Below, piece by piece: positions 1 through 64,000 of a DNA stretch of 64,000 bases. The stretch covers positions 620,001-684,000 of the forward strand of contig JBAIAA010000783.1 of the NCBI GenBank assembly GCA_037893245.1, in the 5' to 3' direction. The notes beneath the pieces were generated by a model, which was not told where the DNA came from, did not search any database, and saw only the letters and a list, made by a program, of their open reading frames with translations. A program made the translations under genes and the position numbers. Each line of letters opens with the position of its first letter. Position 1 is the first letter of the stretch. Origin of the DNA: Crossaster papposus. Taxonomy: Eukaryota; Echinodermata; Asteroidea; Velatida; Solasteridae.

Positions 1-368
1 ACGCAAGCCGACTCGTACGCAAGCCGACTCGTACGCAAGCCGACTCGTACGCAAGCCGACTCGTACGCAAGCCGACTCGTACGCAAGCCGACTCGTACGC
101 AAGCCGACTCGTACGCAAGCCGACTCGTACGCAAGCCGACTCGTACGCAAGCCGACTCGTACGCAAGCCGACTCGTACGCAAGCCGACTCGTACGCAAGC
201 CGACTCGTACGCAAGCCGACTCGTACGCAAGCCGACTCGTACGCAAGCCGACTCGTACGCAAGCCGACTCGTACGCAAGCCGACTCGTACGCAAGCCGAC
301 TCGTACGCAAGCCGACTCGTACGCAAGCCGACTCGTACGCAAGCCGACTCGTACGCAAGCCGACTCGT
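1..368. repeat. 16-bp minisatellite, version 1 (23 units)
   Basis: Exactly 23 head-to-tail copies of acgcaagccgactcgt fill this stretch with no visible substitutions. Each unit has three CpG dinucleotides, so the block is very CpG-dense. The array begins at or before the window edge. Open frames across it arise because a 16-bp unit is read as a 16-residue repeat every 48 bp; they are not genes. Confidence 0.97.
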
Positions 369-778
369 ACGCGGTCCAACTCGTACGCGTGCCAACTCGT
401 ACGCGTGCCAACTCGTACGCGTGCCAACTCGTACGCGTGCCAACTCGTACGCGTGCCAACTCGTACGCGTGCCAACTCGTACGCGGGCCAACTCGTACGC
501 GTGCCAACTCGTACGCGTGCCAACTCGTACGCGTGCCAACTCGTACGCGTGCCAACTCGTACGCGTGCCAACTCGTACGCGTGCCAACTCGTACGCGTGC
601 CAACTCGTACGCGTGCCAACTCGTACGCGTGCCAACTCGTACGCGTGCCAACTCGTACGCGTGCCAACTCGTACGCGTGCCAACTCGTACGCGTGCCAAC
701 TCGTACGCGTGCCAACTCGTACGCGTGCCAACTCGTACGCGTGCCAACTCGTACGCGTGCCAACTCGTACGCGTGCCA
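369..778. repeat. 16-bp minisatellite, version 2 (about 25 units)
   Basis: About 25.6 copies of acgcgtgccaactcgt follow directly in the same register as the first block. It differs from version 1 at three of sixteen positions. The first unit (369-384, acgcggtccaactcgt) and one unit at about 481 are variants. The sharp switch between two homogenised versions suggests separate expansion of two founder units. Confidence 0.96.
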
Positions 779-1318
779 AATATGTTTTTGTTATCTTAAA
801 AATACTAATCAAATGAAAACATTACTCCAAAAATATCTATTTTTAAAAGAAGTTTATATGTCAAACGATGGTTACGAAATTGAAACCAAGATGTACTATA
901 ATAAACAATAGTACAAATTTACACGAATGCCTTTGTAAAAAGAAAAGTCTTAAGCAATAATATTAATATTCTAAAAAACCGAAAGAGGTGAGAGTGAGAC
1001 TGAACAGACTGAATCTCATGCAACTTGTACATTGTTACATTTAATGGAAATAAAATTGTTGACGAAAATGTATATACAAGGCTAGTAGTATTAAAAGGTT
1101 AATAATAATAATGCCAAAAAGGTTAAAGCCTAACAACTAACATGGTGTATTCTTTGTAATTTTGGTCTGTGCATTGCCATTTGTTGTTTCCCGAGAAATA
1201 AAATAGAGAATAGAGAATAGAGAATAGATTCGCCTTGGATGCCCAAAAGTATCTGCCTTTTTAATTGATCAACACCGTACCGTACCCGTGTACCCGTGAA
1301 CAACATTTTTTAAACCGC
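779..1318. other. AT-rich spacer, no gene seen
   Basis: No convincing coding frame or structured element is visible. A short run of agaatag units lies at about 1206-1228. The spacer is bounded by the minisatellite on the left and by an inverted remnant of the same minisatellite on the right. Confidence 0.5.
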
Positions 1319-1376
1319 GTACGAGTTGGACCGCGTACGACTACGAGTTGGCTGGCGTACGAGTTGTCCCGCGGAT
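1319..1376 (-). repeat. Inverted remnant of the 16-bp minisatellite
   Basis: This stretch holds three degenerate units of the reverse complement of version 2. One of them, acgagttggaccgcgt, is the exact reverse complement of the variant unit at 369-384. The minisatellite is therefore present in both orientations on either side of a 540-bp spacer. Confidence 0.8.
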
Positions 1377-1382
1377 TGTAGG

Positions 1383-1508
1383 TCAACTCGCCCCCTGACC
1401 GACTCGCCCCTTACCTACTCGCCCCCTGACCGACTCGCCCCTTACTAACTCGCCCCCTGACCGACTCGCCCCCTGGCCGACTCGCCTCCTGACCGACTCG
1501 CCCCCTCG
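1383..1508. repeat. Third 16-bp repeat, gactcgccccctgacc type
   Basis: About eight copies of a 16-bp unit close to gactcgccccctgacc, with some copies reading ccccttac. It has the same period as the arrays at 1-778 and shares the core ccgactcg with version 1, so it may be a diverged relative. A minus-strand open frame here is a by-product of the repeat. Confidence 0.85.
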
Positions 1509-2046
1509 TTTTCGAACCCCCGTGCATGTTTGGAGAACTTTTGGAAACTTAACACAAAATACGAATGTTGACTTTGCCATTTTTCTGGCATTCGCATCCT
1601 TCGCAAAACGTTCGCGTGCCCCGCAAAAACTCACCCTATAAAGCATGCATAAAAACGGTTTATGGATGTGTCTTTTAAAAGTTCGTGCTTTTTATGTTCT
1701 GAATATTCTCAGGTCTAACACGACATACCAAACGTCTTATAAAATGTGAAAATCACATTTGACACCATCGGACATACAAAATACCAAAAACAGTCCCCCC
1801 TTCTCCAAAAGTAGCAACCTCATTGGTCAAATTAGCGACTTTATTGTATTCACTGTCAGCTCTTTGATCTGGGTTTTTCACCATCTTTCACCACGTTTGG
1901 CGGACTGATCAGAGGGAGCCGACAGTTTTGTAGATGAGCGTCGTAACACCCAGTTCAATCCATCGAGCGTTGGTTTTCGAAGAATGGTGGAGTGATTGAC
2001 AGATTCCCTATAGCTTCCTTGAAAAGCCCTATTGGGTTTAGTCTTG

Positions 2047-2169
2047 GCCAAGACCAAGCTAGCCCGTTCATTTGTTCCGCGGCGCGCCGTCCGTATTATC
2101 TGGGATTATTGAGGGCGCCCTTTATTTATCGCCAGATTCCTGGATTTCTTCCACTAGCTTGGTCTTGGC
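2047..2169. repeat. 16-bp perfect inverted repeat (hairpin)
   Basis: gccaagaccaagctag at 2047-2062 is perfectly complementary to ctagcttggtcttggc at 2154-2169, around a 91-bp loop that contains ggcgcgcc. It could be the ends of a small foldback element. No target duplication was found. Confidence 0.6.
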
Positions 2170-2565
2170 GCATCGGTCACGTGAACCCGAAAAATTCCGA
2201 GGACATTCCAAGCATAGCTCAAATAGCTACTCGCCCCCGCATGCGCACTAAGTCGTTTTTGTTTAATGTGGTGTTCGATTATTATAGTCTGGTTCCCAGA
2301 CCAAATATTTCTGACTATTTGTGATTTTTCATTTATTATTTAGCCGTTAATGTCACGTGACCAAAAACTGGAGGAATTGCTTAACGTTCGCGATGTTCGA
2401 GTGTTTCCAGGTTTTTATAAAATAAAACTCACATTAGCAAAGGTCAACACCAGACGAAATGCCTAAGACTATCACGGTCATTGTAGTAATTGTGCTATTT
2501 TTTTGGAAAGAGCCGTTAGAATTTGAATTACGTACAATTACGTACAATGCACACACCAAAAAACC

Positions 2566-3306
2566 CTACTCTTCAGTACATTTATTTATTTCCTTGGCAT
2601 TTTTATACTGGAATAGTTCAGGAAATAGTGGAAAGCCAAGTGCAACACGCCTTGTGAGAATTTCAGGCACAATACTCCCAATGTAAAATGCCTTCAACTT
2701 TGGAAAAGTACTATTTCTCCATGCTTCTCTGTCAAACACAATGCGCTCAACATAAATGTCTCTTCCCTGAAGTGTTTCTGTATACATAATAAAATCACAC
2801 CATTCACTCTCTGTTACTGCTAGCTGGCATTGCACTTGGTAATAATATCCATGATGTTGGTTGAGCTTCAATGCACCTGTTTTGTCTTTGTGTAGAGGAA
2901 AGGATGAACCACACTGATTTGCAAGATTTGATATTGTTAGATTTGCTACCGGACATTTGATTTCAACATTTCCTTCTCTTGGCTGACTAACCGGATCATC
3001 AGCAACTCTATCTACACTAGCACCTAACCATGAATTCTCAGGCATGATGGCAAGTCCAGTTTCCTCAAGTGAAATGTCTGGGTGACCATTTATTTTCATG
3101 TACTCCACATAGGCATCAGCAGCCTTTGGTTCACAATGTATCCCATGTTTGCAAGCCTTTGGGGTGTTGTTTTGGTTGTTATATCCCATAATTTTCTTCA
3201 GAAGATTATCTGGGGGTGTTGTTTCCCAGCAATAATGGTACCAGCAATAGATGCTGTAACTTTACCCTGTTGGTGTCTGTACCAGTTATCATTAACTGAT
3301 TGACCC
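2566..3306 (-). CDS. YqaJ-type (lambda exonuclease fold) nuclease, 3' coding exon
   Basis: The open frame 3189-2566 encodes 207 residues with the YqaJ/lambda-exonuclease signature. It has E20 in a GIHCEPKAADAY context, D60 in WLGASVDRVADD, the E76-x-K78 pair in VEIKCP and Q118 in YYYQVQCQLAVT. Enzymes of this fold degrade DNA from ends during recombination; metazoan copies occur mostly in transposon-linked genes. Upstream, in the +1 frame, the sequence up to about 3300 encodes GKVTASIAG, resembling the (R/K)xTAS motif that normally precedes this domain. The ATG at 3189 is therefore not the true N-terminus, and a one-base slip in a five-G run near 3210 (plus strand) looks likely. A possible splice acceptor (ctaccag) ends the exon at 3306. 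Overlapping AATAAA signals lie at the stop codon. It is on the same strand as the transposase at 8059-9990. The domain call is firm; intactness is doubtful. Confidence 0.8.
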
Positions 3307-3319
3307 CTGGTAGAACCCA

Positions 3320-4470
3320 GTGGGCAAGTTGTTACCGGTTACCGATATTACCGGTAATATCACCCCAAAATTTGACTAAGTCCAAATTTTACCGATATTA
3401 CCGTGTTATTACCCAAATGATATTACCGGTGTGATAATGAAATTGTTATAAATTCCTTAATATTTGTTTTTTTAATATAAGGATTGGATCTAATTGATCC
3501 TTGAGACCGACAGGATCTGTTTCTGATGAGAAAAACTCTTGAAAAATGGTGCACCGGTCTACCAAATTTCAAAGTCCAAATATAACCGTTATTACCCTGT
3601 TGAAACCGACATTTTACCGAGTAACAACAGGATAATACAGGTAATGTTGGTAATGATGAAAGGCTTGAATTGGTTATAACATTGGTAACTTGAGTAATAA
3701 CAGTAAAATTATAGCAATCCTAGCAAAATTTCCAAGTTCAAATATTACTGTTGTTACCCTGTTGAAACCAACATGTTACCGAGTAACAACAGGATAATAC
3801 AGGTAATATGGGTAATGTGGTGAAAGGGTTGAATTGGTTATAACATCGGGAACTTGAGTAATAACAGTAACATTTCCAAGTTCTAATATTACTGTTATTA
3901 CCCTGTTGAAACCGACATTTTACCGAGTAACAACAGGATAATACAGGTAATGTGGGTAATGATGAAAGGCTTGAATTGGTTATAACATTGGTAACTTGAG
4001 TAATAACAGTAAAATTATAGCAATCCTAGCAAAATTTCCAAGTTCAAATATTACTGTTGTTACCCTGTTGAAACCAACATGTTACCGAGTAACAACAGGA
4101 TAATACAGGTAATATGGGTAATGTGGTGAAAGGGTTGAATTGGTTATAACATCGAGAACTTGAGTAATAACAGTAACATTTCCAAGTTCTAATATTACTG
4201 TTATTACCCTGTTGAAACCGACATTTTACCGAGTAACAACAGGATAATACAGGTAATGTGGGTAATGATGAAAGGCTTGAATTGGTTATAACATTGGGAA
4301 CTTGAGTAATAACAGTAAAATTAGTAGCAATTCCAGCAAAATTTTCAAGTTCAAATATTACTGTTATTACCCTGTTGAAACCGACAATTTACCGGGTAAC
4401 AACAGGATAATACAGGTAATGTGGGTAATAGTGAAAGGCTTGAATTGGTTATAACATTGGGAACTTGAGT
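3320..4470. repeat. TTACC-rich higher-order tandem repeat (306 bp = 162 + 144)
   Basis: The phrase ttaccctgttgaaacc recurs at 3592, 3754, 3898, 4060, 4204 and 4367. The spacing alternates 162, 144, 162, 144, 163, so the repeat is a 306-bp dimer of two related monomers. Monomers alternate between cgacattttaccgag and caacatgttaccgag. A more diverged palindromic run (ggtaatattaccggt style) covers 3320-3430. The block lies between two predicted minus-strand exons and so appears to be intronic. Confidence 0.85.
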
Positions 4471-4490
4471 ACCGGGGGGGGTAAGCTCAC

Positions 4491-4659
4491 CTTTGACAAG
4501 TCATTGGTCCAACCTTCCTTTGGAGGATGATGAAACCTGGTGGAAAGGGTAGCTGGGCATGACAGTCTTCCCCTTTTCTCTTTCTGTTTGGTTGTACTTC
4601 CAATGTCTGGGTCAGTAAGCAGTATTTGTGACAGGCCTCCATTGATGTAATCATTTACT
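4491..4659 (-). CDS. Predicted internal exon upstream of the YqaJ exon
   Basis: On the minus strand a 169-bp open stretch is framed by a good acceptor (tattatttcag) and a good donor (caaag/gtgagc). It encodes 56 residues, including RLSCPATLSTRFHHPPKEGW. It lies upstream of the YqaJ exon on the same strand. It ends in phase 0 while the YqaJ reading needs a different phase at 3306, so either another exon lies between or the copy is damaged. I do not recognise the peptide; it may be the N-terminal part of the YqaJ protein. Confidence 0.45.
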
Positions 4660-6618
4660 CTGAAATAATAGATGGTGGAATTACTTAATCATAATTATTC
4701 ACAATGAACTCATCTGCTCTAAGAAACTAGATGTACATGTATGTGGCAGTCTACTGTCTGGTTCCCTGACCTGCCAATCTTCAACATCATGATCTATGGT
4801 TCTTGGAACCAGACTAGTATTAGGGTGTTCAGGTCACTCGCCGCGACTAAAGACATCCACACACAGACTGTCCGTGCGCCGAAAATCTAACCAATGTTTA
4901 TCCCCCAAATTGTACGACTTTTCTATGTCAGAAACTGCAAGTAAAACCTTCATTTGAAACCCCTGACTTTCAGCTATCGAATAATGCACATAAAATATCA
5001 GTAGGGTGGATGTACGACAGCTTATACTTTTTGTGAATGAAGCCCTTTTGCTCCGCCCAACTTTTCCCGAGAAAAACCGATCCACGCGTCCACGCGTTCG
5101 GCCCCAGATTTTTCCCGTAAACATCGTGGAGTTTTAACTCCGCGCGATTTCCGAACCCCGGAGTGACAGTTGAAACGGGTTTCATTTTGATCCCGAAGGG
5201 GTACTGAACACGTTAGTGTTTACTCGATCCTCGATAAACAATTTAGAACGAAAGTTACGAAAAAAGTAAAAATAAACTCAATTTTTTGAGGTGCAATCCT
5301 CAAAATTCAAGGTAGGAGTTATCATTTACATAAAGTTTACTTGTCTTGTCTACTATACCTGTTATTTTTAAGTCTCTAATGTGCGAAGATTCGGGCGGAA
5401 AGTGTACTTTGTAAAGCTAGATTCATGACAGCTACGCGAATGTATGTGTGAGCTCCGCGTTTCGCGTGCCGTGTGTGAGGCATGTTTTGGTGCCATTCAG
5501 GGATATACACAATGTATGTAGGGACCGTCTTTATCGAATGGGGTGAATTTAATCAAATAAAACAGGATTTCTCAAAAACTAATTATCCGATTTTCTCGAT
5601 TTAAAAAGCATTGTATTTCTTTCATCAAGACCTTTTATTTGGTGTATAGTTTGAGCATTTTGGAGGAAGAATAATGTTTTACCTGTACACCCTACTAGTA
5701 TCAACCGAATGCTTTTCGGACTTTATTTCCCTTAAAAACAAAAACTGTCCTAGTGTGGGGATTTAATCGTCCTAGTGCAGGGATTATAATCGCGGTCCTG
5801 TCCTTACCGGTACCCAATCACGCCACACAAGTGCTCTGGTTAGATCGGCAGTTATCAATATTATATAGATTGGTGAAGGCGTCTTTGCAATGCTGTAACT
5901 ATAGTCTTATAAAAAAAGGCGAGTTTAATACGGCTGGTGTAAATAGCCACTAATGTAGTACGTTTAGAAAACCAACCTGTTTACAAGTTCTGACTTGGTA
6001 CCAGAAATCGATGCTCCTTTTCTGCATGCTAACCATCGTTTCAGCTTAATCACTGTAGCTGCGGCAGGGTTAACATCCAGCTTAATTAGCACCAGGAATG
6101 TCTGCCTCTGTCAGTGCCTGTTTCATCACGTAGTTTGCTGTCCAGGGGGAAAATATGCGATAAGTTATTGTTTAAAAATAAAATGTAACTGAAAATATAC
6201 ACGCGCACAATCTTGAAAATTACAAATCTATCATTCCTTCGAACTCCTGTCCTGGAACTAGCTATAGGCACACTGAGAAAACATTTTAATTCTAGGACTG
6301 GAGTAATTCCCTTCGTAGCTTATTGCTCCATGGTCTTTTACTCAGTCTTACTCCAATCAGCAATCTTAGTCAGTTTTTGAAGTTCATGTATCTGTCGTCT
6401 GGTCGTAAAAAAACTGACCGAAATCCTAATTTTAAGCTAAACTATATAACTTTTACGAACCTTGGTTACAGTTGTATGCCTCCTCTGTGGAGCTGACTGT
6501 TTTTTCCTCTATGAATTAGTCATTTTACGTCATTTTGTGCAAGATAACTTGGGGGGAAAATATAGAACTTCCCGCATAACGTTCGTCGTGTATCCATGTA
6601 CGCTCTTGGCAACCGTAT
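4660..6618. other. No supported gene
   Basis: Only short open frames are present, none with a recognisable domain. An overlapping pair of minus-strand frames at 4834-5185 could hold an upstream exon of the YqaJ gene, but there is no motif to support it. A 10-bp inverted repeat, gtctggttcc and ggaaccagac, lies at about 4756 and 4806. Confidence 0.4.
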
Positions 6619-7091
6619 GGGTGCATACCACTAAATCTCTGGAAATCACTGCGCGCGAGCTCATTAATATTTTGTGATCCCTCCGGTAATTTTGAATAAG
6701 AGGTCCCTGGGGCCTATACATTGGACTGATTGTAGAAATATCTGTGGAAATCAAGAATTGGTGACCTGTGACTTCCAACTCGGAGGATTGCGTTCACAAA
6801 AAAGACCAATACGTGGGTCTATTTTGCATAGAGGCGGGGGGCTACATTTAGACCTGGGCCCAGAGCTGGGCCACCATTTTAGGGGTGGTTTGTGGAAAGG
6901 GGAGTATAAAAAAAAATTCATTCGGTCAACCCCCCTAAATTTGAAAAGAAAATTATTCTAGGAGTCTTAATCTTTAATTTCCAGCCAAAAAAATATTGCC
7001 ACCCTACTCCTGAGCGTCACGAGGCGGCGCTCTTTCTTTCTATTTTTGCGTTGGTTACAATGAACCCCGTATTTAGTGAGTGGAACCTTTA
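6619..7091. mobile_element. TTAA-type non-autonomous DNA element, copy 1 (473 bp)
   Basis: Identical by eye over 473 bp, with no length difference, to 10842-11314 in the same orientation. Copy 2 shows the intact ends. This copy lacks the left TTAA: its left flank reads cgtat directly before gggtgc. The left edge may therefore have lost a few bases, or the copy may have arisen by duplication or gene conversion. It carries no coding capacity; a 95-codon frame present in both copies has no recognisable motif. Confidence 0.8.
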
Positions 7092-7595
7092 TAGAGCCAA
7101 GATGGCGCCGCCCGTATGCCGCCCAAGTGTACGGTATACTCGACAAAAATGGTATTTTTGAACTATGAAATCTCACAGAAAACACAGTAATGATTACACA
7201 CAGGAGAAAGAACAAAATGGGTTTTTTCTTTCTTTATTTTTTTTCATTGCTGTCTTTTTATTTACATAAATAATAATATACATTTTAGATGCCTATCCGC
7301 CATGTAATTATCAACATGTTTACAATAGGTTGTGCTGAAGCTCGTAAATTTACACGTGCTTTTTTGTTACTGAAAATCAAAGACTTTTGTTGGACAAGTA
7401 AGTAGTTTGTCTGCATTGTCAGTTTCATCCAATATTTAGACAGATGTATTTTTCTTTATTTGTATTTGTAGCATGCCCAAGCTAGGGCTATCATGACTGC
7501 TGGAGAAAACTTTTGACCAATGGTAGCAAAGGTAAGTTGACCTCACGCACGCGGTCTGTATTGTTTGTTATGCAGATTTCTTAAACCATAGCAAA
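7092..7595. other. Upstream region of the endonuclease gene
   Basis: No coding frame. The motif ccaagatggcgccgcc at about 7098 resembles a YY1-type promoter element. An AT-rich stretch follows up to the endonuclease start codon. Confidence 0.35.
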
Positions 7596-7964
7596 ATGGA
7601 TTCAATCTGGAAGGCTTCAATTCAAGGCAAGATTTTAAGAAAAACTGTGCACAGAGGCAGAAAAAAATGCAAAATATGGACAGGATATGTCCAGCAGAAA
7701 TATGGCATCATTAATGTTGTCATGCCTGGCTCAAAATCGAATTCACGCACAAGGATGCGTGTGCACAGGTTGACGTACATTGTTTATTCTGGAGTCCTTG
7801 ATCTTCCCCGGGGGTATGATGTAAGTCACCTGTGCCACAACTCCTTGTGCGTGAATTTTGATCACCTGTCACTTGAGCCACACGCCATCAACACTGCAAG
7901 ATCTCGTTGTAAGAGATGCCGTTGGTGTATCGGCCATGGCTCGTACAAGGATTGTCTTCTTTAA
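7596..7964 (+). CDS. I-PpoI-like His-Me-finger homing endonuclease (zf-His_Me_endon)
   Basis: An uninterrupted 122-residue single-exon protein. The motif SHLCHNSLCVNFDH followed by N99 and a second Cys/His cluster matches the zinc-stabilised beta-beta-alpha-metal site of I-PpoI. By analogy the catalytic residues are H78 (general base) and N99 (metal ligand). The first zinc site would be C25, C80, C85 and H90, and the second C105, C111, H114 and C120. All of these are present, so the active site looks complete. The family makes double-strand breaks at specific sites, and in other hosts its members sit in self-splicing introns. Here no intron context is visible: the gene converges on a transposase gene 95 bp away and both lie between two identical 473-bp elements. 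The start context aaaATGG is good. It may be a mobile-element accessory nuclease; that role is inferred. Confidence 0.85.
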   Translation: MDSIWKASIQGKILRKTVHRGRKKCKIWTGYVQQKYGIINVVMPGSKSNSRTRMRVHRLTYIVYSGVLDLPRGYDVSHLCHNSLCVNFDHLSLEPHAINTARSRCKRCRWCIGHGSYKDCLL

Positions 7965-8058
7965 AATGTAAATATAAGGAGAATTTTTTGCTCACCAATA
8001 AGTTTGATAACTGAAATTGCTGACAATTTTTTCATGATACACTTGTTGCTTTTATAAT

Positions 8059-9990
8059 TCATTTTGGACTGAAACGTATGCTGTAATTGTGCTCACTCTG
8101 AATTCTTTGCCAATTCACGTCTGGAGGGATTGCTGACTTGGGTTCCAGTTGCCCTTTCTTGTACAATGACTTGGAACAGTTGTACAAGTTATATCGTTGT
8201 GCCCTACACTTTGCCCTTCGTATTTTATAATGTGTGCTCCTAGCCCGTTGGGAATGATATTTTTCTTTTCTGTCCATTTGAGCCAGACTTTTGGCAGCTG
8301 GAGATCCTGGCAAAACAGGACAACCTGCAGCTTCGCACTTGAGGATGATTGAGTTGGCATGGCCATTGTTCACAAGGTGAATTGAGCTGTGGTCTCTTGA
8401 GAGAGCATTTCTGGAAAAGGTTAGTGTCCCTTTTGGATTAGTACTAGAAAAAGCATGGTTCATGGACTCTGCTTTTTGTGTACTTGTCCCATTTCTAGTT
8501 TTTTGCATTGCCTCGTGACCAATTCTCTTCTGAATTTTCAGTAAAAGTAGTTCCTTGTCAGATTCGAGCATTTTCAGTTTTCCCCTAACATGAACAGGAA
8601 GATAGGGAAATCTGTAATTGCCATTGCAAACCAAGGACTGCTTTTTGCAAAGGTTGTGGCGACCTTGGTAACATTCGGGAATGGTTGAGGCAGCCTTTTC
8701 AGCCATGTCATACATTTGGGCAAAGTTTCTTTCACATTTCTTGAGGATTGCCCCTGCTTCTGCTTGTACCCTGTGACTTACATCGTCACCTAACCGATCT
8801 TGTATCTTTTTCTTTTCTTTTTTAGTTCTACCAGGCATCATGTCAACACTGAATTTGGCCTGACTGATGGCTGAACTGAGTGATCGATTTAAGTGAGGTG
8901 GGTCAAGAAAGTGTTCTGGCTCGATACCTGCTTTAATTCTCATCTGAGACATAAAACCTTCTGCCATACACCCGTCCGCATCGCTTGTTACTCTGTCTGC
9001 CAACAAGGGTTCCTTACACTCTAGAAGTTTCTTGGCACATTGAATTCCCCCTTCTCTTTCATCTCCCATGTTGTAATTTGCTGGGCGTGTAGCACTACAA
9101 GAATCTGTGTGCTCGGAACACTTGTTACTGCTGTGTTTGCCTTGATTTGCACATTTACAGAGTTTATTCTCGTGGTGGTACATTACTACCATTTTTTTGG
9201 TGGTTACATTCTCACATACTACGTCCCTAGTTTGGGTTGCCGGCACAAATGGTGTTTTTTTCCGACAGTTTCTCAAGGGGTTGTTATATTGTCTATCTAA
9301 TTCGACCGCAATCGGTTTTTCTCTATCATAGCCCTGTAATTCTTGAATACCTTTGACCAATTTTCTCTTTTCAGCCATACTTCTAACATTTTCATTGATA
9401 ATAATGTCCCCACATTTGCTTGCTATTTTCTGCAGCCCACTGATTGAAGGAACAGTTGTACCCAGTGCTGTCAAAAGTCGTCTTGCTCCTGTGGCTGCAA
9501 TACCCGTGTTGAGTAGACCAACTTGGAAGGCCATGTTTGGAGTTGCAGTGCGTCGGCCTCTGCTGACCTGAGGTATCTCTGAGTACAGCTTCTTCCTTCC
9601 TGTTGAGAAGTGGCACTTGTTGCACGACAGCACCTCTGAAACAGCAAGGCCCCGGTGTGTTTCTTGCTCTGCCTGTAGCTGAGGCCAGCCATCACAGTCA
9701 GGATTCGCATGCTGATGGTCCAGGGTAGCTCGAACACTCGTCTCAACTGTAGTGTTGACATGAACAATTCTGTAGCCGCCTGGGTTCAAGTTGTCCGCTC
9801 CTTCCCTCTGGAGTCTGCTTATCGGCGTAATTTCCTCAATTTTCGGTCGCAGCACCATCACAGTTTTATTAGTTCTGGCACATGGTGGGTTGTAGAAAGA
9901 ACCTCGCTCATCTCTGGGAAAGGCCAGTTGCAATTGTTCATTTGTGGGCCTGATATAGGAAGATGAAACATCAACCTTTTTTCTTATCAA
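8059..9990 (-). CDS. Mutator-like DDE transposase
   Basis: A 643-residue frame with the hallmarks of the animal Mutator-like transposase family. There is a CNKC finger near residue 123 and a GLLNTG motif near 158. Catalytic candidates are D232 in AVELDRQYNNP, D337 in VTSDADG and E508 in KAESMNHAF. KTPF, CENVT and PANYNMGDEREGG blocks follow the family order. The enzyme would cut and rejoin element ends in the nucleus. The frame opens with a non-ATG codon. In the same frame a well-placed ATG (accATGG, complement of 10063-10065) starts the basic peptide MVRYRKGMFKRGKTFF, followed by one in-frame TAA in a T7 run. The natural N-terminus is therefore probably there and this copy carries one stop, unless that stretch is spliced. 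It converges with the endonuclease gene. TIRs belonging to this transposase were not found. Confidence 0.8.
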   Translation of the reverse strand: MIRKKVDVSSSYIRPTNEQLQLAFPRDERGSFYNPPCARTNKTVMVLRPKIEEITPISRLQREGADNLNPGGYRIVHVNTTVETSVRATLDHQHANPDCDGWPQLQAEQETHRGLAVSEVLSCNKCHFSTGRKKLYSEIPQVSRGRRTATPNMAFQVGLLNTGIAATGARRLLTALGTTVPSISGLQKIASKCGDIIINENVRSMAEKRKLVKGIQELQGYDREKPIAVELDRQYNNPLRNCRKKTPFVPATQTRDVVCENVTTKKMVVMYHHENKLCKCANQGKHSSNKCSEHTDSCSATRPANYNMGDEREGGIQCAKKLLECKEPLLADRVTSDADGCMAEGFMSQMRIKAGIEPEHFLDPPHLNRSLSSAISQAKFSVDMMPGRTKKEKKKIQDRLGDDVSHRVQAEAGAILKKCERNFAQMYDMAEKAASTIPECYQGRHNLCKKQSLVCNGNYRFPYLPVHVRGKLKMLESDKELLLLKIQKRIGHEAMQKTRNGTSTQKAESMNHAFSSTNPKGTLTFSRNALSRDHSSIHLVNNGHANSIILKCEAAGCPVLPGSPAAKSLAQMDRKEKYHSQRARSTHYKIRRAKCRAQRYNLYNCSKSLYKKGQLEPKSAIPPDVNWQRIQSEHNYSIRFSPK

Positions 9991-10065
9991 CTGACATGTC
10001 AGACCATTGCCTTTTTAAAAAAAGGTTTTTCCTCTCTTAAACATGCCCTTTCTGTAGCGAACCAT

Positions 10066-10836
10066 GGTGGACCTTTCAGTTGGTGAGTATTTATGGTTCT
10101 GAAGAGTTTTGTTTATTTATGTCACTATGAACATCTAACAAAAGAATAATGGTGCACTAACAATGAACATCCATTGTTACGCACGCCGAGCGTGCCGCGT
10201 ACGTGGTCACACTATTTATTAGACTTGCAAAGCTATTGCATTTTATTCAGTGCATGCTTAAGTTACTGCTTCCCTGTTGTGCTAATAACCAAAGGCATTT
10301 TCTAAATATGAACTAGTTGGTGAAATGAAAATTATTAAATTCATAAAGCAAGTCAAAACGAATTCGATTTGTGACATTTCTCTTTTCTTCATAGTTTTGG
10401 CTTTAATATCTTGCCTAATAGTTTGAACAAATTTCTGAAATTCCCCAACCCACCAATCTGACCATACTCCACCCCCCCCCCCCCCCCCCCCCCCCCCCCA
10501 TCTGAAGACAATTTGTTTTTAGAAAAACATTGTATGAAAAAAAGAGGGCTAATGAATTTAGTGTTACTAGTGCTTGGTTTGTTTTAGTTTATCTTCAGTG
10601 TGTCGTGCATTTTTGTGAAGGAAGAGCTTGATCCCCTTTTGACTTGACTTTGCATTGACAATACATGCACCTTTGAATAACGTGGCAAAAATCTGAGTTT
10701 GCGGACTAAACGATAGCGCCCCATTTTAGAACCGCAAGTCTATCGCATTTCATTTTTTGAAGCGGTAACTGTATTTTAGGTAAATTTTTACTGTTTTGAG
10801 TCCCATTTTTCTCACCAAAGGCCCCAGTTAGTGCTA
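10066..10836. other. No gene; contains a ~29-bp poly-C tract
   Basis: Upstream flank of the transposase. A pure C run of about 29 bases lies at about 10471-10499. No coding frame or terminal repeat is recognisable. Confidence 0.5.
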
Positions 10837-11315
10837 TTAAAGGGTGCATACCACTAAATCTCTGGAAATCACTGCGCGCGAGCTCATTAATATTTTGTGA
10901 TCCCTCCGGTAATTTTGAATAAGAGGTCCCTGGGGCCTATACATTGGACTGATTGTAGAAATATCTGTGGAAATCAAGAATTGGTGACCTGTGACTTCCA
11001 ACTCGGAGGATTGCGTTCACAAAAAAGACCAATACGTGGGTCTATTTTGCATAGAGGCGGGGGGCTACATTTAGACCTGGGCCCAGAGCTGGGCCACCAT
11101 TTTAGGGGTGGTTTGTGGAAAGGGGAGTATAAAAAAAAATTCATTCGGTCAACCCCCCTAAATTTGAAAAGAAAATTATTCTAGGAGTCTTAATCTTTAA
11201 TTTCCAGCCAAAAAAATATTGCCACCCTACTCCTGAGCGTCACGAGGCGGCGCTCTTTCTTTCTATTTTTGCGTTGGTTACAATGAACCCCGTATTTAGT
11301 GAGTGGAACCTTTAA
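10837..11315. mobile_element. TTAA-type non-autonomous DNA element, copy 2, with TSD
   Basis: The element body is bounded by TTAA at 10837-10840 and 11312-11315, the expected target duplication. Its ends form an imperfect inverted repeat, AGGGTGCATACCACTAAAT on the left and, reading inward from the right, AGGTTCCACTCACTAAAT. A TTAA target is typical of piggyBac and Kolobok superfamilies; the AGG start argues against piggyBac. No transposase is encoded. The body is identical to the copy at 6619-7091. Confidence 0.75.
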
Positions 11316-11823
11316 CCCCCGGAAGTAAATAAAGTTGTCCTTGACAGCGCCCTCATGCGTTCAAAAATACCGCGCAATGTAGTAGGTTAGGTTGGCACTT
11401 CCAGCATACTACGTGCCCTTTGTGCCATCAACAAAGAAAAACAAACAGAGCTGTGCCCTTTGCGCTATAACGATAAGGGATGCACACACGGCAAACAAAA
11501 ATTGTCACGTCATATACATCATACGTCAGTGTACTGAGAGTGGCAGGAAACTGAGCATGCGCAAAAGAAAAAACAGTAAATCAACAAAAAGGAAAGAAAG
11601 AAAAAGGGGGTAAAAAGCATGGGTGGGAGGGTAGGAGGAGCGACGGCAATCTTCAGAAACATCAGTGTCACGGGGTCCCGCAAGGCTGGCCGTTTCGCAG
11701 GCAGGAGCACAAGGCCCCAGCCTGTTACTTTTTTCAGTACCACATACCTCCGGGTGATGAAGGGTGACACTGAGTCCATCCAATTACCGACGCAGGCAAT
11801 TCTCCTGTAGTCCCTCTCCCATG

Positions 11824-11853
11824 AGCAATATCAGTAAATCAAGAGGTCGCTTT
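11824..11853. repeat. Arm of long-range inverted repeat in LINE copy 1 3' UTR
   Basis: This 30-bp arm pairs with 17265-17294 in the 5' UTR. It comprises 9 bp identical (agcaatatc), a 6-bp diverged spacer and 15 bp identical (tcaagaggtcgcttt, complement aaagcgacctcttga). It begins a few bases after the ORF2 stop codon, so in the element RNA the 5' leader and the start of the 3' UTR could base-pair. Confidence 0.7.
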
Positions 11854-11859
11854 AAACAG

Positions 11860-14800
11860 TTAAACACAAACATTACAATTTTTAATATACTTAAGAATCT
11901 GATCACAATATTGTTTGTGCCCAAGCAAAACTTGGAGCGTCATTTGAGGATTAGATAATCCAAGTGCCTTTTGAAGGGACTGTCGTTGGTTTTTGTATTT
12001 TATGCATTTTGTCAGGAAATGATCAACATCTTCTATGGTGTTACAAGTATCACACATTCCGTTTGGGTGTTTACCAGTATAAAAAAGAAACTTATTCAAA
12101 CCTTTGCAGACGCCCAAACGTAATCTGTGCATAATAACTTCTTGGGGGCGTTTTCGTCCCCATGTGACAAAGGAGAAGGAAGGGACAAGTTTGTAATGTT
12201 TTTCTTTGTCAAGATTAGGTAAAGTTTTTCTCCAATTCTCGATAAGTTTATTTTTGAGAAGATGTTTTATTTCATCATCAGAAAAGGGAATATTGTGGTC
12301 AATATTGGGTTTTTGAGTTCCTAATTTGGCGATAGTGTCGACCCTCTCATTACCAGGAATTCCAGAGTGACTGGGGATCCATTCAAATAAAACGGTGCTC
12401 CCCTGATGCTGAATATTAATAAGGGTATGTCGAATATCGCAAACCACTTTATTTGTGGGAAAAGGTTTGGAAATTTCCATAATCGCACTAAGACAGTCAC
12501 TAAAAATGCAAGAATAGAGAGGTTTCGATGATTCGACCCATTCAACTGCCAGTAAAATAGCAAAAAGTTCGGCCGTAAAAATGGAAATACCATCATTAAG
12601 TCAATGCCCTTGCTATACTTCATCTCTGGAATGTGAATACCACAACCAACAGTGTTAAGGGCGGGATTTAAAGATCCATCAGTGTATATGTGAAGAAATT
12701 TTTTCCAAGTGGTATTTATTATTTCAATACTGATGTTACCTCTATCAACGGGATCATTTAAGACCGAAATGCGAGAAATAATTTTCGAAGAAATGAAAGG
12801 TTCATAATAATGCCAGTAGGGGAAGGGGTTGTTCAGGGGGAAGGTGGGCAATGAGATTGGGGAGGTCCTAGCTTCGAAAGGGGTTTTATGGTTGGTTTGG
12901 CCCCATTTCCTAGCAAAGTAATGTTTCTGCCAGTTATCTTGATCAAGGTTATGGCTTGGGTGATTTTGATGGGATTTCAGTTTGGAGCTGTACATGTTGG
13001 CGAGAAATTGGCGACGTAATTCAAGAGGGGGGTCGCCACATTCAACACAAAGTTTAAGGAGTGGAACACCTTGGATAGCTCCAGTACAAATCTTGAGGGC
13101 TTGGTACTGGATGCTATCAAGTTTTTGTTTCATAGAATTAGAGGCAGAATTAAAGGCTTCACATCCATATTCAATAACAGGTCTGATGATAGCTGTGTAA
13201 ATTTGGAACAAGGTCTTACAATCAGCCCCCCAAGAGGTACCACTGATGCATCGAAGGAGGTTAAGTTTACGTTTACACTTATTAACAATGTTGTCGATGT
13301 GATGTTTCCACGTAAGCTTGCCGTCAAAGATTACTCCCAGAAATTTAGTGGATTGAAGGACCTGAACAGGGTTATTTTGGAGAAGAAGAGATATTTTGGT
13401 TTGTTTTTTGTTTGAAAAAAGCACAGCGATGGTTTTAGAAGTGGATAATTTAAAACCCCATTTTTCACACCAAGAGCGGATGTCGTTAAGACTTTGTTGT
13501 ATTTTTTTTTCAATGAAAGGAATAATTTCTATTGCTTTTCCAGATTGCAATATCGTCGGCATATTGCAAAATATTAACACTAGGCAGATGGCAATGAAGA
13601 TCGTTGACGGCAATATTAAAGAGAAGGGGACTGATTACACTACCTTGGGGAACACCGTTTTCTTGAATTCTTTCTTTAGATAGGTCATTGTTTATCCTAA
13701 CTTGAATTTTCCTGTCACTCAGGAAATCATGAATCCATCGAGTCATTCGGCCATATATGCCCATAGCTTGGAGTTTTATAATAACTCCTTTTCTCCAAAG
13801 CATGTCATAGGCTTTTTCAACGTCAAGAAAGACGGCTAGAGTACTTTCTTTATTAGCAAGAGCTTTATTAATAGACGACTCGAGATTGATGATATGATCT
13901 TTTGTGCTTCTTCCTTTTCTGAAACCGCTTTGGTATTGAGTGAGAAGGTTTTTTGTTTCTAGGTACCACATAAGACGAGTATTAACAATCCGTTCCATTA
14001 ACTTACAAAAAGTACAAGTAAGGGCTATAGGGCGGTATGATAAAGTGCTAGCAGGATCCTTCCCGGGTTTAAGGATGGGAATAAGTATGGCTTCTTTCCA
14101 TTTTATAGGACATTGAGAAGTGTTCCAGATCATATTAAAGATGATAATTAAGAAAGCACGGATTTTGATAGGAAGGTGTTTAATGACTGTATTGCTAATC
14201 CCATCCTTGCCCGGGGAAGTACATTTAGCACGGTCAATGGCATGATTCAATTCCTGGATAGTGAGAGGGTCGTTTATGACACTATCATTGTCATCATTAA
14301 TAATAAACTCATTATCAGCTTTAATTTTATTATTTTTAAAAACACTCTCATAATTATCTGTGCTACTGACTTTAGCAAAGCTATCAACAAGCGCTTGTGT
14401 TTTTTCTTGGCCACTTATAACATCTTTACCATTGTACTTAAGGACTGGAATGCTGTTAAAGTTATTAAAGTGTCCAATATGTTTAATTTTATTCCATATT
14501 ATTTTAGTATTAGATTTGAGGTTTAAATTATTACAAAATTGTTCCCAGTCCAATCTTTTAGCATTTTTAATTGTTCTTCTAGCAATGGCAGCAAATTTCT
14601 TATATGCCACCAGATCAGAGGGATGACAGGTCTTCCTAAGTTTTTTCAGAGCATTTCTTTTGTCTTTAATAGCTTTTTCACTTTTCTCATCCCACCAGGA
14701 CGTGGGTTTTTTTTTATGGTTGGGATTAGTTTTAGGAATGGCGTACGACATGGCTAAGTCAAGTTGTTGAATAAAAGTATTGTATGTTTTTTCTACATCG

Positions 14801-15607
14801 TCAGATTCATTTGGTTCAGTAATATAATTATTGCAAGCTTCTTGAAACCTAGTCCAATCGGCCTTTTTGAGAGACCATTTAGGGGTGTGTTTAAAAGAGC
14901 TCCGAAAAAATGGGGTGGTCAATTTCAATAACTATAGGACAATGGTCACTCCCCCACGTGTCATTTAGGACTTTCCAGTTGCATTTTGCTGCCATGCTAG
15001 AAGAAGTTAAAGTTAAGTCTATACAAGATAGAGAGCTGTTAGAGGTATTAACTCGTGTACCTTCTCCAGAGTTTATACAGACCAAATTATTATGATCAAT
15101 TACGTTTTCGATGATCTGTCCATTGTGATCAAGCCTAGAGCTGCCCCAAAGTTGGTTATGGCCATTGAAATCCCCACAGATAATAAGGGATTTATCAATG
15201 TTATCAACAATTTTATTGAAAGAGTTAAATTCTAGAGAGGTACACGGATTATAAATGTTAATAATATTGATTTTATTTGTATTAGTATCATAAATCTCTC
15301 CTATTTGGTATTCGATAGGTGAACTATGACCCGAAATGTATTTAAAAGCAGTACCATGTTTAACAATGAAAGCACAACCACCACCTTTTTTTTTATTAGA
15401 AGTATTATCTCTATCTTGCCTGTAAATATCATATCCAGGTAACTTATATGTTTTGTCAGCTTTAAGCCAGGTTTCCTGGATACAAATAATATCAGGTTTA
15501 GCAGGAGTCCAAGAATTAATAGCTTCTTTAAATTCGTTGTTATGCGCTACAAGAGATTGTGCATTCCATTGTATTAATATTAGAGCTACCATAGCCAGAA
15601 CAATCAT
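11860..15607 (-). pseudogene. LINE copy 1 ORF2: endonuclease, reverse transcriptase, RNase H (frameshifted)
   Basis: Four overlapping frames cover the protein in order. 15607-14891 is an APE-type endonuclease (NAQSL, QETWLK, ICGDFNGHNQLWGS, GSDHCPIVIE). 14928-13510 is reverse transcriptase (SPGKDGIS, YRPIALT, FLDVEKAYDMLW, GVPQGSVISPLLF, QYADDIAIW). 13613-12321 covers the thumb region and the start of RNase H (IYTDGSLNP). 12480-11860 is the rest of RNase H (WIPSHSGIPGNERVD) and a C-terminal Cys-rich tail. At least three frameshifts separate the pieces, so this copy cannot make a complete ORF2 protein although every catalytic motif except the middle of RNase H is still readable. Confidence 0.85.
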
Positions 15608-17196
15608 TGCGATTTATTTGATTTGCCTTTAGATGATTGGTTAGTATTTTGACTGGGATTGGCCGATGAGGAGGATGGTTTTGCTTGAGATGGTTTCGCT
15701 TGGGATGATTTTTGACCAGGTGATTTATGTCGTTGAGTGTTCACAGGGGATTTAGATGCCGTTCTTTGTTTACTTTGTTTCTGTTTGGATTTGGGAGTCT
15801 CTTCAGAGTGGGTGATGTATTCCACGAGCGCCTTTACCGCAGCAAATCGATCCTCTTTGTTCTTTTTGGTGTCCCAGATCTGCATTGCCCCAGTCAGAAG
15901 CTCAACAATGTATTGTTCGTTGCAGAGGCAGTGATGTGGAACTTCCGTCTGTGTGGAGGCTGTTTCTTCTGTCTGGGTCGCAGCATCTTTTACTAGTGGT
16001 CTTGGGGGTGGCATTGTGGTTCTCGGCTGCAGTGTTATGGTTTTCAGTTGTGGGTTGACTTTTGTTTGGGTGCTTGGAGCCGGTCTGCTTTCAGGATTAG
16101 TGGTTACGTATCGAGGTTGTGGTATCAAAGGAGTCGGTCTGCTTTCAAGATTGGTTGTTACATATCGAGGTTGTGGTGTCAACTGAGTAGGTGTATCAGG
16201 ACGGATTGAGATGTCACTTTGAATTACCTTTGCTGCATCGGCATATGAAATGTTGTACGAGATTCGTATTCCTTGGATTCTCTTCTCTTGCTTTATGGTG
16301 GGGCATCCTCCATAGGCTGATGAGTGGTTTTCACCACATCTGCAGCATCTGACCTTTTCCCGTTGTTGGCATTGGTCATAATAGTGTGACCCCCCGCACC
16401 GGACACATCGTATAGAACTACGACAGTTGTTTGCCACATGGCCGAGTCTTTGGCAATTAAAACATCTTATGATAGGAGGGATGAATGGCTTTACCGGGAA
16501 GCTTTCGTAGCCGAGCTTAATTTTGTCCGGTAGAGTAGGGGTGTCAAAAGTGATGCAGACAGATAGACTCTCTTCAAGTTGCCCGTCTCTTTTCCTCATT
16601 AGTCGTTTAGCGTCCAGGACTCCGATTCCATTTTGTTTGCAAGACTTTTGGATTTCATTGTCTGTGATGTCTGTAGGGATACCGGTTATGACTCCTTTTC
16701 TTTGTGTGTCTGATTTTGGGAATTCTGTGGTTACAGCCCATTTGTCCAGTTGAGTGATTCCCTTTAGTTTCTTGGCTTGAGCGGTAGTATGGCATCGTAC
16801 AGTGATTCCACCCTGGTTGTTCTTTGCGACACTCTTGATAAGGTCTCCTCCGATCTTGTTTAGCGCCTTGGCGATCTTAATAGGGCTGATCTTGGAGTGA
16901 TTTACGTCCGGGGATTTGATTAGAACCATCGTAGATTGGCTTTGAGTGTTCTGGCTATAGGTAACTCTACGTTGATGTTTCGGACTATTTTGAATGTCGT
17001 CATCGGAGTCAGTATATATGTCATTGCGTTTACGGCTATTAGATTGAGACTGGGAACCATTTTGAGCTTGACTCATTAGTTTATCTAGAGTAGATCTGGG
17101 TTGGTCATCATGATATACAGATGCTTGGGAATTCGTCGGGGTATTTTGGGATAGATGATCATATGAACCATCATATTCCATGTCGTCCTCATTCAT
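15604..17196 (-). CDS. LINE copy 1 ORF1: gag-like nucleic-acid-binding protein
   Basis: An uninterrupted 530-residue frame. The N-terminus is acidic and Ser/Gln-rich, then comes an RRM-like or PRE_C2HC-like region around residues 90-210. Three CCHC knuckles follow at about 215-290 (CFNCQRLGHVANNC, CVRCGGSHYYDQC, CCRCGENHSSAYGGC). The tail is long, Pro/Gln/Thr-rich and basic. ORF1 proteins of this type coat the element RNA and form the retrotransposition particle. It is homologous along its length to the ORF1 pieces at 18567-18810 and 20036-21332. It looks whole, unlike ORF2 of the same copy. Confidence 0.85.
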   Translation of the reverse strand: MNEDDMEYDGSYDHLSQNTPTNSQASVYHDDQPRSTLDKLMSQAQNGSQSQSNSRKRNDIYTDSDDDIQNSPKHQRRVTYSQNTQSQSTMVLIKSPDVNHSKISPIKIAKALNKIGGDLIKSVAKNNQGGITVRCHTTAQAKKLKGITQLDKWAVTTEFPKSDTQRKGVITGIPTDITDNEIQKSCKQNGIGVLDAKRLMRKRDGQLEESLSVCITFDTPTLPDKIKLGYESFPVKPFIPPIIRCFNCQRLGHVANNCRSSIRCVRCGGSHYYDQCQQREKVRCCRCGENHSSAYGGCPTIKQEKRIQGIRISYNISYADAAKVIQSDISIRPDTPTQLTPQPRYVTTNLESRPTPLIPQPRYVTTNPESRPAPSTQTKVNPQLKTITLQPRTTMPPPRPLVKDAATQTEETASTQTEVPHHCLCNEQYIVELLTGAMQIWDTKKNKEDRFAAVKALVEYITHSEETPKSKQKQSKQRTASKSPVNTQRHKSPGQKSSQAKPSQAKPSSSSANPSQNTNQSSKGKSNKSQ

Positions 17197-17264
17197 ATCG
17201 AGTATACATATGGCCTAAGCCTAAGGCCTAGGATAAAGTTTAAAAAAACTAGAAAAATACACAA

Positions 17265-17294
17265 AAAGCGACCTCTTGACTAAAAGATATTGCT
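17265..17294. repeat. Partner arm of inverted repeat in LINE copy 1 5' UTR
   Basis: Complement of 11824-11853, with 26 of 30 positions matching (9 + 15 perfect plus 2 of 6 in the middle). It lies about 70 bp upstream of the ORF1 start codon. No matching arm pair was seen in LINE copy 2. Confidence 0.7.
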
Positions 17295-17300
17295 TACCAG

Positions 17301-18539
17301 CTTATTAAGGAAGAAGTCTTTTCTTTAGGATCAGTCGAAACAAGAATTGTATGTCCAAAAGACCAGCTTGACGCAGTAAAGAAAGACGCCACAAAGGGGC
17401 GCGGTTTTTGATTTTCCCGCCACTGACAGAAAACACGTCCGTCCACTCTGCTTGCGTAACGCAACTTCTGCAGCTTTCACCGCGCATTGCCCAGACAAGT
17501 GGCCTTTATCAATCTGGTTTGGATTTCTTATGTTAACCTTTGTTTCCGACTGGAATCGCTACCGAAATGGTAGCGTCCAATCAGCGAACGTATCTCCGCG
17601 TGAAAATGAGTTGGACTAGTTCATTTTACAAACAGGGAATGTCCAATCATGTCACTTACAATATTTAGCTCAAATCATTTGTTGCTTCATAATTTATTGC
17701 GAATTTTGCATGTAAAATAGATTTAAATGTGATATCTTGTATTTATCATTCATATATTCAACTCAGAAGCAAAGTTTATATACGTTTTTTTACCTTTTCT
17801 TACATGCTTTGATATTGAACGAATCACGAACGAAGCCAATAAATCCAAAGTAGGCGTATTGGCATGCTAATATGTATCTATGAATAATTCATGCGAAGCA
17901 GTGAAACCTACATTGCAAAAGGCCTCGTGACATTCGTCACTCGGTCGCGCGTTCACCCCGGGTATCTAGACTCATTTCAGCCGCTTAGCCAGAGTCACGA
18001 GGCCTTGTCAAAAGGCTAATCATGTCGCAACTCTCTCTATCTACGGCTCTGCCGTAGGATCTACCGTAGCCACGTCCGAATTCCATTTGCCTTAGCGCCT
18101 ACGTAGACGTAGCTGTAGCTGTAGACGTAGACCGTAGCTCTGAACACTCGTTTCGGACTTGGCCTTAAACACTTCCAGCCATGTCTTTATCGTCCGTTTA
18201 ATACCGGCCACGTGACGGGCTCTCGACCAATAGGAATGCCTAAACTGTCCCAGGTATTTATGAATAATCATTTGTTCGTGTCGTCATCGTCTGTGTTGGA
18301 TTTAACCTTTTGAACATTCTTGAAACCGATAATCATGCACGGCTCGCGCGCAGGACACGATGGAGGCAAGGTGTGGCTGATATCTGCTCTTCCACTTCTG
18401 TCTTCTGAACTGACATTCCGTCTCTGAGCTGAAATTCTAGTGGGGTGAGACCTCTCCAATTTATTTTCTCATCACCATCCATACATTCTCTAAACCGTTC
18501 TATACATCCCCGCAATATTCACACATCATTCATTGATTT
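17301..18539. other. Spacer between the head-to-head LINEs, with a hairpin
   Basis: No gene seen. A 13-bp perfect inverted repeat (aaggcctcgtgac at 17919-17931, gtcacgaggcctt at 17994-18006) encloses 62 bp. A run of gtagacgtagctgtag-like direct repeats lies at about 18100-18140. Parts of this spacer may be the 5' UTRs of the flanking LINEs. Confidence 0.5.
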
Positions 18540-18566
18540 TTTATATTTTGGCCCTCCGTGGTCAAC

Positions 18567-21332
18567 ATGGCCGACGAATCGGAGGATAACGATAATGAAA
18601 TGTCATGGGACCAACTTTCCCAGCAACAACTAGCTGACGAAAAACAAACTAAGAAAACAGATCAACAACCTCGCTCTACTCTAGACATACTGATGAGCCA
18701 AGCACAAGATGATAATTTCACTCAGGTCTCGACAAAACAATCCACCAGAAAAAGAGCAAAATCCCTCCTAAGTCAAAGTGATTCTGTCGACTCTGACTCT
18801 AATGATAAGTGGGCGGATACAGGGGGGGGGGTCCAAGGGGTCCGGACCACCCCCCCTTTTTTCTTGATTAAAAAAACAAACAAAAAAAACAACAAAATGT
18901 ATTTCACCTAACAAGCAAGGTACATACATGTACACGCATACATACGTGTATTATTCTCAAACCACACACACAAAATAACAACCATATAGACTATGATTTG
19001 ACTTTTTTTTTTTTTTTTTTTTGAGCCGCTAGTTTGTTTATTCCTTCTTATTGCATTTCAGGCAATTACATTTTAATTTTTTTAACGCTTCCATAAGCTT
19101 GAACGGGGCAGGCTTGCCCCAAATGCCATGCTTGGCTCACCACTGGGCCCATTTACTTGGCAGACTTGCCAATAAAAACACTGGAATTTCACCGTTTGAA
19201 GTGACGGTTGAGTAGCCCCAGCAGAACGAGTGCAATAGGCGCTAACCACAGTGTTTATATATTTGTCACGTGACCTAAATTTAAGCTAAATTTATGTAAA
19301 TTACTAAACACTAAATTGGAACAAACACGCCGCTTTTCCCACCGTTTGTAGAGACGGTCGGAATAAACCCCGCTAGCACAAGCGGGCGTTTGGCGTGTAG
19401 TTTTTTAAAGATTAAACACAACTTGTAACATTTTATTTTAACATTCAACTTTAAATTAAACTTACTTAATAACTATTAGGGCTTGTAATTTGTTTATTAT
19501 TTTAAATGGAGTCACTGCCGGTCGCTCCCAGCCAAATCCTGCCTATGTTAAGTATGCCTAAGGTTTATGACCAATTAACCGTTACCTCATTTTACACGTA
19601 GTGTGAGTCAGTGTGCGCTGTTTTTAAATCCAAACTTCCAATACCGGTATCCATAATATACTTCTCTGGTCAAAATTTATTTCAAGTTATCATTCCAGCT
19701 AAAAATGGTAAATATTAGATTTAAAAAAAAAATGGTATAAAAATCAGGCTTCATATTGCCACAACATTAACAAAAAATAGGTAGAAATTGGCCTCAGATT
19801 GCGCCAGAGAGCATCTAATAAACCAAAAAATTTAAGGGCCCTTAAGCGGGCCCTGAACCCCGGCCGCAGGGACTTCGCGCTACGCGCTCGTGATGTGCGC
19901 TTCGCGTACATGCTTCCCAGTTACATGTACTCAAATTGTTACACACCAACATTTTTTTTTTACACACCCAATTCACAAAATCCTGCCTAAGACCTTGGGT
20001 GGACCCCCCCTTTAAACAAATCCTGGATCCGCCCATGATAACTACGGAAGACAAAAAAGAAGAAACGTCGCCAACACTCACACTTCTCAAAATAACCCAA
20101 CCATTGTGATATTCAACTGTCCAGATGTTAAACTTGCTCAAATAAATCCAAGGAAAATAGCCAAAGCTCTTAACTCAATCGGAGGTAACATCATAAAAAA
20201 TGTGTCCCAAACAACTCAAGGTGGAATAAGTGTCAAATGCCATTCCCCTGGACAGGCAACAAAACTAAAAGGCATCTCCCAATTAGGGCAGTGGACCGTC
20301 ACTACTGAATATGCCAAATCCGAAACACAAAGCAAAGGAGTCATTTCCGGTATTCCGCTGGAACTCTCGGATCAAGAAATACTTGAGGAATGCAGAAGTG
20401 CTGGGGTTATAGACGTACGTAGACTGACATACAAAAGAAATGGGCAAATCGGTAAAAGCATGTCTGTCTGCATTACGTTCGGTTCTCCACACATGCCAGC
20501 AAATATTCAATTAGGCTATGAGATTTTTGAGGTGAAACCATATATACCTCCAGTAATTCGCTGCTTTAATTGCCAAAGATTAGGCCACGTAGCTAGCTCA
20601 TGTCGAAGCAAGATCAGATGTGTCAGATGTAGTGGCTCCCACTCCTACGAGCAGTGTACTCAAAAAGACCAGATTAGATGCAGCAGATGTGGTGGAAGCC
20701 ATTCCTCAGCATATGCTGGATGCAACACATTCAAACAAGAGAAGAAAATCCAAGAAGTCAGAATAATATACAACATCTCTTATGCCGAAGCTGCCAAATC
20801 TGTTCGTACCAGTGTCACAGTGCACACAGATAAACCCACTGATGATACCGGTACATATAGTGTTCCTCGTACTCCTAGTCAAATAACAAACTTGACTAAG
20901 GCCATGCCTCAAAATAAAAATACCTGGATTAACACACAAACTTCACAACCAAATGAACAAAGAAAACCGACACCTATCAATCCATCCACATATCAACCTC
21001 GACCTGTCAAGAAAATGGATGCCTCCACCCAAACAGATAAAGTAGCATCATGCCAAACTGAACCAACCTCACAGTACCTTCAACCAGACCAGTCATTAAT
21101 AGAATTACTCATTGGAACGCTACAAATCTGGGAATCTACCAAGAGCACAGAAAACAGAGAAACAGAAATACAATCCCTTGTTGAACATCTATTTCAACAA
21201 TCTACCGACATCTCTAAATTAAGAGAAAAGCCAAGGCGACATCATCAACCTAAAGAGTCCACCAATGTAACTAAACCTGATTCAAAGACCTCTAATCGCT
21301 CTAGAGGAAGAACAAACAAAACGCAACCATGA
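18567..21332 (+). pseudogene. LINE copy 2 ORF1, split by an inserted DNA transposon
   Basis: The first part (18567-18810) begins at a strong caacATGG start and encodes an acidic Ser/Gln-rich N-terminus. The second part (20036-21332) continues in frame, with a K/T-rich core and three CCHC knuckles (CFNCQRLGHVASSC, CVRCSGSHSYEQC, CSRCGGSHSSAYAGC). Reading across the target duplication as if the insertion were absent gives an uninterrupted protein aligned with copy 1 ORF1, which fixes the insertion point exactly. The insert ends the frame early, so the copy is dead for ORF1. Confidence 0.85.
18811..20035. mobile_element. hAT-like non-autonomous DNA transposon with 8-bp TSD
   Basis: The left end gggcggatacagg and the right end (complement gggcggatccagg) form a short terminal inverted repeat. 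Flanks are tgataagt at 18803-18810 and tgataact at 20036-20043, an 8-bp duplication with one mismatch, as made by hAT transposases. The 1.2-kb interior has long T and A runs, and neither strand encodes a transposase. It sits inside LINE copy 2 ORF1 and is therefore younger than that LINE. Confidence 0.75.
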
Positions 21333-24300
21333 TTTTTCTCCTCATGATTATTATTTTACAATTGAATGCTCAGTCTTTAATTGCACATGGAAACGAACTC
21401 AAGAATGCTATAAACAATTGGGACAACAAACCAGACATAATATGCAAACCTGGCTGAAAGACGAAAAAAACTTCAACCTTCCAGGGTACAACATTTACCG
21501 CAGCGACAGAATATCCGATCCCAAAACCTCTGGGGGAGGATGCGCTATCTTAACCAAAAAAAGCCTGGCTGCAAATTACATCGATGCCCATGACTCCCCT
21601 ATCCGATGTCAAGCAGCTGAAATTTACACTGAAAACAAAACTAAATTCAACATCATCAATGCTTATAACCCTTGCTTAAATATAAAAGATAACGACTTAT
21701 CTAAAATAGAAAAACACATCAAAAACAATACTATTATTTGTGGAGATTTTAACAGTCACAACCCCCTTTGGGGAAGCAAAAAATATGATAAAAATGGTCG
21801 TACTGTGGAAACCTTTATAGACAAACATCAGCTGGTCTGTATCAACAATGGAGATGGCACGAGAATTAATGTCTCCCAGGGGACCACTTCTTGTATTGAT
21901 ATTTCTCTTACTACATCGGACATTGCAGCCAAATGCAATTGGACTACATTAGAGGACACATGGGGCAGTGATCACCACCCCATCGTTATTGAAATTAACC
22001 AAAAATGTTTCTATACTTCATATAAACCCACCTCACGCTGGTCTCTTCACATACATGTGAAGAATACATAACTCAACCCGACATAACCAATAGTACTGAA
22101 GATATTTATAATACATACATTGATCAACTTACTCAAGCTATAAACTGCTCCATCCCTAAAACCACAGTTAAATCCACCAAAATACCAACATCCTGGTGGA
22201 ATGATGACTGAAAGAAAGCTATCACCAACAGAAAAGACGCTCTTAAAACTCTGAAAAAAACCTACCATCCCAACGATCTAATAGCATACAAACGAGCTAG
22301 TGCTATAGCAGGAAAAAACATTAAAACAGCTAAAAAAGATGATTGGAAAAAATTCTGCAATACAATTAACCACCAGACTCCTTCCAAAATGATCTGGGAT
22401 AAAATCAAACGTATTAACAAAACACATTCTAAATCTAGCATTCCTGTCTTTAAAGATGGAGACAAAGACCTTATCACAGATAAGGAAAAGGCTAACTTTT
22501 TAGTCGACAATTTCACTAGAGTTAGTAGTGATAACAATCATAGCAACATCTTCCTAGAAACAAAAACTAATGCTGAGGATAATCTTCTTTTTACTGACAA
22601 CAATGACAATATTATTAACGATCCTTTTAACATGCCGGAACTCGAGGAAGCTATTAATACTGCTAAATGTACTTCTCCAGGCAAAGATGGCATCAGCAAT
22701 GACATTATTAAACATATTCCTTTAAAGGCCGTGATTTTCTCCTTATTATTTTCAACATGATCTGGAACACCTCTCAATGTCCCAGTTAATGGAAGGAAGC
22801 TATTCTTACCCCTATTCTCAAACCAGGGAAAAAACCTGCAGAGTCCAAGTCATACAGGCCGATAGCCTTAACTTCCACCTTCTGCAAAATTATGCAAAGA
22901 ATAGTCAACAACAGACTCATCTGGCATCTTGAAAAATACAACCTTTTTAGCAACCAGCAATGTGGCTTTCGTAAGGGCAGAAGCACGAAGGACCATATCA
23001 TTCATCTTGAATCTAGCATCAACACAGCTTTTGCTAATAAAGAAAGCACTCTGGCAGTCTTCTTAGATTTAGAAAAAGCCTATGACATGCTATGGCCAAA
23101 AGGATTCATCATTAAACTTCAATCACTAGGAATTCATGGCCGCATCACTCGCTGGATCAATGATTTCCTTTCCAACAGAAAAATACAGGTTAAAATAAAT
23201 AATACATATTCTGATTCACAAGCCATTGATAATGGTATACCCCAAGGAAGTGTCATGAGTCCTACTCTCTTCAACATTGCAGTTAATGACCTCGCCAAAG
23301 CTACAGATGGTGTCAACATCTCCCAGTATGCTGACGATATTGTTATATGGAAATCTAATAGAAATACTAATTTCATCACCAACAAAATCCAACATAATCT
23401 AAATAACATAACCTCTTGGTGTCAGAAATGGGGATTTAAAATCTCCATTCCTAAGACTATTGCTGTTCTTTTTACCAACAAAATAAACATCACTATTAAA
23501 CTTAACATCAATAATATTATTATTGACCTTCACCAATCAGCCAGGTTTCTTGGAGTCATTTTTGATAGTAAACTCAACTGGAAGGAACACATCAATTACA
23601 TAATCACCAGATGCAGAAAAAAACTGAACATCCTCAGGAGTATTTGTGGAACTGACTGGGGATCAGACTGTATCACTCTTTTCCATCTTTACAAATCGTT
23701 AATTAAACCCATTTTGGAATATGGATGTGAAGCTTTCAACTCGGCAGCCTCTGAATATAAACATAAACTTGACAGCATACAATACCAAGCCCTAAAAGTT
23801 TGCACTGGAGCGCTCTATGGGACAGCGTTGGACAAACTACAAATCGAGTGTGGTGATCCTCCGCTGCACCTTCAGAGAAAGTTCCTCTGCAATCTTTACG
23901 GGATCAAACTTGACACACATCTTTCTCATCCTAATAAACATATTCAACTTGACTGTTGGCAGAAACAATATTTTCTTGAGAAGTGGACAAATAATCTGCA
24001 TCACACCCCATTTGAAGCGAGATGGGATCAGCTTTCCTTGGATGTCCTTCCTTTACATAACCCTTTTCCTTACTGGCACTACACCAAACCTTACATCTCC
24101 ACAGAAATACTTAACCAAACAAAACATATTATTGACAACAATGAGAAAGGTATTATTGCCTCTGAAATTATTCATACTACTTAGGGTAACTCACTTCACA
24201 TTTATACAGATGGTTCACTTAACCCTGGCACCAATGCAGTTGGATGTGGCTTATACATCCCCCAGCTAAAATACTCTAAAAACTTCAAACTAAATAATGA

Positions 24301-24943
24301 AGCCTCCATATTTACTGCAGAACTTGTTGCTATCCTTCTGGCTGTTGAGTGGATTGAAGAGGTCCAACCAATCCATACTTGCATCTTTTCTGATTGCTTA
24401 AGTGCAATCCAGGCAATTTCCCACTCCATTCCTAACAATAAAATTATCTTATGACATATCAGACACACCCTTATCACCATCCAAAATCAAGGAAACAAGG
24501 TTGTTTTTGAATGGATTCCAGGACACTGTGGCATTACAGGTAACGAAAGGGCAGACCAAATTGCCAAAAAAGCTACCAGCAAAACCAGCATTGATCTAAA
24601 CATACCTCTTTGTACAACGGAAGCTAAACATCAACTCCAAAATAATCTTAAAATACAATGGCAATCAGAATGGGACGAGTCCAAAGACTCCGCTCTTAAA
24701 ACAATTCAACCTACTATCTCCTTCCACATCAACACATGGAATCTTCCACGCTGGCAGGAATCCATCATCCATAGACTCCGACTGGACACATACAACCATC
24801 TCAACAACTTTCACCACAAAATAGGAAAACATCCTGATGGTCTCTGCGAAATATGCCACACTTACGACAACGTCAATCACTTCCTGACTTCCAGTAAAAA
24901 ATATAACAACAGCAGACGTAGCCTAATCTACAAAAGGCTTTAA
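21331..24943 (+). pseudogene. LINE copy 2 ORF2: endonuclease, reverse transcriptase, RNase H (multiple breaks)
   Basis: The start at 21331 overlaps the ORF1 stop (atga). The endonuclease runs to about 22071 with TWLKD, CGDFNSHNPLWGS and GSDHHPIVIE; a small deletion near 21445 removes part of the QETW motif. Reverse transcriptase occupies about 22100-24180 (SPGKDGIS, FRKGRSTKDH, FLDLEKAYDMLW, GIPQGSVMSPTLF, QYADDIVIW), with a stop near 22209 and frameshifts near 22735-22790. RNase H occupies about 24187-24943 (IYTDGSLNPGTNAVGCG, FSDCLSA, WIPGHCGITGNERAD) with one in-frame stop near 24451. About six breaks in all. Domain order matches copy 1. Confidence 0.85.
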
Positions 24944-25641
24944 AATATAATACTAATCAAATGACACTTAAAAATTTACTCAGCTCGAAACATAACCTCA
25001 TCTATATACTACTCTTCATCAGAAGAGTAACATAAATTTGTCCCCTCCATGCATTTCAAGGTTCATACATCTCTACCGCATGTTACCTTTCATTTTCATC
25101 TCTTGTTCTTCACGCATACATACATTGTGCCGAGTGTTCAGTGATTGGCTGGACAAAGTGTCACCTCTTCTACCCCTGGAGTTATGTGTACCTGCAATTG
25201 TACCGGCAGAGCACGGGCTCTTAAAATGCAAGGGAAACGGTGCTGCTTGCAGGATTACTTGTGGCACTTCAGTGTTCAGAGGATCACTGATCACTGGCAT
25301 TTTCACATTCATTCAGAACCCTTGTCAATTCATCTCCCCATGATCCATCACTGATTGATGACTAGTTATAAATCTCATTACAGGTTTTTGCTGACCCGAC
25401 TCAGTACATCTCTTTTGCTGACCATTACAAGCTATCACCCCCTGCTAACTCTAGTTTTCAGCCAGAGCGCACCAGTCTACAGAACAGTCCTCAGTTTTAC
25501 GTGGTCTGCTGTTTCCAGAATCGTCAGTCACACCTCTCCATCTACTCTTGCTAGTTTTTCCCCGAGTTACCTCTAGATATACATTGACTGGCACAAAGGG
25601 CACGTAGATTGCCAAAGTGCCATTAAACTACAACAACAACA
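24944..25641 (+). other. 3' UTR of LINE copy 2
   Basis: Non-coding. It includes a small hairpin (actcttcatcagaagagt at about 25011-25028), of the kind that RT of LINEs may recognise, and ends in the (caa)n tail. Short open frames here are incidental. Confidence 0.6.
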
Positions 25642-25860
25642 ACAACATGCACAACTCGTTCAGCGTCGCGACCTGAATACTCCGAACAGTACATTTACAC
25701 AGCCCAGTGAGTGAACGGGAACACAGCCCCAAAGTTCTAAATATACCGCTCAGCCTCAAACGCACATTAGCCAATCAGAAGACATATTCTATTGATCATC
25801 GTCGATTGGCCAATCACAATCGCGGTAGTGGAGTGGTCCGGTATAGCGCGTCGAAACAAC

Positions 25861-26138
25861 ATGGCGACTTCCTGTGAGAAAGACGTTTCGTCTTCGTGCG
25901 ACAAAAATACACTTGAAATATCGTGTTTCATGTGCATTTCCCCCTTCAAAAAGTGCAAAATGACGGCATTCTCTGCTAAAACATGGACACGCTTCCTAGA
26001 GTACGTCATTAAATGGAAATAATTGTGCAGCAATACCACAACACGGTGGATATACCACACGACTTTACAGAATCTCAGCGCATTGTCGAAAGAACAACGA
26101 AAAGCATGAAAAGAAAGTCAATGCAGCAGCTTTTACAG
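25861..26138 (+). pseudogene. Possible first coding exon of an unrecognised gene
   Basis: The start aaacaacATGGCGAC is a strong Kozak context and also a YY1-like promoter element. The peptide begins MATSCEKDVSSSCDKNT and contains CFMCISPFKKC, then an FSAKTWTRFLEYVIKWK stretch. It stops there, but the adjacent frame continues without a stop (EIIVQQYHNTVDIPHDFTE and on) to a consensus donor, ttttacag/gtgagc, at 26138. The C-x2-C plus W-x-F-x7-KWK pattern resembles the N-terminus of large, often transposon-associated invertebrate proteins. A one-base frame slip near 26015 is implied. No downstream exon was found before the next LINE. Confidence 0.35.
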
Positions 26139-26989
26139 GTGAGCTTAAACATTCATTAAGCATGTTAAGTTATTAGGTAGTATACACCATTGGTAATTTG
26201 TTGAATTATCAGGAATGGGTGGATTTGGGGGGTTGTATTTTATAGTAAATATCGTTTAACTGACCTGTCCGAATTTTTACATTCATGGATGCCGAGAAAA
26301 GCATGAAAAACAGCATTTGTTTTCCACCGGCGTCGAGCAGTTATTCTTATGTTAACTTTGTTTTTTCGCGCTCGCCGGACGGCGAGAATGAATTTTGGTT
26401 TATACAATTCAATTTTTTGGAACAATTACAGGATATCTAGGGCCCTTATTTTGCTGGATGCCTACAATCATTATAATTTACTTTTAAATAAGTAAGATAT
26501 TTCTTAATAATTCGGTAGTAAATTTTTTTGATATCTGCAAATGGTGTATACTACGGTACCTTTAAAACTTCATAATGTAAACTGAAGTTTTACTGTTGAC
26601 TTTTTTGTCGATAATTTCGATATAAACAAAACTCAAACTCTGTCGTTGTTGTTGTCCATGTCATGTCATGGGCCCAATCATGCCAATGTCTAAACCTTCC
26701 TACAATAAATAAACTCATAATAATCATGAGCATAATTTAGGGGCACTTGCAAGGATTAATAATGATCTTCCAGGCTGACTAGGGTTGTGTTACCATGTTA
26801 TAAATTAAAGAACATGAACGGTGAGTAGGCCTATAACATGTTTTGTTATAATAACAGGAACAAGTTTCATATATGAAGCTCACTGTAATGATTTACCAGC
26901 CCAGAGAAAGCAATTACATTGTAACGGTCGCTACACACATTTAAGGTTCAGATAACTCCACAGGATGATATTTCCGATTCAGGATTAAC
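26139..26989. other. No gene seen
   Basis: AT-rich sequence with no coding frame of interest. It could be intron sequence if the preceding exon is real. Confidence 0.4.
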
Positions 26990-29900
26990 AGTTACACAAT
27001 GTATGTCTGGTTTATAAGAGGGCGCTGTTCAACGGCGACCACCACTGGCCATTTTGTGCTACGTAATATTTTTACTTTGCACCTATTTTTTCACTTTTTC
27101 TGTTCGTCTTGGTTGCTGCTTTTGTCTTCAATATGTTACCGCCAATGTCAAGTTCATCTTCGTTCCTGTTTTTATTGACAATTGGACTTATTTCACGGTT
27201 TTTCGTCATGGTGAATACCCAACCCGGCAACCACGATCACCTGCTACGGTCTACCCGTGTAAGTTATACACGTGAGCAGTTACTGGGAATACGTGAAAAG
27301 GTGTACCCTAAACCAGCAGACTATGAGGCATTTCCTCGAGATATTCGACCAAGGCAAAGGGGTAGGAAGAGTGGCATTCGTCAGCGTGTTCGGAAGCGAG
27401 GATTCAGGCCACCACTGCCTACAATTGTTATGGGTAATGTTCGGTCACTGCAAAATAAAATGGATGAGTTACGTGCTAATATCAGATTTTTACACGAGTA
27501 TAGAGAATCATGCCTTTTGACATTTACTGAAACATGGCTTCACAGTGGCATAACAGATAGTGCAATAAACTTGGATAATTTTTCAATTGTGAGAGGAGAT
27601 AGAACTAAAGCTTCTGGAAAATCCCGTGGGGGTGGGGTGTGTATGTACATCAACAATCAATGGTGCAATAACTGGTCAGTGAGGGATACTTTATGCACAC
27701 CCGACTACGAACTGCTCATTGTTGGTCTCCGTCCATTTTATTTACCACGAGAACTCAATCAGATTTTTGTACTAGTAGCGTACATCCCCCCACAAGCGGA
27801 TGTTGGAATAGCAAGCGACTTTATTGCCACCAAAGTTCACGATCTTGAGGCTATGTCGCCCGACTCTGCAAAAATCATCCTGGGAGATTTCAATCAATGC
27901 AGGCTAGTTACATCATTGCCCACCTATAAACAGTATGTGCAGCAACACACACGGAATGAATCGACCCTCGACCTTTGCTACTGTAACATTCCACAAGCTT
28001 ATGCATCTAAGGTATGCCCTCCACTTGGCAGGTCCGACCACAACAACATTCTTTTGCTGCCATCTTATAAGCAGAAATTAAAAAGATGCAAGGTGGTCAC
28101 CAGGGAACGTCGTGTTTGGAGCTCTACTGCTACCGAGACATTACAATCATGTTTTGATGACACTGATTGGAATGTGTTCACAGACTCTGCCGGGTCTTTG
28201 GAGGAGATAGTGGATGGAGTATCCGAGTACATTAAGTTTTGTGTTGACTCTGTTATCCCCCTCAAAACAGTAAAAGTGTATCCCAACAATAAACCATGGA
28301 TTTCTAAAGACCTGCATGCACTTCTCAAAAGGAAAAGGGCAGCGTTCGCCAAGGGAGATAAATCTGAAGTCAAAGGAATTCAGAAAGAAATCGACGTACA
28401 GGTCAAACGGTCAAAGCTAGACTACAAAAGAAAATTGGAGCAAAACTTTGATGGTCACAACTCGAGAGCTTCGTGGCAGAACATACAGACAATGATAGGC
28501 TACAAAGGCAAATCTAAGCACTTGGCTGACTGTAATAAAGACTTTGTTGATGAATTAAATGCTTTTTACTGTAGGTTTGACTCTGACAGTTTTCACGATG
28601 AAAACAATACCACTGTGCAATTTTTAAAGAATAAGATTCAGAACTCTAATGACTCCCTTGTTGTAAATATTGATGAGGTTCGCAATGTTTTTGCCAGGAC
28701 TAATGTTAGAAAAGCTCCTGGCCCCGATGGCATCCCTAACAGGGTTTTAAATCTGTGCAGCCAACAACTTGCCCACATTTTTACTCATATTTTTAATCTT
28801 ATATTAGACAGTGGAGTTGTTCCGAAGAGCTGGAAATCTTCTTTTATTACCCCTCTACCGAAGGTTAGGAATCCGAAGGAAATGAATGACTATCGCCCTA
28901 TAGCACTAACATCCAATGTCATGAAATGTTTTGAAAGGCTTCTTTTAAACATGTTGAACAGCCAAGTTTCACACTTTGACTCATCTCAGTTTGCTTACAG
29001 GAGTAATAGGGGTGTTGAAGATGCCGTGACCATATTTCTTCAGAAATTGTACAATCATTTAGATGCCCCCAAGTCTTTTGTTAGATCGATTTTTATCGAT
29101 TTCTCTAGTGCTTTTAACTCCATTGTTCCACATATTTTAATTGATAAGTTATTGAGTCTGGATGTTACACCACAGCTTGCGTTGGTTATTCACAATTTTC
29201 TCCTAGATAGACCACAGAGGGTAAAGTGTAATAATATGGTGTCTAGCGTCAAACATTTGAGTATAGGCGCTCCCCAAGGCTGCGTGGTTTCACCTGTTTT
29301 GTTTTCTCTGTACACAAGTGACTGTGTTAATCTTAGTCCTAACTGCAGTTTAATTAAGTATGCAGACGACACAGTTATTAGCGGTTACTTAACCAATGAT
29401 TCCACTGAATACATTAGTGCTGTCAAAAAGTTCGTCGACTGGTGTGAGCGCCATCATTTAGTGCTTAACGTCAAGAAAACCAAGGAAATGATCTTTGACT
29501 TCCGTCGCTCAGCTGCAGTCGATGAACCCCTGGTCATTCATAATCATCCTATTGAGCAGGTTTCAGAGTACAAGTATTTAGGTACAGTTATTGACAGTAA
29601 ACTCAATTGGAACACTAATTCACAATTACTTTCTAGTAAAGCTAATCAAAGGTTGTACTTCTTGAGAAAACTCAAAGAGTTCCATGTTGACAATAGGATT
29701 TTAAATCTTTTTTACCAGTCACTGATTCAAAGTATTCTCACTTTTTGTTTGATTTGTAATTTTGGTAATCTGTCTAAACAAAATGTTAAGAAACTAGAGA
29801 GACCAAGGAAAATCGCTCAGCGTTTAATTGGTACTGATCTGGATTCAATTGGTTCACTGTATGAAAAAAGACTAATGCTTAAAGTGCACAAAATAATGCA

Positions 29901-30396
29901 AGACATCTCTCATCCACTTAACATTTGTTTTACATTCAATAGGTCGGGTATTCGTCTTTCTGTTCCTAGGACCTCACTATGCCGCACCAGACGATCATTT
30001 GTTCCTAATGCTATTCACATGTTCAATAACAATGCTAGCAGGGTTACTAAGGGTTGTTAGCACTTTTTGCCATGGTCCGTTTTTTTAATGTACTGTCCGC
30101 ACTGTTGGAATGGATTGGTCGGGGCAGCGTTAGCCGGTCATGGGTGGCTACACGGGGGTTGGAAAAATTCCCAGCCTGTTGTTGTCTTGATGTCTTTATG
30201 TGACCGGTTGGTGTTGTTTTGGCTGGTGCATTTTGTTAGTGTGTGGGTCTTTGTCTTTGTTGCTTTGTATTTCTAACTTAACTTATTTTGTAATTTATAT
30301 AGTTTTTATATTTATTGTGTATACTTGTATTTGGCCAGTGGATGCCAAGTTTCTATGTTTTTAACGTGGACAAATAAATAAATCAAATCAAATCAA
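26990..30396 (+). mobile_element. L2/Rex1-like (CR1-group) LINE, looks full length in ORF2
   Basis: A single long EN-RT frame is followed by about 330 bp of 3' UTR and a terminal aaataaataaatcaaatc repeat run ending near 30396. The 5' limit is a guess: about 120 bp of leader is assigned. No ORF1 is visible upstream. It lacks RNase H, unlike the two LINEs to its left. Confidence 0.8.
27109..30060 (+). CDS. EN-RT polyprotein of an L2/Rex1-like LINE, uninterrupted
   Basis: 983 codons with no break. Residues about 1-105 are a basic leader (QPGNHDHLL, YTREQLLGIREKV). About 106-325 is an APE endonuclease (GNVRSLQNKMDEL, TFTETWL, GGGVCMYI, ILGDFNQC, RSDHNNIL). About 530-830 is reverse transcriptase (KAPGPDGIPN, YRPIALTSNVMKCFERLL, FIDFSSAFNSIVPH, GAPQGCVVSPVLFSLYT, IKYADDTVI with YADD near residue 750, and WCERHHLVLNVKKTKEMIFD). 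The thumb pattern and VEDAV block fit L2/Rex1 relatives. Later ATGs at codons 9 and 34 are alternative starts. The protein nicks target DNA and primes cDNA synthesis from the element RNA. An intact frame implies recent insertion or an active source. Confidence 0.9.
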   Translation: MVAAFVFNMLPPMSSSSSFLFLLTIGLISRFFVMVNTQPGNHDHLLRSTRVSYTREQLLGIREKVYPKPADYEAFPRDIRPRQRGRKSGIRQRVRKRGFRPPLPTIVMGNVRSLQNKMDELRANIRFLHEYRESCLLTFTETWLHSGITDSAINLDNFSIVRGDRTKASGKSRGGGVCMYINNQWCNNWSVRDTLCTPDYELLIVGLRPFYLPRELNQIFVLVAYIPPQADVGIASDFIATKVHDLEAMSPDSAKIILGDFNQCRLVTSLPTYKQYVQQHTRNESTLDLCYCNIPQAYASKVCPPLGRSDHNNILLLPSYKQKLKRCKVVTRERRVWSSTATETLQSCFDDTDWNVFTDSAGSLEEIVDGVSEYIKFCVDSVIPLKTVKVYPNNKPWISKDLHALLKRKRAAFAKGDKSEVKGIQKEIDVQVKRSKLDYKRKLEQNFDGHNSRASWQNIQTMIGYKGKSKHLADCNKDFVDELNAFYCRFDSDSFHDENNTTVQFLKNKIQNSNDSLVVNIDEVRNVFARTNVRKAPGPDGIPNRVLNLCSQQLAHIFTHIFNLILDSGVVPKSWKSSFITPLPKVRNPKEMNDYRPIALTSNVMKCFERLLLNMLNSQVSHFDSSQFAYRSNRGVEDAVTIFLQKLYNHLDAPKSFVRSIFIDFSSAFNSIVPHILIDKLLSLDVTPQLALVIHNFLLDRPQRVKCNNMVSSVKHLSIGAPQGCVVSPVLFSLYTSDCVNLSPNCSLIKYADDTVISGYLTNDSTEYISAVKKFVDWCERHHLVLNVKKTKEMIFDFRRSAAVDEPLVIHNHPIEQVSEYKYLGTVIDSKLNWNTNSQLLSSKANQRLYFLRKLKEFHVDNRILNLFYQSLIQSILTFCLICNFGNLSKQNVKKLERPRKIAQRLIGTDLDSIGSLYEKRLMLKVHKIMQDISHPLNICFTFNRSGIRLSVPRTSLCRTRRSFVPNAIHMFNNNASRVTKGC

Positions 30397-30832
30397 TTAT
30401 TTCCATAATTATACGAATCACATTGTTGGTCAGCCATCTTTGATTATATCCCAGCATCCTTTGTCCAGTCGTGACGGCGTGAATACTAGTCTTGTGTCAA
30501 GTCACTGTTCCATGTCAATACTTTACAGTAATGTTGAGCCCGTTATAACATGTCCTCGAAGTCAATTTCGGCAGTGAGAAAATACAAGTGTTTTCATAAA
30601 AGACACTTACAATTTCTCAGACCAGTGTCATAAAGTTTGTATACAGGGTGTCAAATGAACTTCGTATATGGAACTCTTTCCCAATAACCACTTTATTTTG
30701 AAATGTTGCCGACAAACTTGGGAATGCAGCAAAGCTATCAACACGGTTTTGTTTATACTTGCTGAAAAATTAAATTTGTCAACTAAAATTAATGTTTAGA
30801 TGGATATTTTTTTTTTAATTTTTTTTTAAATG
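30397..30832. other. No gene seen
   Basis: Non-coding sequence between the LINE tail and the decayed repeats. Confidence 0.4.
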
Positions 30833-31190
30833 GCAGAGTTATCGACATTTTTTAAGACTGATTTTTCAATGTTGCTGGGAAATACAAATTGTCTTAAACT
30901 TTGATTTTTAAGTGTTGCTGAGGAATTTGAAAAGACGGCAGAGCTATTGACCTTTATTGACTAATTTTGAATTGTAACCAAGAAATTTTAAAAGACTGCA
31001 GAGCTATAGACATTAAAAAAATAATTGTAACCAAAAAAATTGAAAAGACGGCAGAGCTACAGTATGGACATTTATTTTGACTGATTTTGAATTGTAACCA
31101 AGAAATTTGAACAGACTGCAGAGCTATGGACTTTTTGTTTAGCTTTGATGTTTAAATGTTGAATCAGAAAAGACAGCAGAGCTACATGTA
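30833..31190. repeat. Decayed tandem repeat of about 60 bp
   Basis: The phrase ggcagagcta, with an agaaatttgaaaagac lead, recurs at 30833, 30938, 30998, 31051, 31118 and 31176. Spacing is 53-105 bp and divergence is considerable. An old minisatellite. Confidence 0.6.
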
Positions 31191-31479
31191 ATGACAAATT
31201 GTTTTTCTGTATCTTTTGAAAACCTGAGAAATTTCAAAGTAGAGTGTAGATCCATGAATTGTGAATTTTAGTGATTTACCATTTCTAAGTGGGTCTGAAT
31301 GTTGTCAAGAATTTTGTAATACTCAACACATGGGCAAATTCTTCCCCACCCCCCATATCGTGCAGGGTATGATCATTGATCACCTGACAGTCCTGTGGAC
31401 TTAGCGGACTTTTCTCTTTGGAAACGATTGACAGTCCCGTATCGATTGTGGAGTGACAATTCATGTATGTTGTTTTATC

Positions 31480-33060
31480 ACATTTTTTACGGAACTACGA
31501 CTACCTTTTACAATTCGTCATCCTTTTAATATTAACTGTTAATACTGTTAACTTGTAAATTCGCTCGCCAAGGTTTTTATCCTTTTTGGATCGTTTTTTC
31601 TCTTCATACTGTAGCTCCATGGGAACAACGAGTGAACTTTCGGGCACACGGACGGTGCCAGCCCAAGTCCATTCACGTCGCATAAATGCAATCAGCGTGC
31701 ACCCGTACCCACGCGCCGAACACAATTCTACGGTGGCTTGGGGATTACATGGCAAATCAGCCCCAGATGGACTTTTTATCGGGGAGTCTAACTTATTGCT
31801 GTGGGGCGAATTCGAATTTGGAAATCATCAACAGACATGGACAGAGTTGGTAAGTAGTTATAACATACAATCTTCCAAAAAGTACTTGACCGCTTAATTC
31901 ATTGGTGACCCTGATGTGATATTTGGTTTTCGCAATGTCTACCAAGGTCAGGAGACCCCGGGTGCAGGCACCTCTAAATGCTGTGAAGGAAGAATCACCC
32001 ACCATCTAACACCTTGTCCCCTCCACCTCGAATTGCTGCAGTTATAGTCTCCTTTGTGGCCTAATGACCCGACCTTAAGGTTTTCTTTACTTTATTTCAG
32101 CTCATGGTACATATTCAGAAATACATGTGTACCGCTACATAAAATTATTGTAAATATTTATAAAGGTTTGCACTAGAAGGATCACAACACCTGAGACAAA
32201 GTTTCCATAAGTCGTGGCAACTCTTCAGCCAGAGATTCTGCGCAGGAAGTCTGTGATATACTCATCAATTCACCGCAGACTGAGCGGTACAAGACCCTGA
32301 AGGCCAAGCTGGTTCGTCGTACTTCGGCCTCAGAGCAAACAAAACTACACTAACTGTTAATCTCCGAGGAGTTCGAGGACTGCAAGCCCTCACAACTGCT
32401 GCACAGAATGAGACAGCTTCGGGAGACGGGAAACTCAAGGAGAGGATCCTGAAACAGTTCCTGCAACGCCTGCCTCAGAACGTGCAGCTAGCTCATTCTT
32501 GCATCTACCAGTGACGCCGTCAACATAGCAGACAACAGTGTTTCCCCTGCCCATACAAAAGCGAGATGGCCCACCTCACTACTTGTAGTGACCACCTCGC
32601 TCATTTGTTGCCAATATTACAACCTCGCTGTAAAGATTTGTAATATAAAAGAAAAGGGAATCTAAAAATGTTCATTTTGTTTAATTTTCCTTGACCTGCA
32701 TGTATCAAGAACTCACAATTTGGATACGTACAAGATGGAATCATCGGGCATTTTTGTGAGCGCAGTATTCTTTACAGTTTACAGACTACCTCAGTTTTGT
32801 TTCATTCATCAATTTGAATGTTTACCACCTCGCTCAGTTCATTAGCCAGTAAACACTGGCAGACAAGATAGTAGAAGTGGCAATTCCTTCAGTATCCACC
32901 ATTGCCACAGTTAATGCCGAGCCTCAAGTAGTTGCTGCTGCCCTTCCACTACCTGCTCCTTCGTCCGAGGTGCAGCAACTGACACTGCAGGTACAGCAAC
33001 TGTCAAGCAACATGACTGGTCACGACAATATGATCGTGACAGCCCTCATTAACAGCCCTC
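31480..33060 (+). mobile_element. Ty3/Gypsy fossil: LTR remnant, leader and gag fragment
   Basis: A primer-binding-like leader (ttggtgaccctgatgtgat) at 31902 is followed by a gag start (atgtctaccaag) near 31936. A gag core around 32240-32520 and 32870-33050 encodes recognisable Ty3/Gypsy blocks (TLKAKLVRRTS, LLHRMRQLRETG, QFLQRLPQNVQL). The LTR is guessed to lie upstream, ending near 31901. The fossil is broken in several places, lacks pol and carries a DNA-transposon insertion. It appears old. Its right end runs into the satellite array. Confidence 0.65.
32536..32858. mobile_element. hAT-type MITE (323 bp) with perfect 8-bp TSD
   Basis: The ends cagtgttt and aaacactg are perfect inverted repeats of the usual hAT form. 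The flanks gcagacaa at 32528-32535 and 32859-32866 are an exact 8-bp duplication. The gag reading of the host fossil resumes on either side, confirming the insertion. No coding capacity. Confidence 0.9.
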
Positions 33061-34296
33061 AAGTCAAGTCGAGTCATTTTAAAGAAGTCGCTTGAGTCGA
33101 CTATGGTCAAGAAGGACGAGACGGGTTGAGTCACAGTGATGTGTAGTCAAGTCATATAGTTAGAGTCATAAATATTTAAATACTACACAATAAATAAACA
33201 CTAGGTGGAAGTTCACGACACGGTGTACAGTGTATGTTTATTGAATTATGGAGGAAGGCAAACCGACGGCCGCTGTATATATGTTTACCTTGTATAGTGT
33301 ATATGTACAAAATTATTTGCTAGCATGTAAACGTGACGTTAACATAGACCGGCACTGTTTGTAAGCAAGGTTTTGCTCTTATTTTGGGGGGACTCAGTCT
33401 TATTAGGGGTGTCATACACACCGTGCAGACCCACTAGACAACGAGTAACAACATGAGAATTTGCAGATCTCATGAAATGTATCATCTCAAAAAGAAAGAC
33501 TTATATGAAAAATATGAGCAACATACATACATGTACTAGAAAAGATGATTTGAAATGCTTGAAAGATGTAAATAGAATAAATGAGATGGTTCAAAAAACA
33601 CTTTTTAATTACTGTTGCTTAATACGTTTGTTGTCTAGGAAAAAGCGCAATCTGAAAAGTTTATCGGACCATAACTTGGCAACGCTTTGACCGATTTTGA
33701 AAGTTGAAAGAGATTTGCAATCTACTCACCAAGCCCTTCAAGAAATAGTCCCAAAAAGCAATATTTGTATTGTCCCCCCTAGTCTTATAAGCCTTCACTC
33801 GAGTCGAGTCATTCTGATGAGTGAGTAGAGTAGTACATGTACCGGTATATGTTTACCTTGTATGTAATATGTACAAAATTATTCGCTAGCATACACGTGA
33901 TGTGAACATAAACCGGCACTGTTTGTGAGCCATTGCAAATATTTTTTCGCAAGGTTTTGCTCTTTTTTTTTTGGGGGGGGGGGGGGAACTAGAGTCTTAT
34001 TAGCCTTTACTCGAGTCGAGTCATTCTGATGAGGGAGTAGAGTCGAGTCATTTGCCTGCAGTGACTCGAGTTGAGTCATTTACCCATCGGGACTCGAGTC
34101 GAGTAGAGTCATAGACTCGAGTATTACAACTCTGATTTATTGTTGTTTACATGTTGTTTACATTTCGTAACAATGTGCTTTTCAGCCGCAAGGCTGCAAG
34201 ACATTGGATTTTTAACTAAACCATGGATAATAACTTTCTAACATGTGTAAACTGTAAAATTTTGATTTTTTTCATAATTGTATTAATGCTTCAGTT

Positions 34297-34567
34297 AATA
34301 TGTGACCATCCACGACAAAAGGGCTGTAAACTCCCTAGAGCTTATTTAGATGAAAAGACCATTAAAATATGTGAAAAACAATAAAAAACAAAGAATTGTT
34401 ATATTCAGTATTACTTGTAGCTATTTCCATAAATACCAACTATGTCTTCTAATACATCATTTTAAAGCTTCTTACTTGTAGATTTCATTTCACAACAATC
34501 TCAAAACGTCAACCTACATGTACATGTACCTACTTTACAGCCCTTTTGTCGTGGACGGTCGCATATT
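34297..34567. mobile_element. Embedded inverted-repeat (MITE-like) element, one per satellite unit
   Basis: Ends of about 34 bp are inverted repeats differing at about two positions. The shared core is ccacgacaaaagggctg, preceded by aatatgtgac; the right end is its complement, ending gtcacatatt in most units. The interior is AT-rich. One copy recurs at the same place in each satellite unit, so it was captured before amplification. The superfamily is unknown; no clean target duplication can be read because all copies share the same flanks. Confidence 0.7.
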
Positions 34568-36721
34568 ATGTACTGTGTCCACTTTGAAATGTATTTATTG
34601 AAAAGTTGTAACGAGTCACTGATTTTTGTGACTTGAGTTGTGTATTTAATTTGATTCATAAATATTTGAATACTACAGACAAAAACACATTACAAAAACA
34701 TAAGGTAGAAGTTCACGGCATGGTGCGTGTTTGTTGTATTATGGAGGAAGGGAAACCGACGGCCGCTGTACATGTACCGGTATATGTTTACCTTGTATGT
34801 AATATGTACAAAATTATTCGCTAGCATAAACGTGATGTGAACATAAACCAGCACTGTTTGTAAGCCATTGCAAATATTTTTCGCAAGGTTTTGCTCTTTT
34901 TTGGGGGGGGGAAACTCGAGTCTTATTAGCCTTCACTCGAGTCGAGTCATTCTGATGTGGAAGTAGAGTCGAGTCATTTGCCTGCAGTGACTCGAGTCGA
35001 GTCATTTACCCATCGGGACTCGAGTCGAGTATAGTCATAGACTCGAGTATTACAACTCTGATTTATTGTTGTTTACATGTTGTTTACATTTCGTAACCAT
35101 GTGCTTTTCAGCCGCAAGGCTGCAAGACATTGGATTTTTAACTAAACCAATAACTTTCTAACATGTGTAAACTGTAAAATCTAGATTTTTTTCATAATTG
35201 TATTGATGCTTAAGTTAATATGTGACAATCCACGACAAAAGGGCTGTAAACTCGCTAGAGCTTATTTAGATGAAAAGACCATTAAAATATGTGAAAAACA
35301 ATAAAAAACAAAGAATTGTTATATTCAGTATTACTTGTAGCTATTTCCATAAATACCAACTATGTCTTCTAATACATCATTTTAAAGCTTCTTACTTGTA
35401 GATTTCATTTCACAACAATCTCAAAACGTCAACCTACATGTACCTACTTTACAGCCCTTTTGTCGTGGACGGTCGCATATTATGTACTGTGTCCACTTTG
35501 AAATGTATTTATTGAAAAGTTGTAACGAGTCACTGATTTTTGTGACTCGAGTTGTGTATTTAATTTGATTCATAAATATTTGAATACTACAGACAAAAAC
35601 ACATTACAAAAACATAAGGTAGAAGTTCACGGCATGGTGCGTGTTTGTTGTATTATGGAGGAAGGGAAACCGACGGCCGCTGTACATGTACCGGTATATG
35701 TTTACCTTGTATGTAATATGTACAAAATTATTCGCTAGCATAAACGTGATGTGAACATAAACCAGCACTGTTTGTAAGCCATTGCAAATATTTTTCGCAA
35801 GGTTTTGCTCTTTTTTTTGGGGGGGGGAACTCGAGTCTTATTAGCCTTCACTCGAGTCGAGTCATTCTGATGTTGAAGTAGAGTCGAGTCATTTGCCTGC
35901 AGTGACTCGAGTCGAGTCATTTACCCATCGGGACTCGAGTCGAGTATAGTCATAGACTCGAGTATTACAACTCTGATTTATTGTTGTTTACATGTTGTTT
36001 ACATTTCGTAACCATGTGCTTTTCAGCCGCAAGGCTGCAAGACATTGGATTTTTAACTAAACCAATAACTTTCTAACATGTGTAAACTGTAAAAACTAGA
36101 TTTTTTTCATAATTGTATTGATGCTTAAGTTAATATGTGACAATCCACGACAAAAGGGCTGTAAACTCGCTAGAGCTTATTTAGATGAAAAGACCATTAA
36201 AATATGTGAAAAACAAAAAAAACTAAGAATTGTTATAATCAGTATTACTTGTAGCTGTTTCCATAAATACCAACTATGTCTTCTAATACATCATTTTAAA
36301 GCTTCGTACTTGTAGATTTCATTTCACAACAATCTCAAAACGTCAACATACATGTACCTACTTTACAGCCCTTTTGTCGTGGACGGTCACATATTATGTA
36401 CTGTGTCCACTTTGAAATGTATTTATTGAAGAGTTGTAACGAGTCACTGATTTTTGGGACTCGAGTTGTGTATTTAATTTGATTCATAAATATTTGAATA
36501 CTACAGACAAAAACACATTACAAAAACATAAGGTAGAAGTTCACGGCATGGTGCGTGTTTGTTGTATTATGGAGGAAGGGAAACCGACGGCCGCTGTACA
36601 TGTACCGGTATATGTTTACCTTGTATGTAATATGTACAAAATTATTCGCTAGCATAAACGTGATGTGAACATAAACCAGCACTGTTTGTAAGCCATTGCA
36701 AATATTTTTCGCAAGGTTTTG

Positions 36722-36752
<31 letters not shown>

Positions 36753-39507
36753 TTGGGGGGGGGGGGAACTAGAGTCTTATTAGCCTTCACTCGAGTCGAG
36801 TCATTCTGATGAGGGAGTAGAGTCGAGTCATTTGCCTGCAGTGACTCGAGTCGAGTCATTTACCCATCGGGACTCGAGTCGAGTAGAGTCATAGACTCGA
36901 GTATTACAACTCTGATTTATTGTTGTTTACATGTTGTTTACATTTCGTAACAATGTGCTTTTTAGCCGCAAGGCTGCAAGACATTGGATTTTTAACTAAA
37001 CCATGGATAATAACTTTCTAACATGTGTAAACTGTAAAAACTTTGATTTTTTTCATAATTGTATTAATGCTTAAGTTAATATGTGACCATCCACGACAAA
37101 AGGGCTGTAAACTCCCTAGAGCTTATTTAGATGAAAAGACCATTGAAATATGTGAAAAACAATAAAAAACAAAGAATTGTTATATTCAGTATTACTTGTA
37201 GCTATTTCCATAAATACCAACTATGTCTTCTAATACATCATTTTAAAGCTTCTTACTTGTAGATTTCATTTCACAACAATCTCAAAACGTCAACCTACAT
37301 GTACCTACTTTACAGCCCTTTTGTCGTGGACGGTCACATATTATGTACTGTGTCCACTTTGAAATGTATTTATTGAAAAGTTGTAACGAGTCACTGATTT
37401 TTGTGACTCGAGTTGTGTATTTAATTTGATTCATAAATATTTGAATACTACAGACAAAAACACATTACAAAAACATAAGGTAGAAGTTCACGGCATGGTG
37501 CGTGTTTGTTGTATTATGGAGGAAGGGAAACCGACGGCCGCTGTACATGTACCGGTATATGTTTACCTTGTATGTAATATGTACAAAATTATTCGCTAGC
37601 ATAAACGTGATGTGAACATAAACCAGCACTGTTTGTAAGCCATTGCAAATATTTTTCGCAAGGTTTTGCTTTTTTTTTTTTTTTTTTTTTGGGGGGGGGG
37701 GGGAACTCGAGTCTTATTAGCCTATACTCGAGTCGAGTCATTCTGATGAGGGAGTAGAGTCGAGTCATTTGCCTGCAGTGACTCGAGTCGAGTCATTTAC
37801 CCATCGGGACTCGAGTCGAGTAGAGTCATAGACTCGAGTATTACAACTCTGATTTATTGTTGTTTACATGTTGTTTACATTTCGTAACCATGTGCTTTTC
37901 AGCCGCAAGGCTGCAAGACATTGGATTTTTAACTAAACCATGTATAATAACTTTCTAACATGTGTAAACTGTAAAAACTAGATTTTTTTCATAATTGTAT
38001 TGATGCTTAAGTTAATATGTGACAATCCACGACAAAAGGGCTGTAAACTCGCTAGAGCTTATTTAGATGAAAAGACCATTAAAATATGTGAAAAACAAAA
38101 AAAACTAAGAATTGTTATAATCAGTATTACTTGTAGCTATTTCCATAAATACCAACTATGTCTTCTAATACATCATTTTAAAGCTTCGTACTTGTAGATT
38201 TCATTTCACAACAATCTCAAAACGTCAACATACATGTACCTACTTTACAGCCCTTTTGTCGTGGACGGTCACATATTATGTACTGTGTCCACTTTGAAAT
38301 GTATTTATCGAAGAGTTGTAACGAGTCACTGATTCTTGTGACTCGAGTTGTGTATTTAATTTGATTCATAAATATTTGAATACTACAGACAAAAACACAT
38401 TACAAAAACATAAGGTAGAAGTTCACGGCATGGTGCGTGTTTGTTGTATTATGGAGGAAGGGAAACCAACGGCCGCTGTACATGTACCGGTATATGTTTA
38501 CCTTGTATGTAATATGTACAAAATTATTCGCTAGCATAAACGTGATGTGAACATAAACCAGCACTGTTTGTAAGCCATTGCAAATATTTTTCGCAAGGTT
38601 TTGCTCTTTTTTGGGGGGGGGGGAACTCGAGTCTTATTAGCCTTCACTCGAGTCGAGTCATTCTGATGTGGAAGTAGAGTCGAGTCATTTGCCTGCAGTG
38701 ACTCGAGTCGAGTCATTTACCCATCGGGACTCGAGTCGAGTAGAGTCATAGACTCGAGTATTACAACTCTGATTTATTGTTGTTTACATGTTGTTTACAT
38801 TTCGTAACCATGTGCTTTTCAGCCGCAAGGCTGCAAGACATTGGATTTTTAACTAAACCAATAACTTTCTAACATGTGTAAACTGTAAAAACTAGATTTT
38901 TTTCATTGTATTGATGCTTAAGTTAATATGTGACAATCCACGACAAAAGGGCTGTAAACTCGCTAGAGCTTATTTAGATGAAAAGACCATTAAAATATGT
39001 GAAAAAAAAAAAAAAAAAAGAATTGTTATAATCAGTATTACTTGTAGCTATTTCCATAAATACCAACTATGTCTTCTAATACATCATTTTAAAGCTTCGT
39101 ACTTGTAGATTTCATTTCACAACAATCTCAAAACGTCAACATACATGTACCTACTTTACAGCCCTTTTGTCGTGGACGGTCACATATTATGTACTGTGTC
39201 CACTTTGAAATGTATTTATTGAAGAGTTGTAACGAGTCACTGATTTTTGTGACTCGAGTTGTGTATTTAATTTGATTCATAAATATTTGAATACTACAGA
39301 CAAAAACACATTACAAAAACATAAGGTAGAAGTTCACGGCATGGTGCGTGTTTGTTGTATTATGGAGGAAGGGAAACCGACGTCCGCTGTACATGTACCG
39401 GTATATGTTTACCTTGTATGTACAAAATTATTCGCTAGCATAAACGTGATGTGAACATAAACCAGCACTGTTTGTAAGCCATTGCAAATATTTTTCGCAA
39501 GGTTTTG

Positions 39508-39543
<36 letters not shown>

Positions 39544-42500
39544 GGGGGGGGGGGGGAACTAGAGTCTTATTAGCCTTCACTCGAGTCGAGTCATTCTGAT
39601 GAGGGAGTAGAGTCGAGTCATTTGCCTGCAGTGACTCGAGTCGAGTCATTTACCCATCGGGACTCGAGTCGAGTAGAGTCATAGACTCGAGTATTACAAC
39701 TCTGATTTATTGTTGTTTACATGTTGTTTACATTTCGTAACCATGTGCTTTTCAGCCGCAAGGCTGCAAGACATTGGATTTTTAACTAAACCATGTATAA
39801 TAACTTTCTAACATGTGTAAACTGTAAAAACTAGATTTTTTTCATAATTGTATTGATGCTTAAGTTAATATGTGACAATCCACGACAAAAGGGCTGTAAA
39901 CTCGCTAGAGCTTATTTAGATGAAAAGACCATTAAAATATGTGAAAAACAAAAAAAACTAAGAATTGTTATAATCAGTATTACTTGTAGCTATTTCCATA
40001 AATACCAACTATGTCTTCTAATACATCATTTTAAAGCTTGGTACTTGTAGATTTCATTTCACAACAATCTCAAAACGTCAACATACATGTACCTACTTTA
40101 CAGCCCTTTTGTCGTGGACGGTCACATATTATGTACTGTGTCCACTTTGAAATGTATTTATCGAAGAGTTGTAACGAGTCACTGATTCTTGTGACTCGAG
40201 TTGTGTATTTAATTTGATTCATAAATATTTGAATACTACAGACAAAAACACATTACAAAAACATAAGGTAGAAGTTCACGGCATGGTGCGTGTTTGTTGT
40301 ATTATGGAGGAAGGGAAACCAACGGCCGCTGTACATGTACCGGTATATGTTTACCTTGTATGTAATATGTACAAAATTATTCGCTAGCATAAACGTGATG
40401 TGAACATAAACCAGCACTGTTTGTAAGCCATTGCAAATATTTTTCGCAAGGTTTTGCTCTTTTTTTGGGGGGGGGGAACTCGAGTCTTATTAGCCTTCAC
40501 TCGAGTCGAGTCATTCTGATGTGGAAGTAGAGTCGAGTCATTTGCCTGCAGTGACTCGAGTCGAGTCATTTACCCATCGGGACTCGAGTCGAGTAGAGTC
40601 ATAGACTCGAGTATTACAACTCTGATTTATTGTTGTTTACATGTTGTTTACATTTCGTAACCATGTGCTTTTCAGCCGCAAGGCTGCAAGACATTGGATT
40701 TTTAACTAAACCAATAACTTTCTAACATGTGTAAACTGTAAAAACTAGATTTTTTTCATTGTATTGATGCTTAAGTTAATATGTGACAATCCACGACAAA
40801 AGGGCTGTAAACTCGCTAGAGCTTATTTAGATGAAAAGACCATTAAAATATGTGAAAAAAAAAAAAAAAAAAGAATTGTTATAATCAGTATTACTTGTAG
40901 CTATTTCCATAAATACCAACTATGTCTTCTAATACATCATTTTAAAGCTTCGTACTTGTAGATTTCATTTCACAACAATCTCAAAACGTCAACATACATG
41001 TACCTACTTTACAGCCCTTTTGTCGTGGACGGTCACATATTATGTACTGTGTCCACTTTGAAATGTATTTATTGAAGAGTTGTAACGAGTCACTGATTTT
41101 TGTGACTCGAGTTGTGTATTTAATTTGATTCATAAATATTTGAATACTACAGACAAAAACACATTACAAAAACATAAGGTAGAAGTTCAAGGCATGGTGC
41201 GTGTTTGTTGTATTATGGAGGAAGGGAAACCGACGTCCGCTGTACATGTACCGGTATATGTTTACCTTGTATGTACAAAATTATTCGCTAGCATAAACGT
41301 GATGTGAACATAAACCAGCACTGTTTGTAAGCCATTGCAAATATTTTTCGCAAGGTTTTGCTTGCTTTTTTTTTGTTTTGTTTTTTTTTTTTTTTTGGGG
41401 GGGGGGGGGAACTAGAGTCTTATTAGCCTTCACTCGAGTCGAGTCATTCTGATGAGGGAGTAGAGTCGAGTCATTTGCCTGCAGTGACTCGAGTCGAGTC
41501 ATTTACCCATCGGGACTCGAGTCGAGTAGAGTCATAGACTCGAGTATTACAACTCTGTTTATTGTTGTTTACATGTTGTTTACATTTCGTAACAATGTGC
41601 TTTTTAGCCGCAAGGCTGCAAGACATTGGATTTTTAACTAAACCATGGATAATAACTTTCTAACATGTGGAAACTGTAAAAACTTTGATTTTTTTCATAA
41701 TTGTATTAATGCTTAAGTTAATATGTGACCATCCACGACAAAAGGGCTGTAAACTCCCTAGAGCTTATTTAGATGAAAAGACCATTGAAATATGTAAAAA
41801 ACAATAAAAAACAAAGAATTGTTATATTCAGTATTACTTGTAGCTATTTCCATAAATACCAACTATGTCTTCTAATACATCATTTTAAAGCTTCTTACTT
41901 GTAGATTTCATTTCACAACAATCTCAAAACGTCAACCTACATGTACCTACTTTACAGCCCTTTTGTCGTGGACGGTCACATATTATGTACTGTGTCCACT
42001 TTGAAATGTATTTATTGAAAAGTTGTAACGAGTCACTGATTTTTGTGACTCGAGTTGTGTATTTAATTTGATTCATAAATATTTGAATACTACAGACAAA
42101 AACACATTACAAAAACATAAGGTAGAAGTTCACGGCATGGTGCGTGTTTGTTGTATTATGGAGGAAGGGAAACCGACGGCCGCTGTACATGTACCGGTAT
42201 ATGTTTACCTTGTATGTAATATGTACAAAATTATTCGCTAGCATAAACGCGATGTGAACATAAACCAGCACTGTTTGTAAGCCATTGCAAATATTTTTCG
42301 CAAGGTTTTGCTTTTTTTTTTTTTTTTTTTTTTGGGGGGGGGGGGGGGGGAACTCGAGTCTTATTAGCCTATACTCGAGTCGAGTCATTCTGATGAGGGA
42401 GTAGAGTCGAGTCATTTGCCTGCAGTGACTCGAGTCGAGTCATTTACCCATCGGGACTCGAGTCGAGTAGAGTCATAGACTCGAGTATTACAACTCTGAT

Positions 42501-43252
42501 TTATTGTTGTTTACATGTTGTTTACATTTCGTAACCATGTGCTTTTCAGCCGCAAGGCTGCAAGACATTGGATTTTTAACTAAACCATGTATAATAACTT
42601 TCTAACATGTGTAAACTGTAAAAACTAGATTTTTTTCATAATTGTATTGATGCTTAAGTTAATATGTGACAATCCACGACAACAGGGCTGTAAACTCGCT
42701 AGAGCTTATTTAGATGAAAAGACCATTAAAATATGTGAAAAAAAAAAAAAAAAAAAAGAATTGTTACATTCAGTATTACTTGTAGCTATTTCCATAAATA
42801 CCAACTATGTCTTCTAATACATCATTTTAAAGCTTCGTACTTGTAGATTTCATTTCACAACAATCTCAAAACGTCAACATACATGTACCTACTTTACAGC
42901 CCTTTTGTCGTGGACGGTCACATATTATGTACTGTGTCCACTTTGAAATGTATTTATTGAAGAGTTGTAACGAGTCACTGATTTTTGTGACTCGAGTTGT
43001 GTATTTAATTTGATTCATAAATATTTGAATACTACAGACAAAAACACATTACAAAAACATAAGGTAGAAGTTCACGGCATGGTGCGTGTTTGTTGTATTA
43101 TGGAGGAAGGGAAACCGACGTCCGCTGTACATGTACCGGTATATGTTTACCTTGTATGTAATATGTACAAAATTATTCGCTAGCATAAACGTGATGTGAA
43201 CATAAACCAGCACTGTTTGTAAGCCATTGCAAATATTTTTCGCAAGGTTTTG

Positions 43253-43257
<5 letters not shown>

Positions 43258-43299
<42 letters not shown>

Positions 43300-43311
43300 G
43301 GGGGGGGGGGG
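43258..43311. repeat. Longest poly(T)-poly(G) tract in the satellite (about T41 G13)
   Basis: A pure T run of about 41 followed without interruption by about 13 G. Its counterparts range from about T6 G8 (34896) to this one. The G run could form intermolecular quadruplexes, and the composite tract is prone to slippage. Exact lengths may be affected by sequencing error. Confidence 0.8.
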
Positions 43312-45708
43312 AACTAGAGTCTTATTAGCCTTCACTCGAGTCGAGTCATTCTGATGAGGGAGTAGAGTCGAGTCATTTGCCTGCAGTGACTCGAGTCGAG
43401 TCATTTACCCATCGGGACTCGAGTCGAGTAGAGTCATAGACTCGAGTATTACAACTCTGATTTATTGTTGTTTACATGTTGTTTACATTTCGTAACAATG
43501 TGCTTTTTAGCCGCAAGGCTGCAAGACATTGGATTTTTAACTAAACCATGGATAATAACTTTCTAACATGTGTAAACTGTAAAAACTTTGATTTTTTTCA
43601 TAATTGTATTAATGCTTAAGTTAATATGTGACCATCCACGACAAAAGGGCTGTAAACTCCCTAGAGCTTATTTAGATGAAAAGACCATTGAAATATGTAA
43701 AAAACAATAAAAAAACAAAGAATTGTTATATTCAGTATTACTTGTAGCTATTTCCATAAATACCAACTATGTCTTCTAATACATCATTTTAAAGCTTCTT
43801 ACTTGTAGATTTCATTTCACAACAATCTCAAAACGTCAACCTACATGTACCTACTTTACAGCCCTTTTGTCGTGGACGGTCACATATTATGTACTGTGTC
43901 CACTTTGAAATGTATTTATTGAAAAGTTGTAACGAGTCACTGATTTTTGTGACTCGAGTTGTGTATTTAATTTGATTCATAAATATTTGAATACTACAGA
44001 CAAAAACACATTACAAAAACATAAGGTAGAAGTTCACGGCATGGTGCGTGTTTGTTGTATTATGGAGGAAGGGAAACCGACGGCCGCTGTACATGTACCG
44101 GTATATGTTTACCTTGTATGTAATATGTACAAAATTATTCGCTAGCATAAACGCGATGTGAACATAAACCAGCACTGTTTGTAAGCCATTGCAAATATTT
44201 TTCGCAAGGTTTTGCTTTTTTTTTTTTTTTTTTTTTTGGGGGGGGAGGGGGGGGAACTCGAGTCTTATTAGCCTATACTCGAGTCGAGTCATTCTGATGA
44301 GGGAGTAGAGTCGAGTCATTTGCCTGCAGTGACTCGAGTCGAGTCATTTACCCATCGGGACTCGAGTCGAGTAGAGTCATAGACTCGAGTATTACAACTC
44401 TGATTTATTGTTGTTTACATGTTGTTTACATTTCGTAACCATGTGCTTTTCAGCCGCAAGGCTGCAAGACATTGGATTTTTAACTAAACCATGTATAATA
44501 ACTTTCTAACATGTGTAAACTGTAAAAACTAGATTTTTTTCATAATTGTATTGATGCTTAAGTTAATATGTGACAATCCACGACAACAGGGCTGTAAACT
44601 CGCTAGAGCTTATTTAGATGAAAAGACCATTAAAATATGTGAAAAAAAAAAAAAAAAAAAAAGAATTGTTACATTCAGTATTACTTGTAGCTATTTCCAT
44701 AAATACCAACTATGTCTTCTAATACATCATTTTAAAGCTTCGTACTTGTAGATTTCATTTCACAACAATCTCAAAACGTCAACATACATGTACCTACTTT
44801 ACAGCCCTTTTGTCGTGGACGGTCACATATTATGTACTGTGTCCACTTTGAAATGTATTTATTGAAGAGTTGTAACGAGTCACTGATTTTTGTGACTCGA
44901 GTTGTGTATTTAATTTGATTCATAAATATTTGAATACTACAGACAAAAACACGCTACAAAAACATAAGGTAGAAGTTCACGGCATGGTGTGTGTTTGTTG
45001 TATTATGGAGGAAGGGAAACCGACGGCCGCTATATATGTTTACCTTGTATGTAATATGTACAAAATTATTCGCTAGCATAAACGTGATGTGAACATAAAC
45101 CAGCACTGTTTGTAAGCCATTGCAAATATTTTTCGCAAGGTTTTGCTCTTTTTTTTTGGGGGGGGGGAACTCGAGTCTTATTAGCCTTCACTCGAGTCGA
45201 GTCATTTGCCTGCAGTAACTCTAGTCGAGTCATTTACCCATCGGGACTCGAGTCGAGTAGAGTCATAGACTCGAGTATTACAACTCTGATTTATTGTTGT
45301 TTACATGTTGTTTACATTTTGTAACCATGTGCTTTTCAGCCGCAAGGCTGCAAGACATTAGATTTTTAACTAAACCATGGATAATAACTTTTTAACATGT
45401 GTAAATTGTAAAGATTGGATTTTTTTCATAATTGTGTTAATGTTTAAGTTAATATGTGACCATCCACGACAACATGGCTCTAAAGTTGCTAGAGCTTATT
45501 TAGAGGAAAAGACCATTAAAATATGTAAAAAACAATAAAAAAACTAAGAATTTTCATATTCAGTATTATTTGTTGTAGCTATAACCATAAATACATCACT
45601 TTAAAGCTTCTTTCTTGTAGATTTCATTTCACAAAATATCTCAAAACGTCAAGATACGGTACCTACTTTTCAGCCTTTTCGTCGTGGACGGTCACATATT
45701 AACTAGTA

Positions 45709-46366
45709 AAGTCACAGCGTTTTACTTTACATGAACAGCATAGCATAGCATAAGCATGACAAGCATCACTGATATGAGCGCGTGCAATATAGCTAGCAAC
45801 ACACAGGATTCAAAGCTATTGCCTGGAACAGCGCCAGTCTAGCAGTCTGTGCCTGAACGGATAATCCGGACAATCTCAATTTGCATTACGCAGTATCACC
45901 GTATGTGGACGCCGGGATACATGTTTCGATACATTGATTTCGCTAGTCAATATATCGGAAACTAGTCTTTGGGCAAGACGTCAGATACGTGATAACGTCC
46001 TCTCGCGGCGGCTAGTTATCGCGTATATATATATATATATAAAGTAACAACGTCTTGCCCAAAGACTAATCGGAAATATCGGGAGCCAACCGCACAGTAC
46101 GTGCATTTCTACAGAGATGCGTTGCGTCGGATCTGCGTGAACAATCTTTATTCCCTCTTGGTCAAACAAAAAGTGTGTTTCTTGTTAATAGTCTGAAAAT
46201 AGTTGTTATGGTATTTTTTTCGGTCGAGTCACAAGTCACGAAGGCCGAGTCCGAGTCACGAAAAATGGGACTCGAGTCGGACTCGAGTCCGAGTCCCGAG
46301 TCATACAACTCTGCCTAGCACGTACACTCAAGAATGCGAGAGGTACCCGGATCTTCCACCAAAAAC
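45709..46366. other. Right flank of the satellite: hairpin and GAGTC-rich terminus
   Basis: A perfect 19-bp inverted repeat (tagtctttgggcaagacgt at 45963-45981, complement at 46050-46068) encloses a 68-bp loop with a (ta)n run and a nested stem (gataac/gttatc). A GAGTC-rich block at 46226-46313 ends in catacaactctg, matching the satellite's hAT-like terminus. No gene. Confidence 0.6.
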
Positions 46367-47186
46367 TGTAACGGCGGCCCAGAAAGGGCCAACCGCCAGT
46401 TGGGGGGAATTAACTAAATTAATGCATACAAATAAAACATAACCAACACAAACATAAGAAAAACATACGAGAATCGTGAAAATGCAATTCAAAGATAAAT
46501 TTAATTTAGAAAGCATCTTTTTGCTCTACAAAAGTCAGGAGGACATACAAAATATTACTACAATTATATACCGTTAGTTACTGGCAGAGCAATGCAAAAA
46601 ATGTAAGTTACACAAGGCTACGACGAAAGGGGAATATAATGACTACAATAACAAGGCAATTAAATGACCATACTCACAAACCGATGCAGAACACTGAACC
46701 CTGTATAGTGAAATTGGTGGCGGTGATGGTGCTAAATTATCAACGCAGGTTTTCTTATTAAACTCGATAATTAACTCAGACGGACTGTAAATTTGGGCTA
46801 CAACACAACTAATATGAAGAGCTAAAGAATTCCACCACCATGCCCCAGTCGCAAGTCCACGCCCTTATGGGATTACAGGGAGGTTTTATAGTAAGGGTGA
46901 CCCAAATAAAATACTAAAGAATGTTATTGTTAACTGATGAAAGGATTTACATAACTAATCCAGCTATATGTGCTATTGAAAAAAATACCAGTACAACAAA
47001 GGCCCACACCTATAAATATCTAACAAAAGAAACACAGCACAATCACATGCCTAATCCATGCCATCTGTCTACAATATGCAAGCCAGCTTGCTGGCCTATC
47101 AGGGCTAAGAAAAACATGGTGCAATATATGACACCTTAAAGGCACTAAATTAAAAACACAATTAGGTGTCAAATAATGTTGTTACA
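46367..47186 (-). mobile_element. LTR of the Ty3/Gypsy element (3' LTR)
   Basis: An 820-bp segment opens tgtaac and closes gttaca, the TG...CA form of an LTR with a 6-bp inverted end. On the minus strand a purine-rich run (about 47187-47200) stands where the polypurine tract is expected. No second LTR was found in the window. Confidence 0.55.
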
Positions 47187-50100
47187 ATGCCCTCCTCTAT
47201 AAATAAGGCGCGTCTTTGCGCCTGAACAAACTAATTATTTATTTAATTTATTATTATTATAACAAAAATAAAATTGATAAATAAAAACACAAATATTTAC
47301 ATTCCAGTATTGATTTCATGGCATCCAGTATTTATCAAAAATCGGATTTTGCAAAATAGTGCTTTCCGCTCAGATACATGTGACCATTTCTCAAAAAGAT
47401 ACCGGTCCATGTACAAGAAATTTCAACAACTTTCTTTAAAGCACAAATTTTCAAAGCACATTGATCGTTGTACTCATTTGCATATTTTTTGTTTTGTCTT
47501 AGTGTCCAAATTATTTGGTCTGCATCCCAAATAAGGTACAATTGTACAATTGCAAATGAATACTGGCTAATATATTATTAGTTTACGTCGCAATATCTGT
47601 GCGGAGCCACACCGGCTGCTGGCGTTGTCGTCGAGGACGTGTCTGGCCAGATTCCACGTCTCCATAACTGCAAAATGCCGGATGTTCGTCCTCATCCGAC
47701 CTCAATCCCAGAAAGTCCCTGTAGTATGCCGTATTGGTGTCCTCCATCTCCCCGATGTCTTCTGGTTTTTGGTCATTCATCACTCCACCACCAGCCGCTG
47801 AAGAAGCTTCCCTGGTGAGATGGAGATGTGAAACTGAACTTGAAACGCATGGTTTTAATCTATCGAAGTGGACAATTTTTCTTTGTCCTGTTTCCACATG
47901 TTGTATTCGATAAACCGCATCTGATATGCGTTTAACTACACGATACGGACCTTTCCAGTGAGATTGTAATTTTGGACTTAACCCAATCTTTCGAACATAG
48001 TTAAACTGCCAAACCTTGTCACCTGGAGAGTATGGGTTGCCTTTTAACTTGGCATCATATAACCGTTTCTGTCTTTTCTGCTCTCCTCTAATCTTTTCTC
48101 TAGCCGTTTTGAAAGATTTCTGCATTCTATGATAAAGTTCAGATGCATATTCATCCGAACTTTGCTTCTCCCGACTCTGGGAATGACTTATGATTAAGTC
48201 CAACGGCAATGACAGTTCTCTTCCAAACATCATTCTGTTTGTACTTACTCCTGTAGTTTCTTGCTCACTCGCTCTGTATGCCATCATGGCATATGGCAAA
48301 TGTACATCCCAGTCAGACTGGTCTTCCTTGATGTACATACTGAGAATGGTCTGAATGGTACGATTAAATCGTTCAACAAGTTCATCAGATTGCGGATGTT
48401 ATGGCGTCGTACGCGTTTTATTTATTCCTAATAACTAACAAACGGATTGAAAAAGCCGACTTTCAAATGTTGTCCTTTGATCAGAATGTATGCTTAACGG
48501 TACCCCAAAGCGGCAAATAAATTGCTCGACCAACACCGTAGCAACTGAATGTGCTTCCTGATTACGTAATGGGTATGCTTCAGCCCATTTCGTAAATTAA
48601 TCCATAACTACTAAAATGTATCTGTTGCCACGTTTTGAGCGTGGCAACGGGCCAAAAATGTCTATGCCTATTCTCTCCAGTGGAGCACCAACTAATGAAG
48701 GTTGAAGTGGGGCTCGTCGTTTGGGGGCTGGTGATTTTCGTCTGGCACAGGCATCACACTGTTTCACCAACTGTTCTATCTTAGTACGATAGCCAATCCA
48801 ATAGAACGATCGTTGAATCTTTTTAAACGTTCTCAACCGGCCGAAATGGCCTCCGGTTTTTTAACTATGAGCTTGTGCAAAAACTGTTGACACCTTAACA
48901 ACAGGAACCACAATTTGTAAAAGTGATGGACTTCCTTCAAATCTTCTATACAACATGCTATTTTGAAGTTGCAGCTGTTCCCATTGATACCAACACCCTT
49001 CTGTCTTCCTACCAAAATTAGACACTTCACTGCCTGGTGGCCTGACCTGATTTTTCTCCTTCCACCCAATAATGGGGGCAAGACAAGGATCACAGCGTTG
49101 AGCCTTCCGAAAGTCATCTTCATCCCAGCCTGCCAAAGTCTTGCTCAAAGATCCACACATTATTTGGAAGTCATCTTGTTTCTCTATTTGTGAATATTTT
49201 GGCAACCTTGAAAGTGCATCTGCATTTTTATGCTTAATACCAGGTCTGTACCATATTTCAAAGTCAAATAAACTTAATGTCTCCAACCATCGTACAAGTT
49301 GGCCCTGGACATTCTTAAAATTAAACAGCCAACGCAAAGATCCATGATAAGTTCTTAGAGTAAACCTCTTACCATACAAATAATGTTTAAAATATTTCGC
49401 AAAGTGGATAACAGCGATAACAGCCCTCTTCTGGTAACACTATAGTTGGTCTCTGCTTTACTCAATTTACGACTAGCATATGCAATGACCTTTTCTTGAC
49501 CGTTTTGAACTAGTGAAAGAACTGCACCAATGCTGGTTCCATTGGCGTCTGTATCAAGAAGAAATGGCAACAAAAAGTCTGGAAACGTCAAAATGGGAGC
49601 TGTGGTTAATTTCTCCTTCAACAACTTAAAAGTTACATCACATTCCCTTGTCCACTTAAATTCAACTTCTTCCTGGGTAAGTCTATGTAATGGCGCGACA
49701 ATGGAAGCAAAATCTCTTACAAAGCGCCTATAATATGAACACAATCCTAGACAACTCCTGACATCTTTAAGATGTCGTGGGGTTTGCCATTCTCTAACCT
49801 TAACTGTCTTTTCAGGATCTATCGACACACCTTTGTTTGATACAGTGTGACCCAGATAACAGACTTCTTCTTGAAACAAAGAGCACTTTTGGGGTTTTAA
49901 TTTTAGACCTGCTTGGGATAATCGAGTAAAAACTTCACCCAAACGTGTGATGTGCTCGTCAAAAGTTGTCGAAAAAATGAGAATATCATCTATAAAATAA
50001 ACAAGACAAGTTTTCCAATGAACTACACAAAACTAACTCCATGAGCCTTTCAAATGTACTGGTGGCATTGCAAAGCCCAAACGGCATGACATTAAATTCG

Positions 50101-51557
50101 AAAAGGCCACTACCTGTTGTAAAAGCTGTTTTGGACTTGTCATGAGGGTTCACTGCAACCTGCCAGTAACCACTAGCAAAATCTAAGAAGGAAAACCATC
50201 TACAACCTGAAAGAGCATCCAGACTGTCATCTATACGTGGCAATAGATAAGAATCTTTAAGTGTCACCTCCTTAAGTTTTCTATAATCTACGCAGAATCG
50301 CATAGATCCATCTTTCTTCTTAACTAGCACTACTGGGCTTGCCCAGGGACCAGAAGATGGAGATATTACACCCGACTCTAACATTTCATCAACCTGTTTT
50401 TGAGCCTCATGTCTTTGATGATATGGTAACAGCCGAGCTGGCAAATCTGCGTGATTTGGCATTATCTGTATATACTATGATAGGTGACTTTGGTCTTCAC
50501 CTGCTTGAGAAAAAGCATCCCGATGTTCAAACAACAATTCTGTCATCTTTTGTTTCTGTTCATCGTTTAAGTTGACAGATCAGCTGCGTTCTAAAAGATT
50601 TTCCATAGCAGGACTATCCCTTGATTTATCCTGCTGTTCATTCTCTACTACATGTACTTCACCTGAATGAAACACCCCAATGTTTGTACCTTTTCGCAAC
50701 ACTGAAGTTTCTAATTGCACATTCAGTACTCTAACTGGAACAAGATTTTTAAGTGGGTTAGCAAACACTCGTCCAATTAATAAACCATTGTCCTTGGCCG
50801 CTAATTTACCAGCTGTTTTTACAACCCCTTGGGTTATCTTACCACGTATATGTACTCTGCCTTCGACAATTATTTCTTGATTACTAGGAACCACAACAGT
50901 TTCTGCCACTGTTATACGACAGCATGAATAAGGGGCAACTTCAGTGATCAGCGGAACAATTACATCACCAAACTGAAGTTTACGTCGAGGAATATCCAAA
51001 ATACCAACGTACTCCGACAAAAATCCAACCCCAGAATGCATGCGTGCATTATCGGCGCTATCATATTTTGGTGCCATCTTCTTAGTTTACCCAATGTAAT
51101 GACTACTTGGGCACAGCCTTCAACCTGCAAGGTACTGCCTTCTGCTGCAACTACCGATTGATTGTAAAGTTCTCTGTAAACCTTGTCGCACATGATGTGG
51201 CAACAACTCCCAAGTATATGGATGTAAAATAGTAACGGATGAACCCGTATCAAGTAAACATTTTACACCAATGCCATTTATTGTACCATGTACAAAACAG
51301 GCTGGAAACTGGGCCTTACTATCTATCATGGGCTGGGTACTGGCCCCATACTCGGCCAAGTCTCGTTTTCCTGGTGAGCAATATTCCACCAAACCAACGC
51401 CGGATCAGAAGATTGTAACCCCAGTTTTAGGCACTCTGATCTTCTATGTCCGATTTCCTTACAATTCCAACAAACCATAGGACTTCTTTTTCTCGGATAA
51501 CGGTACTTCCCCTGTGTTTGTAACTGCTGGAGTTGTTGTTCTAATTGCTTTTAAACC
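46367..51557 (-). mobile_element. Ty3/Gypsy LTR retrotransposon fossil (pol and 3' LTR)
   Basis: Read on the minus strand the parts appear in Ty3/Gypsy order. A CCHC knuckle from the end of gag lies near 51430-51480, an aspartic protease near 51120-51390 (CLLDTGSS), and reverse transcriptase with RNase H about 49360-50460. The integrase zinc finger and core lie about 48350-48900, and the integrase C-terminal domain about 47583-48338 (SHWKGPYRVVKR). The 3' LTR follows. It is broken at about six places and lacks most of gag and the 5' LTR. The 5' side is cut off by the tRNA-like satellite. The element looks moderately old. Confidence 0.85.
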
Positions 51558-51642
51558 GAGAGTTCGGATGACCACAATCTCGCTCTGCTCAGGATAATTA
51601 TTTCCTTGATAGTGATTTCATTTTTATTAAGAAAAATAGTTA

Positions 51643-51714
51643 CGCAGAGTGGCGCAGTGGGAGCGTGCTGGGCCCATAACCCAGAGGCCCGAGGACCAAA
51701 ACCTCGCTCTGCTA
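51643..51714 (+). tRNA. tRNA-iMet-like (anticodon CAT), A type, copy 1
   Basis: 72 nt including the discriminator A. All arms pair: acceptor 2-7 (1-72 is C against T), D stem GCGC/GCGT, anticodon stem CTGGG/CCCAG with the three G-C pairs typical of initiators, loop CCCATAA with anticodon CAT, and T stem CGAGG/CCTCG. The T loop is ACCAAAA instead of ATCGAAA, which weakens the B box. A TTTTT run lies 9 nt downstream of the discriminator. This and the copy at 52036 are among the most tRNA-like of the array, but the 1-72 mismatch and T-loop changes suggest a pseudogene. Confidence 0.6.
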
Positions 51715-52035
51715 AAGTGGCATTTTTGCTTCACTGTTATTCAAATTCAATAAATATTTTGGGGTGTTTTTAAAATGTCTGATTTCATTTTGTTTGCATT
51801 TTTTAAATTTACATGAGGCATGGTGGCGCAGTTGAAGCGTGCTGGGCCCATAACCCGAGGATCGAAACCTCGCTCTGCTAACAAGTTTTTGGTATGACAT
51901 GAGGTACTCGACTCAGAGTGACGAAGTAGACACTTTCTTGGTCAGTACCCGAGAGTTTGGTTGACCACAATCTCGCTCTGCTCAGGATAATTATTTCCTT
52001 GATAGTGATTTCATTTTTATTAAGAAAAATAGTTA

Positions 52036-52107
52036 CGCAGAGTGGCGCAGTGGGAGCGTGCTGGGCCCATAACCCAGAGGCCCGAGGACCAAAACCTCGC
52101 TCTGCTA
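52036..52107 (+). tRNA. tRNA-iMet-like (anticodon CAT), A type, copy 2
   Basis: Same sequence as the copy at 51643 by eye, one 393-bp repeat further on. Functional status is equally uncertain. Confidence 0.6.
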
Positions 52108-52823
52108 AAGTGGCATTTTTGCTTCACTGTTATTCAAATTCAATAAATATTTTGGGGTGTTTTTAAAATGTCTGATTTCATTTTGTTTGCATTTTTTAAA
52201 TTTACATGAGGCATGGTGGCGCAGTTGAAGCGTGCTGGGCCCATAACCCGAGGATCGAAACCTCGCTCTGCTAACAAGTTTTTGGTATGACATGAGGTAC
52301 TCGACTCAGAGTGACGAAGTAGACACTTTCTTGGTCAGTACCCGAGAGTTTGGTTGACCACAACCTCGGTCTGCTCAGGAAAATTATTTCCTTGAAAGTG
52401 ATTTCATTTTCATTACAAATAGTTACGCAGAGTGGTGCAGTAGGAGCGTGATGGGCCCATAACCCAGAGGTCCGAGGACCAAAACCTCGCTTTGCTAACG
52501 AGGTATTTTAGCTTCACTGCTATTCACATTTAATAAATATTGTAGAATGTTTTTAGAATGTCTGCTTTCATTTTGTTTGCATTTTCTAAATTTAAATGAG
52601 GCAGGGTGGCGCAGTTGAAGCGTGCTGGGCCCATAACCCAGAGGTCCAAGGATCGAAACCTCGCTCTGCTAACAAGTTTTTGGTATGACATGAGGTACTC
52701 GACTCAGAGTGACAAAGTAGACACTTTCTTGGTCAGTACCCGAGAGTTTGGTTGACCACAACCTCGGTCTGCTCAGGATAATTATTTCCTTGAAAGTGAT
52801 TTCATTTTCATTACAAATAGTTA

Positions 52824-52895
52824 CGCAGAGTGGTGCTGTGGGAGCGTGATGGGCCCATAACCCAAAGGCCCGAGGACCGAAACCTCGCTCTGCTA
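52824..52895 (+). tRNA. tRNA-iMet-like, A' type, example copy
   Basis: As type A but with D arm GTGC-TGTGGGA-GCGT, an A-G mismatch at 27-43 and T loop ACCGAAA. The D-arm change removes the conserved A of the A box. Copies start at 52426 (intermediate with D), 52824, 53631, 54434, 54839, 55642, 56446, 57250, 58055, 58860, 59665, 60470, 61277, 62082, 62887 and 63692. The anticodon is CAT in most; 58055, 59665 and 62082 read TAT, and 56446 has loop CTCATAA. A T5 run follows each by about 14 nt. Probably pseudogenes. Confidence 0.55.
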
Positions 52896-52997
52896 AAGAG
52901 GTATTTTTGCTTCACTGTTATTCAAATTTAATAAATATTTTAGAATGTTTTTAGAATGTCTGCTTTTATTTTGTTTGTTGTTTCTAAATTTACATGA

Positions 52998-53069
52998 GGC
53001 ATGGTGGCGCAGTGGGAGCTTGCTGGGCCTATAACCCAGAGTGCCGAGGATCAAAACCTCGCTCTGCTA
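52998..53069 (+). pseudogene. tRNA-iMet-like, C type with anticodon TAT, example copy
   Basis: Initiator-like body in which the anticodon loop reads CCTATAA, giving TAT (would read the Ile codon AUA), in every C copy. The D stem is damaged (GCGC/GCTT) and in most copies the acceptor is GGAATGG against TTCTGCT, with poor pairing. The A box is kept; the T loop is ATCAAAA. T5 follows the 3' end. Copies start at 52998, 53805, 54608, 55013, 55818, 56622, 57426, 58231, 59036, 59841, 60646, 61453, 62258, 63063 and 63868. Confidence 0.6.
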
Positions 53070-53228
53070 GCTGCTAATAAGTTTTTGGTATGACTTGAAG
53101 TACTCGACTCAGAGTGACAAAGTAGACCCTTTCTTTATCAGTAACCGAGAGTTCGGATGATCACAACCTCTGTCTGCTCAGGATAATTTTGTATTTGATA
53201 GGGATTTCATTTTCATTAAAAATAGTTA

Positions 53229-53304
53229 CGCAGATAGAGTAGTGCAGCGGGAGCGTGATGGGCCCATAACCCAGAGGTCCGAGGACCAAAACCTCGCTTT
53301 GCTA
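53229..53304 (+). pseudogene. tRNA-iMet-like, D type with 4-nt acceptor insertion, example copy
   Basis: Like A', but with an extra atag in the 5' acceptor strand (cgcagatagag) and CTTTGCT at the 3' side, so the acceptor stem is broken. The anticodon is CAT; 60068 and 62485 have loop CACATAA, and 60873 and 63290 have TCCATAA. Copies start at 53229, 54032, 55240, 56045, 56849, 57653, 58458, 59263, 60068, 60873, 61680, 62485 and 63290. Confidence 0.6.
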
Positions 53305-53406
53305 ACGAGGTATTTTTGCTTCACTGCTATTCACATTTAATAAATATTGTAGAATGTTTTTAGAATGTCTGCTTTCATTTTGTTTGCATTTTCTAAATTT
53401 ACATGA

Positions 53407-53478
53407 GGCATAGTGGCGCAGTTGAAGCGTGCTGGGCCCATAACCCAGAGGTCCGAGGATCGAAACCTCGCTCTGCTA
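53407..53478 (+). tRNA. tRNA-iMet-like, B type (best-preserved body), example copy
   Basis: The body from nucleotide 8 to 65 is a canonical animal initiator: D stem GCGC/GCGT, anticodon stem CTGGG/CCCAG, loop CCCATAA, T arm CGAGG-ATCGAAA-CCTCG with the initiator-type A54 and A60. The A box (TGGCGCAGTTG) and B box (GATCGAAAC) fit pol III consensus, and T5 follows six nt after the 3' end. The acceptor 5' strand is GGCATAG: five Watson-Crick pairs, one G-T at 1-72 and one T-C mismatch at 5-68. B copies start at 51817, 52210 (both 64 nt, lacking 8 nt), 52600, 53407, 54210, 55418, 56222, 57026, 57831, 58636, 59441, 60246, 61053, 61858, 62663 and 63468. Copy-specific changes: T stem in 52600 and 61053, D stem in 61858, acceptor in 63468. 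These are either variant tRNA genes or transcribable tRNA-like genes. Confidence 0.65.
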
Positions 53479-53507
53479 ACAAGTTTTTGGTATGACATGA
53501 GGTACTC

Positions 53508-53580
53508 GACTCGGAGTGACAAAGTAGACACTTTCTTGGTCAGTACCCGAGAGTTTGGTTGACCACAACCTCGGTCTGCT
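53508..53580 (+). pseudogene. Decayed E-type tRNA-like unit, example copy
   Basis: A 73-nt stretch from gactcggagtgac to ggtctgct aligns end to end with the neighbouring tRNA-like units, keeping cgagag, aacctcgg and tctgct in register. The loops and most stems are lost and the anticodon position reads AGT. It recurs about every 400 bp between the B or C unit and the next A' or D unit. It is probably a much older duplicate of the same tRNA. Confidence 0.5.
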
Positions 53581-56500
53581 CAGGATAATTATTTCCTTGA
53601 AAGTGATTTCATTTTCATTACAAATAGTTACGCAGAGTGGTGCTGTGGGAGCGTGATGGGCCCATAACCCAAAGGCCCGAGGACCGAAACCTCGCTCTGC
53701 TAAAGAGGTATTTTTGCTTCACTGTTATTCAAATTTAATAAATATTTTAGAATGTTTTTAGAATGTCTGCTTTTATTTTGTATGTTGTTTCTAAATTTAC
53801 ACGAGGCATGGTGGCGCAGTGGAAGCTTGATGGGCCTATAACCCAGAGTGCCGAGGATCAAAACCTCGCTCTGCTGCTAATAAGTTTTTGGTATGACTTG
53901 AAGTACTCGACTCAGAGTGACAAAGCAGACCCTTTCTTTATCAGTAACCGAGAGTTCGGATGATCACAACCTCGGTCTGCTCAGGATAATTTTGTATTTG
54001 ATAGGGATTTCATTTTCATTAAAAATAGTTACGCAGATAGAGTAGTGCAGCGGGAGCGTGATGGGCCCATAACCCAGAGGTCCGAGGACCAAAACCTCGC
54101 TTTGCTAACGAGGTATTTTTGCTTCACTGCTATTCACATTTAATAAATATTGTAGAATGTTTTTAGAATGTCTGCTCTCATTTTGTTTGCATTTTCTAAA
54201 TTTACATGAGGCATAGTGGCGCAGTTGAAGCGTGCTGGGCCCATAACCCAGAGGTCCGAGGATCGAAACCTCGCTCTGCTAACAAGTTTTTGGTATGACA
54301 TGAGGTACTCGACTCGGAGTGACAAAGTAGACACTTTCTTGGTCAGTACCCAAGAGTTTGGTTGACCACAACCTCGGTCTGCTCAGGATAATTATTTCCT
54401 TGAAAGTGATTTCATTTTCATTACAAATAGTTACGCAGAGTGGTGCTGTGGGAGCGTGATGGGCCCATAACCCAGAGGCCCGAGGACCGAAACCTCGCTC
54501 TGCTAAAGAGGTATTTTTGCTTCACTGTTATTCAAATTTAATAAATATTTTAGAATGTTTTTAGAATGTCTGCTTTTATTTTGTATGTTGTTTCTAAATT
54601 TACATGAGGCATGGTGGCGCAGTGGAAGCTTGATGGGCCTATAACCCAGAGTGCCGAGGATCAAAACCTCGCTCTGCTAGCTGCTAATAAGTTTTTGGTA
54701 TGACTTGAAGTACTCGACTCGGAGTGACAAAGTAGACACTTTCTTGGTCAGTACCCGAGAGTTTGGTTGACCACAACCTCGGTCTGCTCAGGATAATTAT
54801 TTCCTTGAAAGTGATTTCATTTTCATTACAAATAGTTACGCAGAGTGGTGCAGTGGGAGCGTGATGGGCCCATAACCCAGAGGCCCGAGGTCCGAAACCT
54901 CGCTCTGCTAAAGAGGTATTTTTGCTTCACTGTTATTCAAATTTAATAAATATTTTAGAATGTTTTTAGAATGTCTGCTTTTATTTTGTATGTTGTTTCT
55001 AAATTTACATGAGGCATGGTGGCGCAGTGGAAGCTTGATGGGCCTATAACCCAGAGTGCCGAGGATCAAAACCTCGCTCTGCTGCTAATAAGTTTTTGGT
55101 ATGACTTGAAGTACTTGACTCAGAGTGACAAAGCAGACCCTTTCTTTATCAGTAACCGAGAGTTCGGATGATCACAACCTCGGTCTGCTCAGGATAATTT
55201 TGTATTTCATAGGGATTTCATTTTCATTAAAAATAGTTACGCAGATAGAGTAGTGCAGCGGGAGCGTGATGGGCCCATAACCCAGAGGTCCGAGGACCAA
55301 AACCTCACTTTGCTAACGAGGTATTTTTGCTTCACTGCTATTCACATTTAATAAATATTGTAGAATGTTTTTAGAATGTCTGCTTTCATTTTGTTTGCAT
55401 TTTCTAAATTTACATGAGGCATAGTGGCGCAGTTGAAGCGTGCTGGGCCCATAACCCAGAGGTCCGAGGATCGAAACCTCGCTCTGCTAACAAGTTTTTG
55501 GTATGACATGAGGTACTCGACTCGGAGTGACAAAAGAGACACTTTCTTGGTCAGTACCCGAGAGTTTGGTTGACCACAACCTCGGTCTGCTCAGGATAAT
55601 TATTTCCTTGAAAGTGATTTCATTTTCATTACAAATAGTTACGCAGAGTGGTGCTGTGGGAGCGTGATGGGCCCATAACCCAGAGGCCCGAGGACCGAAA
55701 CCTCGCTCTGCTAAAGAGGTATTTTTGCTTCACTGTTATTCAAATTTAATAAATATTTTAGAATGTTTTTAGAATGTCTGCTTTTATTTTGTTTGTTGTT
55801 TTTCTAAATTTACATGAGGAATGGTGGCGCAGTGGAAGCTTGCTGGGCCTATAACCCAGAGTGCCGAGGATCAAAACCTCGTTCTGCTGCTAATAAGTTT
55901 TTGGTATGACTTGAAGTACTCGACTCAGAGTGACAAAGTAGACCCTTTCTTGGTCAGTAACCGAGAGTTCGGATGATCACAACCTCGGTCTGCTCAGGAT
56001 AATTTTGTATTTGATAGGGATTTCATTTTCATTAAAAATAGTTACGCAGATAGAGTAGTGCAGCGGGAGCGTGATGGGCCCATAACCCAGAGGTCCGAGG
56101 ACCAAAACCTCGCTTTGCTAACGAGGTATTTTTGCTTCACTGCTATTCACATTTAATAAATATTGTAGAATGTTTTTAGAATGTCTGTTTCATTTTGTTT
56201 GCATTTTCTAAATTTACATGAGGCATAGTGGCGCAGTTGAAGCGTGCTGGGCCCATAACCCAGAGGTCCGAGGATCGAAACCTCGCTCTGCTAACAAGTT
56301 TTTGGTATGACATGAGGTACTCGACTCGGAGTGACAAAAGAGACACTTTCTTGGTCAGTACCCGAGAGTTTGGTTGACCACAACCTCGGTCTGCTCAGGA
56401 TAATTATTTCCTTGAAAGTGATTTCATTTTCATTACAAATAGTTACGCAGAGTGGTGCTGTGGGAGCGTGATGGGCTCATAACCCAGAGGCCCGAGGACC

Positions 56501-59500
56501 GAAACCTCGCTCTGCTAAAGAGGTATTTTTGCTTCACTGTTATTCAAATTTAATAAATATTTTAGAATGTTTTTAGAATGTCTGCTTTTATTTTGTTTGT
56601 TGTTTTTCTAAATTTACATGAGGAATGGTGGCGCAGTGGAAGCTTGCTGGGCCTATAACCCAGAGTGCCGAGGATCAAAACCTCGTTCTGCTGCTAATAA
56701 GTTTTTGGTATGACTTGAAGTACTCGACTCAGAGTGACAAAGTAGACCCTTTCTTGGTCAGTAACCGAGAGTTCGGATGATCACAACCTCGGTCTGCTCA
56801 GGATAATTTTGTATTTGATAGGGATTTCATTTTCATTAAAAATAGTTACGCAGATAGAGTAGTGCAGCGGGAGCGTGATGGGCCCATAACCCAGAGGTCC
56901 GAGGACCAAAACCTCGCTTTGCTAACGAGGTATTTTTGCTTCACTGCTATTCACATTTAATAAATATTGTAGAATGTTTTTAGAATGTCTGTTTCATTTT
57001 GTTTGCATTTTCTAAATTTACATGAGGCATAGTGGCGCAGTTGAAGCGTGCTGGGCCCATAACCCAGAGGTCCGAGGATCGAAACCTCGCTCTGCTAACA
57101 AGTTTTTGGTATGACATAAGGTACTCGACTCGGAGTGACAAATTAGACACTTTCTTGGTCAGTACCCGAGAGTTTGGTTGACCACAACCTCGGTCTGCTC
57201 AGGATAATTATTTCCTTGAAAGTGATTTCATTTTCATTACAAATAGTTACGCAGAGTGGTGCTGTGGGAGCGTGATGGGCCCATAACCCAGAGGCCCGAG
57301 GACCGAAACCTCGCTCTGCTAAAGAGGTATTTTTGCTTCACTGTTATTCAAATTTAATAAATATTTTAGAATGTTTTTAGAATGTCTGCTTTTATTTTGT
57401 TTGTTGTTTTTCTAAATTTACATGAGGAATGGTGGCGCAGTGGAAGCTTGCTGGGCCTATAACCCAGAGTGCTGAGGATCAAAACCTCGTTCTGCTGCTA
57501 ATAAGTTTTTGGTATGACTTGAAGTACTCGACTCAGAGTGACAAAGTAGACCCTTTCTTGGTCAGTAACCGAGAGTTCGGATGATCACAACCTCGGTCTG
57601 CTCAGGATAATTTTGTATTTGATAGGGATTTCATTTTCATTAAAAATAGTTACGCAGATAGAGTAGTGCAGCGGGAGCGTGATGGGCCCATAACCCAGAG
57701 GTCCGAGGACCAAAACCTTGCTTTGCTAACGAGGTATTTTTGCTTCACTGCTATTCACATTTAATAAATATTGTAGAATGTTTTTAGAATGTCTGCTTTC
57801 ATTTTGTTTGCATTTTCTAAATTTACATGAGGCATAGTGGCGCAGTTGAAGCGTGCTGGGCCCATAACCCAGAGGTCCGAGGATCGAAACCTCGCTCTGC
57901 TAACAAGTTTTTGGTATGACATGAGGTACTCGACTCGGAGTGACAAAGTAGGCACTTTCTTGGTCAGTACCCGAGAGTTTGGTTGACCACAACCTCGGTC
58001 TGCTCAGGATAATTATTTCCTTGAAAGTGATTTCATTTTCATTACAAATAGTTACGCAGAGTGGTGCTGTGGGAGCGTGATGGGCCTATAACCCAGAGGC
58101 CCGAGGACCGAAACCTCGCTCTGCTAAAGAGGTATTTTTGCTTCACTGTTATTCAAATTTAATAAATATTTTAGAATGTTTTTAGAATGTCTGCTTTTAT
58201 TTTGTTTGTTGTTTTTCTAAATTTACATGAGGAATGGTGGCGCAGTGGAAGCTTGCTGGGCCTATAACCCAGAGTGCCGAGGATCAAAACCTCGTTCTGC
58301 TGCTAATAAGTTTTTGGTATGACTTGAAGTACTCGACTCAGAGTGACAAAGTAGACCCTTTCTTGGTCAGTAACCGAGAGTTCGGATGGTCACAACCTCG
58401 GTCTGCTCAGGATAATTTTGTATTTGATAGGGATTTCATTTTCATTAAAAATAGTTACGCAGATAGAGTAGTGCAGCGGGAGCGTGATGGGCCCATAACC
58501 CAGAGGTCCGAGGACCAAAACCTCGCTTTGCTAACGAGGTATTTTTGCTTCACTGCTATTCACATTTAATAAATATTGTAGAATGTTTTTAGAATGTCTG
58601 TTTCATTTTGTTTGCATTTTCTAAATTTATCATGAGGCATAGTGGCGCAGTTGAAGCGTGCTGGGCCCATAACCCAGAGGTCCGAGGATCGAAACCTCGC
58701 TCTGCTAACAAGTTTTTGGTATGACATAAGGTACTCGACTCGGAGTGACAAATTAGACACTTTCTTGGTCAGTACCCGAGAGTTTGGTTGACCACAACCT
58801 CGGTCTGCTCAGGATAATTATTTCCTTGAAAGTGATTTCATTTTCATTACAAATAGTTACGCAGAGTGGTGCTGTGGGAGCGTGATGGGCCCATAACCCA
58901 GAGGCCCGAGGACCGAAACCTCGCTCTGCTAAAGAGGTATTTTTGCTTCACTGTTATTCAAATTTAATAAATATTTTAGAATGTTTTTAGAATGTCTGCT
59001 TTTATTTTGTTTGTTGTTTTTCTAAATTTACATGAGGAATGGTGGCGCAGTGGAAGCTTGCTGGGCCTATAACCCAGAGTGCTGAGGATCAAAACCTCGT
59101 TCTGCTGCTAATAAGTTTTTGGTATGACTTGAAGTACTCGACTCAGAGTGACAAAGTAGACCCTTTCTTGGTCAGTAACCGAGAGTTCGGATGATCACAA
59201 CCTCGGTCTGCTCAGGATAATTTTGTATTTGATAGGGATTTCATTTTCATTAAAAATAGTTACGCAGATAGAGTAGTGCAGCGGGAGCGTGATGGGCCCA
59301 TAACCCAGAGGTCCGAGGACCAAAACCTTGCTTTGCTAACGAGGTATTTTTGCTTCACTGCTATTCACATTTAATAAATATTGTAGAATGTTTTTAGAAT
59401 GTCTGCTTTCATTTTGTTTGCATTTTCTAAATTTACATGAGGCATAGTGGCGCAGTTGAAGCGTGCTGGGCCCATAACCCAGAGGTCCGAGGATCGAAAC

Positions 59501-62500
59501 CTCGCTCTGCTAACAAGTTTTTGGTATGACATGAGGTACTCGACTCGGAGTGACAAAGTAGGCACTTTCTTGGTCAGTACCCGAGAGTTTGGTTGACCAC
59601 AACCTCGGTCTGCTCAGGATAATTATTTCCTTGAAAGTGATTTCATTTTCATTACAAATAGTTACGCAGAGTGGTGCTGTGGGAGCGTGATGGGCCTATA
59701 ACCCAGAGGCCCGAGGACCGAAACCTCGCTCTGCTAAAGAGGTATTTTTGCTTCACTGTTATTCAAATTTAATAAATATTTTAGAATGTTTTTAGAATGT
59801 CTGCTTTTATTTTGTTTGTTGTTTTTCTAAATTTACATGAGGAATGGTGGCGCAGTGGAAGCTTGCCGGGCCTATAACCCAGAGTGCCGAGGATCAAAAC
59901 CTCGTTCTGCTGCTAATAAGTTTTTGGTATGACTTGAAGTACTCGACTCAGAGTGACAAAGTAGACCCTTTCTTGGTCAGTAACCGAGAGTTCGGATGGT
60001 CACAACCTCGGTCTGCTCAGGATAATTTTGTATTTGATAGGGATTTCATTTTCATTAAAAATAGTTACGCATATAGAGTAGTGCAGCGGGAGCGTGATGG
60101 GCACATAACCCAGAGGTCCGAGGACCAAAACCTCGCTTTGCTAACGAGGTATTTTTGCTTCACTGCTATTCACATTTAATAAATATTGTAGAATGTTTTT
60201 AGAATGTCTGCTTTCATTTTGTTTGCATTTTTTAAATTTACATGAGGCATAGTGGCGCAGTTGAAGCGTGCTGGGCCCATAACCCAGAGGTCCGAGGATC
60301 GAAACCTCGCTCTGCTAACAAATTTTTGGTATGACATGAGGTACTCGACTCGGAGTGACAAAGTAGACACTTTCTTGGTCAGTACCCGAGAGTTTGGTTG
60401 ACCACAACCTCGGTCTGCTCAGGATAATTATTTCCTTGAAAGTGATTTCATTTTCATTACAAATAGTTACGCAGAGTGGTGCTGTGGGAGCGTGATGGGC
60501 CCATAACCCAGAGGCCCGAGGACCGAAACCTCGCTCTGCTAAAGAGGTATTTTTGCTTCACTGTTATTCAAATTTAATAAATATTTTAGAATGTTTTTAG
60601 AATGTCTGCTTTTATTTTGTTTGTTGTTTTTCTAAATTTACATGAGGAATGGTGGCGCAGTGGAAGCTTGCTGGGCCTATAACCCAGAGTGCCGAGGATC
60701 AAAACCTCGTTCTGCTGCTAATAAGTTTTTGGTATGACTTGAAGTACTCGACTCAGAGTGACAAAGTAGACCCTTTCTTGGTCAGTAACCGAGAGTTCGG
60801 ATGATCACAACCTCGGTCTGCTCAGGATAATTTTGTATTTGATAGGGATTTCATTTTCATTAAAAATAGTTACGCAGATAGAGTAGTGCAGCGGGAGCGT
60901 GATGGGTCCATAACCCAGAGGTCCGAGGACCAAAACCTCGCTTTGCTAACGAGGTATTTTTGCTTCACTGCTATTCATATTTAATAAATATATTGTAGAA
61001 TGTTTTTAGAATGTCTGCTTTCATTTTGTTTGCATTTTCTAAATTTACATGAGGCATAGTGGCGCAGTTGAAGCGTGCTGGGCCCATAACCCAGAGGTCC
61101 GAGGATCGAAACCTTGCTCTGCTAACAAGTTTTTGGTATGACATGAGGTACTCGACTCGGAGTGACAAAGTAGACACTTTCTTGGTCAGTACCCGAGAGT
61201 TTGGTTGACCACAACCTCGGTCTGCTCAGGATAATTATTTCCTTGAAAGTGATTTCATTTTCATTACAAATAGTTACGCAGAGTGGTGCTGTGGGAGCGT
61301 GATGGGCCCATAACCCAGAGGCCCGAGGACCGAAACCTCGCTCTGCTAAAGAGGTATTTTTGCTTCACTGTTATTCAAATTTAATAAATATTTTAGAATG
61401 TTTTTAGATTGTCTGCTTTTATTTTGTTTGTTGTTTTTCTAAATTTACATGAGGAATGGTGGCGCAGTGGAAGCTTGCTGGGCCTATAACCCAGAGTGCT
61501 GAGGATCAAAACCTCGTTCTGCTGCTAATAAGTTTTTGGTATGACTTGAAGTACTCGACTCAGAGTGACAAAGTAGACCCTTTCTTGGTCAGTAACCGAG
61601 AGTTCGGATGATCACAACCTCGGTCTGCTCAGGATAATTTTGTATTTGATAGGGATTTCATTTTCATTAAAAATAGTTACGCAGATAGAGTAGTGCAGCG
61701 GGAGCGTGATGGGCCCATAACCCAGAGGTCCGAGGACCAAAACCTTGCTTTGCTAACGAGGTATTTTTGCTTCACTGCTATTCACATTTAATAAATATTG
61801 TAGAATGTTTTTAGAATGTCTGCTTTCATTTTGTTTGCATTTTCTAAATTTACATGAGGCATAGTGGCGTAGTTGAAGCGTGCTGGGCCCATAACCCAGA
61901 GGTCCGAGGATCGAAACCTCGCTCTGCTAACAAGTTTTTGGTATGACATGAGGTACTCGACTCGGAGTGACAAAGTAGACACTTTCTTGGTCAGTACCCG
62001 AGAGTTTGGTTGACCACAACCTCGGTCTGCTCAGGATAATTATTTCCTTGAAAGTGATTTCATTTTCATTACAAATAGTTACGCAGAGTGGTGCTGTGGG
62101 AGCGTGATGGGCCTATAACCCAAAGGCCCGAGGACCGAAACCTCGCTCTGCTAAAGAGGTATTTTTGCTTCACTGTTATTCAAATTTAATAAATATTTTA
62201 GAATGTTTTTAGAATGTCTGCTTTTATTTTGTTTGTTGTTTTTCTAAATTTACATGAGGAATGGTGGCGCAGTGGAAGCTTGCTGGGCCTATAACCCAGA
62301 GTGCCGAGGATCAAAACCTCGTTCTGCTGCTAATAAGTTTTTGGTATGACTTGAAGTACTCGACTCAGAGTGACAAAGTAGACCCTTTCTTGGTCAGTAA
62401 CCGAGAGTTCGGATGGTCACAACCTCGGTCTGCTCAGGATAATTTTGTATTTGATAGGGATTTCATTTTCATTAAAAATAGTTACGCATATAGAGTAGTG

Positions 62501-64000
62501 CAGCGGGAGCGTGATGGGCACATAACCCAGAGGTCCGAGGACCAAAACCTCGCTTTGCTAACGAGGTATTTTTGCTTCACTGCTATTCACATTTAATAAA
62601 TATTGTAGAATGTTTTTAGAATGTCTGCTTTCATTTTGTTTGCATTTTCTAAATTTACATGAGGCATAGTGGCGCAGTTGAAGCGTGCTGGGCCCATAAC
62701 CCAGAGGTCCGAGGATCGAAACCTCGCTCTGCTAACAAATTTTTGGTATGACATGAGGTACTCGACTCGGAGTGACAAAGTAGACACTTTCTTGGTCAGT
62801 ACCCGAGAGTTTGGTTGACCACAACCTCGGTCTGCTCAGGATAATTATTTCCTTGAAAGTGATTTCATTTTCATTACAAATAGTTACGCAGAGTGGTGCT
62901 GTGGGAGCGTGATGGGCCCATAACCCAGAGGCCCGAGGACCGAAACCTCGCTCTGCTAAAGAGGTATTTTTGCTTCACTGTTATTCAAATTTAATAAATA
63001 TTTTAGAATGTTTTTAGAATGTCTGCTTTTATTTTGTTTGTTGTTTTTCTAAATTTACATGAGGAATGGTGGTGCAGTGGAAGCTTGCTGGGCCTATAAC
63101 CCAGAGTGCCGAGGATCAAAACCTCGTTCTGCTGCTAATAAGTTTTTGGTATGACTTGAAGTACTCGACTCGGAGTGACAAAGTAGACCCTTTCTTGGTC
63201 AGTAACCGAGAGTTCGGATGATCACAACCTCGGTCTGCTCAGGATAATTTTGTATTTGATAGGGATTTCATTTTCATTAAAAATAGTTACTCAGATAGAG
63301 TAGTGCAGCGGGAGCGTGATGGGTCCATAACCCAGAGGTCCGAGGACCAAAACCTCGCTTTGCTAACGAGGTATTTTTGCTTCACTGCTATTCACATTTA
63401 ATAAATATTGTAGAATGTTTTTAGAATGTCTGCTTTCATTTTGTTTGCATTTTCTAAATTTACATGAGACATAGTGGCGCAGTTGAAGCGTGCTGGGCCC
63501 ATAACCCAGAGGTCCGAGGATCGAAACCTCGCTCTGCTAACAAGTTTTTGGTATGACATGAGGTACTCGACTCGGAGTGACAAAGTAGACACTTTCTTGG
63601 TCAGTACCCGAGAGTTTGGTTGACCACAACCTTGGTCTGCTCAGGATAATCATTTCCTTGAAAGTGATTTCATTTTCATTACAAATAGTTACGCAGAGTG
63701 GTGCTGTGGGAGCGTGATGGGCCCATAACCCAGAGGCCCGAGGACCGAAACCTCGCTCTGCTAAAGAGGTATTTTTGCTTCACTGTTATTCAAATTTAAT
63801 AAATATTTTAGAATGTTTTTAGAATGTCTGCTTTTATTTTGTTTGTTGTTTTTCTAAATTTACATGAGGAATGGTGGCGCAGTGGAAGCTTGCTGGGCCT
63901 ATAACCCAGAGTGCCGAGGATCAAAACCTCGTTCTGCTGCTAATAAGTTTTTGGTATGACTTGAAGTACTCGACTCAGAGTGACAAAGTAGACCCTTTCT

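What the first reader, a model, noticed from the sequence alone, without database searches (positions are those of the whole stretch)
51558..64000. A satellite built from dozens of initiator-tRNA sequences
At least 12.4 kb is a higher-order tandem repeat whose monomers are tRNA-iMet-like: 62 units of four types plus about 30 more decayed ones. tRNA gene clusters are known (for example the tandem tRNA repeats of Xenopus), but a nested repeat in which four diverged initiator-type units form an 805-bp module, most apparently unable to act as normal initiators, is unusual. It may be a new satellite class, a pol III/TFIIIC landscape or a source of tRNA-like RNAs.
Basis: partly seen in the sequence, partly recalled or inferred. 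Interest (0 to 1): 0.9.

Follow-up and report, generated by a model that had tools for sequence, protein, structure and literature searches.

The report
Satellite made of decaying initiator-tRNA copies
At least 12.4 kilobases of this eukaryotic, probably animal, sequence are a nested tandem repeat whose units are damaged copies of the gene for the tRNA that starts protein synthesis; it looks like a satellite that grew out of a tRNA gene cluster and then drifted, though half of its units still carry promoter-like boxes.

Summary
Window 51556-64000 is one tandem array, open at the window's right end, with 62 initiator-tRNA-like units of four types plus 31 decayed copies of a fifth type. The basic repeat is about 400 bp and holds three tRNA-iMet-derived segments. 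Two diverged versions (about 88% alike) alternate as an 805-bp higher-order repeat; its 10 complete copies differ at 0-14 columns. The left edge keeps three differently ordered monomers. No unit is a normal initiator gene: 0 of 62 has the A1:U72 pair and 18 of 62 carry anticodon UAU. On the two core lineages tRNA bodies changed as fast as spacers (13/260 against 18/370), while on the older branch separating the left-edge monomer from the core they changed less (2/130 against 15/185): constraint first, drift later. All 31 'second' units (types B and D) still match both internal promoter boxes. Best reading: a satellite born from an initiator-tRNA gene cluster by unequal exchange, now inert or weakly transcribed. 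tRNA satellites and tandem tRNA arrays are known (maize, Nippostrongylus and others); the higher-order repeat of pseudogenised initiator units is an unusual variant. Host identity, genome-wide copy number and transcription could not be tested.

The parts
51556..64000 (+). whole tandem array of tRNA-iMet-derived ~400-bp monomers (31 monomer starts, the last cut by the window end)
51643..52823 (+). left-edge monomers m01-m03 of type CB (393, 390 and 398 bp), not in the 805-bp order; m01 and m02 hold B units with an 8-nt deletion
   Evidence: identity to the 20 core monomers 87.3-96.5%
52824..55641 (+). transition zone: CD AB CD AB CD CD AB, with one irregular CD-CD step; the CD monomer at 54434 is intermediate (about 95.5% to CD, 92% to AB core)
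55642..63691 (+). core: 10 complete higher-order repeats (804-807 bp) in the order C-D-A-B, continuing to the window end; differences between copies 0-14 columns
58860..58931 (+). example type C unit (first tRNA of the CD monomer): C1xU72 mismatch, anticodon CAU, B box broken (ACCGAAA T loop)
59036..59107 (+). example type D unit (second tRNA of the CD monomer): anticodon UAU, acceptor and D-stem mismatches, both promoter boxes match
59267..59338 (+). example type A unit (first tRNA of the AB monomer): apparent 4-nt insertion in the 5' acceptor strand, B box broken (ACCAAAA)
59441..59512 (+). example type B unit (second tRNA of the AB monomer): Rfam 49.8 bits (the highest in the array), anticodon CAU, G1.U72 and one acceptor mismatch, both promoter boxes match
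59142..59213 (+). example decayed unit (type E), in the long spacer after each second tRNA; no Rfam match
47583..51555 (-). truncated LTR-retroelement-like coding stretch (reverse transcriptase at 49986-50474; gypsy label is by eye), cut inside a gag-like frame with a zinc-knuckle motif where the array begins
   Evidence: (RVT_1 for 49986-50474; no Pfam family for 50580-51086)

Best explanation
It is a satellite DNA that grew out of a small cluster of initiator-tRNA genes. A block of about 400 bp with three iMet-type genes (a first, a second and an older, already decayed third), of which the first two have pol III terminator-like T runs downstream, was amplified head to tail. Two diverged copies of that block then became locked into an 805-bp dimer that spread by unequal exchange, including recent exchanges of two or three dimers at a time. 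The tRNA bodies were conserved at first and have drifted with the spacers since the dimer formed, so the array does not supply initiator tRNA. Shown: tRNA-iMet descent, three-segment monomer, dimer, nested homogenisation, no measurable constraint on the two core lineages, lower tRNA than spacer change on the older edge branch. Inferred: unequal exchange as the copying mechanism, the order of events, and little or no output apart from possible stray pol III transcripts from the second units.
For: iMet descent: type B differs at 3 of 72 positions from an insect-type iMet body (recalled from memory) given the array's own T stem; GGG:CCC in the anticodon stem is kept in 62 of 62, A60 in 62, A54 in 61, C33 in 59. 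Order: in the core (20 monomers) CD against CD 98.5-100%, AB against AB 98.0-100%, CD against AB 87.7-88.9%. Nested exchange: copies h3 and h5, 1610 bp apart, are identical; h6 and h9, 2417 bp apart, differ at 3 columns while each differs from its own neighbours at 10-13. Loss of function: A1:U72 0 of 62; UAU anticodon 18 of 62; at least one non-pair in the acceptor stem in 61 of 62. No recent constraint: CD against AB 18 of 141 tRNA sites against 18 of 185 spacer sites (Fisher P 0.48); 15 of 138 against 18 of 185 without the first three positions, which the type-A insertion disturbs (P 0.85); without CpG sites 12 of 119 against 16 of 181 (P 0.84). Changes assigned to the CD and AB branches with m01 or m02 as outgroup: 13 of 260 tRNA against 18 of 370 spacer sites (P 1.0). 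Among core copies 13 of 285 tRNA columns vary against 7 of 379 spacer columns (P 0.064; columns, test). Older constraint, as expected of a former gene: on the branch between edge monomer m01 and the core, 2 of 130 tRNA against 15 of 185 spacer sites (P 0.011; with m02 2 of 130 against 10 of 185, P 0.13).
Against: The interval of the CD/AB rate ratio is wide (0.58-2.38 for 15/138 against 17/185), so constraint of up to about 40% cannot be excluded. Of the 10 pairwise comparisons among CD, AB, m01, m02 and m03, tRNA changed less than spacers in 8 (two of these nearly equal), with P below 0.05 in three (CD/m01 0.037, m01/m02 0.012, m01/m03 0.033) and the opposite in AB/m03 (0.012); they are not independent (all sites). 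So conservation of the tRNA parts may persist in part. Every second unit keeps both promoter boxes (31 of 31) while no first unit does (0 of 31), which could be residual function; chance survival for type D is 0.11. Stem pairs are broken less often than random in all six consensus types tested, none with P below 0.05 (lowest 0.064, type A). Transcription and chromatin are untested.
Confidence: 0.7

Rival explanations
1. A pol III/TFIIIC-bound array: the promoter-competent second units recruit TFIIIC or pol III, with or without stable transcripts, and act in chromatin organisation or produce tRNA-like RNAs.
For: All 31 B and D units match A-box TRGYNNARNNG and B-box GWTCRANNC (consensus recalled), and a T4+ run lies within 20 nt downstream of 62 of 62 units. 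On the edge branch tRNA bodies changed less than spacers (2/130 against 15/185). A human tRNA tandem repeat at 1q23.3 binds CTCF and is proposed as a boundary (PMC4041453, passages).
Against: No excess conservation of tRNA bodies over spacers on the CD and AB branches (13/260 against 18/370). Box survival is compatible with chance (0.56 for B, 0.11 for D). The first units have all lost the B box (0 of 31). The T runs go back to only two ancestral spacers, and 29% of all 20-nt stretches of one module contain TTTT.
Confidence: 0.16
2. A working, dosage-amplified array of initiator-tRNA genes, as tandem tRNA arrays are elsewhere.
For: Type B has an otherwise sound cloverleaf, anticodon CAU and pol III signals.
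Against: 0 of 62 units has A1:U72, from established knowledge a main identity element of eukaryotic initiators; B has G1.U72 plus, in 15 of 16, an acceptor mismatch, and has lost G18G19 (0 of 16); 18 of 62 have a UAU anticodon. Rfam scores are at most 49.8 bits.
Confidence: 0.05
3. A tandem array of a tRNA-derived SINE.
For: A tRNA-like head followed by unrelated sequence, repeated many times.
Against: One 805-bp module has no other copy in the remaining 51.5 kb of the window (best blastn match 19 nt, E 0.42). Terminator-like T runs begin 5-12 nt after the tRNA 3' end in all four types, as in tRNA genes and unlike a SINE head with a body. Three tRNA segments per monomer. The rest of the genome could not be searched.
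Confidence: 0.05
4. An assembly artefact that stacks a few real tRNA-bearing repeats.
For: Two 805-bp copies are identical; the array starts abruptly inside a retroelement frame.
Against: Most copies differ by private and shared changes with nested structure, and the left edge is irregular and more diverged, as in natural satellites.
Confidence: 0.03

Closest known systems
Maize tRNA satellite (tRNASAT_ZM of Repbase; 91.95-kb array on chr4L; PMC10335936, passages read)
   Same: A satellite array named for its tRNA content; shows that tRNA satellites are a known kind.
   Different: The passages do not say which tRNA or how intact it is, and mention no higher-order repeat of it; another kingdom; its sequence was not compared here.
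Tandem tRNA-gene repeats of Nippostrongylus brasiliensis (tRNA-Trp, tRNA-Ser; PMC5765664, passages read)
   Same: Long head-to-tail arrays of a unit made of one tRNA gene family plus a species-specific spacer.
   Different: The passages describe one tRNA per unit and no dimer; here three iMet-derived segments per monomer, a dimeric higher-order repeat, and degraded tRNAs.
Entamoeba tRNA gene arrays (PMC2652664, abstract and section list seen)
   Same: Tandem array units containing several tRNA segments, mostly uniform copies.
   Different: Those units hold up to 5 tRNA genes of the normal complement separated by short tandem repeats; here all segments derive from one initiator family and none is intact.
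Human 1q23.3 tRNA macrosatellite (PMC4041453, passages read)
   Same: Copy-number-prone tandem repeat carrying tRNA genes, 98% alike.
   Different: 7.3-kb GC-rich unit with several tRNA genes, flanked by LTRs and bound by CTCF; here about 400 bp, 42% GC, one family.
Arabidopsis SYY cluster (PMC12308677, abstract and section list seen)
   Same: Tandemly repeated tDNAs of few families, mostly silent.
   Different: Those tRNAs are made in root cap cells; here no unit keeps full initiator identity.
Xenopus tandem tRNA repeats (array structure recalled; [quoted passage not shown]
   Same: Tandem tDNA repeat with pol III signals.
   Different: Kilobase unit with many tRNA families (recalled) and real expression; here one decayed family.
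Alpha-satellite type higher-order repeats (recalled)
   Same: Homogeneous multimeric core, more diverged irregular monomers at the edge, multi-module exchanges.
   Different: Monomer is tRNA-derived and about 400 bp; centromere role unknown.

Membership tests
Satellite DNA with higher-order repeats | long head-to-tail tandem array of one monomer family | tested here: met
   31.0 copies, 51556-64000
Satellite DNA with higher-order repeats | diverged monomers in a fixed order repeated as a near-identical multimer | tested here: met
   CD/AB 87.7-88.9% alike, 10 complete copies with 0-14 differences
Satellite DNA with higher-order repeats | heterochromatic or centromeric location | not testable with these tools
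   no chromosome map or chromatin data
Tandem tRNA gene array | each repeat carries a recognisable tRNA gene with spacer | tested here: met
   58 of 62 units match RF00005 at E<=10
Tandem tRNA gene array | tRNA sequence conserved while spacers diverge | tested here: inconclusive
   not on the CD and AB branches (13/260 against 18/370, P 1.0); yes on the older edge branch (2/130 against 15/185, P 0.011 with m01; P 0.13 with m02)
Tandem tRNA gene array | transcription to tRNA | not testable with these tools
   no RNA data
Functional eukaryotic initiator tRNA gene | A1:U72 | tested here: not met
   0 of 62
Functional eukaryotic initiator tRNA gene | three G:C pairs 29-31:39-41 | tested here: met
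   62 of 62
Functional eukaryotic initiator tRNA gene | anticodon CAU | tested here: inconclusive
   44 of 62; 18 of 62 have UAU
Functional eukaryotic initiator tRNA gene | A and B boxes | tested here: inconclusive
   both in 31 of 62: all B and D, no A or C
tRNA-derived SINE | tRNA-unrelated body and tail after the tRNA head | tested here: not met
   terminator-like run 5-12 nt after the tRNA, three tRNA segments per monomer
tRNA-derived SINE | dispersed copies | tested here: inconclusive
   none in the other 51.5 kb of the window; the genome itself was not searchable
Maize tRNASAT_ZM-type satellite | sequence relation to that satellite | not tested
   its sequence was not at hand

The most novel reading that the evidence does not exclude
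The array is a pol III/TFIIIC landscape in which each 400-bp monomer keeps exactly one promoter-competent, initiation-incompetent tRNA unit (types B and D, D with anticodon UAU), giving a large dose of initiator-like decoy RNAs or a TFIIIC-anchored chromatin domain while the partner units are free to decay.
Probability: 0.08. Interest if true: 0.8.

Novelty: new variant of a known kind. Interest (0 to 1): 0.42.

Why it matters
It shows in one stretch how a gene cluster for an essential RNA can turn into satellite DNA: diverged edge monomers, a dimeric core, multi-dimer exchanges, and tRNA bodies that were conserved first and drift at spacer speed later. It would also inflate initiator-tRNA counts in automatic annotation: ARAGORN 'tRNA-Met' genes here, none with A1:U72. 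If transcribed, it would be a natural test of how a cell copes with many near-initiator RNAs.

Tried and rejected
Looking for relatives: the long-spacer pattern, the tRNA-body pattern and a canonical-type iMet pattern gave 0 matches in viral contigs; a tRNA-body pattern and a spacer pattern gave 0 in genome contigs; all were exact-match patterns. Blastn of one module against phages matched only the tRNA segment, 79.5% alike, in 7 Campylobacter phage records (annotated tRNA-Met in 2 of the 7), which I take as shared tRNA likeness. These collections are of viruses, phages, bacteria and archaea, so absence means little. Host identity was not established; animal, probably invertebrate, is a guess from the transposon mix.

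SINE origin, working gene array and artefact were considered and ranked low (see rivals). A link to retroelement priming was tried: no iMet-type primer-binding site TGGTAGCAGAG or its complement in the window. Homology between the shorter and the longer spacer was tested in one module and not found (sp1 against sp2: 126 of 300 shuffles score as high; sp3 against sp4: 118 of 300), so a simpler one-tRNA ancestral monomer is not supported. Minimum-energy folds of six example units were not the full cloverleaf (z -0.43 to -2.01); taken as uninformative. The bacterial promoter scan does not apply to this sequence.

Literature: all 10 searches were used; one search listed 30 of 44 papers. They led to tandem tRNA arrays and one tRNA satellite (maize), and in what I saw to no satellite said to be of initiator tRNA and no tRNA-based higher-order repeat. 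Only the open-licence library was searched.
Full report
OBSERVATION. The last 12.4 kb of the window form one tandem array, 51556-64000, running to the window's last base. Self-comparison peaks at 805 and 1610 bases. The array has 62 units with an iMet-type anticodon arm and 31 more decayed copies, the leftmost cut by the array edge. A 19-nt core with up to 3 mismatches is found 60 times, never outside the array, with none in 100 shuffles. The Rfam tRNA model finds 52 at gathering in a whole-window scan and nothing elsewhere in the window; in a scan of the array alone it lists 58 of the 62, 53 of them at or above gathering, and none of the decayed ones. ARAGORN finds 16.

ANATOMY. The complete monomers are 390-409 bases and contain a first tRNA (type C or A), a spacer of 101-104, a second tRNA (type B or D), a short spacer, a decayed tRNA (type E) and a further spacer. 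In the one module tested, the E copies align without gaps over 65 nt to D and 66 nt to B at scores that 0 of 300 single-letter shuffles reached, and over 37 nt to A and C, so E is most likely a third, older initiator copy. Its anticodon stem still pairs in most copies, while its acceptor, D and T stems are broken. The shorter and the longer spacer are not alike beyond chance, so the three-tRNA block, not a single tRNA with spacer, looks like the unit that was amplified.

HIGHER ORDER. In the core (20 monomers from 55642 on) CD and AB are 87.7-88.9% alike, CD copies 98.5-100% and AB copies 98.0-100% alike. They alternate to give the 805-bp module; ten complete modules from 55642 to 63691 (804-807 bp) differ at 0-14 alignment columns. 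Modules 3 and 5 are identical; modules 6 and 9 differ at 3 columns although each differs from its own neighbours at 10-13: exchanges seem to have moved two or three modules at a time. The left edge has three CB monomers and then CD-AB-CD-AB-CD-CD-AB, with an intermediate monomer at 54434. The layout, homogeneous core with diverged monomers at the edge, is that of higher-order satellites (comparison with alpha satellite recalled).

STATE OF THE tRNA UNITS. All 62 keep the G29-31:C39-41 pairs, 62 keep A60, 61 keep A54, 59 keep C33: clear initiator descent (the initiator features themselves are recalled). None has A1:U72. Types A, B and D begin with G (two A units with T), type C with C. Type A's linker reads TTACGCAGATAGAG where type C's reads TTACGCAGAG, an apparent 4-nt insertion in the acceptor strand (sequence). 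All 15 D units and 3 C units have anticodon UAU, the other 44 CAU. At least one acceptor position does not pair in 61 of 62 (the exception is 52600, which still has G1.U72). A and B boxes both match consensus in 31 of 31 second units (B, D) and in 0 of 31 first units (A, C), the latter having lost the B-box T; the A box alone matches in 48 of 62. A T4+ run lies within 20 nt after all 62, but this reflects two ancestral spacers and is common in such AT-rich sequence (29% of 20-nt stretches of one module).

SELECTION TEST. Between CD and AB consensus, tRNA1+tRNA2 show 18 of 141 substitutions, spacers 18 of 185, E 6 of 72. Leaving out the three positions disturbed by the type-A insertion: 15 of 138 against 18 of 185, P 0.85; a resampling interval for 15/138 against 17/185 is 0.58-2.38. 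Without CpG sites: 12 of 119 against 16 of 181. Within the core, tRNA columns vary if anything more than spacer columns, 13 of 285 against 7 of 379, P 0.064 (columns, test). Deeper comparisons differ: of 10 pairwise comparisons among CD, AB and edge monomers m01-m03, tRNA changed less than spacers in 8 (two nearly equal), with P below 0.05 in three, and more in 2 (AB/m03 P 0.012; CD/AB not significant) (all sites). Assigning changes to branches with m01 as outgroup, the CD and AB branches show 13 of 260 tRNA against 18 of 370 spacer changes (P 1.0), but the branch between m01 and the core shows 2 of 130 against 15 of 185 (P 0.011); with m02 it is 2 of 130 against 10 of 185 (P 0.13). I read this as gene-like constraint early and drift after the dimer formed; the tests are small and not independent, and weak present constraint cannot be excluded. 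A random-mutation model from an assumed ancestor gives 0.56 (B) and 0.11 (D) for both boxes surviving, and fewer broken pairs than random in all six consensus types, none significant alone.

SURROUNDINGS. The array begins inside a gag-like reading frame of a truncated LTR-retroelement-like stretch on the minus strand (reverse transcriptase). One 805-bp module finds no other copy in the first 51,555 bases. The rest of the window is transposon-rich (Mutator, YqaJ, homing-endonuclease zinc loop, reverse transcriptases) and has a second satellite of about 930 bp at 33.9-45.7 kb, with no significant blastn match to the tRNA array (best E 0.40). The host was not identified.

KNOWN OR NEW. A tRNA satellite (tRNASAT_ZM) with a 91.95-kb array is known in maize (PMC10335936, passages). 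Tandem tRNA repeats with 90-150 copies are published for Nippostrongylus (PMC5765664, passages); Entamoeba keeps almost all its tRNA genes in arrays (PMC2652664, abstract); a human tRNA macrosatellite exists (PMC4041453, passages); very large tDNA clusters occur in some animals (PMC2888827, passages); Arabidopsis has a mostly silent tandem cluster (PMC12308677, abstract). In ten searches of the open-licence library I saw no satellite said to be made of initiator-tRNA units and no tRNA-based higher-order repeat. I rate it a new variant of a known kind.

VERDICT. A real, well-described satellite derived from an initiator-tRNA cluster, most likely inert or only weakly transcribed. Its most interesting open point is whether the promoter-competent second units are transcribed.

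Noticed in passing
33947-45682: A second satellite of about 930 bp, 13 copies (spacing 886-962), with poly-T/poly-G tracts, ACTCGAGTCGAGT motifs and, in the one unit examined, a 42-nt inverted repeat (38013-38054/38237-38278); no Rfam match at E<=0.1.
   Followed up: partly
1-779: A 16-bp minisatellite, 48.7 copies, 98% matches, at the very start of the window.
   Followed up: no
3566-4471: Three copies of a 306-bp repeat, 96% matches.
   Followed up: no
11860-17214 (-) and 20016-24943 (+): Two LINE-like stretches with similar-looking zinc-knuckle ORFs, in opposite orientation; reverse transcriptase was scanned in the first only.
   Followed up: no
2566-3261 (-), 7536-7964 (+), 8059-10014 (-): YqaJ-like exonuclease, homing-endonuclease zinc-loop and Mutator-like transposase ORFs within 7.5 kb.
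   Followed up: no
51555/51556: The retroelement-like stretch on the minus strand ends abruptly inside a gag-like frame at the array edge; self-blast of 45000-51555 shows no LTR-sized direct repeat.
   Followed up: partly
54434-54838: A monomer intermediate between the two core types (about 95.5% to CD, 92% to AB), possibly a gene-conversion or recombination mosaic.
   Followed up: no
52426-52497: The first tRNA of edge monomer m03 looks C-like at its 5' side and A-like at its 3' side (sequence), while its spacers are close to AB (2 of 185 differences).
   Followed up: partly
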